Below are positions 1 to 56,814 of a DNA stretch of 56,814 bases, piece by piece. Source of the DNA: a virus; IMG/VR virus record IMGVR_UViG_3300029319_000057, positions 1-56,814 of that record, one strand, 5' to 3'. Numbering within the stretch: position 1 is the first letter of the stretch; each line of letters opens with the position of its first letter. Both the position numbers and the translations under genes were made by a program. The notes under the pieces are model-generated. The model ran no database searches. It was not told where the DNA came from and worked only from the letters and a program-made list of their open reading frames with translations.

Positions 1-250
1 CTTTATAAGCCTTAGTGTTTCTAGTTGACGAAGGTATTACTCGGTATTTCTTCAACTTATCGGGCTCAAGTATAGCGGTGTGAAAATATCCGCCAACAAG
101 AAACGCTGGGCTAGGCTTAGATTGTTCTCCAAGCGCTAAGGGGTTAGTTAATAAAGTCCTAATGTCACTATTACTTAAATATTGTTTACCAAATTCGCCG
201 TAATAGTTTTCATCATTTCTTAATTTTTCAATAACCTCTTCTTTGTTCAT
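1..250 (-). CDS. RecE-like/PD-(D/E)XK phage exonuclease, N-terminal part (runs off the window)
   Basis: Only the first 83 codons are present; the gene continues past position 1. The start is the ATG at 250, which directly follows the promoter-like motif at 251-284. The fragment contains a segment of the type SDIRTLLTNPLA followed by GGYFHTAILEPDKL. This resembles the N-terminal part of phage exonucleases related to RecE, where an alpha-helical segment with a conserved H and LEP precedes the nuclease core. The catalytic residues themselves would lie outside the window. It lies just downstream of the ERF annealing protein gene on the same strand, and exonuclease plus annealing protein is the usual two-component phage recombination module, which supports the call. 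The assignment is from pattern recognition on a fragment. Confidence 0.6.
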   Translation of the reverse strand, partial: MNKEEVIEKLRNDENYYGEFGKQYLSNSDIRTLLTNPLALGEQSKPSPAFLVGGYFHTAILEPDKLKKYRVIPSSTRNTKAYK

Positions 251-284
251 TTATATTATCTGTATTGATTCGTATTTAGCTTGC
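251..284 (-). promoter_or_regulatory. Phage promoter motif, copy 1
   Basis: On the minus strand this reads GCAAG, then CTAAATACGA, nine variable bases, then GATAATATAA. It is one of seven copies in the minus-strand block, all with exactly nine bases between the two conserved halves. The stop codon of the upstream ERF gene lies inside the upstream half. The ATG of the exonuclease gene follows the GATAATATAA box at once, so the mRNA is probably leaderless or starts inside the codon. Confidence 0.7.
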
Positions 285-827
285 GACCTTTGCTTTTGTT
301 AATGTTGAAAGCTGGCCAGGTGTTAAATCATATTTAGCTTTTATAGCATCTAATTTGCCACCCGCTTTTAAATAATCAATTGCTTTAGTTACATCATGAA
401 GTGTTTGTTTTGTTTTCTGTTTAGTTGTAACTTTGCCGTGATTATTTGTAGCGTCGCTATCTTGCGTATCATCGATTAATAATAGGTTTCCTAACGCATA
501 CTTTTTAGCATAGCTCGACGCCGAACCAAATTGTTGCGGAGTCTGCATACCTTTCTGGTTCAGATCCACACCAACTATCGCAACTGCAGATAATTCCATA
601 CCTTTTTCATCAATCAACTTTGCGGTTGTTTTAATTATAGGCATAGGTTCATTAGCAATTAACTTTTCAGTAATTGTTACTGCAACACCTAACTCGTCGT
701 TAAACGGTTTAATAGCTTCGAGAATGTCTTCGGCACTGCGAAAGTAATATTTGCCGAAGGAATTAAATCTACTCTTCTTCGATTTAAATCTTGTTTGAAT
801 TTTTGCTAGTTTCTGGTATATGGTCAT
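276..827 (-). CDS. ERF-family single-strand annealing protein
   Basis: A 183-residue protein of the ERF superfamily, which anneals complementary single-stranded DNA during phage recombination. Residues about 27-57 carry the family pattern (FRSAEDILEAIKPFNDELG). Residues about 101-128 carry the strongly conserved SASSYAKKYALGNLLLIDD and the following DSDATN. A lysine-rich linker leads to a C-terminal helical tail ending at KAKVAS. The ATG at 827 is preceded by an AT-rich leader. Its stop codon is embedded in promoter copy 1, after which the exonuclease gene starts, so the pair forms a recombination module. Length is typical for the family. Confidence 0.85.
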   Translation of the reverse strand: MTIYQKLAKIQTRFKSKKSRFNSFGKYYFRSAEDILEAIKPFNDELGVAVTITEKLIANEPMPIIKTTAKLIDEKGMELSAVAIVGVDLNQKGMQTPQQFGSASSYAKKYALGNLLLIDDTQDSDATNNHGKVTTKQKTKQTLHDVTKAIDYLKAGGKLDAIKAKYDLTPGQLSTLTKAKVAS

Positions 828-881
828 AATAATATAATTACATATTTTAGTTAATACTTAAACGGTAATTTTTACCGTAAC

Positions 882-1646
882 TTAAAGGTAATCAAGCACT
901 TGTGTTGCGTCAACATTATTAATTAAGCATTGAATAGCGTCGCGTTTTATCTGAGATATACGCACATGAGCGGTATTCACGTTAATATCTAACTTGCTTG
1001 CAATTTCATTTGCAGAGTGCTTATCACAGTCAAGACCATAGCTTAATCGCAAGACCTCATACTGTTTAAAATCTAAATGCTTTTTCATTAGCTGTAACAG
1101 ATAAGCATTGAGTAAATGTATATTATATGGTTCTGATTTATCAATTACTTGATAAGCCATATTTTCATCCTGTGCAGGATTTTCATCAATGCTAGAAAAT
1201 ACGCTATTAAAAAACATCGCAACCATTTTTTCGTCTTTAGGATTGCGCCTTATTTCATTTAGCTTATGTTCAGGTATGCGTACGCCGCCTCTATTAATAT
1301 CTACGGACCTCCGTACTGCGCCCTTTATTCTTTTTGATAGAAATGATTTAATTGTTTTTTCTTGGTCATCAGACTTCTTTAATGTGTCTCTATCTATTTT
1401 AGTAACAGCAGACCATAATCCGATACTACCTTCTTGTAATAAATCATTTATACTTAATACACCAGATGCTTGGTCTGATGTTGATTGTTTTCTCGCCAGT
1501 GTTTCAACTAACGGTAAAAAATTTATAAAGAGTTCTTCATTTGTTAAATATGTATAATCACCTTCAATTGGTTTTCTTACACGCTTAACAGCCGCTTCAA
1601 CTTCTTTCTTATATCTAACGTAATTAGATATGTTATATTTTCTCAT
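882..1646 (-). CDS. Sigma-70-family RNA polymerase sigma factor
   Basis: A 254-residue protein with the two diagnostic sigma regions. Region 2 is at residues about 64-85, with NDLLQEGSIGLWSAVTKID, which matches the core-polymerase-binding helix of sigma-70 proteins. Region 4.2, near residues 212-242, is a helix-turn-helix with ANEIASKLDINVNTAHVRIS, as in -35-reading domains. Region 1.1 is absent and the region between is short, so it is a compact alternative-type factor. Its ATG overlaps the stop of the upstream HTH regulator by four bases (translational coupling). As the only transcription initiation factor seen in the window, it is a natural candidate to recognise the seven-copy promoter motif; that link is inference. 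Confidence 0.88.
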   Translation of the reverse strand: MRKYNISNYVRYKKEVEAAVKRVRKPIEGDYTYLTNEELFINFLPLVETLARKQSTSDQASGVLSINDLLQEGSIGLWSAVTKIDRDTLKKSDDQEKTIKSFLSKRIKGAVRRSVDINRGGVRIPEHKLNEIRRNPKDEKMVAMFFNSVFSSIDENPAQDENMAYQVIDKSEPYNIHLLNAYLLQLMKKHLDFKQYEVLRLSYGLDCDKHSANEIASKLDINVNTAHVRISQIKRDAIQCLINNVDATQVLDYL

Positions 1647-2263
1647 ATTTCTTTATTTAGTATTTCTTTTTCTCGCTTCAATTGATTACCCATATTTCTA
1701 TATATGGTTCGAGTAGTACACTTTAATAATTTAGCTAGCTTAGCTATAGTTATTTTCTGTTTACTATCGTTTAAATCTATCATGCATTGGTATATATCTT
1801 CTTCACATATTCTTTTACTTCTACCAATCAATCTTCCAACTATACTTAGCTTTTCGCTTAATGATAAACCAGTATAATCTTTAAATATTACTTTACGTAT
1901 ACGATTACGCGGAGGTTCGCCTCCTTCCATTAATACCTGACCGATCATATCTTCTAATAGTTTATTGTTAATAAAGAAAGTAACAAAACCATTTTCTTTT
2001 TTAGCTATAAATCTAGCTACAGTAACAAAATCGGAATTTATTATATTATCCATGTTAAGATAGTATAATACAAGCATATGCCATTTTAACGACTTATACG
2101 TAGTAATTTTTGCTTTACTTCTAAATAAACTATAACATTGATATGTACCTTCCGCGTAATAATCATATTGATCAGTACTTTCGGTAGGCTTATCTGTGAT
2201 AGGGTCACGTCTATAATTTATTCGCCTATCATTCAGCCACTTCATATTTCTTTCATGTGACAT
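1643..2263 (-). CDS. HTH regulator (putative)
   Basis: A 206-residue protein with no full-length family I recognise. The C-terminal 35 residues contain a good helix-turn-helix, KITIAKLAKLLKCTTRTIYRNM, with a spacing that suits a DNA-binding domain of the resolvase/transposon-regulator type. The body (residues 50-150) is basic and helical. It sits directly upstream of the sigma factor and overlaps it by four bases, so both are probably made from one mRNA and work in phage transcription. The first codons form part of a 12-base string, GCAAATGTCACA, that recurs exactly in the non-coding region near 7505, and loosely near 8790, which hints at autoregulation. Confidence 0.6.
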   Translation of the reverse strand: MSHERNMKWLNDRRINYRRDPITDKPTESTDQYDYYAEGTYQCYSLFRSKAKITTYKSLKWHMLVLYYLNMDNIINSDFVTVARFIAKKENGFVTFFINNKLLEDMIGQVLMEGGEPPRNRIRKVIFKDYTGLSLSEKLSIVGRLIGRSKRICEEDIYQCMIDLNDSKQKITIAKLAKLLKCTTRTIYRNMGNQLKREKEILNKEI

Positions 2264-2277
2264 TTGCTTATTACTAT

Positions 2278-2391
2278 TTATTTATTATTAGCTTTTGTCG
2301 CTCTGCGCTTTTTAAATTGTTTTATTGATGAACTAATATTTCTATAATTAGTTTCAATTAAATGTTTATATAATTTTCTTCTAATACTCAT
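2278..2391 (-). CDS. Small basic protein, 37 residues
   Basis: A short ORF (MSIRRKLYKHLIETNY...) ending in a Lys/Arg-rich tail. It starts inside the last codons of the 36-residue gene at 2381-2491 and ends 14 bases before the HTH regulator. The tight packing with overlapping start and stop is the same as in other gene pairs of this block, which is the main reason to believe it. No function can be read from it. Confidence 0.45.
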   Translation of the reverse strand: MSIRRKLYKHLIETNYRNISSSIKQFKKRRATKANNK

Positions 2392-2491
2392 TTTTTCTTT
2401 CGTGTCTTACATCACCGAAAATTATCAACTGCATATCGCTATCGTCATATTTTTCTTTCTCGGGATAATTAAAATATCTATTTAATATCAT
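2381..2491 (-). CDS. Small acidic protein, 36 residues
   Basis: MILNRYFNYPEKEKYDDSDM is the start of this short protein. The ATG at 2491 is preceded by AAGGAG two bases away, one of the few Shine-Dalgarno-like sequences in the region, and this decides the start. A longer reading frame exists upstream in the same phase but lies across the 3' part of the 2505-3074 gene and has no support. Function unknown. Confidence 0.45.
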   Translation of the reverse strand: MILNRYFNYPEKEKYDDSDMQLIIFGDVRHERKNEY

Positions 2492-2504
2492 AACTCCTTG
2501 GTCC

Positions 2505-3074
2505 TCAGGCAAAGTTAAGTTTATGTATATCGCTGTTATTAGAGACGAATTGATTGCTATCAATAGTACTATAATAAGTTTCGATAACCTCTCTAGGAAC
2601 TGTGTCGTGTGTATAGGGTTTTTCATTTTTGTTACAAATTTTTCGTTTGTCAATAATATAATATCGCCAGTAACCGTGTATAGCATTTGCCATTTTATAC
2701 TCGTCTGGCATACACTGTGGCGGGTCTGTCCACTCATAGCTAGTTATATTAGCAGGTGGTGTCGCTAAGAAATCTCTACATTTATTTATAGTGAGATGTT
2801 CTTTACCATATCGTTTAGTATATTCTTTACCCAGTGCAATCATATGGTCATATAACCACATATAGTTTGGTATAGAAGTTCTACACCATACAGTTGATGG
2901 GTGATTAAGGTGAGCCTGTTTATAAGGTACGTGTAGCTTTTGTTCTGAACTACCAAACACGTGGTGTGCAGTACAAAGCATTTGTGCGGACTCTAATATC
3001 ATTTTTACTTTATGCTTATCGTAAACATAAGACGCCGCTTTTGCGGGATCGTGGTGTAAGAAAAATATATTCAT
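2505..3074 (-). CDS. Conserved phage protein of the MNIF...KMILESAQMLCTAHH type
   Basis: A 189-residue protein. The N-terminal half begins MNIFFLHHDPAKAA and continues with DKHKVKMILESAQ and LCTAHH, then NHPSTVWCRTS and YMWLYDH. This pattern recurs in many tailed phages of marine bacteria, where it is usually left as a hypothetical protein or loosely labelled a pyrimidine-dimer glycosylase; I cannot confirm an enzyme activity. Conserved His, Cys and Trp residues suggest a catalytic or nucleotide-binding role. Its ATG overlaps the stop of the 3071-3331 gene by four bases, so the two are translated together. Confidence 0.6.
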   Translation of the reverse strand: MNIFFLHHDPAKAASYVYDKHKVKMILESAQMLCTAHHVFGSSEQKLHVPYKQAHLNHPSTVWCRTSIPNYMWLYDHMIALGKEYTKRYGKEHLTINKCRDFLATPPANITSYEWTDPPQCMPDEYKMANAIHGYWRYYIIDKRKICNKNEKPYTHDTVPREVIETYYSTIDSNQFVSNNSDIHKLNFA

Positions 3075-3331
3075 AATTTTTTCTTTAAATAGTTAATTCG
3101 TTGGTTAATTACTGCAGCTTTTTCATATTCTTCAGTTACTAAATACTCTTGTAATATTAACTTTAGATTTTTTATTTCTTCTTTAATATCGTCTTCAGGT
3201 GTTTTAAAACTATCCTGTATTTGTTGGTTAAGAATATCTGCTCCATATGTTGCAGTATCAGGGTCTAAAAATTCTTCGTATAAATCTCTTTTTATACGAT
3301 TATATAATGCTTGGTATTCTTCTTCGCTCAT
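3071..3331 (-). CDS. Small helical protein with a UVR-like C-terminus
   Basis: An 86-residue acidic, helical protein beginning MSEEEYQALYNRI. The reading frame is open five codons further upstream, but those codons are the GATAATATAA box of promoter copy 2, so the ATG at 3331 is preferred. The last 30 residues, LKLILQEYLVTEEYEKAAVI followed by NQRINYLKKKL, look like the UVR helix-hairpin found in UvrB/UvrC and other proteins, which mediates protein contacts. The likeness is short and may be chance. It is coupled to the 2505-3074 gene by a four-base overlap. Confidence 0.55.
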   Translation of the reverse strand: MSEEEYQALYNRIKRDLYEEFLDPDTATYGADILNQQIQDSFKTPEDDIKEEIKNLKLILQEYLVTEEYEKAAVINQRINYLKKKL

Positions 3332-3333
3332 AC

Positions 3334-3367
3334 TTATATTATCCATAGGTTTTCGTGTTTAGTCTGT
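3334..3367 (-). promoter_or_regulatory. Phage promoter motif, copy 2
   Basis: The minus strand reads CAGACTAAACACGA, nine bases, GATAATATAA. The TAA inside CTAAACACGA is the stop codon of the upstream gene (3359-3898). The downstream box ends three bases before the preferred ATG at 3331, so transcription would begin at or next to the start codon. Confidence 0.68.
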
Positions 3368-3898
3368 AGTTAGTATATCAACTATGTTCTGAGCATTTGC
3401 TCTAATTTTATTATACTTAGCTATTTCGTCTTTAGTAATTGTATCAATTCCAACATCTCCGAATCTAGTTTTGCCATTAGCGAAATCTGTATAATCCATA
3501 TCATCTTTATATGTTTTAATTATATGTTCAGGTGTTGCAACAAATACACATTGTTCTTTATATCTATCGTGACAAGCAACCATAGTTCTAGCTTTATCAC
3601 CAGCCCATATTACATATGTATATTGGTGGTCTACATTATTTATATCAGCATATAAGTAGCAACTGTCGTAATACATATCGTGTACTAGTTTTGCCGCTAA
3701 AGCTGAGCCGTCTTGTCGGTTATTTACATTTAACCAATTAGCTATTTGTACTGCTTGCCATTCAGGATAACCGTCATGGTGATGGTACATATTTACATAG
3801 CTATATTTAGCTACGTTTTCGGGGTGTGTTGCAAGTCCGTAGGAACTACCTCTTGCGTGTTTTCGGTCTACGACCATAATTAAATTTCTAGTTGCCAT
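3359..3898 (-). CDS. Conserved phage protein, HDGYPE type
   Basis: A 179-residue protein beginning MATRNLIMVVDRKHARGSSY and then, near residues 38-47, MYHHHDGYPE. This N-terminal pattern (MATR..., followed by a HxDGYP motif) is common in hypothetical proteins of marine and cyanophages. The middle part is rich in Tyr, Asp and Trp. No catalytic residues can be assigned. It overlaps the 3888-4154 gene by 11 bases, and its stop codon lies in promoter copy 2. Confidence 0.6.
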   Translation of the reverse strand: MATRNLIMVVDRKHARGSSYGLATHPENVAKYSYVNMYHHHDGYPEWQAVQIANWLNVNNRQDGSALAAKLVHDMYYDSCYLYADINNVDHQYTYVIWAGDKARTMVACHDRYKEQCVFVATPEHIIKTYKDDMDYTDFANGKTRFGDVGIDTITKDEIAKYNKIRANAQNIVDILTTD

Positions 3899-4154
3899 AT
3901 TCTATATCTTCGTTATTAGTTACCATCCACTCGCAATCACCCAATCTGTGACCAGCACCTAATAAAAATGCTTCACAAGATTCATGGTCTGGATTCCATT
4001 CGTTTTCTTCGTTACATAATGCTCTAACATTATATCTATATACTTTACCGTCATTAAAATCTAGTACAAATATATATTTAGCTCGTGCTATTCTGTGATG
4101 AGCCGGTCTTATATCCGTACCATGTTCTAATTCATATGCTTTTCTACTATTCAT
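3888..4154 (-). CDS. Hypothetical protein, 88 residues
   Basis: The product (MNSRKAYELEHGTDIRPAHHR...) has a predicted beta-rich centre with KYIFVLDFNDGKVYRYNV, and a Glu/Cys/His-containing second half. I do not recognise a family. It overlaps both neighbours by about 8-11 bases, which supports translation as part of an operon running from 4605 to 3359. Confidence 0.6.
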   Translation of the reverse strand: MNSRKAYELEHGTDIRPAHHRIARAKYIFVLDFNDGKVYRYNVRALCNEENEWNPDHESCEAFLLGAGHRLGDCEWMVTNNEDIEYGN

Positions 4155-4605
4155 CTTCTTCTAATTTATATTCACCAGAGTCTAATAATTCTTCTTTATA
4201 TTGCTCAAAAAATTCTTCATATACATCAGGCCACCAGCTTTCTAGTTCATGATTAAAATCGTATTCCATATCATCCCATAAGCATGGGTCTATCCATACA
4301 TTATTGCCGTGAGTTATTTCTTCAACAGCTTTTACCGACCAGTCATTATAATCTTCATAATAATAACCGTCTTGTGATATATAAGGTTTATCTTCGTGAG
4401 TACACCAAAATATATCATAACCATCAGAGGTCATTTCAGTATATATTTTTAATGTCCATTTGTCATCTATATAATCACTTGTATTATCTAGTTTACCACC
4501 GTATTCTGTTTCGATATACTCTAGTAACCAGTTGGCATCAGGCTCTTCCATAAAGCCATCCATTTCTAATTTTTCTTTGATTATTTCGTCCGTTAAAATT
4601 TCCAT
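4147..4605 (-). CDS. Hypothetical acidic protein, 152 residues
   Basis: A strongly acidic protein rich in Asp, Glu, Trp and Tyr (for example a run with IDPCLWDDMEYDFNHELESW). Such composition is seen in phage DNA mimics and in host-interaction proteins, but nothing more specific can be claimed. It is the first gene downstream of the tRNA-fMet, which ends 21 bases before its ATG, so it probably lies on the same primary transcript as the structured RNA and the tRNA. Confidence 0.6.
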   Translation of the reverse strand: MEILTDEIIKEKLEMDGFMEEPDANWLLEYIETEYGGKLDNTSDYIDDKWTLKIYTEMTSDGYDIFWCTHEDKPYISQDGYYYEDYNDWSVKAVEEITHGNNVWIDPCLWDDMEYDFNHELESWWPDVYEEFFEQYKEELLDSGEYKLEEDE

Positions 4606-4626
4606 AATTAATTGATTTTCAGTTAG

Positions 4627-4700
<74 letters not shown>

Positions 4701-5279
4701 ATATTTTAACAGTAAGCATTGCGACTCGGTAACGCTGCACCCGCATTGTCGGCTCAAAGGTTTTAACCATTCAACAACCGGCTTGGTACTTACTGTTATA
4801 TTGTAGGGTGGTATCGTGCACAATACCCACGCTTTCAGGAGTAACGGGATAATTAGCATTAAGCCTTCCCCTTTACTGTCCTTCGTGTTTTAACCCTAAG
4901 GCTTCGCCCACGGTTCGGTTGTATTCAGCGTCTCAGTCGTGCACTATCTTTCAAGCTGCAACTGTTCTTAGCTTACTGTTACCGGGCCTCGGTCCCGCCT
5001 CAGTCTCGGGTCGCTCATAATGCTAGTGGAGGATTACCCTCTATCTTGTACTTGCATTAGCGGTGCGCCTCTGACATTAATATTTTCGGGGGAAGAAACC
5101 CCAGCAGTTTCTTCTCATTACAGGTGATTCACATATCGGCACTTAGTCCCTAATGTGATTTGTCTTGGGAGTCACCAACCCTTAAACGAGCCATTCACTT
5201 ATGTGGTGTAACGGAATTTTACCGTACTTGGTTTGAACTACCGTGCTAAACTTGCACACCCTAATTAAGCTACTCGTCT
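4701..5279 (-). ncRNA. Large structured non-coding RNA (GOLLD/ROOL-like by context)
   Basis: About 579 bases without a plausible ORF between a zinc-ribbon gene and the tRNA. GC is 254 of 540 bases counted (47%), against roughly 30% around. Visible helices (plus-strand positions): 4707-4716 with 4789-4798 (10 bp); 4808-4814 with 4823-4830 (7 bp, one bulge, loop containing GTGCAC); 4892-4895/4900-4902 with 4906-4908/4912-4915; 5012-5014 and 5018-5023 with 5060-5062 and 5054-5059; 5123-5127 with 5172-5176; 5129-5134 with 5153-5158; 5205-5209 with 5256-5260; 5211-5214 with 5222-5225. Two pseudoknots: 5088-5091/5099-5102 whose loop pairs with 5108-5114, and 5147-5150 with 5167-5170. Size, complexity, phage setting and the adjacent tRNA match the GOLLD and ROOL classes; membership cannot be proven by eye. 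Confidence 0.75.
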
Positions 5280-5471
5280 CTATTTACGCCGCCATGCTCT
5301 GTGAACACTTGCAGAGACTTCTTGGCTGACGATTTGTATAGTGTTACCCGTCTTGCCGCTGATAATTGGAACGTAACTATATTGTCGTATAGCACTGCAG
5401 GAAACGCAGGTACTATAACCTAAGGCGATACGGCCAGCGGGTATTATATTTGAACATTTACATTTTTTCAT
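5280..5471 (-). CDS. Small zinc-ribbon protein, DksA/TraR-like
   Basis: A 63-residue protein with four cysteines in two pairs, CKC near residues 4-6 and CVSC near residues 22-25. They are separated by NIIPAGRIALGYST, the arrangement of the DksA/TraR C4 zinc finger in many phages. The C-terminal tail ends RAWRRK, also typical of that phage family. Family members act on RNA polymerase or nucleic acid; the exact role here is unknown. It follows promoter copy 3 by eight bases and is the only protein encoded upstream of the structured RNA on that transcript. Its stop codon directly abuts the RNA block. Confidence 0.7.
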   Translation of the reverse strand: MKKCKCSNIIPAGRIALGYSTCVSCSAIRQYSYVPIISGKTGNTIQIVSQEVSASVHRAWRRK

Positions 5472-5475
5472 ACAT

Positions 5476-5510
5476 ATATATTATCGAAAATATTTCGTAT
5501 TTAATTTGCA
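5476..5510 (-). promoter_or_regulatory. Phage promoter motif, copy 3 (drives zinc ribbon, structured RNA and tRNA)
   Basis: The minus strand reads TGCAAATTAAATACGA, nine bases, GATAATATAT. Eight bases separate the GATAAT hexamer from the zinc-ribbon ATG, so transcription should start at about the first codon. No other promoter or terminator is visible before the tRNA, so the zinc-ribbon gene, the structured RNA and tRNA-fMet are probably co-transcribed. Confidence 0.68.
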
Positions 5511-5741
5511 TTATTTTATAACATCAAAATCTATTTCTGTACTTGGGTTAGCTTCTAACCAGTTTAGCATATACTCAATTGTTCTCGTCATTACTGCTTT
5601 TTTCATTTGATTATAGTCATCACCTTCTAACTTATCAAGGTGTGTACCATCAATAGCCCAGTCAATCGAGTCGTCTAATTGTTCTAAACATACTTCGTGT
5701 AAATATTCTGCTACTCTGTCTATATCTTTCATTTTACTCAT
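5511..5741 (-). CDS. Hypothetical acidic protein, 76 residues
   Basis: A small acidic, helical protein (MSKMKDIDRVAEYLHEVCLE...) ending IDFDVIK. The ATG at 5741 overlaps the stop of the next upstream gene. An alternative start is the internal Met at codon 4. Its stop abuts the upstream end of promoter copy 3. No family recognised. Confidence 0.6.
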   Translation of the reverse strand: MSKMKDIDRVAEYLHEVCLEQLDDSIDWAIDGTHLDKLEGDDYNQMKKAVMTRTIEYMLNWLEANPSTEIDFDVIK

Positions 5742-5929
5742 TTTAATTTAATATTTTTTATAGAGTTAGATAAGTTAAGTTTACCTAATCTATTGTTATA
5801 CATATGCACTAAAAACTCATAAGCTATGTCAAAGTCTTCCCAGCTATCGTATTCATCTCGGTTTGCTTTGTAAAACTTTTCCCATTCTTCTTGAGCCCAT
5901 GCTCTATAATTTAATTCATTACTTGACAT
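5738..5929 (-). CDS. Hypothetical protein, 63 residues
   Basis: An aromatic and acidic small protein (MSSNELNYRAWAQEEWEKFY...) of the kind found in phage early operons. It overlaps the 5919-6116 gene by 11 bases and the 5511-5741 gene by four bases, which supports translation. Function unknown. Confidence 0.6.
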   Translation of the reverse strand: MSSNELNYRAWAQEEWEKFYKANRDEYDSWEDFDIAYEFLVHMYNNRLGKLNLSNSIKNIKLK

Positions 5930-6116
5930 AATCTTTTTCTATTGTTAAACCTAATTCTCTTGCAACATAGTTAATATGTTTCTGGGTTGTTACACTCCAC
6001 CATCCGTGTTGTATAAGTTTTCCTGGATATTCGATCGTTGCGACGTGTGTTGAGTAAGACCATATATCATTACCAACTCGTCTTAAATTTTCTTTATATC
6101 TATTAAATTTTCTCAT
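5919..6116 (-). CDS. Hypothetical protein, 65 residues
   Basis: A small basic protein with a beta-rich middle segment (DIWSYSTHVATIEYPGKLIQ) and the final motif NYVARELGLTIEKDYVK. The YVARELG segment could be one helix of a DNA-binding fold, but there is not enough to say so. It overlaps both neighbours by 4-11 bases. Confidence 0.6.
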   Translation of the reverse strand: MRKFNRYKENLRRVGNDIWSYSTHVATIEYPGKLIQHGWWSVTTQKHINYVARELGLTIEKDYVK

Positions 6117-6337
6117 ATTCTTATTGGTTTATGTGTTAATTCTTCGTGAGCTTTAGCAAGACCTTGTCTCCACTCCCATTCTTTTTTTCTGTATTCGTAG
6201 CTAGTACACCATTTGTACCATGCTTTTGTTAAGTTATTAGAGCCATACTTTGCTTCAAACTCTTCAACTTGCTTTAACTTCGCAGCTATTTTTACTGGGT
6301 CAAAGTCTTTAAATTCTGTCATTGTCAATTTTTCCAT
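6113..6337 (-). CDS. Hypothetical protein, 74 residues
   Basis: The frame is open back to 6370, but that would overlap the upstream gene by 62 bases. The internal Met codons at 6337 (MEKLTMTEF) or 6322 (MTEFKDF) give overlaps of 29 or 14 bases and are preferred. The product is basic and rich in Trp, Tyr and Lys (KWCTSYEYRKKEWEWRQG). Function unknown. Confidence 0.55.
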   Translation of the reverse strand: MEKLTMTEFKDFDPVKIAAKLKQVEEFEAKYGSNNLTKAWYKWCTSYEYRKKEWEWRQGLAKAHEELTHKPIRI

Positions 6338-6569
6338 TTGTAAATAATTTATCGCCATATTTAAAATCAATTCTATCCCATTTATATTCGTTTACATCGC
6401 CCCATATCATTAGGTCTTTGATGGTGCGCATAGTTAAGTCGTTGTAGGAAGTGAATCGGTGTAGTTCAGCAATTACTTCACGTGGTCCGTACTCGTATTT
6501 CTGAGCGTTTTCTTTTAGCTTTGCCTTGATTTCTGGCTTTAGCATTTGGTAAAGTGTTTTAATTTTCAT
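6309..6569 (-). CDS. Hypothetical protein, 86 residues
   Basis: A small protein (MKIKTLYQMLKPEIKAKLKE...) with a basic helical N-terminus and a C-terminal half containing WGDVNEYKWDRIDFKYGD. It starts 21 bases downstream of promoter copy 4, with an A-rich leader ending AAAATACT before the ATG and no Shine-Dalgarno sequence, as is usual in Bacteroidota. Function unknown. Confidence 0.6.
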   Translation of the reverse strand: MKIKTLYQMLKPEIKAKLKENAQKYEYGPREVIAELHRFTSYNDLTMRTIKDLMIWGDVNEYKWDRIDFKYGDKLFTNGKIDNDRI

Positions 6570-6590
6570 AGTATTTTATTTTAGTTACAT

Positions 6591-6624
6591 TAATATTATC
6601 TTTATGGTATCGTATTTAGATTGC
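6591..6624 (-). promoter_or_regulatory. Phage promoter motif, copy 4
   Basis: The minus strand reads GCAATCTAAATACGA, nine bases, GATAATATTA. The TAA in CTAAATACGA is the stop codon of the 52-residue gene at 6616-6774. The downstream gene starts at 6569, leaving a leader of roughly 15 bases. Confidence 0.68.
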
Positions 6625-6774
6625 ATAATACTTTTTACTAAATACTTTTTTCTGTGGTACTTTATACCTTCGATTACCCATACCTTTACATTCACCATAT
6701 ATTTTTACCATTTCAATATGGTGATGTTTACGTGCTTTCTTTTTATTCTCTACATACTGGCAGAGTTCTTTCAT
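6616..6774 (-). CDS. Small basic protein, 52 residues
   Basis: The product (MKELCQYVENKKKARKHHHI...) is rich in Lys, His and Tyr and has two Cys residues. It starts one base after the stop of the 47-residue gene upstream, and its stop lies inside promoter copy 4, the same stop-in-promoter arrangement as at 276 and 3359. That pattern is the main support for it being real. Function unknown. Confidence 0.5.
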   Translation of the reverse strand: MKELCQYVENKKKARKHHHIEMVKIYGECKGMGNRRYKVPQKKVFSKKYYAI

Positions 6775-6775
6775 A

Positions 6776-6919
6776 TTAGTTACTTTCATAAGCTTCGTCT
6801 ATTAAGTGGTTAATTTCTTTTAGTATTTCCTCTTTACTTAAGTCACTGTATTCTAGTCCACTTTTAGTGAACATTTCTATTTTCAGTAACGCTACTATTC
6901 TTTTATCTAATCTACTCAT
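6776..6919 (-). CDS. Small protein, 47 residues
   Basis: MSRLDKRIVALLKIEMFTKS begins this small amphipathic protein with a helical profile ending EINHLIDEAYESN. The ATG overlaps the stop of the 45-residue gene upstream by four bases (ATGA). Function unknown. Confidence 0.5.
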   Translation of the reverse strand: MSRLDKRIVALLKIEMFTKSGLEYSDLSKEEILKEINHLIDEAYESN

Positions 6920-7053
6920 AATATAGTTGTATTATTATATTCGTGTATTTCGTTTATTGCCTGTACAAATTCATCTTTGTCAATTGTACCGTCTTCAAGT
7001 TTACTTATTTGAAAACCTATCTCAGTCATTAATTCTATAAATTCTCTATTCAT
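6916..7053 (-). CDS. Small acidic protein, 45 residues
   Basis: MNREFIELMTEIGFQISKLE begins this acidic small protein, which continues DGTIDKDEFVQAINEI. That stretch resembles a single EF-hand-like loop (DGTIDKDEF), though too short to claim calcium binding. It is joined to both neighbours by four-base ATGA overlaps, which supports an operon 7334-6616 read from promoter copy 5. Confidence 0.5.
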   Translation of the reverse strand: MNREFIELMTEIGFQISKLEDGTIDKDEFVQAINEIHEYNNTTIL

Positions 7054-7334
7054 AATTCAAAATATTGTATGTATTCATCTCTAGTTACTTCGTCTTCGTC
7101 ATGTTTGTCTAAGTGATTTAAGTATAATTCTCTTAGTATATCTTCTAACATTTCTATACTTGTTGACTTTAATCTCTCATCAAACCAGTCTTGATTCACT
7201 ATTCCATTATGTAATACATAGTTACATAATATTGTTTCATTGTTTACGTCTTCTTCTGTTCCCCAGTAGTCTACGTTTTCTTTGTGTTTTACTATTTCTT
7301 TTTTAGTAAAGTTAATAATTTCTTTAGTGTTCAT
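7050..7334 (-). CDS. Hypothetical acidic protein, 94 residues
   Basis: An acidic helical protein (MNTKEIINFTKKEIVKHKEN...) with a C-terminal DEDEVTRDEYIQYFEL. It starts about 25 bases downstream of promoter copy 5, after the A-rich leader AAATTAAAA, and is the first gene of the 7334-6616 group. No family recognised. Confidence 0.6.
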   Translation of the reverse strand: MNTKEIINFTKKEIVKHKENVDYWGTEEDVNNETILCNYVLHNGIVNQDWFDERLKSTSIEMLEDILRELYLNHLDKHDEDEVTRDEYIQYFEL

Positions 7335-7358
7335 TTTTAATTTTTTATAGTTACATTT

Positions 7359-7392
7359 ATATTATCTAAAAAAGTTCGTATTTAGTTTGTAA
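7359..7392 (-). promoter_or_regulatory. Phage promoter motif, copy 5
   Basis: The minus strand reads ACAAACTAAATACGA, nine bases, GATAATATAA. Unlike the other copies it is not overlapped by an upstream gene but faces the non-coding region 7393-7695. It reads into the 7334-6616 gene group. Confidence 0.7.
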
Positions 7393-7695
7393 AAGTATAC
7401 TAATTGTTTAATAGTATAAAAAGTGTTGTAGGTATAATTCGTAACTCTCTTTTGTGTAAAGTGAAAATAGTGACGTTAGCTAGTAATATTAGTAATAATA
7501 GTAAGCAAATGTCACACTGTTTACCGGCATGACGATCTGTCACGTTAGTAACTTTATATGACAATGCGTCATACGGTGAGATTTCCGGCGCAATTTTTGC
7601 TATACGCAATGCTATACATTGCTATACACCGAAACCCTCCGGTGCCGAGTGATACTTTCCGTATATCTTGCCTTTGGGTTTGGTGATTAGAGAGT
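7393..7695. other. Non-coding regulatory region with dyads and short direct repeats
   Basis: About 300 bases without a convincing gene. It holds two dyads of identical form, TGAC-N5-GTCA, at 7530-7542 and 7559-7571 (the second extends to TATGAC/GTCATA at 7557-7573). It also holds three copies of TGCTATAC at 7598, 7610 and 7620, and the string GCAAATGTCACA at 7505-7516, which also forms the start of the HTH regulator gene. This is what an operator or small origin region looks like. A 69-codon frame on the minus strand at 7400-7609 is considered spurious. Confidence 0.5.
7598..7627 (+). repeat. Three direct copies of TGCTATAC
   Basis: Copies start at 7598, 7610 and 7620, so spacing is 12 and 10 bases, close to one helical turn. 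Such phased octamers are typical of protein-binding iterons or operators. They lie 29 bases beyond the second TGAC-N5-GTCA dyad, in the same non-coding region. Confidence 0.5.
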
Positions 7696-7998
7696 CTACT
7701 TTACTTCAACTCTTTCTATTACTATGTCTCTTACATTTGAAGGCATTCTAGTACTTTGTGACCAGTAACCTCTTTTCAACCAACAAGGCATTATGTTTAG
7801 TTTAGGTAACATTACTTTTAGTACTTCGTCGTGGTTGTAAGTTACTTTTTCATTTTTGTTATTAACAAAGGTAATGATTTGATTTCTACCGTACCATGAC
7901 TTTCTTACTACAAAGTTTTTTCTTGTGATTGGTGGAAAGATTTCTTTTAACTCTTTCTTACTTAGTTTACTGATTGCTTGATTTAATTTAGTGTTCAT
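7696..7998 (-). CDS. Hypothetical basic protein, 100 residues
   Basis: A basic protein (MNTKLNQAISKLSKKELKEI...) with the middle segment RKSWYGRNQIITFVNNKNEKV, and a C-terminal part with Trp and Arg (CWLKRGYWSQSTRMPSN). The base-rich, aromatic profile could suit nucleic-acid binding. It has an A/T-rich leader and no promoter motif directly upstream; it is the second gene after promoter copy 6. No family recognised. Confidence 0.55.
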   Translation of the reverse strand: MNTKLNQAISKLSKKELKEIFPPITRKNFVVRKSWYGRNQIITFVNNKNEKVTYNHDEVLKVMLPKLNIMPCWLKRGYWSQSTRMPSNVRDIVIERVEVK

Positions 7999-8019
7999 AA
8001 TTTTTAATTTTAATTGTTA

Positions 8020-8163
8020 TTATTTAATTTTATATTTATGTATTATTTTATTTATATCTTTTATATTTGTTAAGTGATAATGACTATGAAATTTTTTATT
8101 ATAATTAATTGTTAAGTCATATAGTTTGAATTCATTTGAATAGTAAATGTTAAATGAGTACAT
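8020..8163 (-). CDS. Small protein, 47 residues
   Basis: MYSFNIYYSNEFKLYDLTIN starts this Tyr/Asn/His-rich small protein, which ends IIHKYKIK. It lies 24 bases downstream of promoter copy 6, with an A-rich leader, and fills the gap before the 7696-7998 gene. Function unknown. Confidence 0.45.
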   Translation of the reverse strand: MYSFNIYYSNEFKLYDLTINYNKKFHSHYHLTNIKDINKIIHKYKIK

Positions 8164-8186
8164 AATTATTTTTTTATTTGTTACAC

Positions 8187-8220
8187 TTATATTATCTAAT
8201 TTACTTCGTATTTAGTTTGC
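8187..8220 (-). promoter_or_regulatory. Phage promoter motif, copy 6
   Basis: The minus strand reads GCAAACTAAATACGA, nine bases, GATAATATAA, which is the exact consensus of the set. It abuts the stop codon of the upstream 8220-8435 gene and reads into the 47-residue gene at 8020-8163 and the 7696-7998 gene. Confidence 0.72.
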
Positions 8221-8435
8221 TAAAAAGGTAATATAGTTTTTTCAATATAAGTTAGACCTTTTAGTTTTAGCCAGTGTGATTTACCAGTTTTATATTGGTG
8301 ATTTCCATCTTCATCTTGTCCTAAGTATTTTGTTTTAAAGCCAAATGAGTTAGGAAGATTGCCGACTGTGTAGCCTTGATAGTAAGTGTTATTAACTTTA
8401 ATAACATTGTCTTTTAAGAATTTAATTGTTAACAT
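8220..8435 (-). CDS. Hypothetical protein, 71 residues
   Basis: A small beta-rich protein (MLTIKFLKDNVIKVNNTYYQ...) with YLGQDEDGNHQYKTGKSHWL in its second half. This reads like a small OB- or SH3-like barrel, but the likeness is not specific. It is the first gene of the leftward block, about 24 bases downstream of promoter copy 7. Confidence 0.55.
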   Translation of the reverse strand: MLTIKFLKDNVIKVNNTYYQGYTVGNLPNSFGFKTKYLGQDEDGNHQYKTGKSHWLKLKGLTYIEKTILPF

Positions 8436-8458
8436 AGTATAAGTTTTAATAGTTACAC

Positions 8459-8492
8459 TTATATTATCGAAAGACCTTCGTGTTTAGTCTGC
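8459..8492 (-). promoter_or_regulatory. Phage promoter motif, copy 7
   Basis: The minus strand reads GCAGACTAAACACGA, nine bases, GATAATATAA. It is the outermost copy, at the edge of the divergent region, and reads leftward into 8435-8220. Confidence 0.7.
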
Positions 8493-8835
8493 CAAAAGCA
8501 CGGGTAATATGCTGAGGCAGAAAAAAGCTAAAATATATTTTAAAAATTATAATATACTATACGCTCCGCGTACTGCAATGCAGCTAAAAACCTAGAAACC
8601 TCGACTGTAAAACGTAAAACAGCAGGGGGCTGGCCAAATAAAAACGGCTTTTCCGTAATGCGCAGCGTCGATACGGCAAGGCGTAACCCGTTTCTTCTTT
8701 ATATCTTATAATATGCGCACCTTATAATAAATAATGTTATTATTTATTTATATATGACATAAGATATAATTATATAATAGTAAGCAGCAAGTGTCACATT
8801 ATTAAAATTTACTATTTTTGAGTAATAATATAGAT
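8493..8835. other. Divergent non-coding region between leftward and rightward blocks
   Basis: About 340 bases separate the leftward early block from the rightward late block. The left part (8560-8690) is GC-richer, with short dyads such as CTGCA-A-TGCAG near 8575 and ACGG-CTTTT-CCGT near 8643. The right part is extremely AT-rich and contains the nested dyad 8699-8769. The rightward late promoter must be here, but it does not match the seven-copy leftward motif. A replication origin is a reasonable guess without direct proof. Confidence 0.5.
8699..8769. repeat. AT-rich nested inverted repeat
   Basis: The outer arms are 11 bases each and perfect, 8699-8709 (TTATATCTTAT) with 8759-8769. Nested inside is a 10-base perfect stem, 8726-8735 (AATAAATAAT) with 8739-8748, around a three-base loop GTT. 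The unit lies in the divergent region just before the first rightward gene and could form a cruciform, an unwinding element or an operator. Confidence 0.6.
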
Positions 8836-9066
8836 ATGGCACAAAAATTATCAGCAACAGCACGCCGAAATAAGGCAGCAAGGGACAAAAGATACGCTAT
8901 GAGCGAGTGGGGTAAGTATAAAAAACGTACCGCACAGAAAAAAGGTTGTCCAAAAGGCTATGATTATGACCATAGGCTCAGAAAATGCGTAAAATCCTCT
9001 AAAAATAGAGCCGGAGGAAAAGGCGGTACTAAAAATGAACGCACAAGAGAGCGTTATGGGTACTAA
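8836..9066 (+). CDS. Small Lys/Arg-rich Cys-containing protein, 76 residues
   Basis: The ATG at 8836 (MAQKLSATARRNKAARDKRY) is chosen over an upstream TTG at 8818. The protein is very basic, with KKGCPKGYDYDHRLRKCVKS in the centre (two cysteines spaced as a small zinc or disulfide unit) and a Gly/Lys/Arg tail ending RERYGY. It resembles the other small basic Cys proteins at 12078 and 47399-48537. It is the first gene of the rightward block. Possible roles are packaged DNA-condensing or virion protein; this is inference. Confidence 0.6.
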   Translation: MAQKLSATARRNKAARDKRYAMSEWGKYKKRTAQKKGCPKGYDYDHRLRKCVKSSKNRAGGKGGTKNERTRERYGY

Positions 9067-9111
9067 AAACCACTAATTTTACGTAATTATACTAATATAA
9101 AACCAAAACCA

Positions 9112-9399
9112 ATGACATTTTATTACAAAACCTACTCTTGGTCGCAAGGCGAAGCAGGAGTACCCGAAGAAACCAGGAAGCTTTGGGAGCACATCGCAGA
9201 AAAGAAGAACTGGCGAATTGTTCAACTACCAAATGGGTTCTATCAGGCCGAATATATTGACTTAGACGAACATTGGGTCGATGTTACAAGGCGAGAAACG
9301 ATAGAATCAGCTGAAAATGCTATTGATGGCAGCATCGATCATTATAAAAAGAAGCTTGATTTCTTAAAAGGACCAAAGATAGTTAAAACTTTCGAATAA
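9112..9399 (+). CDS. Hypothetical protein, 95 residues
   Basis: A Trp/Tyr/Glu-rich protein (MTFYYKTYSWSQGEAGVPEE...) with a predicted beta sheet around IVQLPNGFYQAEYIDLDEHW and a C-terminal helix. GC content and codon use are close to those of the 5' half of groEL that follows. It starts 25 bases after a TACGTAAT octamer. No family recognised. Confidence 0.6.
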   Translation: MTFYYKTYSWSQGEAGVPEETRKLWEHIAEKKNWRIVQLPNGFYQAEYIDLDEHWVDVTRRETIESAENAIDGSIDHYKKKLDFLKGPKIVKTFE

Positions 9400-9427
9400 T
9401 AACCACTTAAACAATAAATTTAATTAA

Positions 9428-10993
9428 ATGGAATATAATAATCCAAGTGAGATAGTAAAGAATCTGTCTTTCGGGGCAGATGCAAGAGACAAAATAATGC
9501 ACGGGGTTGATAAACTAGCAAATGCGGTTAAATCAACCCTAGGTGCTTCCGGAAAATGCGTTATATACGAAGACGCGTTAGGCCGGCCGGTAATTACAAA
9601 AGACGGTGTAACCGTTGCGGAAAGCGTAGTCTTATATGACCCGGTCGAAAACATAGGGGCAACTCTTATAAAGGAAGCAGCTAGAAATACAGTAAAAGAA
9701 GCCGGAGACGGTACAACAACAGCAACAGTGCTTGCGCAGGCATTGTTGCACCTCGCATATGCAAAAATTAAGGATGAGGGTGTGCGTAATATTAAATTAG
9801 GTATATCCTCTGCCCTTGATAAAGTAACTGAGCACTTACAGGAGGAAGCAATTCCCGTCAAGGATGACATGTTAAGATCCGTAAGTGCTATTAGTTGCAA
9901 TAATGATGAGGCTCTGGGAAATATCATATCGCAAGCCTATTCGAAGGTAGGTAAGGATGGTGTCGTCCTTATGGAAGAGTCTGAGACCCATGACACATAC
10001 GTTAAATTCGTAGAGGGCACACGAATAGAAGGCGGACTCAAATCGCCACATTTTATGACAGATAGAGATAAAGGTAGAGCAGTACTAGACAATCCGTACG
10101 TACTAATAGTTACTTCGCCAATACCTAATATCCGTAAAATACAAAGTGTATTGGAGTTTGTTATTAAAAAGAAAAGGAGCTTATTAATCGTTGCAGGCGT
10201 AGAACAACAACCTATGGCAGCTTTATTAGCTAACAAGGTTAAAGGCAATATAAAAGTTAATGTTGTAGATCTGCCTGGATTCGGACCAACTAAGCAAGAT
10301 ACAGTAGAAGATCTTGCGATATTGACTGGAGCAAAAATAATAGACGAAGAACTTGGTGATGATTTAGATTTAATAAATCCAGATGTACTCGGTGAGGCTA
10401 AGCAAGCTATAACCGATAATACACATACAGTTCTTCAAACTATAGATCAAGGTGAAATTTCTAAAGAACGAGTTAAAAAAGTTGAAAAGAAAATAAAAAA
10501 AGAAAAAGACCCGTACTTTAAGAAGAAGCAACAAGAACGTTTAGCTATGCTAAATGGGCAAGTTGCGATGATAAAAGTCGGCGCCGATTCTAAAATTGAG
10601 CTAAAAGAAAAGAAAGATAGAGTTGAAGACGCTATTTATGCAACTAGAGCAGCATTACAAGAAGGAATAGTATCTGGAGGTGGAATTGCATTATTAGATG
10701 CTCATTATAATATACAGCCTGAAAATGAAGGCGAGCGTATTTTATTAGAAGCTATAAAAGCTCCATATAAAACTATTTTAGAAAATGCTAATTTAGAATA
10801 TAAAGAAACAGGTAAACAAGGGACAGGCGTTAATGTTATATCTGGCAAACAAGTTAATATGATTAAATCCGGTATTATTGATCCTGTGCTTGTAACTAAG
10901 ACAGCGTTAAAAAATGCAGTTAGCGTTGTCAATACTATATTTTCTGCAGATTGTGTAATTTCAAATATTAGAATAGACAATGCAAGCAGTTAA
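9428..10993 (+). CDS. groEL: Phage chaperonin GroEL
   Basis: A 521-residue group I chaperonin. Diagnostic motifs are present: TKDGVTVAESV and GDGTTTATVLAQALL in the N-terminal equatorial ATPase domain, the apical-domain stretch with KIQSVLEFVIKKKRSLLIVA, and DRVEDAIYATRAALQEGIVS followed by GGG in the C-terminal equatorial domain. It lacks the Gly-Gly-Met tail and is some 25 residues shorter than bacterial GroEL. It should fold phage capsid or other proteins in the host cytoplasm, with the GroES that overlaps its 3' end. Base composition changes inside the gene: four lines at 9481-9720 are 45% GC, three lines at 10741-10920 are 29% GC, which suggests a mosaic origin. Confidence 0.95.
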   Translation: MEYNNPSEIVKNLSFGADARDKIMHGVDKLANAVKSTLGASGKCVIYEDALGRPVITKDGVTVAESVVLYDPVENIGATLIKEAARNTVKEAGDGTTTATVLAQALLHLAYAKIKDEGVRNIKLGISSALDKVTEHLQEEAIPVKDDMLRSVSAISCNNDEALGNIISQAYSKVGKDGVVLMEESETHDTYVKFVEGTRIEGGLKSPHFMTDRDKGRAVLDNPYVLIVTSPIPNIRKIQSVLEFVIKKKRSLLIVAGVEQQPMAALLANKVKGNIKVNVVDLPGFGPTKQDTVEDLAILTGAKIIDEELGDDLDLINPDVLGEAKQAITDNTHTVLQTIDQGEISKERVKKVEKKIKKEKDPYFKKKQQERLAMLNGQVAMIKVGADSKIELKEKKDRVEDAIYATRAALQEGIVSGGGIALLDAHYNIQPENEGERILLEAIKAPYKTILENANLEYKETGKQGTGVNVISGKQVNMIKSGIIDPVLVTKTALKNAVSVVNTIFSADCVISNIRIDNASS

Positions 10994-11237
10994 TTATTAT
11001 ATAGTAATAGAAAAAATAAAAGAAGCGCCGAAGAAAGTAGGCGGCTTAGAACTTACGGAAGATCAAAATAAAGACGTAAGATATGCAAAAGGTAAAATAA
11101 TTTCTGCTGGTGATAAAGTAGAAATGTTAAACACAGGTGATATAGTACATTATGATAGACATGCAGGCCATGGCATACAATGGAAAGATAAGCTGTATTA
11201 TGTATTAAAGCTTGGTGATATAGTTTTAGTTGAATGA
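10980..11237 (+). CDS. groES: Co-chaperonin GroES
   Basis: An 85-residue protein with the GroES beta-barrel pattern: YYIVIEKIKEAPKKVGGLEL, then YAKGKIISAGD, GDIVHYDRHAGHGIQWKDKL and the final VLKLGDIVLVE. The mobile-loop region is short (GGLELTED). It overlaps the groEL stop by 14 bases. The order groEL-groES is the reverse of the usual bacterial groES-groEL operon. It would cap the GroEL ring in the cytoplasm. Confidence 0.85.
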   Translation: MQAVNYYIVIEKIKEAPKKVGGLELTEDQNKDVRYAKGKIISAGDKVEMLNTGDIVHYDRHAGHGIQWKDKLYYVLKLGDIVLVE

Positions 11238-11674
11238 AATTAGAACCAAGTGATTTAAGAGAATTAAATTTATTAAAGTATTATAGGCTCATACGTAAAT
11301 GGGCCTGTAAAACTTATGGGCTAAAAGACGCTGATTTAGAACTTTTAGTCTATTTAGATTGCAAATCGCGATTTACACGTAATGAATTTATAGAAGGCGC
11401 GTATACATACTCATGGGATAAAAATAGATGGGAGCGCTTAAGACGTGATGGCTGGATAGATGTATGGCGTCACAGAAATAGAACAACTATAAAATATAGT
11501 ATATACAAAACCTCATTTAAATGTAGTCAACTTATATCTCGTATATACAGGATAATGCTTGCGCAAGAAGACTTACCTACTAGCGAGCGTAGTATATTTT
11601 ATAATAATAAATCATATACCGATAAAGTTTATAATAAAGCTATAGACGATATGATTAAAGATAAAGAAAGATAA
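11234..11674 (+). CDS. Possible winged-helix protein, 146 residues
   Basis: The sequence (LRELNLLKYYRLIRKWACKT..., then DADLELLVYLD, FTRNEF, a turn, and RWERLRRDGWID) follows the layout of MarR-like winged-helix proteins: dimerisation helix, HTH, wing with YSIYKTS. The conserved C-terminal part has LPTSERSIFYNNKSYTDKVY. I have the impression of a family common in marine Bacteroidota phages, but cannot name it. It overlaps groES and the next gene by one to four bases, so it is translated with them. It may be a late-gene regulator or a structural protein. Confidence 0.55.
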   Translation: MKLEPSDLRELNLLKYYRLIRKWACKTYGLKDADLELLVYLDCKSRFTRNEFIEGAYTYSWDKNRWERLRRDGWIDVWRHRNRTTIKYSIYKTSFKCSQLISRIYRIMLAQEDLPTSERSIFYNNKSYTDKVYNKAIDDMIKDKER

Positions 11675-12075
11675 TGGGCTACAAAATGAAAACTGATATT
11701 CCGGGGTTATTAGGCTTAAATAAAAAACATTCAACGCTTGATATTCCAGTATTTGAAAAAAATTTAGGTAGCGAATGGGGCTATGCTGATATGGATAGAA
11801 CTATTACCATTAATAGTAAACTAAATGAAAAACAAAAAAACGAAGCTGTTAAACATGAAAAGCTTCATGTTATGCAAATGAAAACAGGTGAAGCGTGGTT
11901 TGATAGCAATAATGTTTATCATCATCCAAAAAAAGATGAACCAATACAAGTTTATCCAAGAATTGGTAATAGTATGATAGTAAAAGGAAAAAAAATGGAA
12001 GTAGGTGATCCAAATAATCCTATTGAAGAACCTATTTATGAAAAAACAAATTTTTTCCCAACAAAACTAAGTTAA
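11674..12075 (+). CDS. Small zincin-like protein with HExxH motif
   Basis: A 133-residue protein whose residues about 61-65 read HEKLH in the context NEAVKHEKLHVMQMKTGEAW. That is a gluzincin-type HExxH motif preceded by a helix, with Glu residues downstream that could be the third ligand. The N-terminal part (ITINSKLNEKQKNEAVKHEK) resembles the stretch before the metal site in small M78/DUF4157-type peptidases. Peptidase activity is inferred from the motif only. It starts one base after the preceding stop. It is one of three different products in this window with HExxH. Confidence 0.5.
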   Translation: MGYKMKTDIPGLLGLNKKHSTLDIPVFEKNLGSEWGYADMDRTITINSKLNEKQKNEAVKHEKLHVMQMKTGEAWFDSNNVYHHPKKDEPIQVYPRIGNSMIVKGKKMEVGDPNNPIEEPIYEKTNFFPTKLS

Positions 12076-12077
12076 TT

Positions 12078-12371
12078 ATGGCAAGTAAAAACGCACCATC
12101 AAAGAAAAAATCTTTAGGATATTATAATCCAGTAAAAGACAAGAAAAAAGAAGGCGCTGCTGCAGGTGGTGGTATGACCAAAAAAGGTGTTGCCAAATAT
12201 AGAAGAGATAACCCAGGCAGTAAATTAAAAACTGCTGTTACTAATTGTAAAGTAAAACCAGGCACTAAAGCTTATAAAAGGCAAAAAGCATTTTGCAACA
12301 GATCAAGAAGTTGGAAAAGTGAAAGAGGAAAAGCTGCTAGAAGAAGATGGTGCTGTAGTAGACACAGATAA
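12078..12371 (+). CDS. Small basic Cys-containing phage protein, 97 residues
   Basis: A very basic protein, with GGMTKKGVAKYRRDNPGSKL then KTAVTNCKVKPGTKAYKRQK and FCNRSRSWKS, ending in RRRWCC. This pattern (glycine turn, KKGVAKYR, LKTAV, ...FC.RS...RRW.C) is a recurrent small-protein family of marine phages of unknown role. Four Cys and many Lys/Arg residues suggest metal or nucleic-acid binding. It lies in a run of small genes before the virion genes. Confidence 0.6.
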   Translation: MASKNAPSKKKSLGYYNPVKDKKKEGAAAGGGMTKKGVAKYRRDNPGSKLKTAVTNCKVKPGTKAYKRQKAFCNRSRSWKSERGKAARRRWCCSRHR

Positions 12372-12373
12372 TT

Positions 12374-12541
12374 ATGTATAGAGAAAAACCACAGGGTCTA
12401 GGAGACTCAATAGAAAATTTTACAACAAAAACAGGAATTAAAGGACTTGTAGATAGAGTATCTAATGGTCTTAGCATACCGTGCGGTTGCGAAGGTAGAC
12501 GTAAGGCTATGAATATTATGTTCCCATACAAAAACAGATAA
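12374..12541 (+). CDS. Small conserved phage protein, 55 residues
   Basis: The product begins MYREKPQGLGDSIENFTTKT, continues GIKGLVDRVSNG, and ends with a CGCEGRRKAMNIMFPYKNR tail. The pattern GLGDxIExxTxxTGIK, followed by a CGCxxR(R/K) unit and FPY, is a small protein I associate with many marine phage genomes. The Cys pair may bind metal. It begins two bases after the previous stop. Function unknown. Confidence 0.6.
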   Translation: MYREKPQGLGDSIENFTTKTGIKGLVDRVSNGLSIPCGCEGRRKAMNIMFPYKNR

Positions 12542-12552
12542 ATACAAAAAAA

Positions 12553-12831
12553 ATGGCAAAACACTCATACTTTAGAATGAAACACACATTTTCAATGGAC
12601 CCAGTAGGACAAGAAGATGATGATATTAATAATGATGGTAACGTAGATTCTACTGATGATTATTTAAAAAATCGTAGAGAAAAAATTGCACAATCAAAAG
12701 CCGGAATGAAAATGATGCCTCGACCCGCAACATATATGGTTATGGATTCAGTTAGAGATGAAAAAGCAATGGTGAATACAAACAATCTCAAACAAATTAT
12801 ATCTTTTCAAAAAGATAAAAACATAATGTAA
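12553..12831 (+). CDS. Small protein with an EF-hand/dockerin-like loop
   Basis: A 92-residue protein with the loop DINNDGNVDSTDDYLKNRR near residues 24-42. The D-x-N-x-D-G-x-V-D-x-x-D spacing is that of calcium-binding EF-hand and dockerin loops. Only one loop is present. The rest is basic and Met-rich (AGMKMMPRPATYMVMD). It overlaps the next gene by one base. Calcium binding is likely from the motif. The role is unknown; in phages, such loops are found in small structural proteins. Confidence 0.55.
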   Translation: MAKHSYFRMKHTFSMDPVGQEDDDINNDGNVDSTDDYLKNRREKIAQSKAGMKMMPRPATYMVMDSVRDEKAMVNTNNLKQIISFQKDKNIM

Positions 12832-14696
12832 TGGCTTATAAATTAAAAAACGCAAAACTTGAAAATTTTACGAATTTAGCAGGGTCACCCCCTTCTCCAT
12901 TTAGACAAAAAAAGATAAGAATTATAGGCGATGATGATGAGGTAATAACTAGCTCAGATATGTTACAAGGCGATGATTCTGATTTTGATATTGATTATAC
13001 AGGTGCTTCTCAAATTGAACCTATTGTACTATCTAATAAGAAAATAAGTAAAAAAGAACAAAAAAGAATAATATCTGAAGAATCATCTAAACCAAAAATT
13101 AAAAGCACTATAAGGAGCACAGAATTTGATGATATAGCTGATAGAGAAAGATATGATAAAACTATGGCCCCTTTAATAGAAGGTTTTAAAGATGATGTTA
13201 GAGAAGGTATGGGTAAAGCTGCACAGGTTATGATGGACATCGGATTAATGGCTGCCCCAATGCCCGGCGCTGGATTAATTGCAAGAGGAATTGGTGGAGG
13301 TCTTAGATTTGCAAAAAATCTTGTTTCTCCTGTAGCTTCTAAATTGCCAAAGTTAAATTTAAATCTTTCAAGCACTTTTAAACCAACGCCTAATTTAACC
13401 ACTTCTCAGATACAGCTTAATTTACCTGATTCACCTGGTATATTTGGAAGATTTAATCCAAAAACAAAGCAATCAATGTTTGATGCTTTAAACTTATTAG
13501 CCAAAGGCGCTAATGTTAGCAAAAAACAAAGATTAGCAACAATAAAAAGATTAAAAAGCCCAGAAGGTCAAAAAAGATTATACGAACAAGAGTTTGGGTA
13601 TCTACAAGATCAATTTAAAAAATTAGATCTTTCATTAAAAAATAATCCAAAGTCTAGATTTTTTCCTCAAATACGTGCGGCTGAATCCGCTATTAAGCAG
13701 GGTAAAGAACCATTTATACAATATGATATGGGTACAAATATTCTTTTTGATCGAGGAGGAAAATTATTTAAATCGCAAATTCCTAAAGTAGCAAGAGAAA
13801 ATGTTAAGAAAAGAATATTTACAATATCTCAGCCTAATATAAATGAGATGGCGAAGGGAGCAATAAAGGGTGGAAAATTAGATTATAGTAAAGCTTATAA
13901 ATTATTATATGGCGAATCATCACCGCCTAAAGATATTATGTTTGGGAGAGGTGCCACTTTTGGCGGTTTTGGAGGACCTCTTAAAGACACATATTCAATA
14001 CCATCATTTTCAGGAGTTCAAAGAAGTATGAGTTATAATCCAGGAGAATTTGTATTAGGTGCTTCAAAAGTAAGCGGAAAAGGACAATTAAGCTTTATGA
14101 ATCCAAGAACATATCAGCATGAATTACAACATGGCCTTCAGGCTGGGCGTACAACTCCTCTTGATATTTCATTAGCAAAAATAAAACCAGGTTCAATTGT
14201 TACAAAATATAATAGAAGATTAGATGATGCCATTGCTGCAAAACAAAATATAAAAGTTACTGATAAAAACTTTTTTACTACTTATCCAAAAGCTAAAGCA
14301 AGAGTTGCAAAACTTGAATCAAATCCGCCTAGACAGGTAAGTGATTATAATTACTTTAGATATGGGGGCAGCGGGCAATTGGAGCCAAGAGCTTTTGCTG
14401 CTGAATTAAGACAAAGTTTATTAGATAAAGGTTTTATAAAAGATGTTTATCAACCAATAACACCAAACATTTTATCAAGTGCAAAAAAATATTTTGCTAA
14501 AAATCCATTTAGTCAAGGAGCTTTAAAATCTTCAACTGGTAAAACTTTTAATGTCAGCGGAACTAGACTTTTAGATTTTGCGTCAGGATCAAAATCTAAT
14601 CTTGGACAATTATCAAAATTAATGAATAAATTACCAACAGTAACGCTTCCTATTCTCGGCGGTACTACATTGAAATTTTCAGGGGATAGAAAATAA
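12831..14696 (+). CDS. Putative virion protein with HExxH motif, 621 residues
   Basis: A large protein with an acidic N-terminus, a Gly/Ala/Met-rich, membrane-like segment near residues 125-160 (VMMDIGLMAAPMPGAGLIAR), a basic middle, and HELQHGLQ near residue 430 in the context YQHELQHGLQAGR. HExxH is the metal site of zincin peptidases. A membrane-active stretch plus a peptidase motif is what one expects of proteins ejected with the genome or acting on the cell envelope. It is not similar to any family I know as a whole. It lies between small proteins and the GldL-like/holin pair. Confidence 0.5.
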   Translation: MAYKLKNAKLENFTNLAGSPPSPFRQKKIRIIGDDDEVITSSDMLQGDDSDFDIDYTGASQIEPIVLSNKKISKKEQKRIISEESSKPKIKSTIRSTEFDDIADRERYDKTMAPLIEGFKDDVREGMGKAAQVMMDIGLMAAPMPGAGLIARGIGGGLRFAKNLVSPVASKLPKLNLNLSSTFKPTPNLTTSQIQLNLPDSPGIFGRFNPKTKQSMFDALNLLAKGANVSKKQRLATIKRLKSPEGQKRLYEQEFGYLQDQFKKLDLSLKNNPKSRFFPQIRAAESAIKQGKEPFIQYDMGTNILFDRGGKLFKSQIPKVARENVKKRIFTISQPNINEMAKGAIKGGKLDYSKAYKLLYGESSPPKDIMFGRGATFGGFGGPLKDTYSIPSFSGVQRSMSYNPGEFVLGASKVSGKGQLSFMNPRTYQHELQHGLQAGRTTPLDISLAKIKPGSIVTKYNRRLDDAIAAKQNIKVTDKNFFTTYPKAKARVAKLESNPPRQVSDYNYFRYGGSGQLEPRAFAAELRQSLLDKGFIKDVYQPITPNILSSAKKYFAKNPFSQGALKSSTGKTFNVSGTRLLDFASGSKSNLGQLSKLMNKLPTVTLPILGGTTLKFSGDRK

Positions 14697-14715
14697 CCAA
14701 ATAAAATTAAATCAA

Positions 14716-15060
14716 ATGAAATTATTAAATCAATTAAAAAAATTAAATCAATTAGAGTTTTTAAATAAAAGACAAATGCATTTTGCATATTGTTTTGGCG
14801 CGTCAATAGTAATTGTGGGCGCTTGGATGAAAATAACACATGTAAGTTTTATGGGCATTACAGGTAATGCAATGCTAACTATAGGTTTATTAACAGAAGC
14901 TTTTATATTTCTTATATCCGCTTTTGAAAAACCAGAACCAACATATGATTGGACTATAGTATATCCAGATTTAAAAAAGAAAAAGAAGGAAGAAAGAAAG
15001 CTTTATGATATAAAAGTAAATGAAGACGAATTAAAAACTTTAAATCGTTTAAAAAAATAA
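14716..15060 (+). CDS. GldL-like inner-membrane protein (gliding/type IX secretion motor homologue)
   Basis: A 114-residue protein with two predicted membrane helices, residues about 23-43 and 51-70, and a short cytoplasmic tail. The segments YCFGASIVIVGAWMKITH and GNAMLTIGLLTEAFIFLIS, followed by AFEKPEP and DWTIVYPDL, match the N-terminal region of GldL. GldL is the proton-channel subunit of the Bacteroidota gliding and type IX secretion motor. The two ionisable membrane residues known to be essential in GldL, a Lys in helix 1 and a Glu in helix 2, are present as Lys39 and Glu61. Their 22-residue spacing is that of Lys27/Glu49 in Flavobacterium johnsoniae. The C-terminal cytoplasmic domain of GldL is missing. 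It precedes a holin-like gene, so a lysis or motor-interference role is possible; both are inference. Confidence 0.7.
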   Translation: MKLLNQLKKLNQLEFLNKRQMHFAYCFGASIVIVGAWMKITHVSFMGITGNAMLTIGLLTEAFIFLISAFEKPEPTYDWTIVYPDLKKKKKEERKLYDIKVNEDELKTLNRLKK

Positions 15061-15061
15061 A

Positions 15062-15460
15062 ATGAGTAAAATATTATCTAAACTATTCGGTAACTCTAGC
15101 GGAGCAGTCGTAGACAAGCTAGCTGGTGTTGCTGATAGGTTTATTAGAACAAAAGACGAAAAAGCAGAGTTTGAAAAAGAAATGACTCAAATATTTATAG
15201 AAGCAGAAAAAGAAATGCAAAAGAATGTTACCGAAAGATGGAAAGCTGATTTGGAGCATGGTAATTGGCTTACGCGTTCTGTAAGGCCATTAGTATTAGT
15301 ATTTTTAATTATAAGTACTGTATTAATGGTTTTTATTGATTCTGGCTCTATTGCTTTTCAAGTAGAAGATAAATGGACAGACTTATTGCAAATTGTCCTT
15401 ATAACAGTAATCGGCGCGTATTTTGGAGGGCGCTCGGTTGAAAAATTAAGAAAAAAATAA
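15062..15460 (+). CDS. Putative holin, 132 residues
   Basis: The N-terminal half is a charged helix (KDEKAEFEKEMTQIFIEAEK). It is followed by WLTRSVRPLVLVFLIISTVL (first membrane segment, about residues 76-97) and a second segment, DLLQIVLITVIGAYFGGRSV (about 107-127). The motif NWLTRSVRPLVL and the end YFGGRSVEK are typical of the phage holin family related to the 3-TM holins of gene-transfer agents. Holins form lesions in the inner membrane to release the endolysin. It begins one base after the GldL-like stop, so both are probably expressed together. Confidence 0.65.
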   Translation: MSKILSKLFGNSSGAVVDKLAGVADRFIRTKDEKAEFEKEMTQIFIEAEKEMQKNVTERWKADLEHGNWLTRSVRPLVLVFLIISTVLMVFIDSGSIAFQVEDKWTDLLQIVLITVIGAYFGGRSVEKLRKK

Positions 15461-15802
15461 ATGCCTAGAATAAAGAGTTTTCCAACGGACAGTACTATCA
15501 ATGATAATGATAAGCTTATAGGAACAGATTCTCAAACTGGCAATACTAAAAATTATAAAGTTGGTGATTTGAAAGACCATATTAAATCTGCAAGGCTTCA
15601 TATACACCATCAAAATAATGCTTCAACAACTTGGGTAATAAATCATAATAAAGATACATTTCCAAGTGTAAGCATAAAATTTTCAAGCAGCGACGAAATT
15701 TATGAAAACGTAGGTGCGTTCGCTGGAATAACATACAACAACAGTAATACTATAACAATAACTTTAGCGGCTGCGGAAAGCGGTTACGCGTATTTAAACT
15801 AA
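15461..15802 (+). CDS. Tail-fibre-associated protein, 113 residues
   Basis: The second half reads TTWVINHNKDTFPSVSIKFS, then SSDEIYENVGAFAGITY and a final ITLAAAESGYAYLN. This is the short beta-structured module found in fibre proteins of many marine phages, often at their C-termini. The N-terminal part resembles the start of fibre proteins (PTDSTINDNDKLIGTDSQTG). It sits directly upstream of two large fibre genes and starts at the stop of the holin gene. Likely a small fibre or fibre cap protein. Confidence 0.6.
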   Translation: MPRIKSFPTDSTINDNDKLIGTDSQTGNTKNYKVGDLKDHIKSARLHIHHQNNASTTWVINHNKDTFPSVSIKFSSSDEIYENVGAFAGITYNNSNTITITLAAAESGYAYLN

Positions 15803-15808
15803 AAAAAA

Positions 15809-17983
15809 ATGGCAATACCAATTTTAAATCATTTAGACTTAAGAAGTGCATCGGAGCTGCAAAACGCAATTCTGCATAAAACAACTGAGGGCTCTGCATC
15901 AAACGTAGAGGGTAAAATAATATATGACACCGGAACTGACACGATAAAATTTTATAATGGGTCATCATGGATTAATTTAGATGGTTCGGGAGATATTGGT
16001 GCTGTTACAGCCGGAGATGGTTTAACAGGCGGTGGTAGCTCAGGAACAGTATCATTAGCAGTAAATGTTGATGATTCTTCAATAGAAATTAATTCTGATA
16101 CAGTAAGAGTAAAAGCATCAGGTATAACAAATGCGATGTTAGCTGGTTCTATATCACCTACTAAATTATCTACAATTACAACTGCGAATAAAGTTGCATT
16201 ATCTTCATTAGATATTGACGGCGGAACAGATGTAGGTGAAGCGTTAGTAGATGCTGATCTAATGATTGTTGATAATGGTGCCGGTGGCACTAATAGAAAA
16301 GCAACAATGTCTAGGTTAAAAACCTATATGCAAAATAATTTAACATTCACAACCAATACCAATACAGTAGATATGGGTGATGGTTTTGTGATAGAAGATG
16401 GAGACGGTACTGAGGTAACAGTAACTGAAAATAAACAAGTTAAGTTTGTAGAAGGTGGTGGTATTGACATTAACTTTACAGATACCGACAGTGGAGCAGA
16501 TGGAGATGAATTTGATTTAACATTTACAGTTCAAACACTTAATCAAGATACAACTGGAAATGCAGCTACTGCAACAGCATTAGAAACAGCAAGAAACTTA
16601 TCATTAACTGGCGATGTTACTGCTACTTTATCTAGCTTTGACGGTTCTGGCAATGTTAGTGCTGCTGCAACAATAGCATCAGGTGCGGTTCATCATAGTA
16701 TGTTAAGTGATGATATTATTTCAGGACAAGGTGCATTAACATCAGGTTTAGCGAGCACAGATGAACTTATGATTAGCGACGCTGGTACTGTTAAAAGAAT
16801 GGATGTAAGTGTGATACAATCATACATGCAAAATAATTTAACATTTTCTGATAATAATGATGTTAATAACGCGAACTTATTAACAGCTTTAGCAAACTTA
16901 GAATCTACAAGTGGTGCCGCAAATGAAAATATTACAATAGGTACTGATAGTGGCGATACAATAGTAATAACTGGTAACTTACAAGTTTCAGGTACAACTA
17001 CAACAGTCAACTCAACTACGGTAAATCTTAATGACCATAACATAGTGCTTGACAGCGGCAACAGTACATCAGCGGTTGTTGATGGGGCTGGTATTACACT
17101 TGAGGGTGGTTCCGGTGATGATGCTACATTTACTTATAATGCTTCAACAAACGCATTTGATTTTAAATTAGGTAGTTCATTTGAAGATATTAAAGCAGCA
17201 AAAGTTACAGCTACTAGTTTAGATATTTCAGGAAATGTTGATATTGATGGCACTTTAGAAGCTGACGCAATAACAGTTAATGGTACTGCTTTAAATACAG
17301 TTATAGCAGGTGTAACGGTTTCAAATGCTACATTAGCAGCAACAACAACGGTTACAAACTCTACAGCTAATACAGCTTTTCCAATTGTATTTCATGATGA
17401 ATCAAACGGTTTATTAGATGATACAGGTACATTAACATATAATCCAAGTTCTGGTAAATTAGTTGCTCCTGGTGAAATAGAAGCGGCTAGTTTAGATATA
17501 TCTGGTAATGTTGATGTTGATGGAACACTCGAAACAGATGCTTTAACAATTAACGGAACTACTTCTGTAGCGTTTACAAGTAGTGATCATTCAAAGTTAG
17601 ATGGTATAGCCTCTAGTGCAACTGCTAATGCTGCTGCATCTCAGAGTGAAGTTCAAAATGGTACTAACACTACTAAATTTGTAACACCTGATACTTTAGC
17701 ATCTAGATCTGTGCATGCTACAATTGATGTATCTAATTCAACTTTTACATCAAATTTATATGCTGAAATTGCACATAATTTAAGCACTGAAGATATTATT
17801 GTTCAGTTATTTGATGCAACCACAAAGGAAACAGTTTATGCGGATGTTGCTAGAACAGATAAAGATGGTAGCAGTTCAAATGATGAAATTAAAATTACTT
17901 TTGCTTCAGCGCCTTCAAATGACATAGAAGTTTTAATCACTTCGCTTAGAGGCTCAACTGCTGGGACTGTAGCTTATTCATAA
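15809..17983 (+). CDS. Tail fibre protein with TVNG-type repeats, 724 residues
   Basis: A Thr/Ser/Gly/Asp-rich beta-structured protein. It contains repeated units of the type LDISGNVDIDGTLEADAITV (two clear copies near residues 470 and 565), SLTGDVTA, and AGDGLTGGGSSGTVSLAV, all common in fibres of marine myo- and podoviruses. The C-terminal 90 residues (VHATIDVSNSTFTSNLYAEI ... DIEVLITSLRG) form a separate terminal domain. It should attach the virion to the host surface. A strong hairpin follows its stop. Confidence 0.75.
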   Translation: MAIPILNHLDLRSASELQNAILHKTTEGSASNVEGKIIYDTGTDTIKFYNGSSWINLDGSGDIGAVTAGDGLTGGGSSGTVSLAVNVDDSSIEINSDTVRVKASGITNAMLAGSISPTKLSTITTANKVALSSLDIDGGTDVGEALVDADLMIVDNGAGGTNRKATMSRLKTYMQNNLTFTTNTNTVDMGDGFVIEDGDGTEVTVTENKQVKFVEGGGIDINFTDTDSGADGDEFDLTFTVQTLNQDTTGNAATATALETARNLSLTGDVTATLSSFDGSGNVSAAATIASGAVHHSMLSDDIISGQGALTSGLASTDELMISDAGTVKRMDVSVIQSYMQNNLTFSDNNDVNNANLLTALANLESTSGAANENITIGTDSGDTIVITGNLQVSGTTTTVNSTTVNLNDHNIVLDSGNSTSAVVDGAGITLEGGSGDDATFTYNASTNAFDFKLGSSFEDIKAAKVTATSLDISGNVDIDGTLEADAITVNGTALNTVIAGVTVSNATLAATTTVTNSTANTAFPIVFHDESNGLLDDTGTLTYNPSSGKLVAPGEIEAASLDISGNVDVDGTLETDALTINGTTSVAFTSSDHSKLDGIASSATANAAASQSEVQNGTNTTKFVTPDTLASRSVHATIDVSNSTFTSNLYAEIAHNLSTEDIIVQLFDATTKETVYADVARTDKDGSSSNDEIKITFASAPSNDIEVLITSLRGSTAGTVAYS

Positions 17984-17996
17984 TAACAATTAAAAT

Positions 17997-18020
17997 ATGG
18001 CGGTGTTTTTATGCCGCCAT
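17997..18020 (+). terminator. Intergenic hairpin after the first fibre gene
   Basis: ATGGCGG at 17997-18003 pairs perfectly with CCGCCAT at 18014-18020 around a 10-base T-rich loop. There is no T-run after the stem, so it may be a weak terminator, a processing site or a stabilising 3' structure between the two fibre genes. Confidence 0.5.
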
Positions 18021-18042
18021 GTTAACTTTAATATAAATATAC

Positions 18043-21000
18043 ATGCCTAAATTTTTTAATACACTTGAAGCACAAGTTGGGAATTTTACTATTCAAAACT
18101 CAGCAGATGACAAAGATATTACTTTTAAAAGCGACAACGGCAGTGGTGGGCTTACTGAATACTTTAGAATGGATGGTAGCGCAGTACAAATGTTTGGCTC
18201 TGTTCCTTTAAAGCTTGGTGATAGTAAAGAACTTTGGCTTGGTAACGCTAGCGATTTTTATTTAACTCATGATGGAACAAATAACTTTATTATTGCACAA
18301 AATGGGCCTTTATATATTAGACAAACTGAAAATGATCAAGATATAATATTTGAATCAGATGATGGCTCTGGTGGTACAACTGAATATTTTAAATTAGATG
18401 GTAGCGCCACAAGAACTGTATTTTCCAGAACAACAAGACATACAGACGGAGTAATAGCACAATTTGGTACTTCGGGAGATTTAGGTATTCAACACGATGG
18501 CACAGATAGCACAATAGCTAATGCAGTAGGTGATCTAATTATAAGTAACGATGCTAATGATAAAGATATTATATTTAAATGTGATACAGGTGGCGGAGGA
18601 CTTGCTACATATTTCTTTTTAGATGGAAGTTTAGCTGACAGTACTTATAAATATACTAGATGGGTTGATTATAGTGTTGTAAGTTTAGGTACAGGAAATG
18701 ACTTTCAGCTTTTTCACGATTCAACAAAAAGTAGAATTGAAAATCTTACAGGTAATTTAGAAATAACTCAAAAAGCTGACGATGCAGATATTGTATTTAG
18801 GTCAGATGACGGATCTGGAGGAACAGCAGACTATTTTAGGGTGGTTGGTAGCGATGAGCAGATTGTTTTTAGTAAAGATGTTAAATTAAAAGACAGTATA
18901 CTTTTAAAAATAGGTGATAGTGCAGATTTTAAATTATCACACAATGGCACTTTAAGTACAATACTTAATGAAACGGGTAATTTACTTATAAAAAATCAAG
19001 CTAATGATAGTGATATAGTATTTCAATGCGATGATGGTAGTGGAGGTTTAGCTGAATATTTTAGAGTTGATGGTGGAACAGAGGATATAAGATTCTCAAA
19101 AAACACAAGGCATCTTGACAATGTAAGGGCTGAATTTGGTAATAGTGGTGATTTTGACATATATTATGACGGTTCAAATGCCTATGTAGTAAATGGTGGC
19201 TCGGCAGCAGGTGATATACAAATTATAAATAATACTGATGATGGTGATATAAAATTCTTTTCTGATGATGGTACAGGAAGCACAACTGAATATTTTAGAT
19301 TAGATGGCGGTTTAGGTTATTCTGTAGCTAGTAAACATATACAAATGGTAGACGGCAAAGCTGTGTACTATGGTAGTGGAAATGACTTAGGAATATATCA
19401 TTCAAGTAATAATTCTTTTATAGAAAACATTACAGGTGACTTAACTATACAAAATACAACTGATGATGCTGATATTATATTTAAATCTGATAATGGTTCT
19501 GGTGGCTTAATGACTTATTTTAGTCTTGATGGAAGTGACGTAAGAATAAACGTAAATGCAACTAATGGTATGCAGTTTATGGACGATGTTAAAGCTAAAT
19601 TTGGTACCAGTGGTGATTTAACTATTAGGCACGATTCAAGTAATAGTATAATAGAAAATTCAGTAGGTGATTTAAGATTTACAAATAAAGCAGATGATAA
19701 AGATATTGTATTTCAAACTGATGATGGATCAGGAGCTGTAACTACGTATTTCTTTTTAGATGGTAGTAGGGCTGATGGTACTTATATTTATACAGAGTTT
19801 CCTGATAATTCTGTTATAGGTTTAGGAAATGATACTGATTTTCAATTATATCACGATGGTAGTAATAGTTTAATAGATAATTTTGTAGGTCATTTAATAA
19901 TACAACAAAGAACAGACGATAAAGATATAATATTTAAAAGCGATGATGGTTCAGGTGGGGTAGCTGAATACTTTAGATTAGATGGTGGAACAACATCTAT
20001 AATAGCAAGTAAGAATGTAGAGCTTTTAGATAATGTCGAACTTAAAATTGGCACTGGTAATGATTTGAACATTAGACATAGTGGAACTGAATCATTTATA
20101 CAAAACCAAACAGGCAACCTAACTATACAGAATCTAACTGATGATGCTGATATTATATTCAAATCTGATAATGGAAGCGGCGGTGTTATAGAATACTTAA
20201 GATTAGATGGAAGTGAGGAAAGACTAACAGTAAACGCACCAAACGGCATGCTATTTTTTGATGATATAAAAGCTAAGTTTGGAACTGGCAGTGATTTACA
20301 AATATACCACAATAGCACGACAGGTAATGGTATTATAGAGAATGGCACAGGTGATTTAGTAATACAAAATAATTTAGATGATTCAGATATATTATTTAGA
20401 TCTGATGATGGTAGTGGTGGGGTTACTGAATACTTTAGATTAGATGGTGGGCTAGAAAAAATAGTTTTTTCAAAAAATATAATGTGTCTTGATAATGTAA
20501 AAGCACAGTTTGGTGATAGTAATGATTTACAAATATATCACGATGGTACTAATTCATATATACAAGATAATGGAACAGGAGATTTACTTGTATATTTTGA
20601 TAATGAATTTAAAGTAATTAAAAATGGAAGTTCGGAAATTTGTATTGAAGCAACAGCCGATGGAAGTGTTGATTTATACCACAATAGCAGCCAAAAGTTT
20701 GCAACAACAAGTACAGGAGTAGCAGTTACTGGTGGTATAACATTAAGTGGAACTGTCCAGGGTAGAGAAATACCTTTTGTTATAAGAAGCAGCTTTGATG
20801 ATATGTCTAATAGTACTTCTATATTTGTTATACCGTGGGATGCTAATGTTGAAACAACAGTTTCCGGAGCAGATGAAGAGCATATATTTGTAGCGCCTTA
20901 TGCTGGAAAGCTTAAAAAAGTACAATTTAAACATGTAAAAGGTAGTTTAAGTTCAAGTTTTACAACGGAATTAAAGTTTTATAAAAATGGAAGTTCAGTG

Positions 21001-21177
21001 GCCGCCAGCGGTGAATTAACAGCCTCAAATGATGCAATTACCTGGACACCAACAAGCAGTAATACTTTTTCAGCAAATGATGAATTAATGATAGCATATC
21101 AAAAAAGCGCAACATCTAAATATTGGCAACATGTTTCAGTTAGCGTGGTATTTAGTTTTACAAATTATGATATTTAA
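18043..21177 (+). CDS. Large tail fibre with 11 tandem repeats, 1044 residues
   Basis: About 840 residues consist of 11 tandem units, each around 76 residues. Each unit has two signatures: one like GNDLQIYHDGTNSYI with a following N-x-(T/V)-G-D-L, and one like DDKDIIFKSDDGSGG with EYFRLDG. Nine of the units keep the YHDG/HDGT core in recognisable form. A distinct C-terminal domain follows from about residue 905 (ITLSGTVQGREIPFVIRSSF ... SVVFSFTNYDI), probably the receptor-binding tip or a trimerisation cap. Such repeat fibres are common in marine tailed phages. The repeat number can change by recombination between units. Confidence 0.75.
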   Translation: MPKFFNTLEAQVGNFTIQNSADDKDITFKSDNGSGGLTEYFRMDGSAVQMFGSVPLKLGDSKELWLGNASDFYLTHDGTNNFIIAQNGPLYIRQTENDQDIIFESDDGSGGTTEYFKLDGSATRTVFSRTTRHTDGVIAQFGTSGDLGIQHDGTDSTIANAVGDLIISNDANDKDIIFKCDTGGGGLATYFFLDGSLADSTYKYTRWVDYSVVSLGTGNDFQLFHDSTKSRIENLTGNLEITQKADDADIVFRSDDGSGGTADYFRVVGSDEQIVFSKDVKLKDSILLKIGDSADFKLSHNGTLSTILNETGNLLIKNQANDSDIVFQCDDGSGGLAEYFRVDGGTEDIRFSKNTRHLDNVRAEFGNSGDFDIYYDGSNAYVVNGGSAAGDIQIINNTDDGDIKFFSDDGTGSTTEYFRLDGGLGYSVASKHIQMVDGKAVYYGSGNDLGIYHSSNNSFIENITGDLTIQNTTDDADIIFKSDNGSGGLMTYFSLDGSDVRINVNATNGMQFMDDVKAKFGTSGDLTIRHDSSNSIIENSVGDLRFTNKADDKDIVFQTDDGSGAVTTYFFLDGSRADGTYIYTEFPDNSVIGLGNDTDFQLYHDGSNSLIDNFVGHLIIQQRTDDKDIIFKSDDGSGGVAEYFRLDGGTTSIIASKNVELLDNVELKIGTGNDLNIRHSGTESFIQNQTGNLTIQNLTDDADIIFKSDNGSGGVIEYLRLDGSEERLTVNAPNGMLFFDDIKAKFGTGSDLQIYHNSTTGNGIIENGTGDLVIQNNLDDSDILFRSDDGSGGVTEYFRLDGGLEKIVFSKNIMCLDNVKAQFGDSNDLQIYHDGTNSYIQDNGTGDLLVYFDNEFKVIKNGSSEICIEATADGSVDLYHNSSQKFATTSTGVAVTGGITLSGTVQGREIPFVIRSSFDDMSNSTSIFVIPWDANVETTVSGADEEHIFVAPYAGKLKKVQFKHVKGSLSSSFTTELKFYKNGSSVAASGELTASNDAITWTPTSSNTFSANDELMIAYQKSATSKYWQHVSVSVVFSFTNYDI
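18090..20600 (+). repeat. Degenerate tandem coding repeat (11 units of about 228 bases)
   Basis: The eleven units are recognised by the recurring protein signatures DGSGG...EYF and HDG(T/S)NS. At the nucleotide level, stretches such as GATGATGGTTCTGGTGG vary in third positions, so the repeats are old rather than recently expanded. Confidence 0.7.
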
Positions 21178-21180
21178 ATT

Positions 21181-21675
21181 ATGGGATATTTTGAGCAAAT
21201 AGATACAAGCAAATTAAATTGGAAAACCGATGGTCAAGTACGCAGAGTTAATGGCGGGCTTACTTTAGTGCCATATATAAATGGTACGGATGATGATATA
21301 TATAAAGGCTGTATTGAAGATTTATTAAAATTAGATTGGTCTGGATATAAATTATATTTAGTCGGAGGTGTATTACACGGCTGGCCAACAACAGATATTG
21401 ATATATGTATAACAGGTACTATTGGTGATGATTTACCTGTATTAATGGAAGAAGCAACAAAGCTTGGCCCTTTTGATTTGTATTATGTTAAATCACTAGA
21501 TGAAATAAAAGATAATACAACTAGAATATGGGAATTTGCAAAACATAGCGATAGAAAATATCCAAATGCAGCAAGATGGCATGGCCAATGGAAACAAGAT
21601 GGTTTATTTTGGATGACAGAAAAGTTTGATGCAAAGGGCAGAACATATGACAAAGAGCCCTTAATGCTCAACTAA
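21181..21675 (+). CDS. Nucleotidyltransferase-like protein, 164 residues
   Basis: Residues about 59-77 read LYLVGGVLHGWPTTDIDICI. This is the G-G...D-x-D signature of the polymerase-beta-type nucleotidyltransferase fold (Gly pair, then two acidic residues on a strand). The rest (DDLPVLMEEATKLGPFDLYY) fits the following helix and strand. Such proteins add nucleotides to RNA, proteins or antibiotics, or are toxins. Here it follows a fibre gene by three bases, so a role in modifying a virion or host component is possible. Substrate unknown. Confidence 0.6.
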   Translation: MGYFEQIDTSKLNWKTDGQVRRVNGGLTLVPYINGTDDDIYKGCIEDLLKLDWSGYKLYLVGGVLHGWPTTDIDICITGTIGDDLPVLMEEATKLGPFDLYYVKSLDEIKDNTTRIWEFAKHSDRKYPNAARWHGQWKQDGLFWMTEKFDAKGRTYDKEPLMLN

Positions 21676-21686
21676 TTAAAGTAAAA

Positions 21687-21705
21687 ATTACGTAAAATAC
21701 GTAAT
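21687..21705. repeat. Perfect inverted repeat ATTACGTA-AAA-TACGTAAT
   Basis: Two eight-base arms with a three-base centre lie in the 66-base gap before the 21742 gene. The half-site TACGTAAT also occurs at 9080-9087 and 37886-37893, in both cases 25-26 bases before a start codon. It could be an operator or part of a late promoter. Confidence 0.5.
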
Positions 21706-21741
21706 GATATAAACATAGTAATAACAATTAAATTAAATTTT

Positions 21742-22008
21742 ATGGCAAAGAAAACAAATGATTTAAAAATCACAGATGAAGAGCTAAAATTAGTTCAAGA
21801 AAAAGTACAACAAATTAATAACGGCCAAATGCAAGTAGGCGGTTTAGAAATGCAAAAACAACTTGCAGTTCTTAACGTACAACAAGCACAAGCAGAGCTA
21901 ATAGAATTACAAAAAGTTCTTGAAGAAAAATATGGCAAAGTTACTGTAAATTTAAATGACGGTACTTTAAAAGAAATTGAAGAAGATGGGCCTAGTAAGA
22001 AAAATTAG
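21742..22008 (+). CDS. Small coiled-coil protein, 88 residues
   Basis: The product is nearly all helical (ELKLVQEKVQQINNGQMQVG ... QQAQAELIELQKVLEEKYGK) with heptad spacing of Leu/Ile/Val. Such proteins occur in front of packaging genes in many phages, and could be an internal scaffold or small structural protein. It overlaps the next gene by 32 bases. Confidence 0.6.
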   Translation: MAKKTNDLKITDEELKLVQEKVQQINNGQMQVGGLEMQKQLAVLNVQQAQAELIELQKVLEEKYGKVTVNLNDGTLKEIEEDGPSKKN

Positions 22009-22204
22009 TATTGGCAGAGATTATAAAAATGATGCAATGCATTATTCTGTAGGGCAAGAAGTATATGGTGGCCATATTATAGATTCTATTATAGAAGAAG
22101 ATAATAAATTTTCTATTTTTATTAAAAAAGGTAAAGAAGTTTTACCATGGAAAGATTTTAATAAGAATATGGCGATTGCAGTTGAATATAATTTAGAATA
22201 TTAA
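21977..22204 (+). CDS. Small conserved phage protein, 75 residues
   Basis: The product begins MKKMGLVRKISIGRDYKNDAMHYSVGQ and ends FNKNMAIAVEYNLEY. The pattern of DYK-x-x-MHY-x-VGQ, followed by HI...I, and a Trp-Lys-x-Phe and EYN near the end is one I recognise from packaging regions of marine phages, as a hypothetical. An alternative start is the Met at codon 4. It overlaps the next gene by one base. Function unknown. Confidence 0.55.
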   Translation: MKKMGLVRKISIGRDYKNDAMHYSVGQEVYGGHIIDSIIEEDNKFSIFIKKGKEVLPWKDFNKNMAIAVEYNLEY

Positions 22205-22791
22205 TGCAAAGTTTATTTGATTTTATAATCAAACCAAAAAAAGAACGATACGACAATATAAAACAAATTGGTGACCAAGAGCTGATATTAAATTCAGAAA
22301 TATCTAGTCACCAATATGTTAGTCGTATTGGTATTGTTCTAGCTATTCCAAAAGCTGAACCTACAGATATTAAAGTTGGGGATGAAGTTATTATACATCA
22401 TAATGTTTTTAGAAGATGGTACGATGTTAGAGGTATAGAAAAAAATAGTAGAAGCTATTGGAAAGAAGATAAATATTTTGTTAAACCAGACCAAATATTT
22501 TTATATAAAAGAAATAATAAATGGCATGCACCTAAAGGTTATTGTTTTGTAAAACCAATTCAATCAAATAATATATTATTAGAAAAAGAAGTTCCATTAA
22601 GAGGTATTATAAAATACGTAGATAAAGAACTTAAAAATATAGATAAAGAAGATTTAGTTGGATTTACACCTAGTAGCGAATATGAATTTGTTATTGATGG
22701 TGAAAGATTATATAGAGTATTAACTAATTCAATATCTATTAAATATGAACGTCAAAGAAACGAAAAAGAATATAATCCAAGCTGGGCATAG
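22204..22791 (+). CDS. GroES-like double-domain protein, 195 residues
   Basis: Two GroES-like halves are visible. The first (residues about 30-80) has RIGIVLAIPKAEPTDIKVGD and EVIIHHNVFRRWYD. The second (about 108-188) has GYCFVKPIQSNNILLEKEVP, GIIKYVDKEL, and DLVGFTPSSEYEFVIDGERL followed by YRVLTNSISIKYE, close to the GroES end (barrel strand, IDGEEY, final strand). A chaperonin-cap role in capsid assembly is a reasonable guess, since it sits just before the terminase and the phage has its own GroEL. The repeat is inferred by eye; the two halves are weakly similar. Confidence 0.55.
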   Translation: MQSLFDFIIKPKKERYDNIKQIGDQELILNSEISSHQYVSRIGIVLAIPKAEPTDIKVGDEVIIHHNVFRRWYDVRGIEKNSRSYWKEDKYFVKPDQIFLYKRNNKWHAPKGYCFVKPIQSNNILLEKEVPLRGIIKYVDKELKNIDKEDLVGFTPSSEYEFVIDGERLYRVLTNSISIKYERQRNEKEYNPSWA

Positions 22792-23017
22792 CGCAGTTAA
22801 GGAATTAATAAAAGTTGCAAAAGAGCCTATAGTTGAAACAGAAGATGATGTTTCTGCAGATAGATTAAAAAATGCCGCCGCAACTAAAAAGTTAGCTATA
22901 TTTGATGCGTTTGAAATATTAAATCGTATTGAAGAAGAAAAAGCATTATTAGAAAATAAACCTTTGGAAAATAAAGATGATACTTTTAAAGGTTTTGCAG
23001 AAAGGAGATCTAAATAA
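22745..23017 (+). CDS. Putative terminase small subunit, 90 residues
   Basis: A helical, charged protein (MNVKETKKNIIQAGHSAVKE...) with DRLKNAAATKKLAIFDAFEI in the middle. It lies immediately before the large terminase and overlaps its start by one base, the usual position of the small subunit. The size is small for the family and no HTH is obvious, so the call rests on position and helical profile. It overlaps the preceding gene by 47 bases in another frame. Confidence 0.5.
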   Translation: MNVKETKKNIIQAGHSAVKELIKVAKEPIVETEDDVSADRLKNAAATKKLAIFDAFEILNRIEEEKALLENKPLENKDDTFKGFAERRSK

Positions 23018-25236
23018 TGTATAAACAAAATTTATATAAGATAATACAACCAGTTAGATTAAATACTGTTAAAAGATTAAATAAATCTAAGAAGTGGCAA
23101 TATGGATATAATAAAGAACACGATATTGTTGTTATATCTAAAACAGGAATGATTGGTGATATTTATGAAATACAAAATTTAAAAATAGCATTGCCTAAAC
23201 AACCTAATAAAGTTTTTAAAGGTAATGATAAATGGGAGGTTCAAGAATATCCTAAAGAGCTAAATAAAATAAAAACAATATTTGATTGGCGTAGTTTGCC
23301 TTCAGATTTTAAAAATAATTGGTATGCGTATATTGACTCAGAATTTACTAAGCGGGAACAAGGCTTTTGGTTTTATAACAAAGGCATTCCTACTTATATT
23401 ACTGGGACTCATTATATGTACTTGCAGTGGACCAAAATTGATATTGGGAAACCAGAATTTAGAGAAGCAAATAGATTATTCTTTATTTTCTGGGAAGCTT
23501 GTAAAGCAGATTCACGATCCTATGGGATGTGTTATCTTAAGAACAGGCGTTCCGGGTTTTCTTTCATGGCCTCAGGAGAGGTGGTTAACTTGGCAACCAT
23601 ATCAAGTGACTCCAGGTATGGTATATTATCTAAGTCCGGTGCTGACGCCAAAAAAATGTTTACAGATAAGGTGGTTCCCATCTCTGTCAATTACCCATTC
23701 TTTTTCAAGCCGATACAGGACGGAATGGACAGGCCCAAGACTGAACTTGCATACCGTGTACCAGCCAGTAAATTTACCAGAAGAAAACTCACAGCCAACG
23801 AAGCCGTGGAAGACATACAGGGATTGGACACCACCATCGACTGGAAGAACACCGGTGATAATTCCTACGATGGGGAGAAGCTTGCCCTCCTCATACATGA
23901 CGAAGCCGGTAAATGGGAGAGGCCAGAAAACATTCTCAACAACTGGAGGGTCACGAAAACCACATTAAGATTAGGTAGTAGAATTATAGGTAAGTGTATG
24001 ATGGGTTCTACTAGCAACTCAGCAGATAAAGGAGGTGATAATTTTAAAAAATTATATAACGATTCAGATGTTACAAAAAGAAACCGCAATGGACAGACTC
24101 GCTCGGGATTATATAGTTTGTTCATACCTATGGAATGGAACTTCGAGGGATTCATTGATTCTTATGGCCTACCTGTATTCGATACACCCGAAGCAATTAT
24201 TAAAGACGCATACGGCGAAGATATTGACACCGGGGTTATTGAGCATTGGGAAAATGAAGTCGAAGGCTTAAAGTCCGACCAAGACGCTTTAAATGAGTTT
24301 TATAGACAATTTCCAAGAACAGAAGAACATGCGTTTAGAGACGAAACAAAAAATAGTATATTTAATCTAGCAAAAATTTACGAACAAATTGATTACAATG
24401 ATGAAGTCGCAAATCTGTCACAAGTTACCGTTGGCAGTTTTACGTGGCAAAATGGAATTAAAGACACGAAAGTCCAGTTTACGCCAAATCCTAACGGAAG
24501 GTTTAAAGTCAGCTGGGTTCCGAATGTAAGATTACAAAATAATATTATAACTAAAAATGGTATTAAATATCCAGGTAATGAGCATATGGGTGCTTTTGGC
24601 TGTGATAGTTATGATATATCTGGAACTACAGATGGGCAAGGATCTAAAGGCTCGTTGCATGGTTTAACTAAATTTAGCATGGAAGAAGCTCCAGCAAATA
24701 TGTTTTTTTTAGAATATATAGCTAGACCGCAAACTGCAGAAATGTTTTTTGAAGATGTGTTAATGGCATTAGTATTTTATGGTATGCCATTACTTGCAGA
24801 AAATAATAAACCTAGATTATTATATTATTTAAAACGTAGAGGTTATAGAGGTTATTCAATGAATAGACCTGATAAAGCTAGAAATAAATTATCTGTTACA
24901 GAAAAAGAGATAGGTGGTATACCTAATTCAAGTGAAGATATAAGACAAGCTCACGCCGCTGCAATTGAAACATATATAAATGATTATGTTGGTATTATAG
25001 GAGATGGGCAATATGGAAATTTATATTTTAATAGAACATTAAATGATTGGGCTAAATTTGACATAAATAAAAGAACAAAATTTGATGCTGCTATAAGCTC
25101 AGGGTTAGCAATAATGGGATGTAATAAAAATAAATACAGACCAAATGCTGAAAGAATAAAATCAAAAGTTAATATCAATTTTTCAAAATACGAAAATAAA
25201 GGAACTATATCAAAAATAATAAAAAATTATGGCTGA
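23017..25236 (+). CDS. terL: Terminase large subunit (DNA packaging ATPase/nuclease)
   Basis: A 739-residue packaging motor. A Walker A-like motif is near residues 173-182 (LKNRRSGFSF, a variant of the terminase RRxGKS). Walker B is near 290-300 (LALLIHDEAGKW, with DE as the metal-binding and catalytic acids). The C-terminal nuclease has GAFGCDSYDIS near 525-533 and further acidic residues (ALVFYG, IINDYVG, FDAAISSGLA). It should cut concatemeric DNA and pump it into proheads through the portal. Composition is odd: positions 23521-23940 are 196 of 420 bases GC (47%), whereas lines before and after (23101, 24841) are 27-28%. This points to exchange of the ATPase core by homologous recombination. 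Confidence 0.92.
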   Translation: MYKQNLYKIIQPVRLNTVKRLNKSKKWQYGYNKEHDIVVISKTGMIGDIYEIQNLKIALPKQPNKVFKGNDKWEVQEYPKELNKIKTIFDWRSLPSDFKNNWYAYIDSEFTKREQGFWFYNKGIPTYITGTHYMYLQWTKIDIGKPEFREANRLFFIFWEACKADSRSYGMCYLKNRRSGFSFMASGEVVNLATISSDSRYGILSKSGADAKKMFTDKVVPISVNYPFFFKPIQDGMDRPKTELAYRVPASKFTRRKLTANEAVEDIQGLDTTIDWKNTGDNSYDGEKLALLIHDEAGKWERPENILNNWRVTKTTLRLGSRIIGKCMMGSTSNSADKGGDNFKKLYNDSDVTKRNRNGQTRSGLYSLFIPMEWNFEGFIDSYGLPVFDTPEAIIKDAYGEDIDTGVIEHWENEVEGLKSDQDALNEFYRQFPRTEEHAFRDETKNSIFNLAKIYEQIDYNDEVANLSQVTVGSFTWQNGIKDTKVQFTPNPNGRFKVSWVPNVRLQNNIITKNGIKYPGNEHMGAFGCDSYDISGTTDGQGSKGSLHGLTKFSMEEAPANMFFLEYIARPQTAEMFFEDVLMALVFYGMPLLAENNKPRLLYYLKRRGYRGYSMNRPDKARNKLSVTEKEIGGIPNSSEDIRQAHAAAIETYINDYVGIIGDGQYGNLYFNRTLNDWAKFDINKRTKFDAAISSGLAIMGCNKNKYRPNAERIKSKVNINFSKYENKGTISKIIKNYG

Positions 25237-27655
25237 ATCAGTTATGAAAAACTACTTTCCAAGTCAAGCTGTTAGTGACGATGAGAAATTATCAATGCAG
25301 TATGGCTTAGAAGTTGCTAAAGCTATAGAAAATGAATGGTTTAAAAAATCTTCTGGTATAAACAGATATTTACAAAATCAAAATCGTTTTCATAAATTAA
25401 GATTGTATGCTAGAGGCGAACAGTCAACACAAAAATATAAAGACGAATTATCTATTAATGGTGATTTATCATATTTAAATTTAGATTGGAAGCCTGTACC
25501 TATTATACCAAAATTTGTTGATATAGTTGTAAATGGTATTGCTGAAAGAACATATGATATTAAGGCATTTTCCCAAGATCCTCATGGTGTAAATCAGAGA
25601 ACTGAGTATATGAAAAGAATGTTAGTTGATATGCAAACGCAAGATACAACACAATATATACAAGAAAATTTTGGAATTAATTTACAAAGCACACCACAAG
25701 ATCAACTTCCAGCAAATAATGAAGAATTGCAGCTTCATATGCAATTAAATTATAAGCAAGCAATTGAAATTGCAGAAGAGCAAGCAATTGAAACAGTGTT
25801 TAATTTAAACAACTATGAATTAATAAAGAAAAGATTTTATTATGATTTAGCTGTATTAGGAATGGGCTGTGTTAAAAATACATTTAATTTATCAGAAGGA
25901 ATAAAAATAGAATATGTTGACCCTGCTAATATAGTGTATTCACATTCAGATTCGCCATACTTTGATGATATATATTATGTTGGTGAAATGAAAACTATAA
26001 ACTTAGTAGACCTTAAAAAAGAATTTCCAAACTTAACTGACGAAGATTTAAAATCAATAACTAAAAATGGAGGTTCTAGTTATAATTTGTTTAATAGATA
26101 TACATCTAGGCATGATAAAACAGATAATAACGCAATAGAAGTTTTATATTTTAATTATAAAACATATATGAATGAGGTTTATAAAGTTAAAGAAACTGCA
26201 ACAGGCGCTGAAAAAATTATTAGAAAAACAGACGCTTTTAATCCTCCACCTGATTCTAAAGGTTTAAGATTTGAAAGAATAGCTAGAAATGTGGAGGTGC
26301 TTTATGAAGGTGTATATATACCAGGCTCAAAACAACTTTTAAAATGGAATCTTTGCGAAAACATGTTAAGAGAAAAAAGCGATTCTAGCAAAGTAAAAAT
26401 GAATTATTCTATAGTTGCGCCTAGAATATATAATGGATCTGTTGAATCTTTAGTTAGCAGAATAACTAGTTTTGCGGACATGATTCAATTAACGCATTTA
26501 AAAATACAGCAGATTCTTTCAAGAATGGTTCCTGATGGTGTTTATGTAGATGCCGATGGTTTAGCTGAAATAGACTTAGGAAATGGTAGTAATTATAATC
26601 CACAAGAAGCATTAAATATGTTTTTCCAAACTGGTAGTATAATTGGTAGATCATTTACTTCAGATGGAGAACTAAATCCGGGAAAAATTCCTATTCAAGA
26701 AATAAATAATTCCGCTGGCACAAATAAATTAGCTGCATTAATAAGTACTTATAACTATTATATGCAAATGATTAGAGATGCTACTGGTTTAAATGAAGCA
26801 AGAGACGCAAGTACACCAGATAAAAATGCCTTAGTTGGAATTCAAAAATTAGCAGCCGCAAATAGTAACACTGCTACAAGACACATATTACAAAGTGGAT
26901 TATTTTTAACTGCAGAAACTGCTGAAAAAATATCATTAAGAATATCAGATGTTTTAGAATATTCTCCTACGGCAACTGCTTTTATACAATCTATAGGTTC
27001 TCATAATGTGGCAACTTTAGATGAATTATCAGAATTGCATCTGCATGATTTTGGTATATTTTTAGAATTAGAGCCAGATGAAGAAGAAAAACAAATGTTA
27101 GAAAATAATATCCAAGTAGCTATTGCACAAAATAATATTGAACTAGAAGACGCTATTGATTTAAGACAAATTAAAAATGTTAAATTAGCTAATCAACTTT
27201 TAAAATTAAGAAGAAAGAAAAAGCAGCAACAAGATCAATTAATGCAACAGCAAAATATACAGGCACAAGCACAAGCTAATGCGCAAGCACAACAAGTTGC
27301 TGCTGCTGCTGAGGTTCAAAAGCAACAATCACTTACTCAAAGTAAAATACAATTAGAATCAGCTAAAAGTAATTTAGAAATGCAAAAATTAATGGCTGAA
27401 GCTAATTTGAAAAAAGAATTAATGACTTTAGAATTTCAAATGAATATGCAGCTGCATAGTGCTAAAAATAATATTGAAAAAGAAAAAATTAAAGAAAAAG
27501 AAGATAGAAAAGACGAGCGAACAAAAATTCAAGCAAGTCAACAAAGTGAACTTATAAATCAACGTAAAAATAACTTACCTCCAAAATCTTTTGAATCTGC
27601 AGGTAATGATATTTTAAGCGGTGATTTTAACTTAGGTGTTTTTGAACCTAGGTAA
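25229..27655 (+). CDS. Portal protein, 808 residues
   Basis: A large portal that follows and overlaps terL by eight bases. The core has the typical helical and beta pattern (PKFVDIVVNGIAERTYDIKA near residue 90; ATGLNEARDASTPDKNALVG near residue 520; ISDVLEYSPTATAF). The last 150 residues are a Gln/Ala/Lys-rich coiled coil (AQAQANAQAQQVAAAAEVQK), as in portals with a long internal barrel. It forms the dodecameric vertex through which DNA is packaged and ejected. Its length is in the upper range for phage portals. Confidence 0.85.
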   Translation: MAESVMKNYFPSQAVSDDEKLSMQYGLEVAKAIENEWFKKSSGINRYLQNQNRFHKLRLYARGEQSTQKYKDELSINGDLSYLNLDWKPVPIIPKFVDIVVNGIAERTYDIKAFSQDPHGVNQRTEYMKRMLVDMQTQDTTQYIQENFGINLQSTPQDQLPANNEELQLHMQLNYKQAIEIAEEQAIETVFNLNNYELIKKRFYYDLAVLGMGCVKNTFNLSEGIKIEYVDPANIVYSHSDSPYFDDIYYVGEMKTINLVDLKKEFPNLTDEDLKSITKNGGSSYNLFNRYTSRHDKTDNNAIEVLYFNYKTYMNEVYKVKETATGAEKIIRKTDAFNPPPDSKGLRFERIARNVEVLYEGVYIPGSKQLLKWNLCENMLREKSDSSKVKMNYSIVAPRIYNGSVESLVSRITSFADMIQLTHLKIQQILSRMVPDGVYVDADGLAEIDLGNGSNYNPQEALNMFFQTGSIIGRSFTSDGELNPGKIPIQEINNSAGTNKLAALISTYNYYMQMIRDATGLNEARDASTPDKNALVGIQKLAAANSNTATRHILQSGLFLTAETAEKISLRISDVLEYSPTATAFIQSIGSHNVATLDELSELHLHDFGIFLELEPDEEEKQMLENNIQVAIAQNNIELEDAIDLRQIKNVKLANQLLKLRRKKKQQQDQLMQQQNIQAQAQANAQAQQVAAAAEVQKQQSLTQSKIQLESAKSNLEMQKLMAEANLKKELMTLEFQMNMQLHSAKNNIEKEKIKEKEDRKDERTKIQASQQSELINQRKNNLPPKSFESAGNDILSGDFNLGVFEPR

Positions 27656-27688
27656 TATATAAATTGTATAATCATATAATATTTTATT

Positions 27689-28927
27689 ATGGCAGAAGAA
27701 ATTAAAGCAAAAGCCGTAGAGACCGAAGAAAAGTCTTTACAAGAAAAAGAACAAGAAGTACAAAAAAATGCTGGGTTCGACGAGGAGTCTGGTATGTACA
27801 AGGTAGATTTAACACAACCCCCAAAACAAGAACAAGATGCCGTTACAGAGCAAGTCGCAGATGAGGTACCTGTTCGCGACGAATCCGGAACTAGCGGAGA
27901 AATTTCTGAAGAAAACGTCGAAGAGCAAGTTGAAGAATCTGCCGGAGAAAAAGAAGAAACAGAAGAAGTAATACTTGAAGAAATAACAGATGAAGAAGAT
28001 ACAGTTGACGATACAGGAGTGGAAGCAAGCCCTGAGATTGCCGACACCGCACCGGAACAAAAAGAAGTATTACCGGAAACAAAAACACAAGAATCAATAG
28101 AATATCCTCAAAACATTCAAGATTTAGTAAAATTTATGAATGAAACAGGAGGCACATTAGAAGATTATGTTGAGCTAAATAAAGATTATGAGAAATTTGA
28201 TAATATGGAATTATTAAATGAATATTATTCTCAAACTAAACCTCACTTATCACCAGATGAAATTGTATTTTTAATTGATGATAAATTTTCTTATGATGAA
28301 GAAGTTGATGATGTAAAAACTATTAAAAGAAAAAAATTACTTTTTAAAGAAGAAGTTGCACAAGCAAAAAAACAACTTCAATTAAAAAAAGATAATTATT
28401 ATAAAGAAATTAAAGCTGGTAACAGATTAACTCCTGAAGCTAAAGAAGCATTAGACTTTTTTAATAGATATAATAAGGAGTCTGAACAGCAAGAACAAAT
28501 AACGCAAATTCAAAGAGATGCGTTTAACAATAAAACCAATTCGCTTTTTAACGATAAGTTCAAAGGTTTTGAATATAATGTCGGAGATAAGAGATTTAGG
28601 TTTAATGTGAAGAATGTAAATAATGTTAAAGAAACCCAGAGCGACATTAATAACTTTACTAAGAAGTTCTTAGATAAAGAAAATAAGATGGCTGATGCTG
28701 CTGGTTATCATAAAGCTTTATTTACCGCGATGAATCCCGACGCTATAGCTCAACATTTTTATGAGCAAGGCAAAGCAGATGCTATTAAAGAATCTGTTAA
28801 GTCTGCAAAAAACATTAATATGGATCCACGGTCAGCGCACCAAGAGATTGAAGTTGGTGGCATAAAAGCAAAAGTTATTAGCGGAGATGATTTGTCAGGA
28901 ATTAAACTAAAATTAAAAAACTATTAA
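27689..28927 (+). CDS. Putative capsid scaffolding protein, 412 residues
   Basis: The N-terminal 130 residues are extremely acidic (EEVILEEITDEEDTVDDTGV and similar runs), the middle is helical (KLLFKEEVAQAKKQLQLKKD), and the C-terminus is short and basic (GDDLSGIKLKLKNY). This charge layout and the position between portal and major capsid gene are those of scaffolding proteins, which co-assemble with capsid subunits and leave the prohead. No prohead protease was recognised next to it. Confidence 0.65.
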   Translation: MAEEIKAKAVETEEKSLQEKEQEVQKNAGFDEESGMYKVDLTQPPKQEQDAVTEQVADEVPVRDESGTSGEISEENVEEQVEESAGEKEETEEVILEEITDEEDTVDDTGVEASPEIADTAPEQKEVLPETKTQESIEYPQNIQDLVKFMNETGGTLEDYVELNKDYEKFDNMELLNEYYSQTKPHLSPDEIVFLIDDKFSYDEEVDDVKTIKRKKLLFKEEVAQAKKQLQLKKDNYYKEIKAGNRLTPEAKEALDFFNRYNKESEQQEQITQIQRDAFNNKTNSLFNDKFKGFEYNVGDKRFRFNVKNVNNVKETQSDINNFTKKFLDKENKMADAAGYHKALFTAMNPDAIAQHFYEQGKADAIKESVKSAKNINMDPRSAHQEIEVGGIKAKVISGDDLSGIKLKLKNY

Positions 28928-28939
28928 AACTTTTGAAAA

Positions 28940-30376
28940 ATGGCAAACAATAATGTTTCATTTGCTGGCCCAATCGCCGGCAGTATAGTTACGCCAGCAG
29001 CTCAGAAAATGACGCTACAGAGTAACTATTTAAACTTTCATGGTTCAGGTGGGGCAAACTGGTCACAACAGTATTTACCTGAATTATATGCTCAAGAAGT
29101 AGAAAGATATGGAAATAGATCTGTATCTTCGTTTTTGAGAATGGTAGGTGCTGAAATGCCTATGGCTTCTGATCAAGTTATTTGGTCTGAGCAAGGTAGA
29201 TTACACTTAGCTTACACTGGAGAAATTAATCCAACTAATGGTGTAGTTGATAATATTGTTGGTATTGATTCAGGTGCAACAGAAGCGCATGCTGTAAGAA
29301 AAGGCGCAACTGTAGTAGCTGTTGTTAATAGCGTTGTATTCAAAGCTTTCGTTGAAGAAGGTATTGAAACAGCAACCGACACTTTAAAAATTAGACCTTA
29401 CGGTGGTACAAACGTTGACAATATCGCAGGTATTGCTGCAACTGACAATCAAGCGATTAAGTTCTTTGTTTATGGTTCTGAATTCGGAAAAGGTACTGAT
29501 ACTATGTTAAATTCTGTAGAGCCTGTGTTCAAGTCTTTCACTAATAAGCCTTTAATTATTAAAGATCACTTTGAAATTTCTGGTTCTGATACTGCTCAAA
29601 TCGGGTGGGTTGAAGTAAGTGGAGAAGCTGGGCAAGCTGGTTACCTATGGTATTTAAAATCTGAAGGAGATACTAGAGTAAGATATGAGGACTATTTAGA
29701 AATGACAATGATTGAAGCAGAAAAATCTGTAGCAGACGCTAGCGCAAGTGTTCCAGATGGTTCTGAAGGTTTATTAGCTGCAATTGCAAACAGAGGTATA
29801 GTAGCAACGAATCAATTTGATTCTTCTACAACTGCTCCTGATAAACTTGCTGAGTTTGATGCTTTACTAAAAGAATTAGACAAGCAAGGTTCAATTGAAG
29901 AGAATATGTTATTCTTAGATAGAGACGCTAACTTATACATCGACGATTTACTAGCGGGATTAAACCCACATGTAACTGGCGGTGTTAATTACGGTGTATT
30001 TGAAAACTCTGCTGACATGGCACTTAACTTAGGGTTTACTGGATTTAGAAGAGGTTCTTATGACTTCTATAAGACTGATTGGAAATATCTAAATGATGCT
30101 TCTACAAGAGGTCATGTAGGTGGATTAAAAGGACTTTTAGTGCCAGCAGGTACATCTTCTGTATACGACCAAATGTTAGGTAAAAATGTTAGAAGACCTT
30201 TCTTACACGTAAGATATAGAGCTTCTGAAATGGATGATAGAAGAATGAAATCTTGGATTACTGGATCAGTAGGAGGAGCTACTGCATCAGGTGTTGATAA
30301 GATGGAAGTACACTATCTTTCTGAAAGATGTTTAGTAACACAAGCTGCTAACAACTTTATCAGATTTGACTCTTAA
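28940..30376 (+). CDS. Major capsid protein, 478 residues
   Basis: The protein sits directly after the scaffold gene, 12 bases away. It has the expected size, composition and HK97-like layout (ENTRY-type N-terminal segment GGANWSQQYLPELYAQEVER; a beta-rich P-domain; C-terminal RRPFLHVRYRASEMDDRRMK). The codons are richer in GC and more regular than in neighbours, as expected of a highly expressed gene. A TTCG-loop terminator follows. Specific fold assignment is inference; the position makes the call strong. Confidence 0.8.
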   Translation: MANNNVSFAGPIAGSIVTPAAQKMTLQSNYLNFHGSGGANWSQQYLPELYAQEVERYGNRSVSSFLRMVGAEMPMASDQVIWSEQGRLHLAYTGEINPTNGVVDNIVGIDSGATEAHAVRKGATVVAVVNSVVFKAFVEEGIETATDTLKIRPYGGTNVDNIAGIAATDNQAIKFFVYGSEFGKGTDTMLNSVEPVFKSFTNKPLIIKDHFEISGSDTAQIGWVEVSGEAGQAGYLWYLKSEGDTRVRYEDYLEMTMIEAEKSVADASASVPDGSEGLLAAIANRGIVATNQFDSSTTAPDKLAEFDALLKELDKQGSIEENMLFLDRDANLYIDDLLAGLNPHVTGGVNYGVFENSADMALNLGFTGFRRGSYDFYKTDWKYLNDASTRGHVGGLKGLLVPAGTSSVYDQMLGKNVRRPFLHVRYRASEMDDRRMKSWITGSVGGATASGVDKMEVHYLSERCLVTQAANNFIRFDS

Positions 30377-30390
30377 TCACAATTAATATA

Positions 30391-30427
30391 AAGGAATGGG
30401 TGCTTCGGCACCCTGCCCTTTTATTTT
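30391..30427 (+). terminator. Rho-independent terminator after the major capsid gene
   Basis: The stem GGGTGC (30398-30403) and GCACCC (30408-30413) has a stable TTCG loop. AAGG (30391-30394) pairs with CCTT (30417-30420) below a small internal loop. TTATTTT follows. It lies 15 bases after the capsid gene stop and should uncouple capsid mRNA from the genes behind. Confidence 0.8.
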
Positions 30428-30448
30428 AAATTTTTATTATATTATATC

Positions 30449-31240
30449 ATGGAAAAAACAAAAAAAGAAAAAGTTGTTGAACAAAAAGTTGTTCAACAAA
30501 AAGCAGAAATTAAAAAAGCTGTAAAACCAACATATAGAGATAAGGTATATGAATTAAATTTAAATCAAACACCTATCGTATATGTATTAAAAAGCAGAGG
30601 GCTTTTTTGGTTTGATGAAGAATTAGGCTATGAAAGAGAAATGAAATACTGTGAAAATCAAAAAACAGTATTTGTTGATGAAATGAAAGGACCGCAAAGA
30701 TTAAGCCACATTATTTTTAGAGACGGACAATTATATGTTCCAAAAGAAAAACAAACATTACAAAAATTTTTAGAATTACATCCTTGGAATAACCAAAAGT
30801 TTAAAGAATATAATCCTGTAAAAATTGCTGAAAATGATATGGAATATCTTGAAGCAGAAATTGCAGCATTAAATACAGCTCAAACTTTAGAAATAGATAG
30901 AATGGAAGCTATATTGAGGACTGAGCTTGGAAATAAGGTATCTAAGATGAGTTCTAAGGAGATAAAAAGAGATTGCTTACTATTTGCTAGGCAAAATCCT
31001 TATTTGTTCTTAGAATTAGCTAATGATGAAAATATAAATATTAGAAATATTGGAATTAAAGCTACTGAACTAGGTATTATAAAATTATCAAATGACCAAA
31101 GAACGTTTATGTGGGGTACAAATGATAGAAAGCTTATGACAGTTCCATTCGATGAAAATCCATATTCTGCTTTAGCGGCATACTTTAAAACTGATGAAGG
31201 TATTGAAGTATATCAAACAATTGAAAAGAAACTAAAGTAA
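30449..31240 (+). CDS. Structural protein downstream of the capsid gene, 263 residues
   Basis: A Lys/Gln-rich N-terminus (KVVEQKVVQQKAEIKKAVKP) is followed by a domain with YVLKSRGLFWFDEELGYERE and a helical C-terminal half with acidic and Asn-rich stretches (NDENINIRNIGIKATELGII). The position after the capsid gene suggests a head-completion or decoration protein. I do not recognise a family. Hairpins flank it on both sides. Confidence 0.5.
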   Translation: MEKTKKEKVVEQKVVQQKAEIKKAVKPTYRDKVYELNLNQTPIVYVLKSRGLFWFDEELGYEREMKYCENQKTVFVDEMKGPQRLSHIIFRDGQLYVPKEKQTLQKFLELHPWNNQKFKEYNPVKIAENDMEYLEAEIAALNTAQTLEIDRMEAILRTELGNKVSKMSSKEIKRDCLLFARQNPYLFLELANDENINIRNIGIKATELGIIKLSNDQRTFMWGTNDRKLMTVPFDENPYSALAAYFKTDEGIEVYQTIEKKLK

Positions 31241-31249
31241 ACAAAATGT

Positions 31250-31280
31250 AGGTAAGGCCTGCATTTGTGGGCCTTAACCT
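31250..31280 (+). terminator. Hairpin after the 30449 gene
   Basis: TAAGGCC (31253-31259) pairs perfectly with GGCCTTA (31270-31276), and AGG (31250-31252) with CCT (31278-31280) with one bulged A. No T-run follows. It lies in the 54-base gap before the next ATG and may be a processing site or weak terminator. Confidence 0.55.
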
Positions 31281-31294
31281 ATAATAAAAATATA

Positions 31295-32002
31295 ATGGCA
31301 GTAAACGTAAACACAGTATACCAAAGAGTATTAGCTATAATAAATAAAGAGCAGCGAGGCTATCTAACACCTCAGGAGTTTAATACTATTGCAAATCAAG
31401 CTCAGCTTGATATATTTGAACAGTATTTTTATGATTTAAATCAATTCGGCAGAATACCAGGTAATCAAACCGACTATGCCGACATGTTAGAAATACTAGA
31501 AGAAAAAATTAGCATATTTGAAAAAGTACAAATATCAGTATCAGGTGGGACTACATTGCCAGCTGATTTATATAGATTAGGTTCTATATTAACAAACTGC
31601 CCTTCTTGCCGAGAGGCCGAGCAACTAACCCAAAAAGAATGGTTATATATTTTAAAATCACCTATTGCTCAACCATCAAATGAATTTCCTATATTTATAA
31701 GAGACAACGCTGGAATAAAAGTATATGGCGATGTTGACGCGAGCACAGGTCTAGCAGCGCAAATAACAAGCGGTGTATATATTAATTATGTTAAAGTGCC
31801 AACAACGGTTGAATGGGCTGCTAATAGTTCGACGGGTTTATATAATTCAGCAACATCTGTTAATTTTGAATTACATGAATCAGAAGAAACAGAATTGGTA
31901 ATTAAAATATTAGCATTAGCTGGAATAGTAATTAAAGATAATAACGTTTATGCAGTAGCTAGCGGAGAAGATACTAAAAACGTACAACAAGAAAAAGCAT
32001 AA
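31295..32002 (+). CDS. Head-tail connector/tail protein, 235 residues
   Basis: The ATG at 31295 (MAVNVNTVYQRVLAIINKEQ) is chosen over an upstream TTG. The start has the repeated helix-turn pattern of connector proteins (RGYLTPQEFNTIANQAQLDI, then FEQYFYDLNQF). The centre has CPSCREAEQLTQKEWLYILK with two Cys, and the C-terminal half is beta-rich (FELHESEETELVIKILALAG). It resembles the head-tail adaptor or neck proteins encoded in marine phages after the capsid gene. It is followed three bases later by another connector gene. Confidence 0.55.
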   Translation: MAVNVNTVYQRVLAIINKEQRGYLTPQEFNTIANQAQLDIFEQYFYDLNQFGRIPGNQTDYADMLEILEEKISIFEKVQISVSGGTTLPADLYRLGSILTNCPSCREAEQLTQKEWLYILKSPIAQPSNEFPIFIRDNAGIKVYGDVDASTGLAAQITSGVYINYVKVPTTVEWAANSSTGLYNSATSVNFELHESEETELVIKILALAGIVIKDNNVYAVASGEDTKNVQQEKA

Positions 32003-32005
32003 GAA

Positions 32006-33118
32006 ATGGGATTCATAAATCAAACACAATACCAATATTATAAAACCGGTCAAAAGTTTACGGCAACAGCTAACCAGACCGAGTTTCTATTAACACTAGA
32101 TCCTTTGCCTTCTGCAAAATCTAAGTTTATTGTACTTGTAAATAATACAGAAGTAGATGATAACTTATATAGCTATAGCGCAGCAGGCGGAAACGCGGGT
32201 AAAGTAATATTTACATCAGGTAGAACTGTAGGTGATGTTATTGAAGTTAGATTACTTAACCCTGTAATTGCTGGTAATTATAGATATATATCATTGAGTG
32301 ATATAGTTAATAATTTTATGATTTCATATGTTGGTAAAGATAAAGTTATTCCAAGAATAAAAAGAACAGATGTATTGTTCCATGCGAAAAGAGGAATACA
32401 AGAGTTTAGTTATGATGTAGCTAAAGTTGAAAAAATACAAGAAATAGAAGTTCCAGATAGTTTAGCTATGGTTATGCCACAAGATTATGTTGACTATGTT
32501 CAAATATCTAGAGTTGATTCTTTAGGTGTAGAACATCATATATATCCAGGTAGATTAACTTCTATACCAAGTGAATCTATAGCGCAAGATGATCAGTATA
32601 ATTATTTATTTGACGACGACGATAGTTTATTAACTCAAACACCAGAGGCGTCTAGAAGATTTAAAGATGCTAATATGGATAATGTTACAGCAACATTTAT
32701 TGATGATAGCCTAGACGATATTGATAGTTTAAACCAAAGAGTAAACGAATTTGGTCAAAGATATGGTATTAATCCAGAATTAGCAAATAGAAATGGTAAT
32801 TTTATAATTGATGAAGTAAACGGTAAAATACATTTTAGCGCTGACTTAGTTGGTAAAGTTATAACATTAAAATATGTTTCTGACGGTATGGGAACAGACG
32901 AAGAAATGCGTGTTCATAAATTTGCTGAAGAGGCTATATATAAACACATCGTTTATGCAGTTATGAGCGCAAGATCAAATGCTCCTGAATATATTATTAG
33001 AAGATATAAGAGAGATAGATTTGCAGCATTAAGAACTGCTAAATTAAGATTAGCTAATCTGAATCCGCGTGAATTAGCGCAAGTAATGAGAAATAAATCA
33101 AAACGAATTAAACATTAA
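32006..33118 (+). CDS. Tail tubular/stopper-type protein, 370 residues
   Basis: The first 100 residues are a beta-rich domain (FTATANQTEFLLTLDPLPSA ... AAGGNAGKVIFTSGRTVGDV). The rest is helical (DVLFHAKRGIQEFSYDVAKV; FAEEAIYKHIVYAVMSARSN; YKRDRFAALRTAKLRLANLN). This beta plus helical-bundle arrangement, and the position between the adaptor and the 1587-residue tail protein, fits the tail tubular A/gp4-like connector of short-tailed phages. Assignment by context and layout. Confidence 0.6.
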   Translation: MGFINQTQYQYYKTGQKFTATANQTEFLLTLDPLPSAKSKFIVLVNNTEVDDNLYSYSAAGGNAGKVIFTSGRTVGDVIEVRLLNPVIAGNYRYISLSDIVNNFMISYVGKDKVIPRIKRTDVLFHAKRGIQEFSYDVAKVEKIQEIEVPDSLAMVMPQDYVDYVQISRVDSLGVEHHIYPGRLTSIPSESIAQDDQYNYLFDDDDSLLTQTPEASRRFKDANMDNVTATFIDDSLDDIDSLNQRVNEFGQRYGINPELANRNGNFIIDEVNGKIHFSADLVGKVITLKYVSDGMGTDEEMRVHKFAEEAIYKHIVYAVMSARSNAPEYIIRRYKRDRFAALRTAKLRLANLNPRELAQVMRNKSKRIKH

Positions 33119-33121
33119 AAT

Positions 33122-36100
33122 ATGCCAGAAATAAAAAATGCTTTTATTAAAGGTAAAATGAATAAAGACCTTGATGAAAGATTGCTTCCTAATGGTGAAT
33201 ATAGAGATGCGGTAAATGTTGACGTTGACTATTCTGAGGGCAGCGACGTTGGTGCATTAAAAAATATTTTAGGTAATACTCAAAGGGATAGTATAAGTTT
33301 AAGTAGTGCAAAATGCATAGGTGTTGCAAAAGATATTGAAAATAGTAAAGTATATTGGTTTATAACATCTTCTGCAAAAGATTTAATAGCTGAATGGGAT
33401 TATGGCACAAATACATACGATACAATATTAGTTGATAGCGGAAGTGTATTAAATTTTAATACTAATAATTATATAACGGGCGCTAATGTTTTAGATGGCT
33501 TTTTATTTTTTACAGATAATTTAAATGAGCCTAGACAAATTGATATTGAATATTGGAGAAGTCAAACTTCAGGATCTTCAGGTACAAGTACAGGGTTGAC
33601 AGCTGAAAGAATAACTGTTATTAAAAAATCACCACTATCAGCGCCATCATTAACAATGAGCAGCTCTGTTAGAGCTACTGGCGGAAATGATAAAGGAACT
33701 GCGGGTGGTACAGCTATATTTGTAGATGTAGACTTTGGTGCTTCTAATAGTGTTGGTAATTTAGTAAACTCAGTAGATATTGGTTTTCAATTTTCATCTT
33801 CTCAAACAGGTGTTAGTAAATTTAAAATTGCCAACGGAACGGCAACAGATCCAAATTACCAAGCTAACGACATAATTATATTAACTCACAAATTTACAGA
33901 ATCAGATAATACTGTAAAAACAATTAAAGCAAGAATAAAATTAGCTAGTAATTATACTCAACAAGGAGGCGGTAACGCGGGTGTATTTTCTAACGCAACA
34001 TTATTAAGTATTTCAAAAAGATCACCAGGTGGCCCAGTAACGTTTACATGCATATTAGAAGAAGATGAGCCGTTATTTAAAGAAAAGTTTCCTAGATTTG
34101 CATATAGATATAAATATAATAACGGGCAATATTCTTGTTTTTCTCCGTTTTCTAATGCTGCATTTTTACCAGATCCTACCGTAGGGGCAGGCACTGGAAT
34201 AGAATATGATATAAAAGCAGGCGCAAATTTAGCTATGGTTAATAGTCTCAGAACATTAACTTTAACAGGTTTATCACATAATATACATGCCGATGTTGAT
34301 GAAATAGATATAATATATAAAGACTCCGTAAGCACAAATTGTTATCTTGTTGATACAATTAAAAGAGCTAGTAATGGAACTATTGCTAGCACATTTACTG
34401 TAAAAGATGATCAAATATTTAAAACATTACCATCAAATCAATTATTAAGATTATTTGATAATGTGCCTAAAAAAGCATTAGCACAAGAAATTACTGCCAA
34501 TAGATTAATATATGGTAATTATACAGAAAATTTTAATTTAATAGATTCTAACGGCGCAGATGTAAAACCTGTTTTTGAAATAGAATTAAAAAATAGATAT
34601 AACCCAGGCTCTTCAAATAGAGATGAAAGACAATCTATAAAATCAAAAAGAACATATCAGTTTGGTATTGTATATATGGATGAGTTTGGTAGACAAACAC
34701 CGGTATTAACTGATGACAGCGGTATAATAAAAGTTGATCAAGAAAGCGCTTCATTTATGACGCAATTTACAGTTAAAACAACTTCTGATGCACCCGCTTT
34801 TGCTAATTCATATAAATATTTTATAAAAGAAATTTCATCTACAACTCATAATTTTATTGGTGATAGCTTTTATCAAGATAAAGAAGGTTTTATATATATA
34901 GCTGTACCATCTGCAGATGTTAATAAAGTTGATGTTGATGACACTATAGTATTAAAAAAGAAAAGAGGAAATAATGTTTCTGATATTACGGAAGAATTTA
35001 AAGTATTAGATAAATTTACAACAGGCCCACCACCTTTTTTAGCAAAACCTTTGAAAGAAATTTATGTGCCAGATATATTTGTTTTTAGTAAAAATCTAGA
35101 GCAAGATAGAGACCAGCATTTATTAAAACCAGGATCAACACCTGTACCTGGAAGAAATAGAGTAACTATTAGTGCAATGTTTCAGTTTCGCGAGAATAAA
35201 GTACAGGGCGGTGGTGTTATAAATAGTGATACTACAGATGGTGTTAGCACACAGGCATATAATCTTTTAAATCCAGGCGCTAAAGTAAAGTTTGTTACAG
35301 GTGCTGGTGAAACAGATATTTACACTGTTGCTAATAAAGAAATAGATTTAGCAGATGATAATGATTTTGAATTACATTTTACCGAAGAGTTTGGTGACGA
35401 TGTAAAAGTTCTTTATGAAAATTTTGAACAAGATAAACTGTTTGATATGACTGATGGCACCGTTAATGCAGGCGCTACATTAGTTGGTGGAGATGACACT
35501 TTAGACGGAACAGATAATTCTTATGGAGGTGGAGTTAAAATGGTTATAGTAGATACCGTAGATGAAAGCGGTAAAGAAGAATACCAAGGTAAATTTTTTA
35601 TAAAGATAAAAAATAATTCTACATTATTACAAGAATTAAAAGGTGAAGAAGATTTAAATAATTTACAAGTTTTAAGCACAATATCTTTAGATGGTGATCA
35701 AACTGACAATGACCCAAGGCAATTTCATATGTATGGTGGTGGTTTAGCAAATAGTGATTCATCTATAACAAGAAATGGGGTTGTTGGCGCAACAAGCCCA
35801 GATGATGGTGGATTTGATGGTAGCACAAATCATTTAGCGTCAAATCAAAATAATTATGGAGAAGGGCAATCGTATTTAGCGGCAAGAGGTTTTATTACAA
35901 ACGATGAATTAGATAATGGCTATCACTTTGCTATAAGAACTGATTTAGCATTTGCAAACGTAACAGCAAATTATGCAACATTGCCTCTTATTACAGGTCT
36001 TGAAGAATCACCTTCAAATAAAAATCTTTATAATACAGATAATGATGATGTGTATTTAAGATTTGATAGATCACGTGCTCAAGTTGCCGCTGGTAATGCA

Positions 36101-37885
36101 ATAGATAATCAACTTTATAAGATAATAAGAGTATATAAATATCTTGAAAGAGGCGTTACAGTTAGTGCTCAATTAGACGGCAGTGCAAAAGTTGGAAGCC
36201 AACAAGATTTTAATGACGGACAGGCTGTATATTTAATAAAGCTAGATAAACAATTAGCGCAAAATTTAATTTTTAATGGTGATAAAGAAACTGCAGGTAA
36301 CCCTGGGAATGCCGATAATGTAATGCAAATATCAGTATTAAAGTTTAGAAAAGAAGATGAGCTAATAGGTATACCTGAACCACCTATATTTGAAGTATTA
36401 CCAAAAGATGATACTGATATTGATATATATTTTGAAACACAAGAAGTATTTACAGTATCTAGTAATCACGGTAATGACAATGTGCTTTCTTATTATAATT
36501 GTTTTACTTTTGAAAATGGTGTTGAATCATTAACTATTAGAGACGATTTTAATACACCTGCAATTGGCAAAGGAGTAAGAGTATCTACAGTGTTTGAAGA
36601 TAAACCATATATTGAAGAAACATTAAAAAATAATTTAATATTTTCTCAAATATATAATGGTAAAAACGCAATAAATAGATTAAATCAATTTATTATTGCT
36701 GAAGATATTACAAAAGAAATAAATCCAGATTATGGAAGTATTCAATTATTACATACAAGATATAATGATGTAATAGCTTATTGCGAAAATAAAGTTGTAA
36801 AAATATTAACAAATAAAGACGCATTATTTAATGCTGACGGAAATGTTAATATAACATCTAATAAAGCTGTATTAGGGCAAGCCATGCCTTATAATTCAAA
36901 CTATGGCATATCTACTAATCCAGAAAGCTTTGCGGCATATACACATAGATCTTATTTTACTGATAAAAAAAGAGGTGTAGTTGTAAGACATTCTATGGAT
37001 GGTATGGAAGAAATATCTGGTTATGGAATGAAGGACTTTTTTAGAGACGCTTTAGCTGCTAACAATGGATTAATGGTTGGATCATACGATGTTAGAAAGC
37101 ATCAATATAATATTAGCACACATGAAAGTAATGCTAATAGTACAGTTTCATTTTCAGAATCTATAAACGGTTGGGTAAGTAAAAAATCATTTATACCAGA
37201 AGCTGGTTTTAGTTTAGAAAATAAGTATTTTACATTTAAAAATGGCCATATATTTGAACATCATGTTGGCACAAGAAATACTTTTTATGGCAGCGCAACA
37301 ACACCATTTGTAGAATTTTTATTAAATACAGCGCCGGCTAATATGAAAAACTTTAGAACATTAAATTATGAAGGAGATAGCGGATGGACATGTGCTAGTA
37401 TAGTTACCGACCAACAAGACGGTGTTGTGTCCTCGTTTATTGAAAAAGAAAATAAATATTTTAACTATATAAAAGGTGTTGCTGAAACACAAAGTACAAT
37501 AGATACAAAAGCTTATAATATACAAGGCGTTGGTGACTGGGCAAGCAATGCTAGTGGTGGCGGTAATTTAAGAGTATATACTTTTGCAAATGCGGTTCCA
37601 CAAGATTTACAAATTGGAGATGATTTATATTATGTACACCCAAGCAGCAGCGCTAATACTAGAATAGGCCCTGTAACAGCTATTACATCAACAACAATTA
37701 CTGTTGATTTTACATCAACATCTTCACCACCATCATCACCTGCGTATTTTATATTTTATGTTAAAAATGCAGAATGGCAAACAAGCGGGTTATTAGGTTA
37801 TTTTGCAACAGTTAAAATGCAAAACACATCAACAGATTCTAAAGAAATTTATTCAGTAGGTAGCGAAATTAGTATAAGTAGTTAA
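33122..37885 (+). CDS. Large tail protein, stabilisation/tail-hub type, 1587 residues
   Basis: The N-terminus, MPEIKNAFIKGKMNKDLDER then LLPNGEYRDAVNVDVDYSEG and SDVGALKNILGN, is a hallmark of the large tail/stabilisation protein of marine short-tailed phages. The next 1500 residues are mostly beta structure with Asn, Asp, Ser and Thr in abundance, plus helical patches near the C-terminus. It should form part of the short tail or hub. Three bases separate it from the connector gene and the stop is followed by a TACGTAAT octamer. Confidence 0.7.
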   Translation: MPEIKNAFIKGKMNKDLDERLLPNGEYRDAVNVDVDYSEGSDVGALKNILGNTQRDSISLSSAKCIGVAKDIENSKVYWFITSSAKDLIAEWDYGTNTYDTILVDSGSVLNFNTNNYITGANVLDGFLFFTDNLNEPRQIDIEYWRSQTSGSSGTSTGLTAERITVIKKSPLSAPSLTMSSSVRATGGNDKGTAGGTAIFVDVDFGASNSVGNLVNSVDIGFQFSSSQTGVSKFKIANGTATDPNYQANDIIILTHKFTESDNTVKTIKARIKLASNYTQQGGGNAGVFSNATLLSISKRSPGGPVTFTCILEEDEPLFKEKFPRFAYRYKYNNGQYSCFSPFSNAAFLPDPTVGAGTGIEYDIKAGANLAMVNSLRTLTLTGLSHNIHADVDEIDIIYKDSVSTNCYLVDTIKRASNGTIASTFTVKDDQIFKTLPSNQLLRLFDNVPKKALAQEITANRLIYGNYTENFNLIDSNGADVKPVFEIELKNRYNPGSSNRDERQSIKSKRTYQFGIVYMDEFGRQTPVLTDDSGIIKVDQESASFMTQFTVKTTSDAPAFANSYKYFIKEISSTTHNFIGDSFYQDKEGFIYIAVPSADVNKVDVDDTIVLKKKRGNNVSDITEEFKVLDKFTTGPPPFLAKPLKEIYVPDIFVFSKNLEQDRDQHLLKPGSTPVPGRNRVTISAMFQFRENKVQGGGVINSDTTDGVSTQAYNLLNPGAKVKFVTGAGETDIYTVANKEIDLADDNDFELHFTEEFGDDVKVLYENFEQDKLFDMTDGTVNAGATLVGGDDTLDGTDNSYGGGVKMVIVDTVDESGKEEYQGKFFIKIKNNSTLLQELKGEEDLNNLQVLSTISLDGDQTDNDPRQFHMYGGGLANSDSSITRNGVVGATSPDDGGFDGSTNHLASNQNNYGEGQSYLAARGFITNDELDNGYHFAIRTDLAFANVTANYATLPLITGLEESPSNKNLYNTDNDDVYLRFDRSRAQVAAGNAIDNQLYKIIRVYKYLERGVTVSAQLDGSAKVGSQQDFNDGQAVYLIKLDKQLAQNLIFNGDKETAGNPGNADNVMQISVLKFRKEDELIGIPEPPIFEVLPKDDTDIDIYFETQEVFTVSSNHGNDNVLSYYNCFTFENGVESLTIRDDFNTPAIGKGVRVSTVFEDKPYIEETLKNNLIFSQIYNGKNAINRLNQFIIAEDITKEINPDYGSIQLLHTRYNDVIAYCENKVVKILTNKDALFNADGNVNITSNKAVLGQAMPYNSNYGISTNPESFAAYTHRSYFTDKKRGVVVRHSMDGMEEISGYGMKDFFRDALAANNGLMVGSYDVRKHQYNISTHESNANSTVSFSESINGWVSKKSFIPEAGFSLENKYFTFKNGHIFEHHVGTRNTFYGSATTPFVEFLLNTAPANMKNFRTLNYEGDSGWTCASIVTDQQDGVVSSFIEKENKYFNYIKGVAETQSTIDTKAYNIQGVGDWASNASGGGNLRVYTFANAVPQDLQIGDDLYYVHPSSSANTRIGPVTAITSTTITVDFTSTSSPPSSPAYFIFYVKNAEWQTSGLLGYFATVKMQNTSTDSKEIYSVGSEISISS

Positions 37886-37918
37886 TACGTAATAATAAAT
37901 ATATAAAAAAATTATAAT

Positions 37919-38653
37919 ATGTCAAGTCATACAACAACAACCGGAACAACGCAAACAATAAATCTTTCACAACAGACACAAGATATTATGAAAAATCTTG
38001 CTGGTGGGCTTATGGGACAATTAAACCCTGTTGCCGCCGCTGGTCAAGCTTTAGGTGGTATAGCGCAGGTTGCAGGTAGTTTAATTGGTGGCGGCGCTAG
38101 AAGGCGTGAACAAAGACGAGCTAGGCAAGAAATGGAGCAAAGAAAAGCTGATTACGAAGCTTTAGACACTTCAAATCCATACAAAAATATTACAAATACA
38201 TTTGAAAATTTAACTGTAAATACACAGGCAGCTGATTTTGCCGCACAACAAAGCGCCCAAGGGGCTGCTAATATTATGAATAATTTAGCAGCTGCTGCAG
38301 GTGGGGGCGGTATAGCCGCATTAGCTCAATCATTAGCTAATTCACAAGTACAGGCTGCTCAACAAGCTTCAGCAAGTATTGCTCAACAAGAACAAAGAAA
38401 TGCAATGTTAGGTGCCCAAGGTGAAGCTACTAGGCAAAGAGCAGTTGCTGCTGGCGAAAGACAATCACAACAAATGGAAATGGAAAAACAAGGAACTTTA
38501 TTTGGAATGGCTCAGCAAAGATTAGCGGCTGCAAATGAAGCAAGAGCACAAGCAACTCAACAATTGGTAGGGGGATTAGGGCAAATAGCGGGTGCTGTTG
38601 GAGGAGCAGGTGGATTTGGCGAACTTGGAAAAGGATTCCAAAAAATATTTTAA
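37919..38653 (+). CDS. Ala/Gln-rich internal virion (ejection) protein, 244 residues
   Basis: Rich in Ala, Gln and Gly, with a hydrophobic glycine-rich segment near residues 37-60 (NPVAAAGQALGGIAQVAGSL) and a long Gln-rich helix (ASIAQQEQRNAMLGAQGEAT). This resembles the small ejected core proteins of podoviruses (T7 gp14 position) that help build the conduit through the host envelope. The next two genes also look like ejection proteins and run without gaps. Confidence 0.6.
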   Translation: MSSHTTTTGTTQTINLSQQTQDIMKNLAGGLMGQLNPVAAAGQALGGIAQVAGSLIGGGARRREQRRARQEMEQRKADYEALDTSNPYKNITNTFENLTVNTQAADFAAQQSAQGAANIMNNLAAAAGGGGIAALAQSLANSQVQAAQQASASIAQQEQRNAMLGAQGEATRQRAVAAGERQSQQMEMEKQGTLFGMAQQRLAAANEARAQATQQLVGGLGQIAGAVGGAGGFGELGKGFQKIF

Positions 38654-38657
38654 AATT

Positions 38658-40361
38658 ATGGCAAATAAAACATTAATATTAGGTGCTGCATTAGCATATA
38701 GAAATCAACCTTATAATTTAGGTTTAGTTGCAGGTAAAGAAGCTAATAAAGCTATTCAAAAAAGCACTAACGAACTGGTTAAGATGTTTGAAAAAGAGCA
38801 AAAAATGCTTATGGCATCAAATCTTTTAGGCCAAAAAATATTTAACGAATTACCAGAAAACCCGTTAATTCCTTTATTGCCACAACCCGTTCAAGAACAA
38901 GCTTATAGCGAATTAGCTCAAATAAGACAAAATATTGCAAATTTAAGAACTTTTATGATGACAAACGCAGCAAGATTACCTGTTGATAGTCCTGAATTTG
39001 CAACACTAAATGCAGAAATTGCAAGACAAAATAATCTTTTAGTTCAATACAGAGACGAATACGGTGATTTACAACAAAAAACCGCGGATTATATTGATAA
39101 TTTTAATAATATATCTGAAAGCTGGAAACTTAATAATAGAGGTAAATTTGAAGATTTTAATGAAAGAATATTTAATATAAAAAATCCTAATTATAAAACT
39201 ACTAGAAACGAAGATGGTAAATTAGTTATTAAAACTGATACTGGTTTTGGAGGCGAATACACTATTGATGATTTAAAATGGGAAGAAGTGCCTAGCGTTG
39301 AATTACAAGAAATAAATAATTATCTAACAAGAGCAAGCGTATATAAACAAAAGAAGCTTGAAATTCCAGAATCAGAGTTGTACACGCTTAGAAAATATTT
39401 AGAAGATAGTATAACTACACAAAGCGAATTAGATACTTTTATGTTTGACCCACTGCGTTTGAATGAAAAAACAAAAATACCATTATTTTCAGAACAAGAA
39501 ATACTTAACATGTTTGAATATAATGAAGAATTGGGGTATGCAGAGGCACCAGAAGATTTAGATTTTGAAGCTATGAAAACAATGACTATTGATAAAATTA
39601 TTGGATTAGTTAAGGCGGAGGCTCCTGCGGTAATTGAACCAAGCTCCAGTTCTGGCTCAGGTTCAGGTTCAGGCTCAGGTTCTGGCGGAAATAACAATAA
39701 TAATAATATTATTGATCCTAATGATTTTACAGCGAGTTTACAACAAGATATAAAATTAGCTGGCCCTTTTATAAATGATGCTTTTGAATTTACTTTTAAT
39801 AATTTATCTACTTCGGAAATGGTTAATAAATTAAGATTAGCTAATCCTAGTTTAGATGTTAATACTAGAGGTGAAATATATAGCGCATGGAATGCTTTAA
39901 ATTCTTCAGGTGATAATGATGATAGAACTGTTGCTATAAGTAAAGACGAATTTAATGAATTAAGCGAAGCTGATAAGGTTAAATTATTTAATGAAGCATA
40001 CGGAAATGATCCATTCGGGATATTTATTGGTCAAAATCCAATGATATTTAAAGATCAAGAAGATTTATTTAGGTTTTATTTAAAGTCAATAGGTGTAAAA
40101 GATAATGTAATTAACTTTTATACAGGACAAGTAAGAGGAGGGTTTTATGAAGGAATTAGTTTTGGAAATATTCAAACCCCACAAGGTTATCAATATTATG
40201 ATCCAATGAACCAAAATATGCCACCCGCAAGAGACGCAACTGGCAATATAGTTGATGATGGTTTTATGTTAAAAATTGAAAATTGGAAAAGAAGTTTAAA
40301 TAACCAGAATCCGCTAACCGAAGAGGAATTTGAAGGTGGTTTAGATTTTACTAAATTTTAA
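38658..40361 (+). CDS. Internal virion protein with a Gly-Ser linker, 567 residues
   Basis: The ATG at 38658 (MANKTLILGAALAYRNQPYN) is chosen, four bases after the preceding stop; an upstream Met at 38592 would overlap the previous gene by 62 bases. The N-terminal third is helical. Near residue 333 a low-complexity linker begins (SSSSGSGSGSGSGSGSGG, then six Asn), which separates two domains. The C-terminal part has NDPFGIFIGQNPMIFKDQED. A flexible linker in an ejected core protein would allow passage through the portal. Assignment rests on position between the small and giant ejection proteins. Confidence 0.55.
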   Translation: MANKTLILGAALAYRNQPYNLGLVAGKEANKAIQKSTNELVKMFEKEQKMLMASNLLGQKIFNELPENPLIPLLPQPVQEQAYSELAQIRQNIANLRTFMMTNAARLPVDSPEFATLNAEIARQNNLLVQYRDEYGDLQQKTADYIDNFNNISESWKLNNRGKFEDFNERIFNIKNPNYKTTRNEDGKLVIKTDTGFGGEYTIDDLKWEEVPSVELQEINNYLTRASVYKQKKLEIPESELYTLRKYLEDSITTQSELDTFMFDPLRLNEKTKIPLFSEQEILNMFEYNEELGYAEAPEDLDFEAMKTMTIDKIIGLVKAEAPAVIEPSSSSGSGSGSGSGSGGNNNNNNIIDPNDFTASLQQDIKLAGPFINDAFEFTFNNLSTSEMVNKLRLANPSLDVNTRGEIYSAWNALNSSGDNDDRTVAISKDEFNELSEADKVKLFNEAYGNDPFGIFIGQNPMIFKDQEDLFRFYLKSIGVKDNVINFYTGQVRGGFYEGISFGNIQTPQGYQYYDPMNQNMPPARDATGNIVDDGFMLKIENWKRSLNNQNPLTEEEFEGGLDFTKF

Positions 40362-40364
40362 TTA

Positions 40365-43300
40365 ATGGAAAAAATATATAAATCATTATACAGTAAATAT
40401 GCTCCTAATTTAACTGATGAGGAGATAAATTCTGGTGTGGCTTATTTATTAACTCAAAGTCCCAGCCAAGCTGTTGATTCTTTTTATGAAAAATATGTAG
40501 GAAATTTGCCAACTGTTGAACAAAAGGGCTATATTTTTTCAAGAATGGCTGATTCAATACCTGAACCAAATCAACCTCAAGAAAAACTTGACGCGGGATA
40601 TTGGAAAAGATTTACAAATTCAATGAAAAGAATATTTTCTAGTGTTGTTGACGATGTTCCAAGAGATAATGCCGCTAGACAAATACAAAGAGCAAATGCT
40701 AATTTAGATAGAATTTATAATAATCCTGATTTAACAGAATTTAAAGTAGGTAGTAGTTTTATGCCAATTGCATCACCTACAACTAATATTTCTTCATCTG
40801 TACCTTCATATAAATCTTTACCAAGGGATGAGGCAATACAGTATTATAAAGACATAATAGCAAAAAATGAGCAGATTTATATGGAAAATTATATTGAATC
40901 TGCTGAAGTACAAAACTATTTAAATCAATATAAAAAAATACATATATTTGAAGATGATGGAGATAGTGAATTATGGGATGATTTTCATTTAACTTTTGAT
41001 AAAGCAGCAGGTGTGGCTGTTGAGCAATTACCACAAATGCTTGGTGCTTTTATTAGTTTTGGATATACAACATATGCGCAGGAAGGAGGGTCTGTTGCTT
41101 CTGAATTAATAGATAAACTTGCCGCGCAAAATTTAAATGTAAGCTATGAAGAGTTTTTAACGCTAGATGAAACTACAAGAGCAAAAGAAGTTCTTAATGT
41201 AATACAAGATGGCGATGCTGTAGAAGCTTTACAAGAAGCTCACAGGGTAGGATTGCAAAATGCTGCTTTTGATTATGCTAGCAATCTTTTTTTAGTTGGT
41301 AAAGCTACAAAATTTGTGCCTAAGAGCGCGTTTAGAGGCTTTTTAAGAGGCAAGATTAATAAAGACGCAGGAAATTATTTAAAAGGCTTAGGTTATTCAC
41401 AATTAGCAGAAGTAGTTACTGAAAATGCACAAGAAATAAACTCCGCATTAGCTACTGATAATCCTATAACAGCTAATCTTATTGCAGAAACTACTGCGCA
41501 AACTATATTAGGCGCTGGTACAACTCAGGTAGCTATTGGTACAACGAAATTTACTATTTCAGAAGGTATTGCTGAATTAACAGCTTTAAATGATCCTACA
41601 AGTTTAAGAGCAATAGCTAATGAATTAAAAAGACAAATTAAAAATAGCAATAGAACAAACGACGAAAAAAATTCTATGCTTAGAGAAATAGATATTGCAG
41701 AAAATATTGTAAATAATTCAAAAAACAAATATTTGTCTTATGAAGCTAAAAAAGCTATGTTTCAACTTGAAATTGAAAAAGTTAATGCTCAAGAAAAGCT
41801 TACAGGTTTAGAAAACGAATTTAAAACAAATAAAAGTATTTCAATTGAAGCGCAAATTCAAAATGAAAAAAATAGAATTGAAAGCTATAATAATCAGCTA
41901 GCAAAAACTATATATTTTGAATATTTTAATACATCTGGTAAAAATTTATTATCTTATATAAATGCAGATAAAACTGGATTTTTTGCTAATAAAAAAGGCA
42001 TAATGAGAGCTACCAGGGCTGAATTAAAAACTTGGCTAGAAAATAATAGACCGGATTTGCTAAATGATCCCGAGGTTATAAATATGCTAGAGGGCACTGT
42101 TAATGAAGCTGGTATGCGTGTATATAATCCTGGTATTATGAAAGGCGATTTAGCTTTGTTTGTTGAAGAAAATGTTGAAAATAACATATTTAAAAATAAA
42201 GGTGTATTTAGTACTTCCGCAAATGTAGTTCATCATGAGGTTATGCACTTTATATTTGATTCTTTAAGTAATAAAGATAAAGCACAAGTTGTAAAAGAAT
42301 TAAATACAGCATTTGCCAATTCAAAAGACACTAAAATGATAAACGCTTATAATCAATTACTAAAAAGATTAAGCGTATATGGTAAATTTGATTTAAATAA
42401 CATGACAATAGTTAATGAGTATTTGTCAGGGTTATCAGATGTTTTAAGTCAACAAACAGCATTAGAAAATATACAGCAAGGCGATATGTTTAATCAAATG
42501 GGAGACGCTTTTGCTAAAGCATTTTCAAAAACATTAAAAGATATACCTTTTGAAATTGACGGCGAAAACGCATTAGAATTAATTTTAAGATATAATAGTT
42601 TTGCTGGAATTAAGCCCGCTTCAGTTCGACCAACAATAGAGGCTGTTGCTGATGTTGTACAAACAGCGGTTACAACAGGTAAAACAGATATTGACGAAGA
42701 AACTAAACCTTCTATTGAAGTTGAATTATCATCTGAAGAAATACAAAACAGTCAAAATGCTTTAGACAAATATATAACTGAAGATATAAAAACGCAAGAT
42801 GATTTTAAAAATAATGATACAGCAAGAGCTGGTATATATACAGAAATAGAAGTAAATCTTGTTATAGACCCAGTTATTAATAGTATAATACAAAGAGACG
42901 AAAATACCAGTGGTCTAGCACCTGAAATACAGGAAGATATTAAAAGAAAAGTAAGAGAAAGAATTACAGAAAGAGTATTTAAAAACTTTAACCCAGTATT
43001 AGACGGAAATAAAAGAAGTGTATTTAGTTATATTTATGGTAAAAAAGAAACTAAAGGTACTGGCGGTATTGCATTTAGAGCTTTTCAAGATGTTAAATTA
43101 GAATATGTAAAAAAACCACAAGGGCAGTCTATTGAAACTGACGCTGGTGTTACAATTGATATTGTAGATGAAACTGCAACAGACATAGAAAGCGCTATTG
43201 ATAGCAAAATATTAAGCGAAAACATAGAAAATACTTCTAATCCTAAAATAGAAGATGAAATTGATATACTTACAGAAGATGATATAAAAGATTTAGAAGA

Positions 43301-46300
43301 ATTTGTTAATGAAATATTTGGAGAGGACCAAGCTTTTGACCCAAGCGACCCTGATTTTAGAAAAAATATTAAAACCTTATTTGAAAGTGCAGTAATGCCT
43401 AAAATAAGAAAAGCGGCTGGTAATTTTAAAACTTTTTATGATAATTATATTGAAAAATTATTTGATCCAGATAAAAAATTATTATCAATACAGTATTTAT
43501 ATCAAGCAGAAAGAAGCTTAGAAGATAAAAATTTTGCTAAATTTAACAAAACTTTAACTACGCAAAAAGAAATTAGGAAAGCAAGAGACGAAAAAAGAGC
43601 TTTTGTAGAAAATGAAGCGCAAGGTGTTAGTTTATATGATAGACTAGAATTTAATAAAGAAGCAACAGATAGCTATTATGAGCCTAATAATACTAAGCCA
43701 AACTCTACAATAAGAGCAAGAAGAAATAAACTTTTTGCTGAAATTGGTAAAGAGCTTTTATTTAATTTAGCTCCGTCTGCAATAAAAAAATCACCATTAT
43801 CAACTGAAGAGCAGGCTACTGCCGCTAGAAAAATAGAAAGAGGTTTAGCTAGTAAAGAGTTTGCTTTTGAAATGGGTCTAGAGGGTATTTATTACAATGT
43901 TGGCAATGACGTTACAAGATATTCAAATGGTATGATTGAATTTTTACCATATCTTGATAAATATCCAGGATTATTAAATATTGGTATTGTTACTAGCGGT
44001 TTAGAAATGGGCGGCTATATTAGCAAAGAACAAATTCAAGAAATTAAACAAAACTTATTAAAAGCTTCTAATAATTGGGTTGGTAAAAAGAATTTTTCTT
44101 ATGGCAAATCAGCAACAAGAAAACAAGCACTTACTGATACTGAGAAAAATTATTATAAAGGTGCGCCTTTTACAAGATCTATGCTGCAAAAAAATACCAA
44201 TTCACAAAATAAAGACAGAAGTAAAAGGTATGTTAATGCTGGTATGCATTTATGGTTAGCTATTAATGAATTTATAAACGAGCCTAATATTACAAAAGAG
44301 CAAAGAAATGAAAGAATTTTAACTATGATACATTTTATGGTTAATTCTTTTAAAGATAAATCGCATTTACATAGAAGAATGGCTGGGCTAGCAGGCTATG
44401 ATGTAGTTGCAGTAGCAAATAATGAGCCAATAATAATGGAGCATGCAATGCAAAGTTCTACCGCTTGGAAAGAATTAATACGTGGCAGCGTAAAAAAAGA
44501 AATACCATTTATACAATTATTAGATAAGGTTGTACAAAACTATGCGTTAGTAGGCTTATCAAAAAAAGACGCGGATAAAGTTGACACAGCATTTTATATA
44601 GATAATAATGGCAAAAGAAAATCTTATAAATTTGGGATGGGCCGTAATTGGAATATATTTAATAATAGATGGATAGAAAGATTTGCAAATCAAGATGTAG
44701 CTAATAATGGCGGTATAAACCTTAAAAGAATTAAAACGTTAGAAGGTGTTACATTTGAAAAACAATATGATATTAATAAAGATGGCTCGCCTCTTACTAA
44801 ACCTAGTAGAGAAGTTGATATTAATATTGAAAGAAAAGGTATTAGTGTTTTTGATTTTGATGATACTTTAGCTTTTAGTGATAGCAAAGTTATTGTTAAT
44901 TTACCAGACGGCACAACAAGAGAAATAACACCAGCTCAATTTGCTTCTGAATCTGAATCGTTACAAGAACAAGGCGCTACATTTAATTTTGAACAATTTA
45001 ATAAGGTTATAAAAGGCAGAAAAGGCCCTTTAGCAGATTTAGCATTAAAAAGACAAAATAAATTTGGCAGTGGAGATATATTTGTTTTAACAGCAAGACC
45101 TCAGGAGGCTGCAGGGGCTATTAAATTATTTTTAGATAGTATAGGATTAAATATACCTTTAGAAAATATTACAGGGTTATCAAACGGGAGCCCTGAAGCA
45201 AAATCATTATGGATGTTAGGAAAGGCACAAGAAGGTTATAATGATTTTTATTTTGCTGATGATGCTTTACCTAATGTACAAGCGGTAAAAAATGTATTAG
45301 ATCAAGTTGATGTTAAATCAAGAGTTGAACAAGCAAAAGCAGCTAAAGATATTGATTTAAGTGCTGAATTTAATAGTATTATAGAGCAAAAAACAGGTGT
45401 ATTAGCTACAGATACATATTCTGCAGTAAGAGCAAGAAGAAGGGGTAAAAGAAAAGGTATGTTTAACTTTTTTATACCACCAAGCGCGGAAGACTTTCAA
45501 GGATTAATGTATACTTTATTACCAAAAAGCAAAGAAGGTGAACAGGCTATAGAATGGTTTAGAAAAAATTTATTTAAACCATTTGGTGTTGCGATGCAAA
45601 ATATAGAAAAAGAAAGAGCAGCTATTATGGCTGACTTTCAAGAATTGAAAAAAAGACTGCCTAAACTACCTAAAAAAGCTGGTATACTTAGCAGATCGCC
45701 ATTAGATAAAAAAATATTAGATGGTGATTTTACAATGCAAGACGCCGTGAGGGTTTATATATGGGATAAACAGGGTATGAAAATACCTAATTTAGATAAA
45801 TCTGAAAAAGATGCTTTAGTAAATATTATTAAAAAAGATAAAATATTTAAAGATTTTGCAGATAATTTAATATTAATTAATAAATCTGATGGGTATGTAA
45901 AACCTGATAATAATTGGGAATCAGGAAATATTAGTACAGATTTAAAGCAAAATATAAATACATCGAAAAGGGCTAAACATTTACAAGAGTGGCAAAAAAA
46001 TGTTGATGAAATTTTTACAGAAGAAAATTTAAACAAATTAGAAGGTTTATTTGGAAGAGGATTTAGAAGTGCTTTAGAAGATATTTTAAGAAGAATGAAA
46101 ACGGGTGTTAATAGAAACCCTGGAGGAAATAAAATAGTTAATGACATGTTGGACTGGCTTAATAATGCAGTTGGTACAATTATGTTTTTAAATAGAAAAT
46201 CTGCTTTACTACAAACCATTTCTTCAGTAAATTTTATAAACTGGAGCGATAATAATTTATTGAAAGCTGGTCAAGCTTGGGCTAATCAACCACAATTTTG

Positions 46301-47396
46301 GAAAGATTTTATACGTTTATTTAATTCTGATTATTTAATGCAAAGACGAGGTGGATTAAAGCTAAATATAAATGAATCAGAGCTTGTAGAACAAGCAGAA
46401 AGAGGTGGTGTTAGAGGTGTAATAAGTCTTTTGCTTAATAAAGGTTTTGTTTTAACCAGATATGCTGATAGTTTTGCTATTGCAATTGGAGGATCAACAT
46501 TTTTTAGAAATAGAACTCAAACTTATTTAAATAGAGGACAAACTTTAGAAGAAGCCGAGGCAAATGCTTTCCAAGATTTTAGAGAAATATCAGAAGAAAC
46601 ACAACAGTCTAGTAGGCCTGATAGAATATCTCAACAACAAGCATCTGCTTTAGGTCGTGTAATATTAGCGTTTGCTAATACACCTATGCAGTATGCTAGA
46701 TTAATGAAAAGAGCAGCGCAAGATATAATAAATAAACGTGGTGATTGGAAAACTAATTGGTCTAAATTAATATATTATAGTTTTGTTCAAAACTTCTTAT
46801 TCAACGCTATGCAGCAAGCTTTATTTGCAATGGGATTCGACGACGAAGATGATGAAAAGTCACAAGAAAGACTCGCAAAAACAGCAGAAGGTATGTTTGA
46901 TTCTGTATTAAGAGGTACTGGTATTTATGGCAATATAGTTATGATGGGTAAAAATGTTGCAGTTGATGTTGCAAGAAGAGCAAATAAACCAGTGCCTAAA
47001 TTTGGAGAAGCTGCATGGAAATTATTTGATGTTGCACCGCCATTAGATCGTAAAGTAACTCAAATAAGACAAGCACTTTATGTATTTGATTATGAAATGG
47101 ATGAAGTTAAAGACGCTGGAATAAGTTTAGATAATCCAGCTGCAATGTCTGCTGCAAGATTAATTTCAGCAACAGCAAATATACCAGTTGATCAAGCTAT
47201 GAGGCTATATGAGCAAGTCAAAGCTGTTTCCGATGACGAAACAGAAACTTGGCAAAAAGTTGCATTAATATTAGGTTGGGACGGCTGGACTTTAAATATT
47301 GAAGAAGATAGAGATATATTAGGCGACGATAAAGGTGGTAAATTAAAAACTAAAAAGCTTAAACCATTAAAACTTAAAAAGATTAAATTAAAATAA
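40365..47396 (+). CDS. Giant ejected polyvalent protein, 2343 residues (zincin and HAD-like domains)
   Basis: The largest product, last of three ejection genes. N-terminal helical region to about 560; HHEVMHFIFDSL near residue 623 (a zincin HExxH); a long helical and acidic region; an HAD-type hydrolase domain near residues 1495-1640. This has VFDFDDTLA (motif I, DxD), VLTARP (motif II) and FYFADDALPNVQAVK (motif IV-like). A C-terminal half follows with GMFNFFIPPSAEDFQGLMYT, and membrane-like stretches such as FNAMQQALFAMGF. Such multi-domain giants are known as polyvalent proteins, injected with phage DNA to act on host or DNA. I see no RNA polymerase motifs of the N4 type. The basic tail (KLKTKKLKPLKLKKIKLK) may contact DNA. 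Confidence 0.7.
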   Translation: MEKIYKSLYSKYAPNLTDEEINSGVAYLLTQSPSQAVDSFYEKYVGNLPTVEQKGYIFSRMADSIPEPNQPQEKLDAGYWKRFTNSMKRIFSSVVDDVPRDNAARQIQRANANLDRIYNNPDLTEFKVGSSFMPIASPTTNISSSVPSYKSLPRDEAIQYYKDIIAKNEQIYMENYIESAEVQNYLNQYKKIHIFEDDGDSELWDDFHLTFDKAAGVAVEQLPQMLGAFISFGYTTYAQEGGSVASELIDKLAAQNLNVSYEEFLTLDETTRAKEVLNVIQDGDAVEALQEAHRVGLQNAAFDYASNLFLVGKATKFVPKSAFRGFLRGKINKDAGNYLKGLGYSQLAEVVTENAQEINSALATDNPITANLIAETTAQTILGAGTTQVAIGTTKFTISEGIAELTALNDPTSLRAIANELKRQIKNSNRTNDEKNSMLREIDIAENIVNNSKNKYLSYEAKKAMFQLEIEKVNAQEKLTGLENEFKTNKSISIEAQIQNEKNRIESYNNQLAKTIYFEYFNTSGKNLLSYINADKTGFFANKKGIMRATRAELKTWLENNRPDLLNDPEVINMLEGTVNEAGMRVYNPGIMKGDLALFVEENVENNIFKNKGVFSTSANVVHHEVMHFIFDSLSNKDKAQVVKELNTAFANSKDTKMINAYNQLLKRLSVYGKFDLNNMTIVNEYLSGLSDVLSQQTALENIQQGDMFNQMGDAFAKAFSKTLKDIPFEIDGENALELILRYNSFAGIKPASVRPTIEAVADVVQTAVTTGKTDIDEETKPSIEVELSSEEIQNSQNALDKYITEDIKTQDDFKNNDTARAGIYTEIEVNLVIDPVINSIIQRDENTSGLAPEIQEDIKRKVRERITERVFKNFNPVLDGNKRSVFSYIYGKKETKGTGGIAFRAFQDVKLEYVKKPQGQSIETDAGVTIDIVDETATDIESAIDSKILSENIENTSNPKIEDEIDILTEDDIKDLEEFVNEIFGEDQAFDPSDPDFRKNIKTLFESAVMPKIRKAAGNFKTFYDNYIEKLFDPDKKLLSIQYLYQAERSLEDKNFAKFNKTLTTQKEIRKARDEKRAFVENEAQGVSLYDRLEFNKEATDSYYEPNNTKPNSTIRARRNKLFAEIGKELLFNLAPSAIKKSPLSTEEQATAARKIERGLASKEFAFEMGLEGIYYNVGNDVTRYSNGMIEFLPYLDKYPGLLNIGIVTSGLEMGGYISKEQIQEIKQNLLKASNNWVGKKNFSYGKSATRKQALTDTEKNYYKGAPFTRSMLQKNTNSQNKDRSKRYVNAGMHLWLAINEFINEPNITKEQRNERILTMIHFMVNSFKDKSHLHRRMAGLAGYDVVAVANNEPIIMEHAMQSSTAWKELIRGSVKKEIPFIQLLDKVVQNYALVGLSKKDADKVDTAFYIDNNGKRKSYKFGMGRNWNIFNNRWIERFANQDVANNGGINLKRIKTLEGVTFEKQYDINKDGSPLTKPSREVDINIERKGISVFDFDDTLAFSDSKVIVNLPDGTTREITPAQFASESESLQEQGATFNFEQFNKVIKGRKGPLADLALKRQNKFGSGDIFVLTARPQEAAGAIKLFLDSIGLNIPLENITGLSNGSPEAKSLWMLGKAQEGYNDFYFADDALPNVQAVKNVLDQVDVKSRVEQAKAAKDIDLSAEFNSIIEQKTGVLATDTYSAVRARRRGKRKGMFNFFIPPSAEDFQGLMYTLLPKSKEGEQAIEWFRKNLFKPFGVAMQNIEKERAAIMADFQELKKRLPKLPKKAGILSRSPLDKKILDGDFTMQDAVRVYIWDKQGMKIPNLDKSEKDALVNIIKKDKIFKDFADNLILINKSDGYVKPDNNWESGNISTDLKQNINTSKRAKHLQEWQKNVDEIFTEENLNKLEGLFGRGFRSALEDILRRMKTGVNRNPGGNKIVNDMLDWLNNAVGTIMFLNRKSALLQTISSVNFINWSDNNLLKAGQAWANQPQFWKDFIRLFNSDYLMQRRGGLKLNINESELVEQAERGGVRGVISLLLNKGFVLTRYADSFAIAIGGSTFFRNRTQTYLNRGQTLEEAEANAFQDFREISEETQQSSRPDRISQQQASALGRVILAFANTPMQYARLMKRAAQDIINKRGDWKTNWSKLIYYSFVQNFLFNAMQQALFAMGFDDEDDEKSQERLAKTAEGMFDSVLRGTGIYGNIVMMGKNVAVDVARRANKPVPKFGEAAWKLFDVAPPLDRKVTQIRQALYVFDYEMDEVKDAGISLDNPAAMSAARLISATANIPVDQAMRLYEQVKAVSDDETETWQKVALILGWDGWTLNIEEDRDILGDDKGGKLKTKKLKPLKLKKIKLK

Positions 47397-47398
47397 CT

Positions 47399-47533
47399 AT
47401 GAGTAAAAAAGACGCATGTTATCACAAAGTAAAGGCAAGGTACAAAGTTTTTCCTTCTGCATATGCCAGCGGGGCGCTAGCAAAATGTAGAAAAGTGGGT
47501 GCTAAAAACTGGGGAAACAAATCAAAAAAATAA
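47399..47533 (+). CDS. Small basic Cys protein, YKVFPSAYASGALAKCR family, 44 residues
   Basis: The product reads MSKKDACYHKVKARYKVFPS and AYASGALAKCRKVGAKNWGN, ending KSKK. This tiny protein family (ACYHKVKARYKV-PSAYASGAL-KCRKVGA-NWG) recurs in marine viruses of bacteria and algae, always as an uncharacterised protein. Two Cys and many Lys/Arg residues suggest nucleic-acid binding. It starts two bases after the giant gene's stop. It is too short to be found by length filters. Confidence 0.65.
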   Translation: MSKKDACYHKVKARYKVFPSAYASGALAKCRKVGAKNWGNKSKK

Positions 47534-47558
47534 GTTAAACAATTAAAAATTAGAAATT

Positions 47559-47759
47559 ATGCCAGGAACAGATTATAGAGCAGGTATGAAAATGGATGCA
47601 CAAAACTTTAAGCCTCACAAAATGTATTGTAAGGACGGAAGTGTAAAAGATGCAAAAACATTTAAAGACCATTTAAAATTTAAAAAAATGGGATGTGGGC
47701 ACACTAAAAAAGAAGCTATGGCTATGGAGCATGGCGGCAAAAAGAAAAAGAAAAAATAG
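47559..47759 (+). CDS. Small basic Cys protein, 66 residues
   Basis: The product begins MPGTDYRAGMKMDAQNFKPH, continues KMYCKDGSVKDAKTFKDHLK, and ends in a Lys run (HGGKKKKKK). It contains two Cys and a CGHTKKEAM segment. Part of the run of tiny Lys-rich proteins. It starts 26 bases after the preceding stop and overlaps the following GTG by one base. Function unknown. Confidence 0.55.
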   Translation: MPGTDYRAGMKMDAQNFKPHKMYCKDGSVKDAKTFKDHLKFKKMGCGHTKKEAMAMEHGGKKKKKK

Positions 47760-48040
47760 TGGCTGACCCAAAAAAAGGTACAGGTAAAAAACCTAAAGGA
47801 TCTGGAAGACGGTTGTATACGGATGAAAATCCAAAAGATACTGTAAGTATTAAATATGCAACCGTTGCAGATGCTAGAGCAACCTGCGCTAAAGTAAAAA
47901 AAATTAATAAGCCTTATGCGCGTAAAATACAGATATTAACTGTTATGGAGCAAAGAGCTAAATATGGTAAAAAACCACAACAAGCAGCTATAGCTAAAAG
48001 GTGCAAAATGGCATTAAAAAGGAGACATGGCAAAAAGTAA
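47759..48040 (+). CDS. Small basic Cys protein, 93 residues (GTG start)
   Basis: The start is GTG, overlapping the previous stop TAG (TAGTGG). The protein (ADPKKGTGKKPKGSGRRLYT...) is strongly basic with a helical part, VADARATCAKVKKINKPYAR. It carries two separate Cys and ends KRCKMALKRRHGKK. Same compositional type as its neighbours. Function unknown; nucleic-acid binding is likely from charge. Confidence 0.5.
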   Translation: MADPKKGTGKKPKGSGRRLYTDENPKDTVSIKYATVADARATCAKVKKINKPYARKIQILTVMEQRAKYGKKPQQAAIAKRCKMALKRRHGKK

Positions 48041-48278
48041 AAGACCTACATGGAAAGATTCTGACGCTCCCGACGCGGAAGGTAAATTTAAAGAATTATC
48101 TTGCGATGCTTTAGCTAAATGGATGATAAAAACAAGAAAAGGTAATATTAAAAAAATTGTTGGTAGTTTAAATCAACAATATGTATTTAATAGAAAAAAG
48201 AATCCTAGCTATGCTAAAAAAATGGTATGCGCAAGAAATAAAGCTAAAAAAATATTAGATGGCAGTAAGAAAAACTAA
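48027..48278 (+). CDS. Small basic Cys protein, 83 residues
   Basis: The product begins MAKSKRPTWKDSDAPDAEGK and has a helical centre (LSCDALAKWMIKTRKGNIKK) followed by YAKKMVCARNKAKKILDG. It overlaps both neighbours (14 and 20 bases), which supports translation. Two Cys residues are present. Function unknown. Confidence 0.55.
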   Translation: MAKSKRPTWKDSDAPDAEGKFKELSCDALAKWMIKTRKGNIKKIVGSLNQQYVFNRKKNPSYAKKMVCARNKAKKILDGSKKN

Positions 48279-48537
48279 AAAAGGATTAGCGCTTAAACGA
48301 TGGTTTAAAGAAAAATGGATTGATGTTCGTACAGGAAAACCTTGCGGTAGACGTAAAGGCGAAAAGCGTGGTACGCCTTATTGTAGACCAAGTAAGAGAG
48401 TATCAAGCAAAACACCTAAAACAGCCGGCGAAATGACTGCAGCAGAGAAAAAAGCTAAAATAGCTGAGAAAAAAAGGCTGGGGCAGCCAGCAGGCAAGCC
48501 AAGAAGAGTAAAAAACGTTAAAAGACGTAAAAAATAA
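48259..48537 (+). CDS. Small basic Cys protein, KGLALKRWFKEKW family, 92 residues
   Basis: The product reads MAVRKTKKGLALKRWFKEKW, then IDVRTGKPCGRRKGEKRGTP, YCRPSKRVSSKTPKTAGEMT, with a basic tail ending VKRRKK. The CGR...YCRPSKRVSSKTP unit is a widespread small domain in marine phages and some eukaryotic viruses (I recall it as DUF5872, a label I cannot check). Two Cys are spaced so that zinc binding is possible. It is the last of the tiny basic cluster. Confidence 0.6.
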   Translation: MAVRKTKKGLALKRWFKEKWIDVRTGKPCGRRKGEKRGTPYCRPSKRVSSKTPKTAGEMTAAEKKAKIAEKKRLGQPAGKPRRVKNVKRRKK

Positions 48538-48570
48538 GTAATTACATATATTATATAAACTTAACAAAAC

Positions 48571-49761
48571 ATGAAAAAAATATTAAGTATTTTAGTATTA
48601 TTAATATCTTTTAATATTACTGCACAAGAAGAAAAAGAAAAAGGTAAATTTTTTAAATCTATTTATAATGAATTATTTAAATATGGTACTTTCTATGTTG
48701 CGGGAGATGTCCAGAATCCGAAAGAAAATCCTAAAGATTATTTTGTAAGAACAAACCCAGATGGAAACTTATACACACCACCTGTCGTTGTTGACGGAAC
48801 AGATTATTATGATTTTGATTATCGTTATGGATTTGGTTTTCGTAAAATAGCTAGATTTGATTACGAAAGAAAAACTAAAGACTATTTTAACGGTACAGAA
48901 ACTAACGTAGCTATGACAGCGCCTAACTCTTCAATTAAAGGGTTAGAGTATTTGTTTCATTATGAAAAAGAAAGATCTAGAGACGAAATATTTAAAAACC
49001 ATAGATATTTTGTAAAATGGAGCGGCGATTATCATATGATAAAGCTTGAGAGTAGAGCACAAGGAAAAGTTGATTTTAATTATAAATCAGCAGAAATTAG
49101 AGCTAAATTGCCTATTGGTAAAAAGTTTAGCTTATCAGCAGGTGCAATGTATCGTACACATGAAAGAGCTTACGGATATAATCCAATTGAAATATGGTTA
49201 AATGAAACAGATAGCAATGGCTATCCTGTTAATTATTGGTATCAATTAGGTTATAACTATGGTTTTACTGATCAATGGGTAACTATTAATATTGACGGCG
49301 AAGAAGTATATGATTATTACTGGTATGACCCACAAGGTAATCCTGTAGCTTATACGGATTTACAGTTTCGCGATACTATATTTGAATCTTTAATTAATCG
49401 TTATAATAATGAGCAATGGGATTTATTAGACCCTTTCGGTGTAGTTTCACCAATCGTCGGTTTTGATTTTTATCATTACAAGTCAAATTTTTGGCTTCAC
49501 GCGTACGGTTCTTATTTATTACCATATCATAAATATGTTGAAGGTGATGAAGACTTTAGCTATTTAAACCGTAATAACTGGGGGCTTGGTGGATTAAGAC
49601 AAGACTCAGAGCTTGAGCAATGGGAAGATTTTCAAGCTGGTATAAATTTTGGATGGAAATTAAATAGATCAATAGGTGTATTCTTTGAAGGTGAATATAC
49701 TAAGTTCTGGGATAGTAAAATATATAACGGATCCGTAGGATTCAACATAACACTTAGATAA
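48571..49761 (+). CDS. Secreted outer-membrane beta-barrel protein, 396 residues
   Basis: The N-terminus MKKILSILVLLISFNITAQE is a clear signal peptide with a Bacteroidota-type ITAQ cleavage region. The body alternates hydrophobic and polar residues with many Tyr, Trp and Asp (for example FYHYKSNFWLHAYGSYLLPY), ends in a strand GSVGFNITLR, and has loops rich in Asp and Asn. This is how an outer-membrane barrel looks. A phage product of this kind would be inserted in the host outer membrane, perhaps for superinfection exclusion, receptor masking or lysis. No enzyme motif is visible. It starts a cassette of exported proteins. Confidence 0.65.
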   Translation: MKKILSILVLLISFNITAQEEKEKGKFFKSIYNELFKYGTFYVAGDVQNPKENPKDYFVRTNPDGNLYTPPVVVDGTDYYDFDYRYGFGFRKIARFDYERKTKDYFNGTETNVAMTAPNSSIKGLEYLFHYEKERSRDEIFKNHRYFVKWSGDYHMIKLESRAQGKVDFNYKSAEIRAKLPIGKKFSLSAGAMYRTHERAYGYNPIEIWLNETDSNGYPVNYWYQLGYNYGFTDQWVTINIDGEEVYDYYWYDPQGNPVAYTDLQFRDTIFESLINRYNNEQWDLLDPFGVVSPIVGFDFYHYKSNFWLHAYGSYLLPYHKYVEGDEDFSYLNRNNWGLGGLRQDSELEQWEDFQAGINFGWKLNRSIGVFFEGEYTKFWDSKIYNGSVGFNITLR

Positions 49762-49762
49762 A

Positions 49763-49963
49763 ATGGCATATAATTTAGATAAATTAAGAAATGAAAGAGG
49801 TGTAATAACTCCTTTTGCAATGATGGACAGAAGCAAAAAAGCATTACGCAAAGCTAAAAGAAAACTTATTAAAGAACAAAGAGGCCTAAAAAGAAGCGGA
49901 GAGATTACTAAACAAGAATTTAAAGAAGCTAAAAAAGAAATAAAAAAATATACAGATTACTAA
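49763..49963 (+). CDS. Small basic helical protein, 66 residues
   Basis: The product (MAYNLDKLRNERGVITPFAM...) is a basic helix with DRSKKALRKAKRKLIKEQRG, then LKRSGEITKQEFKEAKKEIK. It begins one base after the barrel protein's stop. Function unknown. Confidence 0.5.
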   Translation: MAYNLDKLRNERGVITPFAMMDRSKKALRKAKRKLIKEQRGLKRSGEITKQEFKEAKKEIKKYTDY

Positions 49964-49984
49964 ACTAAATAATACTTAGATAAA

Positions 49985-50272
49985 ATGGCAAAGCAAATTG
50001 GCGAAGATACTAAATTAACATTAGATTTAAAAACTATAGGAATGATTATTGGGTTTATAATAACCCTTGCTGGTATGTGGTTTGGATTAAAAGCCGATAT
50101 AGCTGAAGCTAAAGAGCTACCGGCCCCTGTAATTGATAGAGTTGAATATGATTTGAAAGATGAATTAATTCGCCAGACAATTATGGACACGCAGGAAGAT
50201 GTAGAGGAGATAAAAGAAACTATTGAAAAAATAGACGAAAGGTTATACGATATACAAAGTAAACAAAGATAA
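49985..50272 (+). CDS. Membrane-anchored coiled-coil protein, 95 residues
   Basis: A single membrane segment at about residues 18-34 (IGMIIGFIITLAGMWFG) is followed by a coiled coil, DEKIRQ-type heptads from residue 50 (VEYDLKDELIRQTIMDTQED, VEEIKETIEKIDERLYDIQS). A one-TM protein with a C-terminal coiled coil in the lysis region resembles an i-spanin (Rz-like) or a small holin/antiholin. With the lipoprotein gene 1.3 kb downstream it could form a spanin pair. The evidence is topological only. Confidence 0.5.
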   Translation: MAKQIGEDTKLTLDLKTIGMIIGFIITLAGMWFGLKADIAEAKELPAPVIDRVEYDLKDELIRQTIMDTQEDVEEIKETIEKIDERLYDIQSKQR

Positions 50273-50670
50273 TGAAATATTTAAATGTAATTTTAATATT
50301 ATTGTCGCTAAATAGTTATTCACAAGAATGGATTACTGATAGCAACTTTGATAGTAAAATAAATGAAAAGCAAGCTTTTGGTGATAATCAAAACTTGCCG
50401 GTAATAGTTGAGTTTTATGCATCATTTAACGACGCTAATAAATTTGAAGACTGGAATAAATTAGAAAACGTTATATATTATAGAGCAGATATAGCTAAAT
50501 GTCCAGCAGCAAAAAAGAAATATAAAGTGCGAATGGCACCAACTTTAATTATATTCAAAGAAGGTATAAAAGAAATAGTATTTAAAGCAGGATTAGATTT
50601 AATGTTACCTGCTGATTTAGAAGAAATACAAGAATCCATTAATGAAGTTAATGCAGCTTCACAATTTTAA
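50272..50670 (+). CDS. Exported thioredoxin-like protein lacking the CxxC motif, 132 residues
   Basis: The signal peptide is MKYLNVILILLSLNSYSQEW. The mature part follows the thioredoxin fold: LPVIVEFYASFNDANKFEDW (the position of the redox motif, here without cysteines), VIYYRADIAKCPAAKKKYKV, then the cis-proline strand RMAPTLIIFKEG. The lack of the CGPC active site means it cannot be an ordinary disulfide exchanger, and the single Cys lies outside the motif. It may bind another protein in the periplasm. It starts one base before the coiled-coil gene's end. Confidence 0.6.
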   Translation: MKYLNVILILLSLNSYSQEWITDSNFDSKINEKQAFGDNQNLPVIVEFYASFNDANKFEDWNKLENVIYYRADIAKCPAAKKKYKVRMAPTLIIFKEGIKEIVFKAGLDLMLPADLEEIQESINEVNAASQF

Positions 50671-50675
50671 AAATT

Positions 50676-51185
50676 ATGAGTAACGGTAAAAAACCAACAA
50701 TAACACAGGGCAGAAGTAAATTAAGTCACTTTTTTAGTGATATAAAAGGAAAATTTAAAAACGAAGGCTTTAAAAAAGATTTAACAGCATATGGGGCTAT
50801 TGCATCGTTTATTCCTTTAGGTAGAATATTTAAAACTGGAGCTGGTTTATTATCAGGTGGTTTTTTAGCGCCTGCAGGAAAAGGAAAAGGAATGGTTAAT
50901 TTTGGCAGTGATATGATAGGGGCATTTAGAAATACGCCCACTCAGTATTCATCTAAATTACCGGCTAGTTTAAAAGCTATGTTTTCAAAAAACACTAATG
51001 TTACCAATAGATATATTCCACCTAATTATGCTCCGCAAATTATGACAACAAAAAAAATTGTGGATAAAAAAAATTTAAAATTAAAAGAAAACTTAATTAA
51101 ATCTGCAGAAAAATTTAAGGGTGAAGAATTTCTTGATCCATTATATAAATATCAACCAGATCCTAAAATTTATAACAAATTATGA
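50676..51185 (+). CDS. Hypothetical protein, Gly-rich membrane-like segment, 169 residues
   Basis: A basic protein with a stretch AYGAIASFIPLGRIFKTGAG LLSGGFLAP (residues about 39-68) that is hydrophobic and glycine-rich, and a Pro/Tyr-containing segment NRYIPPNYAPQIM. Related in style to the next gene (both have a hydrophobic Gly-rich segment and a TPTQY / APKQY motif). No family recognised. Possibly membrane-active. Confidence 0.45.
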   Translation: MSNGKKPTITQGRSKLSHFFSDIKGKFKNEGFKKDLTAYGAIASFIPLGRIFKTGAGLLSGGFLAPAGKGKGMVNFGSDMIGAFRNTPTQYSSKLPASLKAMFSKNTNVTNRYIPPNYAPQIMTTKKIVDKKNLKLKENLIKSAEKFKGEEFLDPLYKYQPDPKIYNKL

Positions 51186-51571
51186 GCGACGCAAAATATA
51201 TGAGTAGGTTATATAATCAGCCTATTCAAAACATGAGCCAAGAAGAAGCTGAAGCATATTCTAAAGGCCAAAACACAGGAATAGTAGCAGGTATATCTAT
51301 GCTGCCTATAGGTAAAGCAATCGGTATTGGAGGTAATATACTTACAAAAGCACCTCAATTATCAAGAATAATAAAAGCATTTACACAAGCACCTAAACAA
51401 TATTTTAATTTATTTTCAAAAGGTATTAATGTTGGCGATAAAGCTAAAAAAGCAAGCGCGGTTAAAGATGTAGCAACAAGTGTACCAAGAACTGGAGAGG
51501 GTAATATTCATCCTATAATTTCAGGTAATAAAATAATAACAGAACTGCCAAAAGTAAGTAGTAGAAAATAA
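51182..51571 (+). CDS. Hypothetical protein, 129 residues, similar in style to the preceding one
   Basis: The product has a segment GIVAGISMLPIGKAIGIGGN, then KAPQLSRIIKAFTQAPKQYF, and a basic tail. The motif APKQYFNLFSKGINV parallels TPTQYSSKLPASLKAMFSKN in the preceding protein, so the two genes may be ancient duplicates or share a partner. It overlaps the previous stop by four bases. Confidence 0.45.
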   Translation: MSDAKYMSRLYNQPIQNMSQEEAEAYSKGQNTGIVAGISMLPIGKAIGIGGNILTKAPQLSRIIKAFTQAPKQYFNLFSKGINVGDKAKKASAVKDVATSVPRTGEGNIHPIISGNKIITELPKVSSRK

Positions 51572-51585
51572 AAACATAATTATGA

Positions 51586-51936
51586 GTGAAAAAAATAATT
51601 GTCCTTTTTGTGGCGGTTTTTGTGGGCTGTGCTAGTTCACAAACAATAACCAAAGATAAATATTATCATTTTGCAGCAGGAGCAACAACAGCGGCTGTAG
51701 CAAATGAAATAGATGTACCTAAAGTTTCTTCTGCTTTTGCAGCAGGATTTGCTAAAGAAAGTTTTGACTATATACAATACGGTGTATTTGATACAAAAGA
51801 TTTATTAGCAACAACTTTAGGGGGAATAATAGTAAACTATATAATTAAATTAATAAAAAAGAAAAACCATGTGGAAATTAACAAAGAAATACCTAAAGGA
51901 CATTTGGGTATTATTATGGAGCAAAACAGAAGTTGA
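51586..51936 (+). CDS. Putative YfiM-like lipoprotein, 116 residues
   Basis: The GTG start gives MKKIIVLFVAVFVGCASSQT, a lipoprotein signal peptide with lipobox FVGC. After it comes KDKYYHFAAGATTAAVANEI and FAAGFAKESFDYIQYGVFDT with KDLLATTLGG. This is the YfiM/DUF2279 pattern (DKYxHF, a glycine-rich helix, then KExxDxxxxGxFDxKDL, TLGG), seen as a membrane-linked lipoprotein in many phages. It may be the outer-membrane half of a spanin-type pair. An ATG four bases upstream is out of frame and not used. Confidence 0.6.
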   Translation: MKKIIVLFVAVFVGCASSQTITKDKYYHFAAGATTAAVANEIDVPKVSSAFAAGFAKESFDYIQYGVFDTKDLLATTLGGIIVNYIIKLIKKKNHVEINKEIPKGHLGIIMEQNRS

Positions 51937-52108
51937 CGAAAAAGCAATAGCTACTTTAAAAGAAGTACAAAAAAGATATAAGTTAACTGTACAAGAAATT
52001 GAGGATGTTGCCTCAGCAATGAAAGAAGTTGCAAATCAAATAGAAGATATACCTAGTGCATTAAAAGGTGAGGCTCGTAAAGGAAGAAAAAATGGAAAGA
52101 ATAAGTAA
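51869..52108 (+). CDS. Small helical protein, 79 residues
   Basis: The product (MWKLTKKYLKDIWVLLWSKT...) is a helix with a hydrophobic N-terminal stretch, then an acidic coiled section (VQEIEDVASAMKEVANQIED) and a basic end. It overlaps the lipoprotein gene by 68 bases in another frame. The start (MWKL.K) is like that of the 52928 membrane protein. Function unknown. Confidence 0.5.
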   Translation: MWKLTKKYLKDIWVLLWSKTEVDEKAIATLKEVQKRYKLTVQEIEDVASAMKEVANQIEDIPSALKGEARKGRKNGKNK

Positions 52109-52559
52109 AAATATAAGCTATAAAGAAGGTGTGTATAGCATAACTGCTAATAGATTAGGATTAGAAAATAAACCCAACGAAGAACAATTAGCTAACATGA
52201 AAACAATAGCTGAAAAAGTTTTTCAACCTTTAAGAAACTGGGTTGGCGGACCAATAAAAATTAATTCATTTTTTCGTTCACCTGAACTTAATAAAAAAAT
52301 TGGCGGGAGTAAAACCAGCCAACATTGTAAAGGTCAAGCAATTGATTTTGATGATAATTTTGGGCATAAAACAAATGCAGAAATGTTTATGTACATTAGA
52401 GAAAATTTAGATTTTGATCAAATGATATGGGAATTCGGAGATGATAACAATCCTAATTGGGTGCATGTAAGTTATGTATCACCTGAAGCAAATAGAAAAA
52501 GATGTTTAAAAGCATATAGAAATCCTGGTTCAAGAAGCACTAAATATAAAGTAATATAA
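52092..52559 (+). CDS. M15-family peptidoglycan peptidase (endolysin), 155 residues
   Basis: The ATG at 52092 (MERISKNISYKEG) is chosen over an upstream GTG at 52068. The core is INSFFRSPELNKKIGGSKTS, then SQHCKGQAIDFDD and WVHVSY. This is the D-Ala-D-Ala carboxypeptidase/L-Ala-D-Glu peptidase type (Peptidase_M15_3), with zinc ligands His78, Asp85 and His125 by my count. It cleaves peptidoglycan stem peptides in the periplasm during host lysis. There is no signal peptide, so it needs a holin to reach the wall. Two holin candidates are in the window. Confidence 0.85.
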   Translation: MERISKNISYKEGVYSITANRLGLENKPNEEQLANMKTIAEKVFQPLRNWVGGPIKINSFFRSPELNKKIGGSKTSQHCKGQAIDFDDNFGHKTNAEMFMYIRENLDFDQMIWEFGDDNNPNWVHVSYVSPEANRKRCLKAYRNPGSRSTKYKVI

Positions 52560-52924
52560 TGTACGAATATAAAATAATAATTGATCGCTGGGTTGATGGA
52601 GATACTGTAGATGTAGATATAGATTTAGGATTTGATGTTGTATTAAAAAAACAACGTGTAAGGCTACATGGTATAAACGCACCTGAATCAAGAACTAGAG
52701 ATTTAGAAGAAAAAGAAAGAGGATTAGCGGCAAAAGAATTTTGTAAAGGATTTTGCAAAGAAGGCGAGGCGGCTATTCTTAAAACAAAAACTTATGATGC
52801 TAGCGGTAAATACGGTAGGATATTAGGTGAAATATGGTCAGCAGGCGAATTTGCTGATAAATCATTAAACGAATACTTAATTGAAAAAGGACACGCTACT
52901 GAATATTTCGGTGGTAAAAGATAA
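52559..52924 (+). CDS. Staphylococcal-nuclease-like (thermonuclease) protein, 121 residues
   Basis: The sequence follows the SNase fold: IIDRWVDGDTVDVDIDLGFD, then RLHGINAPES and, later, GKYGRILGEI. The catalytic Arg, Glu and Arg fall at residues 35, 43 and 87, the same numbers as in staphylococcal nuclease. The Ca2+ ligand at 40 is Asn instead of Asp, and acidic residues are at 20 and 22. It has no signal peptide, so it probably acts inside the cell, in host DNA breakdown for reuse by the phage RNR, or after lysis. It overlaps the endolysin stop by one base. Confidence 0.85.
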   Translation: MYEYKIIIDRWVDGDTVDVDIDLGFDVVLKKQRVRLHGINAPESRTRDLEEKERGLAAKEFCKGFCKEGEAAILKTKTYDASGKYGRILGEIWSAGEFADKSLNEYLIEKGHATEYFGGKR

Positions 52925-52927
52925 ATT

Positions 52928-53146
52928 ATGTGGAAATTATTTAAAGACGAAAATGATATAAATGAAAAAGCTATTGTAGGTTTTGCTTCATTTATTATCA
53001 TGGTTATATTTGCTTTAGCAGATTTAATAACCGGTTATTTTGGTGAAGATCTAGTTATAAACGAAGTTATTTATAACTCTTTTGTCATAGTGACATTAGG
53101 TAGTTTTGGAATAAGTTCTATAGAAAAAATAAAGGGAAGCAGTTAA
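52928..53146 (+). CDS. Small two-helix membrane protein (holin-like), 72 residues
   Basis: Two membrane segments (about residues 16-35, IVGFASFIIMVIFALADLIT; and 50-64, IYNSFVIVTLGSFGI), charged N- and C-termini. Small size, position at the end of the lysis module and adjacency to the endolysin suit a class II holin. It is the last gene of the rightward block; its stop codon lies in the loop of the following terminator hairpin. Confidence 0.6.
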   Translation: MWKLFKDENDINEKAIVGFASFIIMVIFALADLITGYFGEDLVINEVIYNSFVIVTLGSFGISSIEKIKGSS

Positions 53147-53156
53147 GCCTCCCTTT
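53131..53156. terminator. Bidirectional terminator between convergent blocks
   Basis: AAAGGGA (53131-53137) pairs with TCCCTTT (53150-53156), and GC (53139-53140) with GC (53147-53148), around a small loop. A T-run follows on the plus strand and an A-run precedes it, giving a T-run on the minus strand as well. It ends the rightward late operon and the leftward nrdAB operon. Confidence 0.8.
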
Positions 53157-53160
53157 TTTA

Positions 53161-54912
53161 TTATCCATCACAAGCTAAACAATTCTCATCCATAGCTTGC
53201 TCAGCAATATCTCCTCTTAATACAGACTCTGTACGAACATAATACAAAGTTTTAATACCTTTTTTCCAAGCTTCTAAATGAACTTTATTAAGCCATTTGG
53301 GTGTAGCTATAGAGGGAAATGCTAAATTTAAACTAACGGATTGGTCAATATATTGTTGACGTATTCCAGCTTGATTAACTAATTCTAGTTGATTTATTTC
53401 TTTAAATGTTTTAAATACTTCTTTAACGGGTACATTATGTTCGCCTATTGTAATTTTATCAAGCTCTTTTATTCCTTGAACTGAACCTCCGTCTTTTAAT
53501 ATTTTATTCCAAATTTTTTCGTTATCTAATTTATATCTTCTTAATATTTTTTTAAGCGTAGGATTTTTTCTTATAAAGGTTCCTTTCGCAGACTGTTCAG
53601 TAAAAATATTAGCGGCCCAAGGCTCAATGCCAGGGCTAACGTTACCGCTAAGCTTACTATTAGACACAGTAGGAGCAATAGCCCTGAGATGCGTGTTACG
53701 CATTCCAGTACCACGGCACCATAACGGTTCACCATATGTTTCAGCCAACGCACGACTCGCTCTTTCACTTTCAATTTTAATTTGCGAAAATATTCTACGA
53801 GTTTCAAACTGTGCGAGTAAACCTTCAAAAGGTAAACCTTTATTTTGTAAATAGGTATGCCAACCAAGAACACCAAGTCCAAGAGCTCTGCCCTTTTCAG
53901 CCGACCTAACAGCGTTTTCAAACCCATACCTATATTTTGCTCTTTGTATAAATTCTTCAAGCACACCATCCAAGAACCAAATAGAGTCGTGTATGATATT
54001 TGTGTTTTTCCATTCTTCATATTTTGCTAAGTTTAATGATGATAAACAACAAACAAAACTATGCGATTCATCTGTATGTAATACTATTTCACTACATATA
54101 TTTGTCATATGAACTTTTAAAGCGTTATCTTTATACGCTGAAGGGTTCTGTTTATTTGTATTTCCTTTAAAAAGTATATAAGGTTCTCCAGTCGCTTTAC
54201 GTTTTTGTAATAGCTTACTCCATTTTTTTCTTGCAACTTTATCGCCAGCTTCAAGCTTTCGCATGAATTTATCACCGACAACAGCGCATTGGTGTAAGTT
54301 AAGTGATTGTCTATTGATGTCTCCTTTAGGTTCTCTAATTTCGAGCCACTCTTCAAAATCATCGTGGTCAATGTTAATATTAACGCTAGCTGCTCCTCTT
54401 CTAACGGATCCTTGATTTGTTGCAAGAATAGTTGAATCGTATATTTTGCAAAAAGGAACCACTCCGTCGCTTGTTCCATTTCCTGTTATTTTTGCGCCAG
54501 CGGGTCTAATCATATTTATTCCGATACCCACTCCACCGCCGTGCTTAGCGAGCAGCATCATTTCTAAATTTTTCTTTCCAATATCCTGTATACTATCAGC
54601 AACATCAATTCCAAAACAACTTATAGGCAAACCTCGATCTATACCTGTATTAGAAAGCACTGGTGAAGCTAAACATAACCAACCCTTCCATATGTATTCA
54701 AAAAAAGTTTCGGCTAATTCTGGGCGATATAAACGCTTCGCAACAGTATTAGATACACGCATATAAGCATCCCGTGGTGATTCGCCATTATATAAATAGC
54801 CACCTGATATTGTTTTTTTATAAACATCTGTATCTCCCCAAGCAGGGTAATCAATTCCTTTTTTCCAATCTTTATTCCACATTATAAACCTTTTATTAAA
54901 TGATTTGTCCAA
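53161..54912 (-). CDS. nrdA: Class I ribonucleoside-diphosphate reductase, large subunit
   Basis: A 583-residue alpha subunit. The core is recognisable: LASPVLSNTG with a following SCF, HGGGVGIGIN, IRPAG, the NICSEI active-site strand, LSSLNLAKYE, ALGLGVLGWHTYLQ and APTVSNSKLSGNVSPGIEPW. The C-terminus ENCLACDG carries the CxxC pair that is rereduced by thioredoxin or glutaredoxin. An ATP-cone is absent and the protein is about 170 residues shorter than the enterobacterial subunit, typical of compact phage types. It makes deoxynucleotides with NrdB (55133-56092). A small membrane protein gene separates the two. Confidence 0.95.
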   Translation of the reverse strand: MDKSFNKRFIMWNKDWKKGIDYPAWGDTDVYKKTISGGYLYNGESPRDAYMRVSNTVAKRLYRPELAETFFEYIWKGWLCLASPVLSNTGIDRGLPISCFGIDVADSIQDIGKKNLEMMLLAKHGGGVGIGINMIRPAGAKITGNGTSDGVVPFCKIYDSTILATNQGSVRRGAASVNINIDHDDFEEWLEIREPKGDINRQSLNLHQCAVVGDKFMRKLEAGDKVARKKWSKLLQKRKATGEPYILFKGNTNKQNPSAYKDNALKVHMTNICSEIVLHTDESHSFVCCLSSLNLAKYEEWKNTNIIHDSIWFLDGVLEEFIQRAKYRYGFENAVRSAEKGRALGLGVLGWHTYLQNKGLPFEGLLAQFETRRIFSQIKIESERASRALAETYGEPLWCRGTGMRNTHLRAIAPTVSNSKLSGNVSPGIEPWAANIFTEQSAKGTFIRKNPTLKKILRRYKLDNEKIWNKILKDGGSVQGIKELDKITIGEHNVPVKEVFKTFKEINQLELVNQAGIRQQYIDQSVSLNLAFPSIATPKWLNKVHLEAWKKGIKTLYYVRTESVLRGDIAEQAMDENCLACDG

Positions 54913-55139
54913 GCTATTAAACCATTAAGATTTAACGCAACTAAGTTCCACTGTTTACGCGATGATACCTGTATTATAACGCATATAAAACCTATAATAA
55001 AAAACAAAGGTTCAACAGTCCATTGTCCAGCTATTACAAATCCAGTTCCCATATATCCAACACGAGACGCGAACTTTTGATAGCTTGTTAATTTATTTGT
55101 ATAAGCTAATAACTTAAGTAGTTTTCTTTTTGTTACCAT
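54882..55139 (-). CDS. Small membrane protein between nrdA and nrdB, 85 residues
   Basis: A hydrophobic protein with a basic N-terminus (MVTKRKLLKLLAYTNKLTSY) and predicted membrane segments near residues 28-45 and 46-60 (VGYMGTGFVIAGQW; EPLFFIIGFICVIIQVS). It overlaps nrdB at one end and nrdA at the other, in an operon that reads nrdB, this gene, nrdA. I do not know a family; a helix pair of this kind next to RNR might be a membrane anchor or a small transporter. Confidence 0.55.
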   Translation of the reverse strand: MVTKRKLLKLLAYTNKLTSYQKFASRVGYMGTGFVIAGQWTVEPLFFIIGFICVIIQVSSRKQWNLVALNLNGLIAWTNHLIKGL

Positions 55140-56092
55140 ATATCTTCAAAGTCTTCACCTTCGTTAGCTTTGCTATAATCAGTTGGCCTAATTGCGAAAA
55201 AATCTGTATGAGTGTGACCACCAGTAAGATGATAAAACCAGTTAAGATTATTTGCACAGCCTTCATCATAAGTAAAAACGCCGCTATAACCAAGTTCATT
55301 AAGTTTTTCATTTAATCTTTTCTTTATAAAATGTTTTAAATCATTTGCTTTTAAATTTTCAATATCACCCATTTCAAACATTTTATCAATATATTTCATT
55401 TCAGCATCATGCATTAAACTTGCGGCTTCCAATATATCTTTTTCCGCATCTTTTTTAAGTGTTGGTATTTCTTCACACATATGTCTGAATAATCTACAAC
55501 CCATTTTACTATGTAATGATTCATCTCTTACGGACCACTTCATTTGCTGCCCAATCCCTTTGAGTAGATTGCGTAACTGAAAAGAATATAAAACAGCAAA
55601 AGCACTATATAAGCTAACACCTTCCGCAAATGCAGAAAAGATTGCCAAACTTCTACCAATCCCAACAGGATCATTGCCGTCATAACCAACCAGGTTATCA
55701 AAACGCTCAGCTGTAGCAGGCTCGTGTAAAAATGCCTCAAAATTTTCAAGACCCAGTGTTTCATTTAAATAACTATAAGCTACAGCATGTATTGTTTCTT
55801 GTGAGCCGAACATCATAGCCATCTGCTGTATTTCGTGTTTAGGAAACCATGATACGACTTTTTGTGTCCAATAATCTGACACAGCACATTCAGTTTGCGC
55901 AAAACCTAAAAGGATATTACCAACTAAATGTTTTTCTTCTTTTGTTAATTTTTCATTCCAGTCTTTAACATCACCTGACATTGGTATTTCTGTATGTAAC
56001 CAAAACGCCTGAGCTTGTTTTAACCAACCTTCTGTGTAATACTCAGGGTACTCAAAAGGCTTATAAGGTATTCTTTCTTTAAATAATCCCAT
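55133..56092 (-). CDS. nrdB: Class I ribonucleotide reductase, small (radical) subunit
   Basis: A 319-residue beta subunit with FAQTECAVSDYW and SQETIHAVAYSYLNETLG. The metal ligands are Glu (first ligand, at the place of Asp84 in E. coli NrdB, 31 residues before the next Glu), Glu, His in ExxH, and the later EGVSLYSAFAVLYS and RDESLHSKMGC. The tyrosine that carries the radical is present in the E-x-x-H-x-x-x-Y pattern. Length is normal for NrdB/NrdF types. The C-terminal ANEGEDFEDIW tail should dock on the large subunit. Confidence 0.95.
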   Translation of the reverse strand: MGLFKERIPYKPFEYPEYYTEGWLKQAQAFWLHTEIPMSGDVKDWNEKLTKEEKHLVGNILLGFAQTECAVSDYWTQKVVSWFPKHEIQQMAMMFGSQETIHAVAYSYLNETLGLENFEAFLHEPATAERFDNLVGYDGNDPVGIGRSLAIFSAFAEGVSLYSAFAVLYSFQLRNLLKGIGQQMKWSVRDESLHSKMGCRLFRHMCEEIPTLKKDAEKDILEAASLMHDAEMKYIDKMFEMGDIENLKANDLKHFIKKRLNEKLNELGYSGVFTYDEGCANNLNWFYHLTGGHTHTDFFAIRPTDYSKANEGEDFEDIW

Positions 56093-56093
56093 T

Positions 56094-56246
56094 TTAATTA
56101 TAAGGCATTGTAAATGCTACGTCCACAAATGGAACGTAAAACACATAAGTTAATTGATTTTCTTCTTCATAGGCTCTACAGCCAAACAATATACCTGGAT
56201 AAAATCCTACAGATAAACTCCAGTTCCATTTTTCTTTATTTTCCAT
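56094..56246 (-). CDS. Small protein upstream of nrdB, 50 residues
   Basis: The Met at 56246 (MENKEKWNWSLSVGFYPGIL) is preferred over a Met 11 codons earlier that lies inside the upstream gene. The product is rich in Trp, Phe, Tyr and acidic residues and ends VDVAFTMPYN. It stops one base before the nrdB ATG. Function unknown. Confidence 0.5.
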   Translation of the reverse strand: MENKEKWNWSLSVGFYPGILFGCRAYEEENQLTYVFYVPFVDVAFTMPYN

Positions 56247-56250
56247 ATTA

Positions 56251-56400
56251 TTATTCTTCACTAAATATCGCGTAAACATTTGCTTTTCGTTTTTTACTAA
56301 GTTTAACTACAGCAATTAACTCTTTGCGTTCTTTTATCTCATCTTCTTTTACGGGATAATATTTTGGGTTTGTACTATTTAATTTTCTTTTTTTAGCCAT
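56251..56400 (-). CDS. Small basic protein, 49 residues
   Basis: MAKKRKLNSTNPKYYPVKED starts this short basic protein, ending KANVYAIFSEE. It overlaps the gene upstream by eight bases and the next ATG follows four bases after its stop. Function unknown. Confidence 0.5.
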   Translation of the reverse strand: MAKKRKLNSTNPKYYPVKEDEIKERKELIAVVKLSKKRKANVYAIFSEE

Positions 56401-56563
56401 AACATTTTATTGAGTATTTATCATGTATAAACATTAAATCTTTCCATCTTAAACCGCCTCTTGCTTTAATGCTCCATTTGATAAACGTATCAATTTTACG
56501 TTCTTTATACTTACGTCTTGCTAAATGCTTGGCGCTTGTAGTATTTCTATTACCTTGTCGCAT
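56393..56563 (-). CDS. Small basic protein, 56 residues
   Basis: MRQGNRNTTSAKHLARRKYK begins this protein, followed by ERKIDTFIKWSIKARGGLRW. Very basic, with KCYG at the end. Its start overlaps the 3' part of the endonuclease gene by 43 bases in another frame, so it may be translated by coupling. Function unknown. Confidence 0.45.
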   Translation of the reverse strand: MRQGNRNTTSAKHLARRKYKERKIDTFIKWSIKARGGLRWKDLMFIHDKYSIKCYG

Positions 56564-56814
56564 TCTTTTTGATTTTGTGGTTTAAATAATTTATAATTAG
56601 GAAACTGTTGCATTACTAATCTTTTAAACAATTTCCATCGCATTGGAAACGATTCATTAGGTCTTCCTTTAGTTTCAATAATAAAATCTTTACCAATAAA
56701 GTCTGGCGTATATTTTATAGGTAGTATTCTTTTACAACCTCTATTTTTAAAATCGCCTTTACTATTTGATTGTCTTTCCCAGCATTCATTATCAAAATGA
56801 AAGCCGTTTAATAA
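56521..56814 (-). CDS. PD-(D/E)XK phage endonuclease, C-terminal part (runs off the window)
   Basis: The 3' 97 codons are present; the 5' end lies beyond 56814. Key residues are KYTPDFIGKDFIIETKGRPN, which is the PD...E-x-K core of the nuclease fold (Asp in PDF; Glu and Lys in ETKG). FPMRWKLFKRLVMQQFPNYK follows. This is the pattern of phage endonucleases related to T7 endonuclease I and of DUF1064-type nucleases, which resolve branched DNA before packaging. The assignment to a particular subfamily is not possible from the fragment. Confidence 0.75.
   Translation of the reverse strand, partial: LLNGFHFDNECWERQSNSKGDFKNRGCKRILPIKYTPDFIGKDFIIETKGRPNESFPMRWKLFKRLVMQQFPNYKLFKPQNQKECDKVIEILQAPSI

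What the first reader, a model, noticed from the sequence alone, without database searches (positions are those of the whole stretch)
251..8492. Seven copies of a promoter-like motif with an invariant spacer
Seven minus-strand sites (251, 3334, 5476, 6591, 7359, 8187, 8459) share CTAAAYACGA (TTAAATACGA in copy 3), exactly nine variable bases, and GATAATATAA or a one- or two-base variant. A GCAAA-like block lies outside in most. The motif does not match the Bacteroidota -33 TTTG / -7 TAnnTTTG promoter. Precise spacing with variable filler is strong evidence of one recognition system.
Basis: seen in the sequence. Interest (0 to 1): 0.8.

Follow-up and report, generated by a model that had tools for sequence, protein, structure and literature searches.

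The report
Phage promoters with matching sigma factor
The repeated motif is the start signal for a marine phage's early genes; it fixes where RNA begins so exactly that many messages start at their first codon, and it always comes with a previously unnamed phage sigma-factor gene, whose product most likely makes the host's RNA polymerase read it.

Summary
Seven minus-strand copies (0.15 expected by chance) match, with coordinates right to within 2 bp. The motif is an early promoter of a clade of uncultured marine podoviruses related to Flavobacterium, Cellulophaga and Maribacter phages. Unsupervised dyad counting in 21 genomes ranks it first (74 sites, 0.47 expected, all 21). There 173 of 174 sites lie on the early strand, and the 9-nt spacer never shifts by a base or two.

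The start site can be inferred. Over 501 sites, ATG 30 nt after the first T of TAAATACGA opens a reading frame 80 of 90 times; ATG two bases earlier does so 5 of 141 times, as by chance. So +1 is that base, GATAAT lies at -12 to -7, and about one site in six appears to give a leaderless message.

The window encodes a divergent sigma-70-type factor (882-1646, minus), absent from 50,697 phage records. It occurs in every motif-bearing contig shown to reach its locus and in none of six relatives outside the clade; three of those, examined further, carry host-type TTG/TAnnTTTG promoters. The phage sigma is the likely reader (about 0.6). Host sigma, a helper HTH protein (1643-2263) and the source of the first sigma molecules remain open. 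A weaker, late promoter class was also found.

The parts
251..279 (-). Early promoter copy 1; inferred +1 at 248
   Evidence: The ATG (250-248) of the exonuclease VIII-like ORF is at offset -2, so this gene is an exception that this site could not serve as a leaderless message.
3334..3362 (-). Early promoter copy 2; inferred +1 at 3331, the A of ATGAGC (leaderless 86-aa ORF, 3071-3331)
5476..5504 (-). Early promoter copy 3; inferred +1 at 5473, ATG at 5471 (2-nt leader) of a 63-aa C4 zinc-finger-like protein
6591..6619 (-). Early promoter copy 4; inferred +1 at 6588, ATG at 6569 (19-nt leader), 86-aa ORF
7357..7385 (-). Early promoter copy 5; inferred +1 at 7354, ATG at 7334 (20-nt leader), 94-aa ORF
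8187..8215 (-). Early promoter copy 6; inferred +1 at 8184, ATG about 21 nt downstream (short ORF)
8459..8487 (-). Early promoter copy 7; inferred +1 at 8456, ATG at 8435 (21-nt leader), 71-aa ORF
882..1646 (-). Phage-encoded sigma-70-family factor (254 aa); proposed reader of the motif
1643..2263 (-). HTH protein (206 aa) overlapping the sigma start; possible co-activator
   Evidence: present in 21 of 21 clade genomes, absent from three outgroup genomes
8821..8830 (+). Late-class (B) -10 region AGTAATAATA, its first base 15 nt before the ATG (8836) of the first late gene; relatives have the same spacing

Best explanation
The motif is the early-class promoter of this phage clade. Consensus with inferred coordinates: TTACAAAcTAAATACGA (about -38 to -22), nine A/T-rich bases, GATAAT (-12 to -7), then ATAA n T, with +1 a purine 7 nt after GATAAT. 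The host core RNA polymerase, carrying the phage-encoded sigma factor (882-1646), recognises it. Region 2 of that sigma reads GATAAT, where an arginine replaces sigma-70 T440 and fits the invariant G at -12. Its C-terminal HTH, with or without the neighbouring HTH protein, reads the upstream block. Transcripts cover clusters of small early genes and, downstream, the HTH-sigma-recombination operon, giving positive feedback. Roughly one site in six gives a leaderless message whose first bases are the start codon. Shown by computation: the motif, rigid spacing, strand, position, start site inferred from codons, sigma homology and co-occurrence. Inferred: binding by this sigma, early timing, feedback. 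Unknown: what makes the first sigma molecules.
For: (1) 7 copies against 0.15 expected. Top dyad of early-strand intergenic DNA of 21 genomes: TACGA-N9-GATAA, 74 sites against 0.47 expected, all genomes. 173 of 174 sites on the early strand. Rigid spacer. (2) Start site: over 172 + 329 sites, ATG at offset 0 opens an ORF of at least 45 aa in 36/38 and 44/52 cases; ATG at offset -2 in 1/49 and 4/92; chance 3.6%. This puts GATAAT at -12 to -7, the canonical place of a sigma-dependent -10 element, without assuming sigma. (3) Sigma: PHROG sigma family 2.7e-14; profile matches to FliA and SigA/RpoD chains, best 7e-11; the Foldseek hits listed are sigma-factor or RNA polymerase structures. (4) Co-occurrence: sigma in 49 and motif in 66 of 80 records. 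Fourteen motif-positive, sigma-negative contigs end 5-972 nt after their last site, whereas in 14 long genomes sigma starts at least 1,136 nt beyond the nearest site. Six relatives outside the clade lack sigma, and three scanned by PWM have no site. (5) Three of these relatives have TTG-N17-21-TAnnTTTG 4-93 nt before genes (11 cases in 3 genomes); the sigma-positive clade has 7 rows in 21 genomes, several inside genes. (6) The alignment to SigA places G109 and R112 opposite Q437 and T440; both are invariant in 26 sequences.
Against: Nothing biochemical. The sigma-motif association follows one clade, so shared descent could explain it. Motif divergence does not track sigma divergence beyond background (partial rank correlation 0.18, p 0.13; HTH, Erf and terminase do about as well). 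If only the phage sigma reads these promoters, the first sigma molecules need another source, and no host-type promoter was found near the sigma operon. In the usual cascade early promoters are read by host sigma and phage sigma is used later; the late class B is an alternative target. The upstream block extends to -22, further than region 4 of sigma alone would be expected to read. Host identity is not known.
Confidence: 0.6

Rival explanations
1. The motif is an early promoter read by the host's own sigma in an unusual host. The phage sigma, made from it, switches host polymerase to the late class B promoters, as in the classical SPO1 or T4 cascade.
For: No bootstrapping problem. Many near-identical promoters before small early genes are typical of phage early regions (general knowledge). 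A late class B (TAAA[TA]A-N12-TGTAATNATA, ATG 15 nt after the first T) exists in the same genomes.
Against: Relatives infect Flavobacteriia and three carry TTG/TAnnTTTG promoters. The clade lacks Shine-Dalgarno signals, like Bacteroidota phages (4.5% against 5.5% shuffled). Four of ten genome-bin hits are Bacteroidota, though bins are unreliable. The published Bacteroidota sigma-A code is TTTG/TAnnTTTG (PMC6847099, PMC7366714).
Confidence: 0.22
2. Appropriation: the HTH protein binds the TAAATACGA block in the spacer and directs host sigma holoenzyme to GATAAT, as T4 MotA (with AsiA) does at middle promoters.
For: The conserved block lies at -31 to -22, not only at -35. Spacing is rigid. The HTH gene overlaps sigma in the window and is present in all 21 genomes.
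Against: GATAATAT is not the -7 TAnnTTTG that Bacteroidota sigma-A needs. The HTH protein has no clear structural match. The same bootstrapping problem applies.
Confidence: 0.1
3. A promoter for a phage single-subunit or virion RNA polymerase (T7-like ATACGA), with RNA starting at GATAAT.
For: Superficial likeness of ATACGA to the T7 promoter TAATACGA (general knowledge).
Against: No PF00940 match in 50 records, although that search had no ringing control. No RNA polymerase family or motif in the large proteins looked at; the giant virion protein carries HExxH and FDFDDT motifs instead. The start-codon test places +1 12 nt after the G of GATAAT.
Confidence: 0.03
4. Not a promoter: a DNA signal for replication, packaging or RNA processing.
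For: Many copies in one region.
Against: One orientation only, just before start codons, with a start-codon boundary at one exact base.
Confidence: 0.02

Closest known systems
SPO1 gp28/gp34 and T4 gp55 phage sigma factors with cognate middle or late promoters (PMC9429907; details from general knowledge)
   Same: A phage-encoded sigma redirecting host core polymerase to phage-specific promoters with a diverged -10
   Different: Here promoters cluster in the early module, including upstream of the sigma gene; the spacer is rigid; the conserved block reaches -22; some messages appear leaderless; hosts are probably Bacteroidota
T4 middle promoters (MotA box near -30 plus -10; general knowledge)
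   Same: Conserved element between -35 and -10, and an extra DNA-binding protein encoded in the early module
   Different: No MotA or AsiA homologue was looked for by profile or noticed; the phage has its own sigma
AR9/phiKZ early promoters (AAATATATATTAT-6N-G, PMC5312081)
   Same: A/T-rich, highly conserved early promoters with a fixed distance to +1
   Different: Those are read by a virion RNA polymerase; none is detected here
Bacteroidota sigma-A promoter TTTG/TAnnTTTG (PMC6847099, PMC7366714)
   Same: Promoter type found in relatives outside the clade
   Different: The motif shares neither element; reported host fractions are 3.7% leaders under 10 nt (PMC7366714) and 5.5% leaderless (PMC9723704)

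Membership tests
Sigma-70-family sigma factor (protein 882-1646) | Homology to regions 2 and 4 of sigma-70 | tested here: met
   Pfam regions 2 and 4 hit below the curated cut-off, so it is divergent.
Sigma-70-family sigma factor (protein 882-1646) | Fold resembles sigma factors | tested here: met
   Model mean pLDDT 75.8; best Foldseek hits are sigma-70/SigA at E about 1e-5; global TM-score is low (about 0.3), so only domains match, not their arrangement
Sigma-70-family sigma factor (protein 882-1646) | Binds core RNA polymerase and directs promoter use | not testable with these tools
   Needs protein biochemistry
Sigma-dependent bacterial promoter | -10 element at -12 to -7 with A at -11 and T at -7 | tested here: met
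   Start site inferred from codons; logo
Sigma-dependent bacterial promoter | Transcription starts at the predicted base | not testable with these tools
   No RNA data for this clade
Bacteroidota sigma-A promoter | TTTG at -33 and TAnnTTTG at -7 | tested here: not met
Single-subunit phage RNA polymerase promoter | Cognate polymerase encoded by the phage | tested here: inconclusive
   No match in 50 records, but the search had no ringing control
T4-type middle promoter | MotA and AsiA homologues | not tested
   No profile search for MotA or AsiA was made

The most novel reading that the evidence does not exclude
A phage clade has left its host's promoter code altogether: its own sigma plus a linked HTH protein read a rigid bipartite block (-38 to -22 and -12 to -3), the same machinery or a second sigma paralogue reads a late class, early messages are often leaderless, and the sigma must be delivered with the virion to start infection.
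Probability: 0.15. Interest if true: 0.75.

Novelty: new variant of a known kind. Interest (0 to 1): 0.6.

Why it matters
Phage sigma factors are known, but no close relative of this family appears among 50,697 catalogued phage records, and I found no published promoter set for phages of this group in the papers I could search. The clade is common in marine viral contigs. If the pairing is right, it offers an orthogonal sigma-promoter pair for Bacteroidota, whose promoters differ from those of model bacteria, and a clear case of phages leaving the host promoter code while relatives keep it. It also makes two questions testable: how such a phage makes its first sigma, and how Bacteroidota ribosomes handle leaderless messages.

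Tried and rejected
T7-like promoter: no polymerase found, and start-codon positions contradict a start at GATAAT. Virion RNA polymerase in the 2,343-aa protein: no profile or motif support; conserved parts look like a zincin HExxH and a HAD-like FDFDDT motif. Covariation between motif and sigma: inconclusive. EM motif finding on late-strand DNA was captured by the start-codon context. The seeded B model rests partly on one orthologous site after the muzzle-like gene, and TGTRATNATA alone is only mildly strand-biased (85 against 68), so class B is weaker than class A. Host assignment through genome bins: only metagenome bins, taxonomically mixed. HTH protein structure search: no significant match.

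Full report
OBSERVATION. The seven sites are real (7 against 0.15 expected; only these seven in the whole 56,814-base virus record, all minus strand). Exact matches occur in at least 118 stretches of IMG/VR contigs, and the scan hit its limit. A logo from 411 distinct sites in fetched loci (up to two mismatches) reads (T)TACAAA cTAAATACGA, nine variable bases that become A/T-rich, GATAATATAA n T R, then an A-rich leader. GATAAT is essentially invariant although mismatches were allowed.

INDEPENDENT RECOVERY. I fetched 20 long relatives (62-79 kb) and compared their layout with the window. All share one plan: an early module on one strand containing HTH, sigma and Erf genes, and a divergent late module with groEL, terminase, portal and virion proteins. 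Enumerating all 5-mer dyads in early-strand upstream regions, without using the motif, gave TACGA-N9-GATAA as the first dyad: 74 sites against 0.47 expected, in 21 of 21 genomes. Sites with a PWM score of at least 25 number 174; 173 are on the early strand. Half-site scanning found the nine-base spacer 163 times and no neighbouring spacing. My gene calls are simple longest-ORF calls, so the 46 of 174 site cores that overlap a called gene may partly be over-long starts.

START SITE. Number positions so that the first T of TAAATACGA is 0 and call position 30 offset 0. ATG at offset 0 opens a frame of at least 45 codons in 36 of 38 cases in the 21 genomes and in 44 of 52 in separate contigs. ATG at offset -2 is even commoner in the sequence (49 and 92) but opens a frame only 1 and 4 times, the chance level (3.6% per ATG). 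Codons upstream of offset 0 are therefore not used and those at it are. The simplest reading is that RNA starts at position 30, that many messages are leaderless, and that GATAAT lies at -12 to -7. In the 21 genomes few starts fall at offsets 1-8 and most others at 9 to 40; in the separate contigs offsets 2-4 are also used (26 frames), so very short leaders occur too. Host surveys report leaderless or very short leaders as rare: 3.7% under 10 nt in Bacteroides thetaiotaomicron (PMC7366714), 5.5% leaderless in Flavobacterium psychrophilum (PMC9723704), 87% of leaders over 10 nt in F. johnsoniae (PMC6847099).

CANDIDATE READER. ORF 882-1646(-) is a sigma factor: PHROG 351 at 2.7e-14, weak Pfam regions 2 and 4, profile matches to FliA and SigA/RpoD chains, and a predicted fold whose listed Foldseek hits are sigma-factor or RNA polymerase structures. 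Twenty-six aligned members keep G109 and R112-R113 invariant; by the alignment these face sigma-70 Q437 and T440-R441, residues known to specify base -12 (general knowledge). An arginine there is compatible with the invariant G at -12; this is inference. tblastn of the window protein found no relative in 50,697 phage records at 1e-3; a second family member found only remote matches, best 4e-3.

CO-OCCURRENCE. Sigma was found in 49 of 80 records and the motif in 66. The 14 motif-positive, sigma-negative contigs examined stop 5-972 nt beyond their last site; in 14 long genomes the sigma starts 1,136-3,446 nt beyond the nearest upstream site. G047 (three pattern hits, no sigma) could not be checked in the part held, and a few short fragments have only one or two weak hits. 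Six relatives outside the clade (MW202828, elemoF, Panino, phi38:1, phi46:3, Gundel) lack the sigma; five have no motif match and phi38:1 has a single match at up to two mismatches, while the three scanned by PWM have no site. Those three carry TTG-N17-21-TAnnTTTG 4-93 nt before genes (11 cases); 21 clade genomes show 7 rows, several inside genes or duplicates. Thus loss of host-type promoters, gain of the motif and gain of sigma plus HTH coincide, but on what looks like a single branch, so descent is a confounder.

LATE CLASS. The late strand has a weaker class B: TAAA[TA]A, 12 bases, TGTAATNATA. Before the first late gene the ATG lies exactly 15 nt after the first base of that -10 block in the window, G013, G028, G044 and G065, again suggesting leaderless RNA. 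Class B could instead be the sigma's target; this is the main rival.

OPEN POINTS. What transcribes the sigma operon first; whether the HTH protein (1643-2263) takes part; host identity; whether the two sigma copies in G004, G013 and G032 divide the two classes. All mechanism statements beyond sequence patterns are inference.

Noticed in passing
window 8750-8800: In relatives an inverted repeat GTGACATTAGCCTATTA...TAATAGGCTATTGTCAC lies between early and late modules; the window keeps only a weak version. Possible regulator site, terminator or origin.
   Followed up: partly
window 5280-5471 (-): Conserved early C4 zinc-finger-like small protein (C.C...IPxGR..LGY.TCV.CS, then HKTGN in most relatives), just after promoter copy 3; resembles the DksA/TraR finger pattern by eye, no Pfam match.
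   Followed up: partly
window 4751-5256: About 500 bases with GC well above the window average (0.45 for 4701-5475 against 0.32), no gathering-level Rfam match and no conservation found in relatives, next to tRNA-Met; possible structured RNA or foreign insert.
   Followed up: partly
window 40365-47396 (+): Very large virion protein with a variable N-terminal part; relatives carry HExxH and FDFDDTLA motifs and, in two genomes, a P-loop-like insert; looks like an injected polyvalent protein.
   Followed up: partly
G004, G013, G032: Two sigma paralogues per record; they could serve the two promoter classes.
   Followed up: no
window 9428-10993 (+): Phage GroEL gene near the head of the late module, conserved in the clade and in relatives outside it.
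   Followed up: no

Follow-up and report, generated by a model that had tools for sequence, protein, structure and literature searches.

The GC-rich block at positions 4701–5280 of IMG/VR record IMGVR_UViG_3300029319_000057 (56,814 nt; "the window" denotes this full stretch) belongs, as one allele among many, to a hypervariable locus of RNA modules in marine, probably flavobacterial, phages, a kind of locus previously undescribed within the open-access papers of PubMed Central. We have very little doubt about its anatomy, a modular mosaic in which small guest modules are nested inside host modules. Taken as a whole, the explanation that we find best is a hypervariable module locus devoted to display and counter-defence, to which we give not quite an even chance.

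An RNA block between a zinc-ribbon gene and a tRNA

The GC content of 4701–5279 is 46.3%, as compared to 32.2% across the window and 31–32% in the flanks, and 579-nt windows with a GC content of at least 46% are confined to start positions 4601–4851. An earlier sequence-only reading had singled out this stretch as a non-coding, helix-rich block between a zinc-ribbon gene and a tRNA gene on one strand, and this description proved accurate: the minus strand carries, in order, a promoter-like motif, the zinc-ribbon ORF, the RNA block, a tRNA-Met and more small genes, with the ORF and the tRNA directly abutting the block (Table 1). The sole overlapping ORF (65 aa, 4662–4859) covers part of the block and continues into the tRNA, and in relatives whole modules are shuffled within this region.

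The host of the window phage, already suspected to be a flavobacterium, is probably a marine member of this group, since the phage terminase is 43% identical to those of Flavobacterium elemo phages and 36–40% identical to those of Cellulophaga phages; it is 64% identical to that of an uncultured podovirus.

Table 1. Features of the RNA locus in the window; nested guests are given in parentheses after their host.
Feature	Position	Strand	Remarks
Promoter-like motif AAATACGA-N8-GATAATATA	5477..5501	-	directly upstream of the zinc-ribbon ATG
Zinc-ribbon ORF, 63 aa, basic, CxC...CxxC	5280..5471	-	stop codon abuts or overlaps the first RNA module
RNA mosaic A(I) B O(t) R(C) D E	4701..5280	-	modules identified by conserved cores
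Host module A, GACGAGUAGCUUAAUUAG ... ACAUAAGUGAAU, with outer, middle and inner helices	5188..5280	-	18-nt core in 57 viral stretches; covariation
Module I, AAGUUUAGCA ... CGGUAAAAUUCCG, guest in A	5212..5253	-	free-standing in L003 and L004
Module B	5060..5181	-	common to L002 only
Host module O, GAGGCGCACCGC ... GAGCGACCCGAGAC	5003..5071	-	guest slot differs in each of 4 relatives
Guest module t, in O	5024..5053	-	in module I in L003
Host module R, GGACCGAG..GGUAACAGUA ... GAAU..AACCGA	4906..4995	-	guest C here, K in L002
Guest module C, CAGCUUGAAA..AUAGU..GUGCACG, in R	4934..4967	-	in D in L002, L044 and L154
Host module D, GGGUUAAAACACGAAGGACRG ... GAAAGCGUGGG + compensating hairpin + ACCC	4806..4896	-	mostly a short way upstream of the tRNA
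Host module E, closed by AACAGUAAG/CUUACUGUU	4708..4797	-	AACAGUAGG/CCUACUGUU in relatives
tRNA-Met (CAU)	4626..4700	-	ARAGORN, Rfam; initiator hallmarks read from sequence

Small guests are nested in host modules of constant order

We fetched 80 loci encoding relatives of the zinc-ribbon protein and scanned viral contigs with core patterns of individual modules, including that of a shortened tmRNA described below (A, 57 stretches; O core, 3; E, 9; mini-tmRNA, 37; M, 34; D, 34, mostly chance), which yielded 149 blocks after dereplication. In many relatives the RNA block starts at or right after the zinc-ribbon stop codon. About 40 types of RNA module, 20–120 nt long and with boundaries defined by hand from conserved cores, recur across these blocks; on 20 shuffles of the window, the module definitions fired only for the short types J and W.

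In a two-part module, the core is conserved on both of its strands and lies between an outer and an inner helix. These helices are free in sequence and keep their complementarity, and the cores are conserved internal loops. Guests sit in the inner (apical) helix of the hosts A, TLD (the tRNA-like domain of tmRNA), TL2, D, X, R, O, U, G, S, a, c and I, and eleven guests occur in at least two hosts: K in A, D, R and TLD; M in A, G, TL2, TLD and U; Q in A, TLD and X; J in A, I and TLD; T in A, S and TLD; W in A, TLD and c; f in A and TLD; G in TLD and c; k in Q and TLD; t in I and O; and S2 in S and TL2. Module R is itself nested in the mini-tmRNA in L055 and L218. With a dash marking a slot that holds unclassified sequence, the module string is A(I) B O(t) R(C) D E tRNA in the window, A(I) B O(-) R(K) D(C) tRNA in its relative L002, and A(K) I(t) O(-) R(-) D(-) tRNA in L003; among these close relatives, identical guests C, K and t thus occupy different slots.

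Module D, whose usual place is close upstream of the tRNA, carries the same hairpin in L161 and L003, with and without K in its loop. Such a clean empty-site counterpart, together with the nesting of insertions in loops, might be expected of selfish modules, that is, small mobile elements that insert by preference in the loops of structured RNA and are tolerated without benefit to the phage. We give this idea a slim chance: the A and TLD cores nearly always occur once per contig, no mobilising enzyme was seen, the cores are strictly conserved, and the flanking helices are not copied along with them but adapted to the host slot in question.

When the window block was compared with its relatives by blastn, it matched as broken pieces, some of them non-collinear: the piece 312–362 (module C) follows the piece 360–418 in L002 and, without recourse to module definitions, C lies after the left part of D in L002 and L044 and before it in the window. 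Host modules, by contrast with these moving parts, keep their order, with A before TL2 in 25:0 cases, A before TLD in 38:0, TLD before the tRNA in 23:0 and D before the tRNA in 13:0; TL2 before S (7:2) is the sole exception among those counted. Because of this constancy, and because non-collinearity in the blocks (84/1729 by BLAST) equals that of the upstream coding control (11/241), shuffling of order on a large scale is not supported. It is the small guests that change place, while hosts are either present or absent.

The host TL2 (for example in L032 from about 3295) is also tRNA-like, the second module of this kind: it has a T arm and an acceptor-like stem (GNAACUAG/CUAGUUAC) and lacks an anticodon arm; S2 and o are among its guests.

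Module content turns over between near-identical phages

Module strings differ in 46 of 48 pairs of loci whose flanks are 82–99% identical. Among pairs with 92–99% identity over 1.5–2.9 kb of upstream flank, the median coverage of the block is 0.73 as compared to 1.00 for upstream coding sequence, and none of 5 pairs shares its string; at 87–92% the medians are 0.52 and 1.00 (0/10 pairs share a string), and at 82–87% they are 0.50 and 0.80 (2/33). The guest Q, for instance, sits in module X in L073 and in the mini-tmRNA in L074, with flanks 95.0% identical. The blocks of relatives can be shorter than 100 nt or as long as about 700 nt. Loci that are in conflict with host defences typically show such rapid exchange among closely related phages; fast turnover by itself is no proof of counter-defence.

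Comparative evidence for structure

Folded alone and without constraints, the block is not stabler than its shuffles (z = -0.20); thermodynamic stability is therefore uninformative here, and the evidence for structure is comparative. Covariation was tested for some of the modules. In module A (37 distinct instances, three helices), 93.6% of cells are paired, as compared to 75.1% after shuffling, and covariation reaches 0.495 against 0.152, a value that none of 500 shuffles attained; slid registers all collapse. In the middle helix (GCUUA/UAAGU), C:G has switched to G:C; when this helix is left out, covariation is 0.697 as compared to 0.214 in shuffles. Covariation is likewise found in the mini-tmRNA (41 distinct instances; 0.420 versus 0.097 shuffled).

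Helices in the block itself are borne out by compensatory changes: in relatives, 11 of 16 pairs of module A have changed on both sides, and modules D, E and O have compensating stems. Moreover, the stems of A, Q, K, S, T and the tRNA are more complementary within an instance than after permutation; this comparison gave no information where a module had few variants. Together, these patterns of substitution indicate that the structure of the modules is under selection.

Comparison with known large RNAs

A search of the block against Rfam returned only the tRNA at gathering thresholds, and again at E<=10 on 4600–5500. The GOLLD model (RF02032) gave no match at gathering, at E<=10 (4600–5500) or on the whole record, and the ROOL model (RF03087) gave none in the record, in a search whose control genomes contained no ROOL. 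On these covariance-model searches we reject GOLLD, ROOL and other Rfam families as the identity of the block.

Like GOLLD and ROOL, the block is long and structured, comes from a phage and lies near or beside tRNA genes; in GOLLD, moreover, the 5' part is variable and the env-38 member adjoins a Met-tRNA (PMC12286853). The block differs from them in lacking a fixed architecture: instead of the conserved 3' architecture of several hundred nucleotides that characterises GOLLD, relatives vary in module content and length, many exchangeable modules are nested, and near-identical phages differ in both respects. The sequence-only reading had envisaged one large ornate RNA, perhaps of this cage-forming class. 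What remains of that view is a phage RNA that is structured and linked to a tRNA; the single RNA of fixed architecture gives way to a mosaic whose modules differ from phage to phage, and cage formation is not the natural reading of modules that are gained, lost and differently nested in nearly every phage. Covarying helices without a match to GOLLD or ROOL, which the same reading took as the sign of a new class, are what we observed.

A structural RNA or ribonucleoprotein, formed as one large and possibly oligomeric assembly in which the modules are tolerated variation and the zinc-ribbon protein is perhaps a partner, would suit the size of the block, its linkage to a tRNA, the basic zinc-ribbon gene upstream in most relatives, and the almost invariant order of host modules, which could suggest a fixed architecture. 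We consider it distinctly unlikely, given the range of lengths, the variation in composition at 82–99% flank identity, the lack of a match to either covariance model and the zinc-ribbon ORF that is sometimes missing.

To our knowledge, the large RNAs known from phages each adopt a fixed fold. In this locus, the evolutionary unit is a small RNA module that nests and swaps slots, as genes swap in protein counter-defence islands.

Among Rfam families the modules matched only tRNA and tmRNA, and none of them was matched to a known defence target. Likeness by eye to rRNA (16S h18/h23, the 23S PTC) was rejected: for 52 consensuses aligned to E. coli 16S and 23S, p-values relative to shuffles were approximately uniform (smallest 0.025). 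Beyond the viral contigs, blastn of three whole blocks against 50,697 phage records returned only tRNA and T-arm pieces, sampled cultured relatives had no modules beyond full or partial tmRNA matches, and the 18-nt core of module A occurs in 84,980 bacterial and archaeal genomes (257 Gb) at two unrelated chance sites only. The system is known so far from metagenomic viral contigs only, and no cultured carrier phage was found.

A tRNA-like chassis

The commonest host module, and the chassis in most relatives, is a mini-tmRNA, the TLD of tmRNA with its tag domain replaced by a guest (20–190 nt; about 40 loose families by clustering, probably over-split). In 42 of 50 viral records the Rfam tmRNA model (RF00023) aligns from end to end (1–374) except for its middle, which is deleted (E 1e-8 to 1e-27), usually once per record; in six, for example L038 (60.6 bits), the match exceeds the gathering score. 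ARAGORN did not call the mini-tmRNA as a tmRNA. Like tmRNA, the mini-tmRNA matches both ends of the model and has G3:U70, A73, a T arm and no D stem. Unlike tmRNA, it is 72–130 nt long instead of about 360, and the tag-peptide frame and pseudoknots have given way to inserts that are unrelated between phages.

The pair G3:U70 is the classical alanine identity element. It is G:U in 60 of 60 distinct mini-tmRNAs while the adjacent pair 4:69 varies (C:G, A:U, G:C, U:A), and alanylation of the mini-tmRNA is therefore probably under selection. A cultured distant relative, Cellulophaga phage phi38:1 (L212, KC821614), encodes a full-length tmRNA (26803–27164, 87.6 bits) with the same 3' end as the mini-tmRNAs (CCUCCACUAA), and the G4-type mini-tmRNA keeps its UGGUUUUGAC motif and CACUAA 3' end. 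A full-length tmRNA of this type is a plausible source of the mini-tmRNA. The tag that ARAGORN reads from the phi38:1 tmRNA, AQIEANMEAVNAILNLEVAVGV, is unlike the normal degradation tag.

The window allele lacks the mini-tmRNA, as do L002–L004, and has an initiator-like tRNA as its chassis instead. Its tRNA-Met shows the hallmarks of initiator tRNA (tRNA-fMet), namely an unpaired A1xA72, A11:U24 and a GGG/CCC anticodon stem; some relatives keep these hallmarks in part. No CCA follows it. More generally, in the window and its relatives, the bases that come after the phage tRNA-Met and tRNA-Gln genes and the mini-tmRNAs are mostly CUA, not CCA, and the same holds for the phi38:1 tmRNA.

These tRNA-like parts may instead serve a takeover of translation, with the host ribosome as their direct target, in which the alanylated mini-tmRNA with SmpB would compete with host tmRNA or block rescue, the tRNA would boost phage initiation, and the guests would be mostly structural caps. 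The strict conservation of G3:U70 and the T arm, the initiator hallmarks and the full-length tmRNA of the related cultured phage all speak for such a role, which we nonetheless regard as rather unlikely: it leaves unexplained the approximately 40 conserved guest families in the TLD slot as well as the recurrence of conserved guests in non-tRNA hosts, among them A, G and U, and the TLD is absent from the window and L002–L004.

A putative promoter of the locus

The strict promoter-like motif has six further minus-strand copies, at 252, 3335, 6592, 7358, 8188 and 8460. In the form CAANCTAAATACGA-N8-GATAATATA it spans 252–276, 3335–3359, 5477–5501, 6592–6616, 7358–7382, 8188–8212 and 8460–8484 (-), just 5' of early genes. 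Of 80 relatives, 67 have a looser version of it no more than 120 nt upstream of the zinc-ribbon start, as compared to 329 of 3000 random windows. The motif is probably the early promoter set of the phage. A sigma-factor-like protein (phrog_351) is encoded at 882–1646 (-) and possibly reads it.

The zinc-ribbon protein matches neither Pfam nor PHROG, and its predicted fold (pLDDT 68, pTM 0.35) was too weak for a structure search. In L137 and L217 the promoter-like motif directly precedes the RNA modules without a zinc-ribbon ORF, and the RNA therefore looks like the product of the locus.

The block would form one transcription unit with small early genes, and the terminal tRNA is natural punctuation for RNase P and RNase Z, as one might expect if the modules were cis-acting leader or processing elements that tune the downstream early genes. 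This seems very improbable to us, because identical downstream genes follow different modules, blocks are found with different downstream genes, and such elements have no need for alanine identity.

A candidate RNA display for counter-defence

The fixed order of the chassis, the fast exchange of small modules, the conserved module cores and the tRNA-like ends that could take up an amino acid together suggest stable RNAs that display interchangeable binders. We tentatively propose that the locus encodes interchangeable RNA decoys or inhibitors on a tRNA-like chassis, mainly for counter-defence. With similar reserve, we picture a natural combinatorial RNA display whose roughly 40 swappable modules, presented on mini-tmRNAs that accept alanine, on initiator-like tRNAs and on further folded chassis, would each counter another of the host's defences or translation factors. 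Transcription of the locus would start at the phage promoter that precedes the zinc-ribbon gene; host RNase P and 3' processing would trim the tRNA-like ends; charging with alanine would stabilise the mini-tmRNA; and the displayed modules would bind host proteins or mimic their targets as swappable decoys or inhibitors, most likely against anti-phage defence directed at RNA or translation. The locus would thus work like a natural tRNA-scaffold display.

Phage tRNAs counter tRNA-cleaving defences (PMC11555353, PMC13096335) and, like the tRNA here, are encoded in a variable phage locus; the present tRNA differs in being initiator-like, and tRNA-like parts serve here as a chassis for modules. RNA anti-CRISPRs (Racrs) are a precedent for counter-defence by phage RNA (PMC10651486); the modules resemble them as small structured phage RNAs with a proposed decoy role and differ in being nested and multiplexed. 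In engineered tRNA scaffolds an inserted RNA replaces part of a tRNA and is protected (PMC3753655). The mini-tmRNA with its guests follows the same insertion logic, unlike them as a natural RNA built on the tmRNA domain.

Should the modules be decoys, the locus would offer a library of RNA binders already selected by nature, and the mini-tmRNA would be the natural counterpart of the engineered scaffold; if the display reading is true, the locus would in effect be an RNA-only counter-defence island. The anatomy makes two questions testable: what is the partner of each guest, and does a change of guest alter host range among strains with different defences?

Other genes near the block

Small, very acidic proteins (pI 4.1–4.5) flank the RNA block at 3071–3346, 4147–4605, 5511–5741 and 6916–7334 (-). 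Those tested have no Pfam or PHROG match; they are possible DNA mimics or host-takeover proteins. A phage GroEL homologue (phrog_5725) is encoded at 9428–10993 (+).

Follow-up and report, generated by a model that had tools for sequence, protein, structure and literature searches.

The virus DNA analysed here (the window: an IMG/VR virus record of 56,814 bases, taken as a whole) carries at 14716..15060, on the plus strand, a gene whose product is the motor hairpin of GldL without the cytoplasmic domain. GldL, the ring protein of the machinery behind gliding and type IX secretion, supplies one half of a proton-driven rotary motor, a type of machine of which few are known. The protein belongs to a recurrent class of phage mini-GldLs, a real gene class which, as far as the literature searched shows, is unreported: the accessible text of the open-licence papers gave no report of a phage-encoded GldL.

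The phage protein is a true GldL homologue

The gene encodes a 114-aa protein with two transmembrane (TM) helices and a GldL_N domain, and ends shortly past the DWTxVYPxL motif. In a DNA-level search the domain, which takes in the two TM helices and closes with DWTIVYPDL, was placed at 14785..14979 on the plus strand (Pfam PF22827, 8.7e-29). At the protein level GldL_N matched with an E-value of 2.8e-27 and 95.1 bits, for a cut-off of 24, aligning residues 24-88 to profile positions 1-61 (61/62 positions). The NCBIfam equivalog model for GldL, TIGR03513, gave 1.1e-27 and 97.6 bits (cut-off 68.3), in a match that spans just positions 1-74 of its 247. Five solved GldL/PorL sequences also matched, PDB 6ys8 being the best (2.9e-22), and the 6ys8 alignment runs without gaps across the K/E region. 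Counted on that alignment, K39, H42, E61 and E71 of the phage protein correspond to K27, H30, E49 and E59 of Flavobacterium johnsoniae GldL. The protein is thus a GldL homologue far above chance, with the two membrane helices and the Lys39/Glu61 pair that an earlier note on this sequence had recognised. That note had also considered that the similarity might extend only to holins or MotA-like proteins. The profiles point to GldL instead: no MotA, ExbB or TolQ profile (Pfam, NCBIfam) and no holin profile, phrog_3427 and PF11351 included (Pfam, PHROG), matched up to an E-value of 1.

One part of the original description has to be narrowed. The 22-residue spacing between the lysine and the glutamate is present in the window protein, and also in Flavobacteriaceae GldLs with a 4-residue loop, but it comes from that loop; all the other phage GldLs, and the bacterial GldLs that do not have it, show a spacing of 18. 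A spacing of 22 is therefore not a general GldL signature. The missing cytoplasmic domain, by contrast, was described correctly: the protein stops 28 residues past DWTIVYPDL, and no match to a C-terminal domain was obtained. Since both this domain and the linkage to a gldKLMN operon are absent, the phage protein is not a full GldL.

The AlphaFold2 model of the protein has a mean pLDDT of 73.8, rising to 83-89 in the hairpin, with helices at residues 18-41 and 50-69. With this model as the query, the top 13 Foldseek matches were all GldL/PorL chains (probability 1.00, best E-value 9.9e-5) and covered all five solved GldL motors, the first unrelated match having an E-value of 1.8. VIA-align returned the same five entries with Z scores of 7.0-8.1, closely followed by unrelated helical proteins from 6.8, and for this reason we base the assignment to GldL on the sequence evidence.

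The gene lies next to a predicted holin in a late structural region

The phage gldL belongs to a run of plus-strand genes for head and tail proteins, in which it lies directly between the gene of a 621-aa protein and that of a predicted 3TM holin. The predicted holin, which the earlier note had placed beside gldL, is 132 aa long (15062..15460, plus strand) and matches GTA_holin_3TM (Pfam, 2.6e-6) and the holin family phrog_3427 (1.3e-24); its start lies one base past the gldL stop codon. The gldL-holin order is common to most of the gldL phages in the window's group. Just upstream, the 621-aa phage protein (12831..14696, plus strand) has no assigned function and no Pfam or PHROG match; a counterpart of approximately 630-680 aa occupies the equivalent place in related gldL phages. 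Further upstream, in the same run, are phage groEL and groES (9428..11237, plus strand). A ribonucleotide reductase is also encoded by the window genome.

The M15 endolysin is located at 52068-52559 on the plus strand, 37 kb from gldL. It shares 52068-53146 (plus strand) with a nuclease-like ORF and the gene of a 72-aa protein with two TM helices, and the three probably form a second lysis cluster, remote from gldL and its neighbouring holin. Two other plus-strand genes deserve mention in their own right. The first (48571-49761) encodes a 396-aa, aromatic-rich protein with a Bacteroidota-type signal peptide, which resembles an outer-membrane barrel and has no Pfam match; if it is a phage-encoded surface protein, it could change the set of receptors on the infected cell. 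The second (50272-50670) encodes a predicted secreted protein of the thioredoxin fold (Pfam Thioredoxin, 9.6e-7) with a signal-peptide-like N-terminus.

The GenBank relatives of the window terminase are phages of Flavobacterium, Cellulophaga, Tenacibaculum and Maribacter, genera in which the type IX secretion system (T9SS) is present as a rule. When the DNA of the 80 nearest TerL relatives, partly short, was compared, gldL was not found in any of them, and we therefore regard it as an accessory gene whose benefit is not general. Neither was a partner for it detected. The GldM profile matched nothing in the nine gldL phage records searched (the window and eight others), although a GldM mimic with a single TM helix would escape this profile. 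The GldM N-terminal motif was likewise absent from the viral loci; the same scan detected GldM in a bacterial contig.

Mini-GldLs recur in unrelated phages

Alignment-based scans followed by ORF reading identified, besides the window, 28 IMG/VR contigs with a GldL_N protein of 87-146 aa. Alignments were required as queries: scanning the viral contigs with the single window protein gave nothing, and the exact DNA pattern of the window's own motif matched no other viral contig. Since the bacterial GldLs retrieved were approximately 176 aa or longer, with open frames of 204-344 aa in most of the bacterial genomes sampled, shortening of GldL recurs in unrelated phages. The Pfam GldL_N cut-off was passed in all nine virus records tested, and all eight phage proteins scanned matched the NCBIfam GldL model, five of them above its cut-off. 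The longer phage GldLs also match a PHROG tape-measure family (5e-6), mostly over the helical tail.

The mini-gldL genes were found in at least five gene contexts. In the first, that of the window's group, the end of gldL either overlaps the start of the 3TM holin gene or lies no more than 3 bp from it (window, L004-L013, L181, L243-L248 and L249); in L182 the genes that come after gldL are those of a 133-aa protein and an amidase. In the second (L186/L187), gldL sits exactly between the groEL and groES genes of the phage, with an overlap of a few bases at either end (L186:8451-10653). In the third (L188 and L252) it is close to groES-like and glycosyltransferase-like genes, and in the fourth (L253-L255) the adjoining DNA is similar to that of the 160-kb Flavobacterium 'immuto' myophages. 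L003/L184 represent the fifth, along with, as a separate case, L185, whose neighbours include capsid and protease-like genes. On the L003, L188 and L185 contigs the presence of portal, terminase or tail genes was confirmed.

Two candidates were rejected. The sole 'phage' record matched, MT839621.1 (L002), is labelled 'Bacteriophage sp.' in GenBank and is a mislabelled fragment of a bacterial T9SS por operon, with a full-length PorL beside PorK/PorM. A short second GldL-like frame in bacterial genome G026 (L258; G026:C1:777927-778121, minus strand) corresponds to a 64-aa chromosomal gene that stands as an orphan in surroundings free of phage genes; its two-TM product, with a GldL-like GALFKLEH and the conserved glutamate, is possibly a stand-alone bacterial mini-GldL. 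Separately, a contig of a metagenome-assembled genome (MAG) titled Bifidobacterium breve (L112; CALPUN020000006.1) carries a Flavobacterium-type gldL, which points to contamination or mislabelling.

In tree distance, the closest relatives of the window copy are the GldLs of marine Flavobacteriaceae, to which it is 54-60% identical. The set formed by L009, L182 and L186 groups with bacterial GldL G235 (65% identical to P0004), and L003, L185 and L188 make up a third tree group. A single origin for all phage GldLs was not rejected (AU p 0.216, from 83 columns with long branches), but several captures appear the likely history.

The motor residues and helix faces are conserved

The lysine and the glutamate of the proton path are kept in 18/18 distinct phage proteins examined, so the pair does not belong to the window protein alone, as the earlier note had considered it might. 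The H42 equivalent is an asparagine in L186/L187 and is kept in the other distinct phage proteins, and the E71 position is variable. In 13/18 proteins the middle of the cytoplasmic domain is deleted but a C-terminal stretch is kept as well; this stretch matches the final 35-80 positions of a profile that we built from bacterial GldLs (domain E-values 1e-4 to 9e-9). No tail match to this profile was detectable in the window, L003, L185, L188 or L252.

Over the first 55 codons, dN/dS (Nei-Gojobori) ranged from 0 to 0.21 across nine phage gene pairs, which are non-independent and in some cases have small synonymous counts; the tail is looser, reaching 0.81. These ratios indicate that the GldL_N part of the phage proteins is under purifying selection. 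Across the 17 phage sequences other than that of the window, conserved positions cluster on one face of each helix, the same face as in bacterial GldL (342 versus 343 degrees in TM1, and 355 versus 332 in TM2, for phage and bacterial proteins respectively; shuffle p 0.002-0.007), and per-position conservation in phage and bacterial GldL is correlated (Spearman 0.61 and 0.68). Phage GldLs therefore appear to be still constrained by the contacts that GldL makes, and assembly of a ring with a GldM-type axle fits these shared faces better than conversion to an unrelated holin.

A possible role in interference with the host motor

The earlier note had proposed three functions for the protein: poisoning of the motor, proton-leak lysis and the blocking of other phages. 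None of them can be shown from sequence. Poisoning and the blocking of other phages fit best, because no GldM was found in the phage, the tail has been removed repeatedly and T9SS mutants are phage resistant. Such resistance is described for F. columnare mutants in the T9SS genes sprA, gldM, gldK and gldN (PMC9233685), and the GldM G304R change is reported to bring it about in Cellulophaga (PMC13288928).

We tentatively propose, with somewhat less than an even chance of being right, that the phage GldL associates with the GldM of the host and disables or uncouples the motor, shutting down T9SS/gliding and thereby excluding competing phages. Once made, the protein would insert in the inner membrane and build rings around host GldM, either by itself or together with the GldL of the host, the phage having no recognisable GldM of its own. 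Rings that do not have the long cytoplasmic tail, which is proposed to anchor the ring and which binds the PorX-type regulator, would fail to pass on torque normally, and the T9SS/gliding motor would stall or free-wheel. Surface adhesins would then no longer be secreted or moved, gliding would cease late in infection, and the infected cell would become refractory to further phages that use those surface structures (superinfection exclusion). Anchoring by the GldL tail is itself a proposal only (PMC9389320), PorX binds the PorL tail near its C-terminus (PMC5005315), and GldM Arg9 and GldL Glu49 form a proposed ion pair of the motor (PMC12239597).

The kept K/E pair, the shared helix faces and the low dN/dS are what continued ring formation and contact with GldM predict. 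Conservation of the proton-path residues fits a working channel equally well, however, because a pure poison needs no such residues. The location of gldL in the late structural run also counts against exclusion; exclusion genes are often early.

As an alternative, gldL could be an accessory to lysis, its product forming a proton-leaking ring or acting as a helper or antiholin partner of the adjacent 3TM holin, with collapse of the proton-motive force (pmf) helping to time lysis. The junction of gldL with the holin start in most gldL phages of the window's group, the position of gldL upstream of the 133-aa gene and the amidase in L182, and the retention of ionisable membrane residues all agree with this. 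Many related phages, however, have the same holin and no gldL; gldL lies apart from any holin in L186-L188, L252-L255, L003 and L185; the window endolysin is distant; and the conserved helix faces equal those of bacterial GldL. We also know of no proton conduction by GldL without GldM. The proton-leak idea is weakened in particular by the holins that have no gldL, by the gldL genes that in other phages have no lysis gene nearby and by the remoteness of the endolysin, and we consider a role in lysis unlikely.

About as improbable, in our judgement, is that the phage protein augments the motor, as a tail-less but working stator that would keep the host T9SS/gliding machinery going during infection (in the interest, for instance, of host spread, nutrient uptake or the display of surface proteins). 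The purifying selection on the proton-path residues and the GldL_N part would suit such a protein, and the extreme C-terminus of GldL is kept in most non-window versions, as it might be in a working protein. Against this, the middle of the cytoplasmic domain, thought to be needed for anchoring, is gone in all cases, and the full-length phage copy that augmentation would lead one to expect was not found. That the gene is a recently acquired or mis-assembled fragment of bacterial gldL, as its identity to marine Flavobacteriaceae GldL and its lack in the nearest TerL relatives might suggest, is highly improbable and largely refuted by an intact reading frame, an equivalent gene at the equivalent place in independent related contigs, purifying selection in the relatives and recurrence in unrelated phages.

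Returning to interference with the host motor, a bolder version can be entertained, although we think it doubtful: Bacteroidota phages would have repeatedly captured and miniaturised the motor ring, and the unanchored mini-ring, placed around host GldM, would free-wheel, blocking T9SS/gliding and bleeding the pmf. If true, a homologue-based uncoupler of a rotary motor would be an anti-host protein of a kind for which the papers searched contain no earlier description.

Significance and comparison with known systems

Mini-GldLs are carried by a marine phage and by at least 28 other viral contigs, several of which belong to unrelated phages, so interference with the motor appears to be a recurrent, putative phage strategy. 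If the preferred reading, disabling of the host motor, is true, this would be a phage countermeasure against T9SS/gliding, whose loss makes flavobacteria phage resistant, and small genetically encoded T9SS inhibitors would be on offer; among the open-licence papers, as far as their text was accessible, we found no phage countermeasure aimed at this system. The phage GldLs also constitute a natural tail-deleted, residue-conserved series, which could directly test anchoring and regulation by the tail.

The closest known system is the GldL/PorL ring (TIGR03513; PF22827; PDB 6ys8, 7sau, 7saz, 7sat and 7sax), the pentamer of the T9SS/gliding motor, which together with GldM makes up a proton-driven 5:2 complex. 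The phage protein shares its two-TM hairpin, the equivalents of K27, H30, E49 and E59, the DWTxVYPxL motif, the predicted fold and scores over the curated cut-offs. It differs in being stand-alone and phage-encoded, in its length of 114 aa versus about 200-300 with no cytoplasmic domain, and in lying outside a gldKLMN operon with no phage GldM partner. Like 3TM holins (phrog_3427, PF11351), it is a small membrane protein, and the adjacent gene is predicted to encode such a holin, but it has no sequence match to any holin family. In its proposed outcome, a disabled motility apparatus and the exclusion of other phages, it resembles PfsE of Pf phage, a protein which binds PilC of type IV pili and blocks this motility machine for superinfection exclusion (PMC8764522). 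PfsE-type proteins are unrelated small pilus inhibitors, whereas the phage GldL is a truncated homologue of the ring protein of the very motor that it would target.
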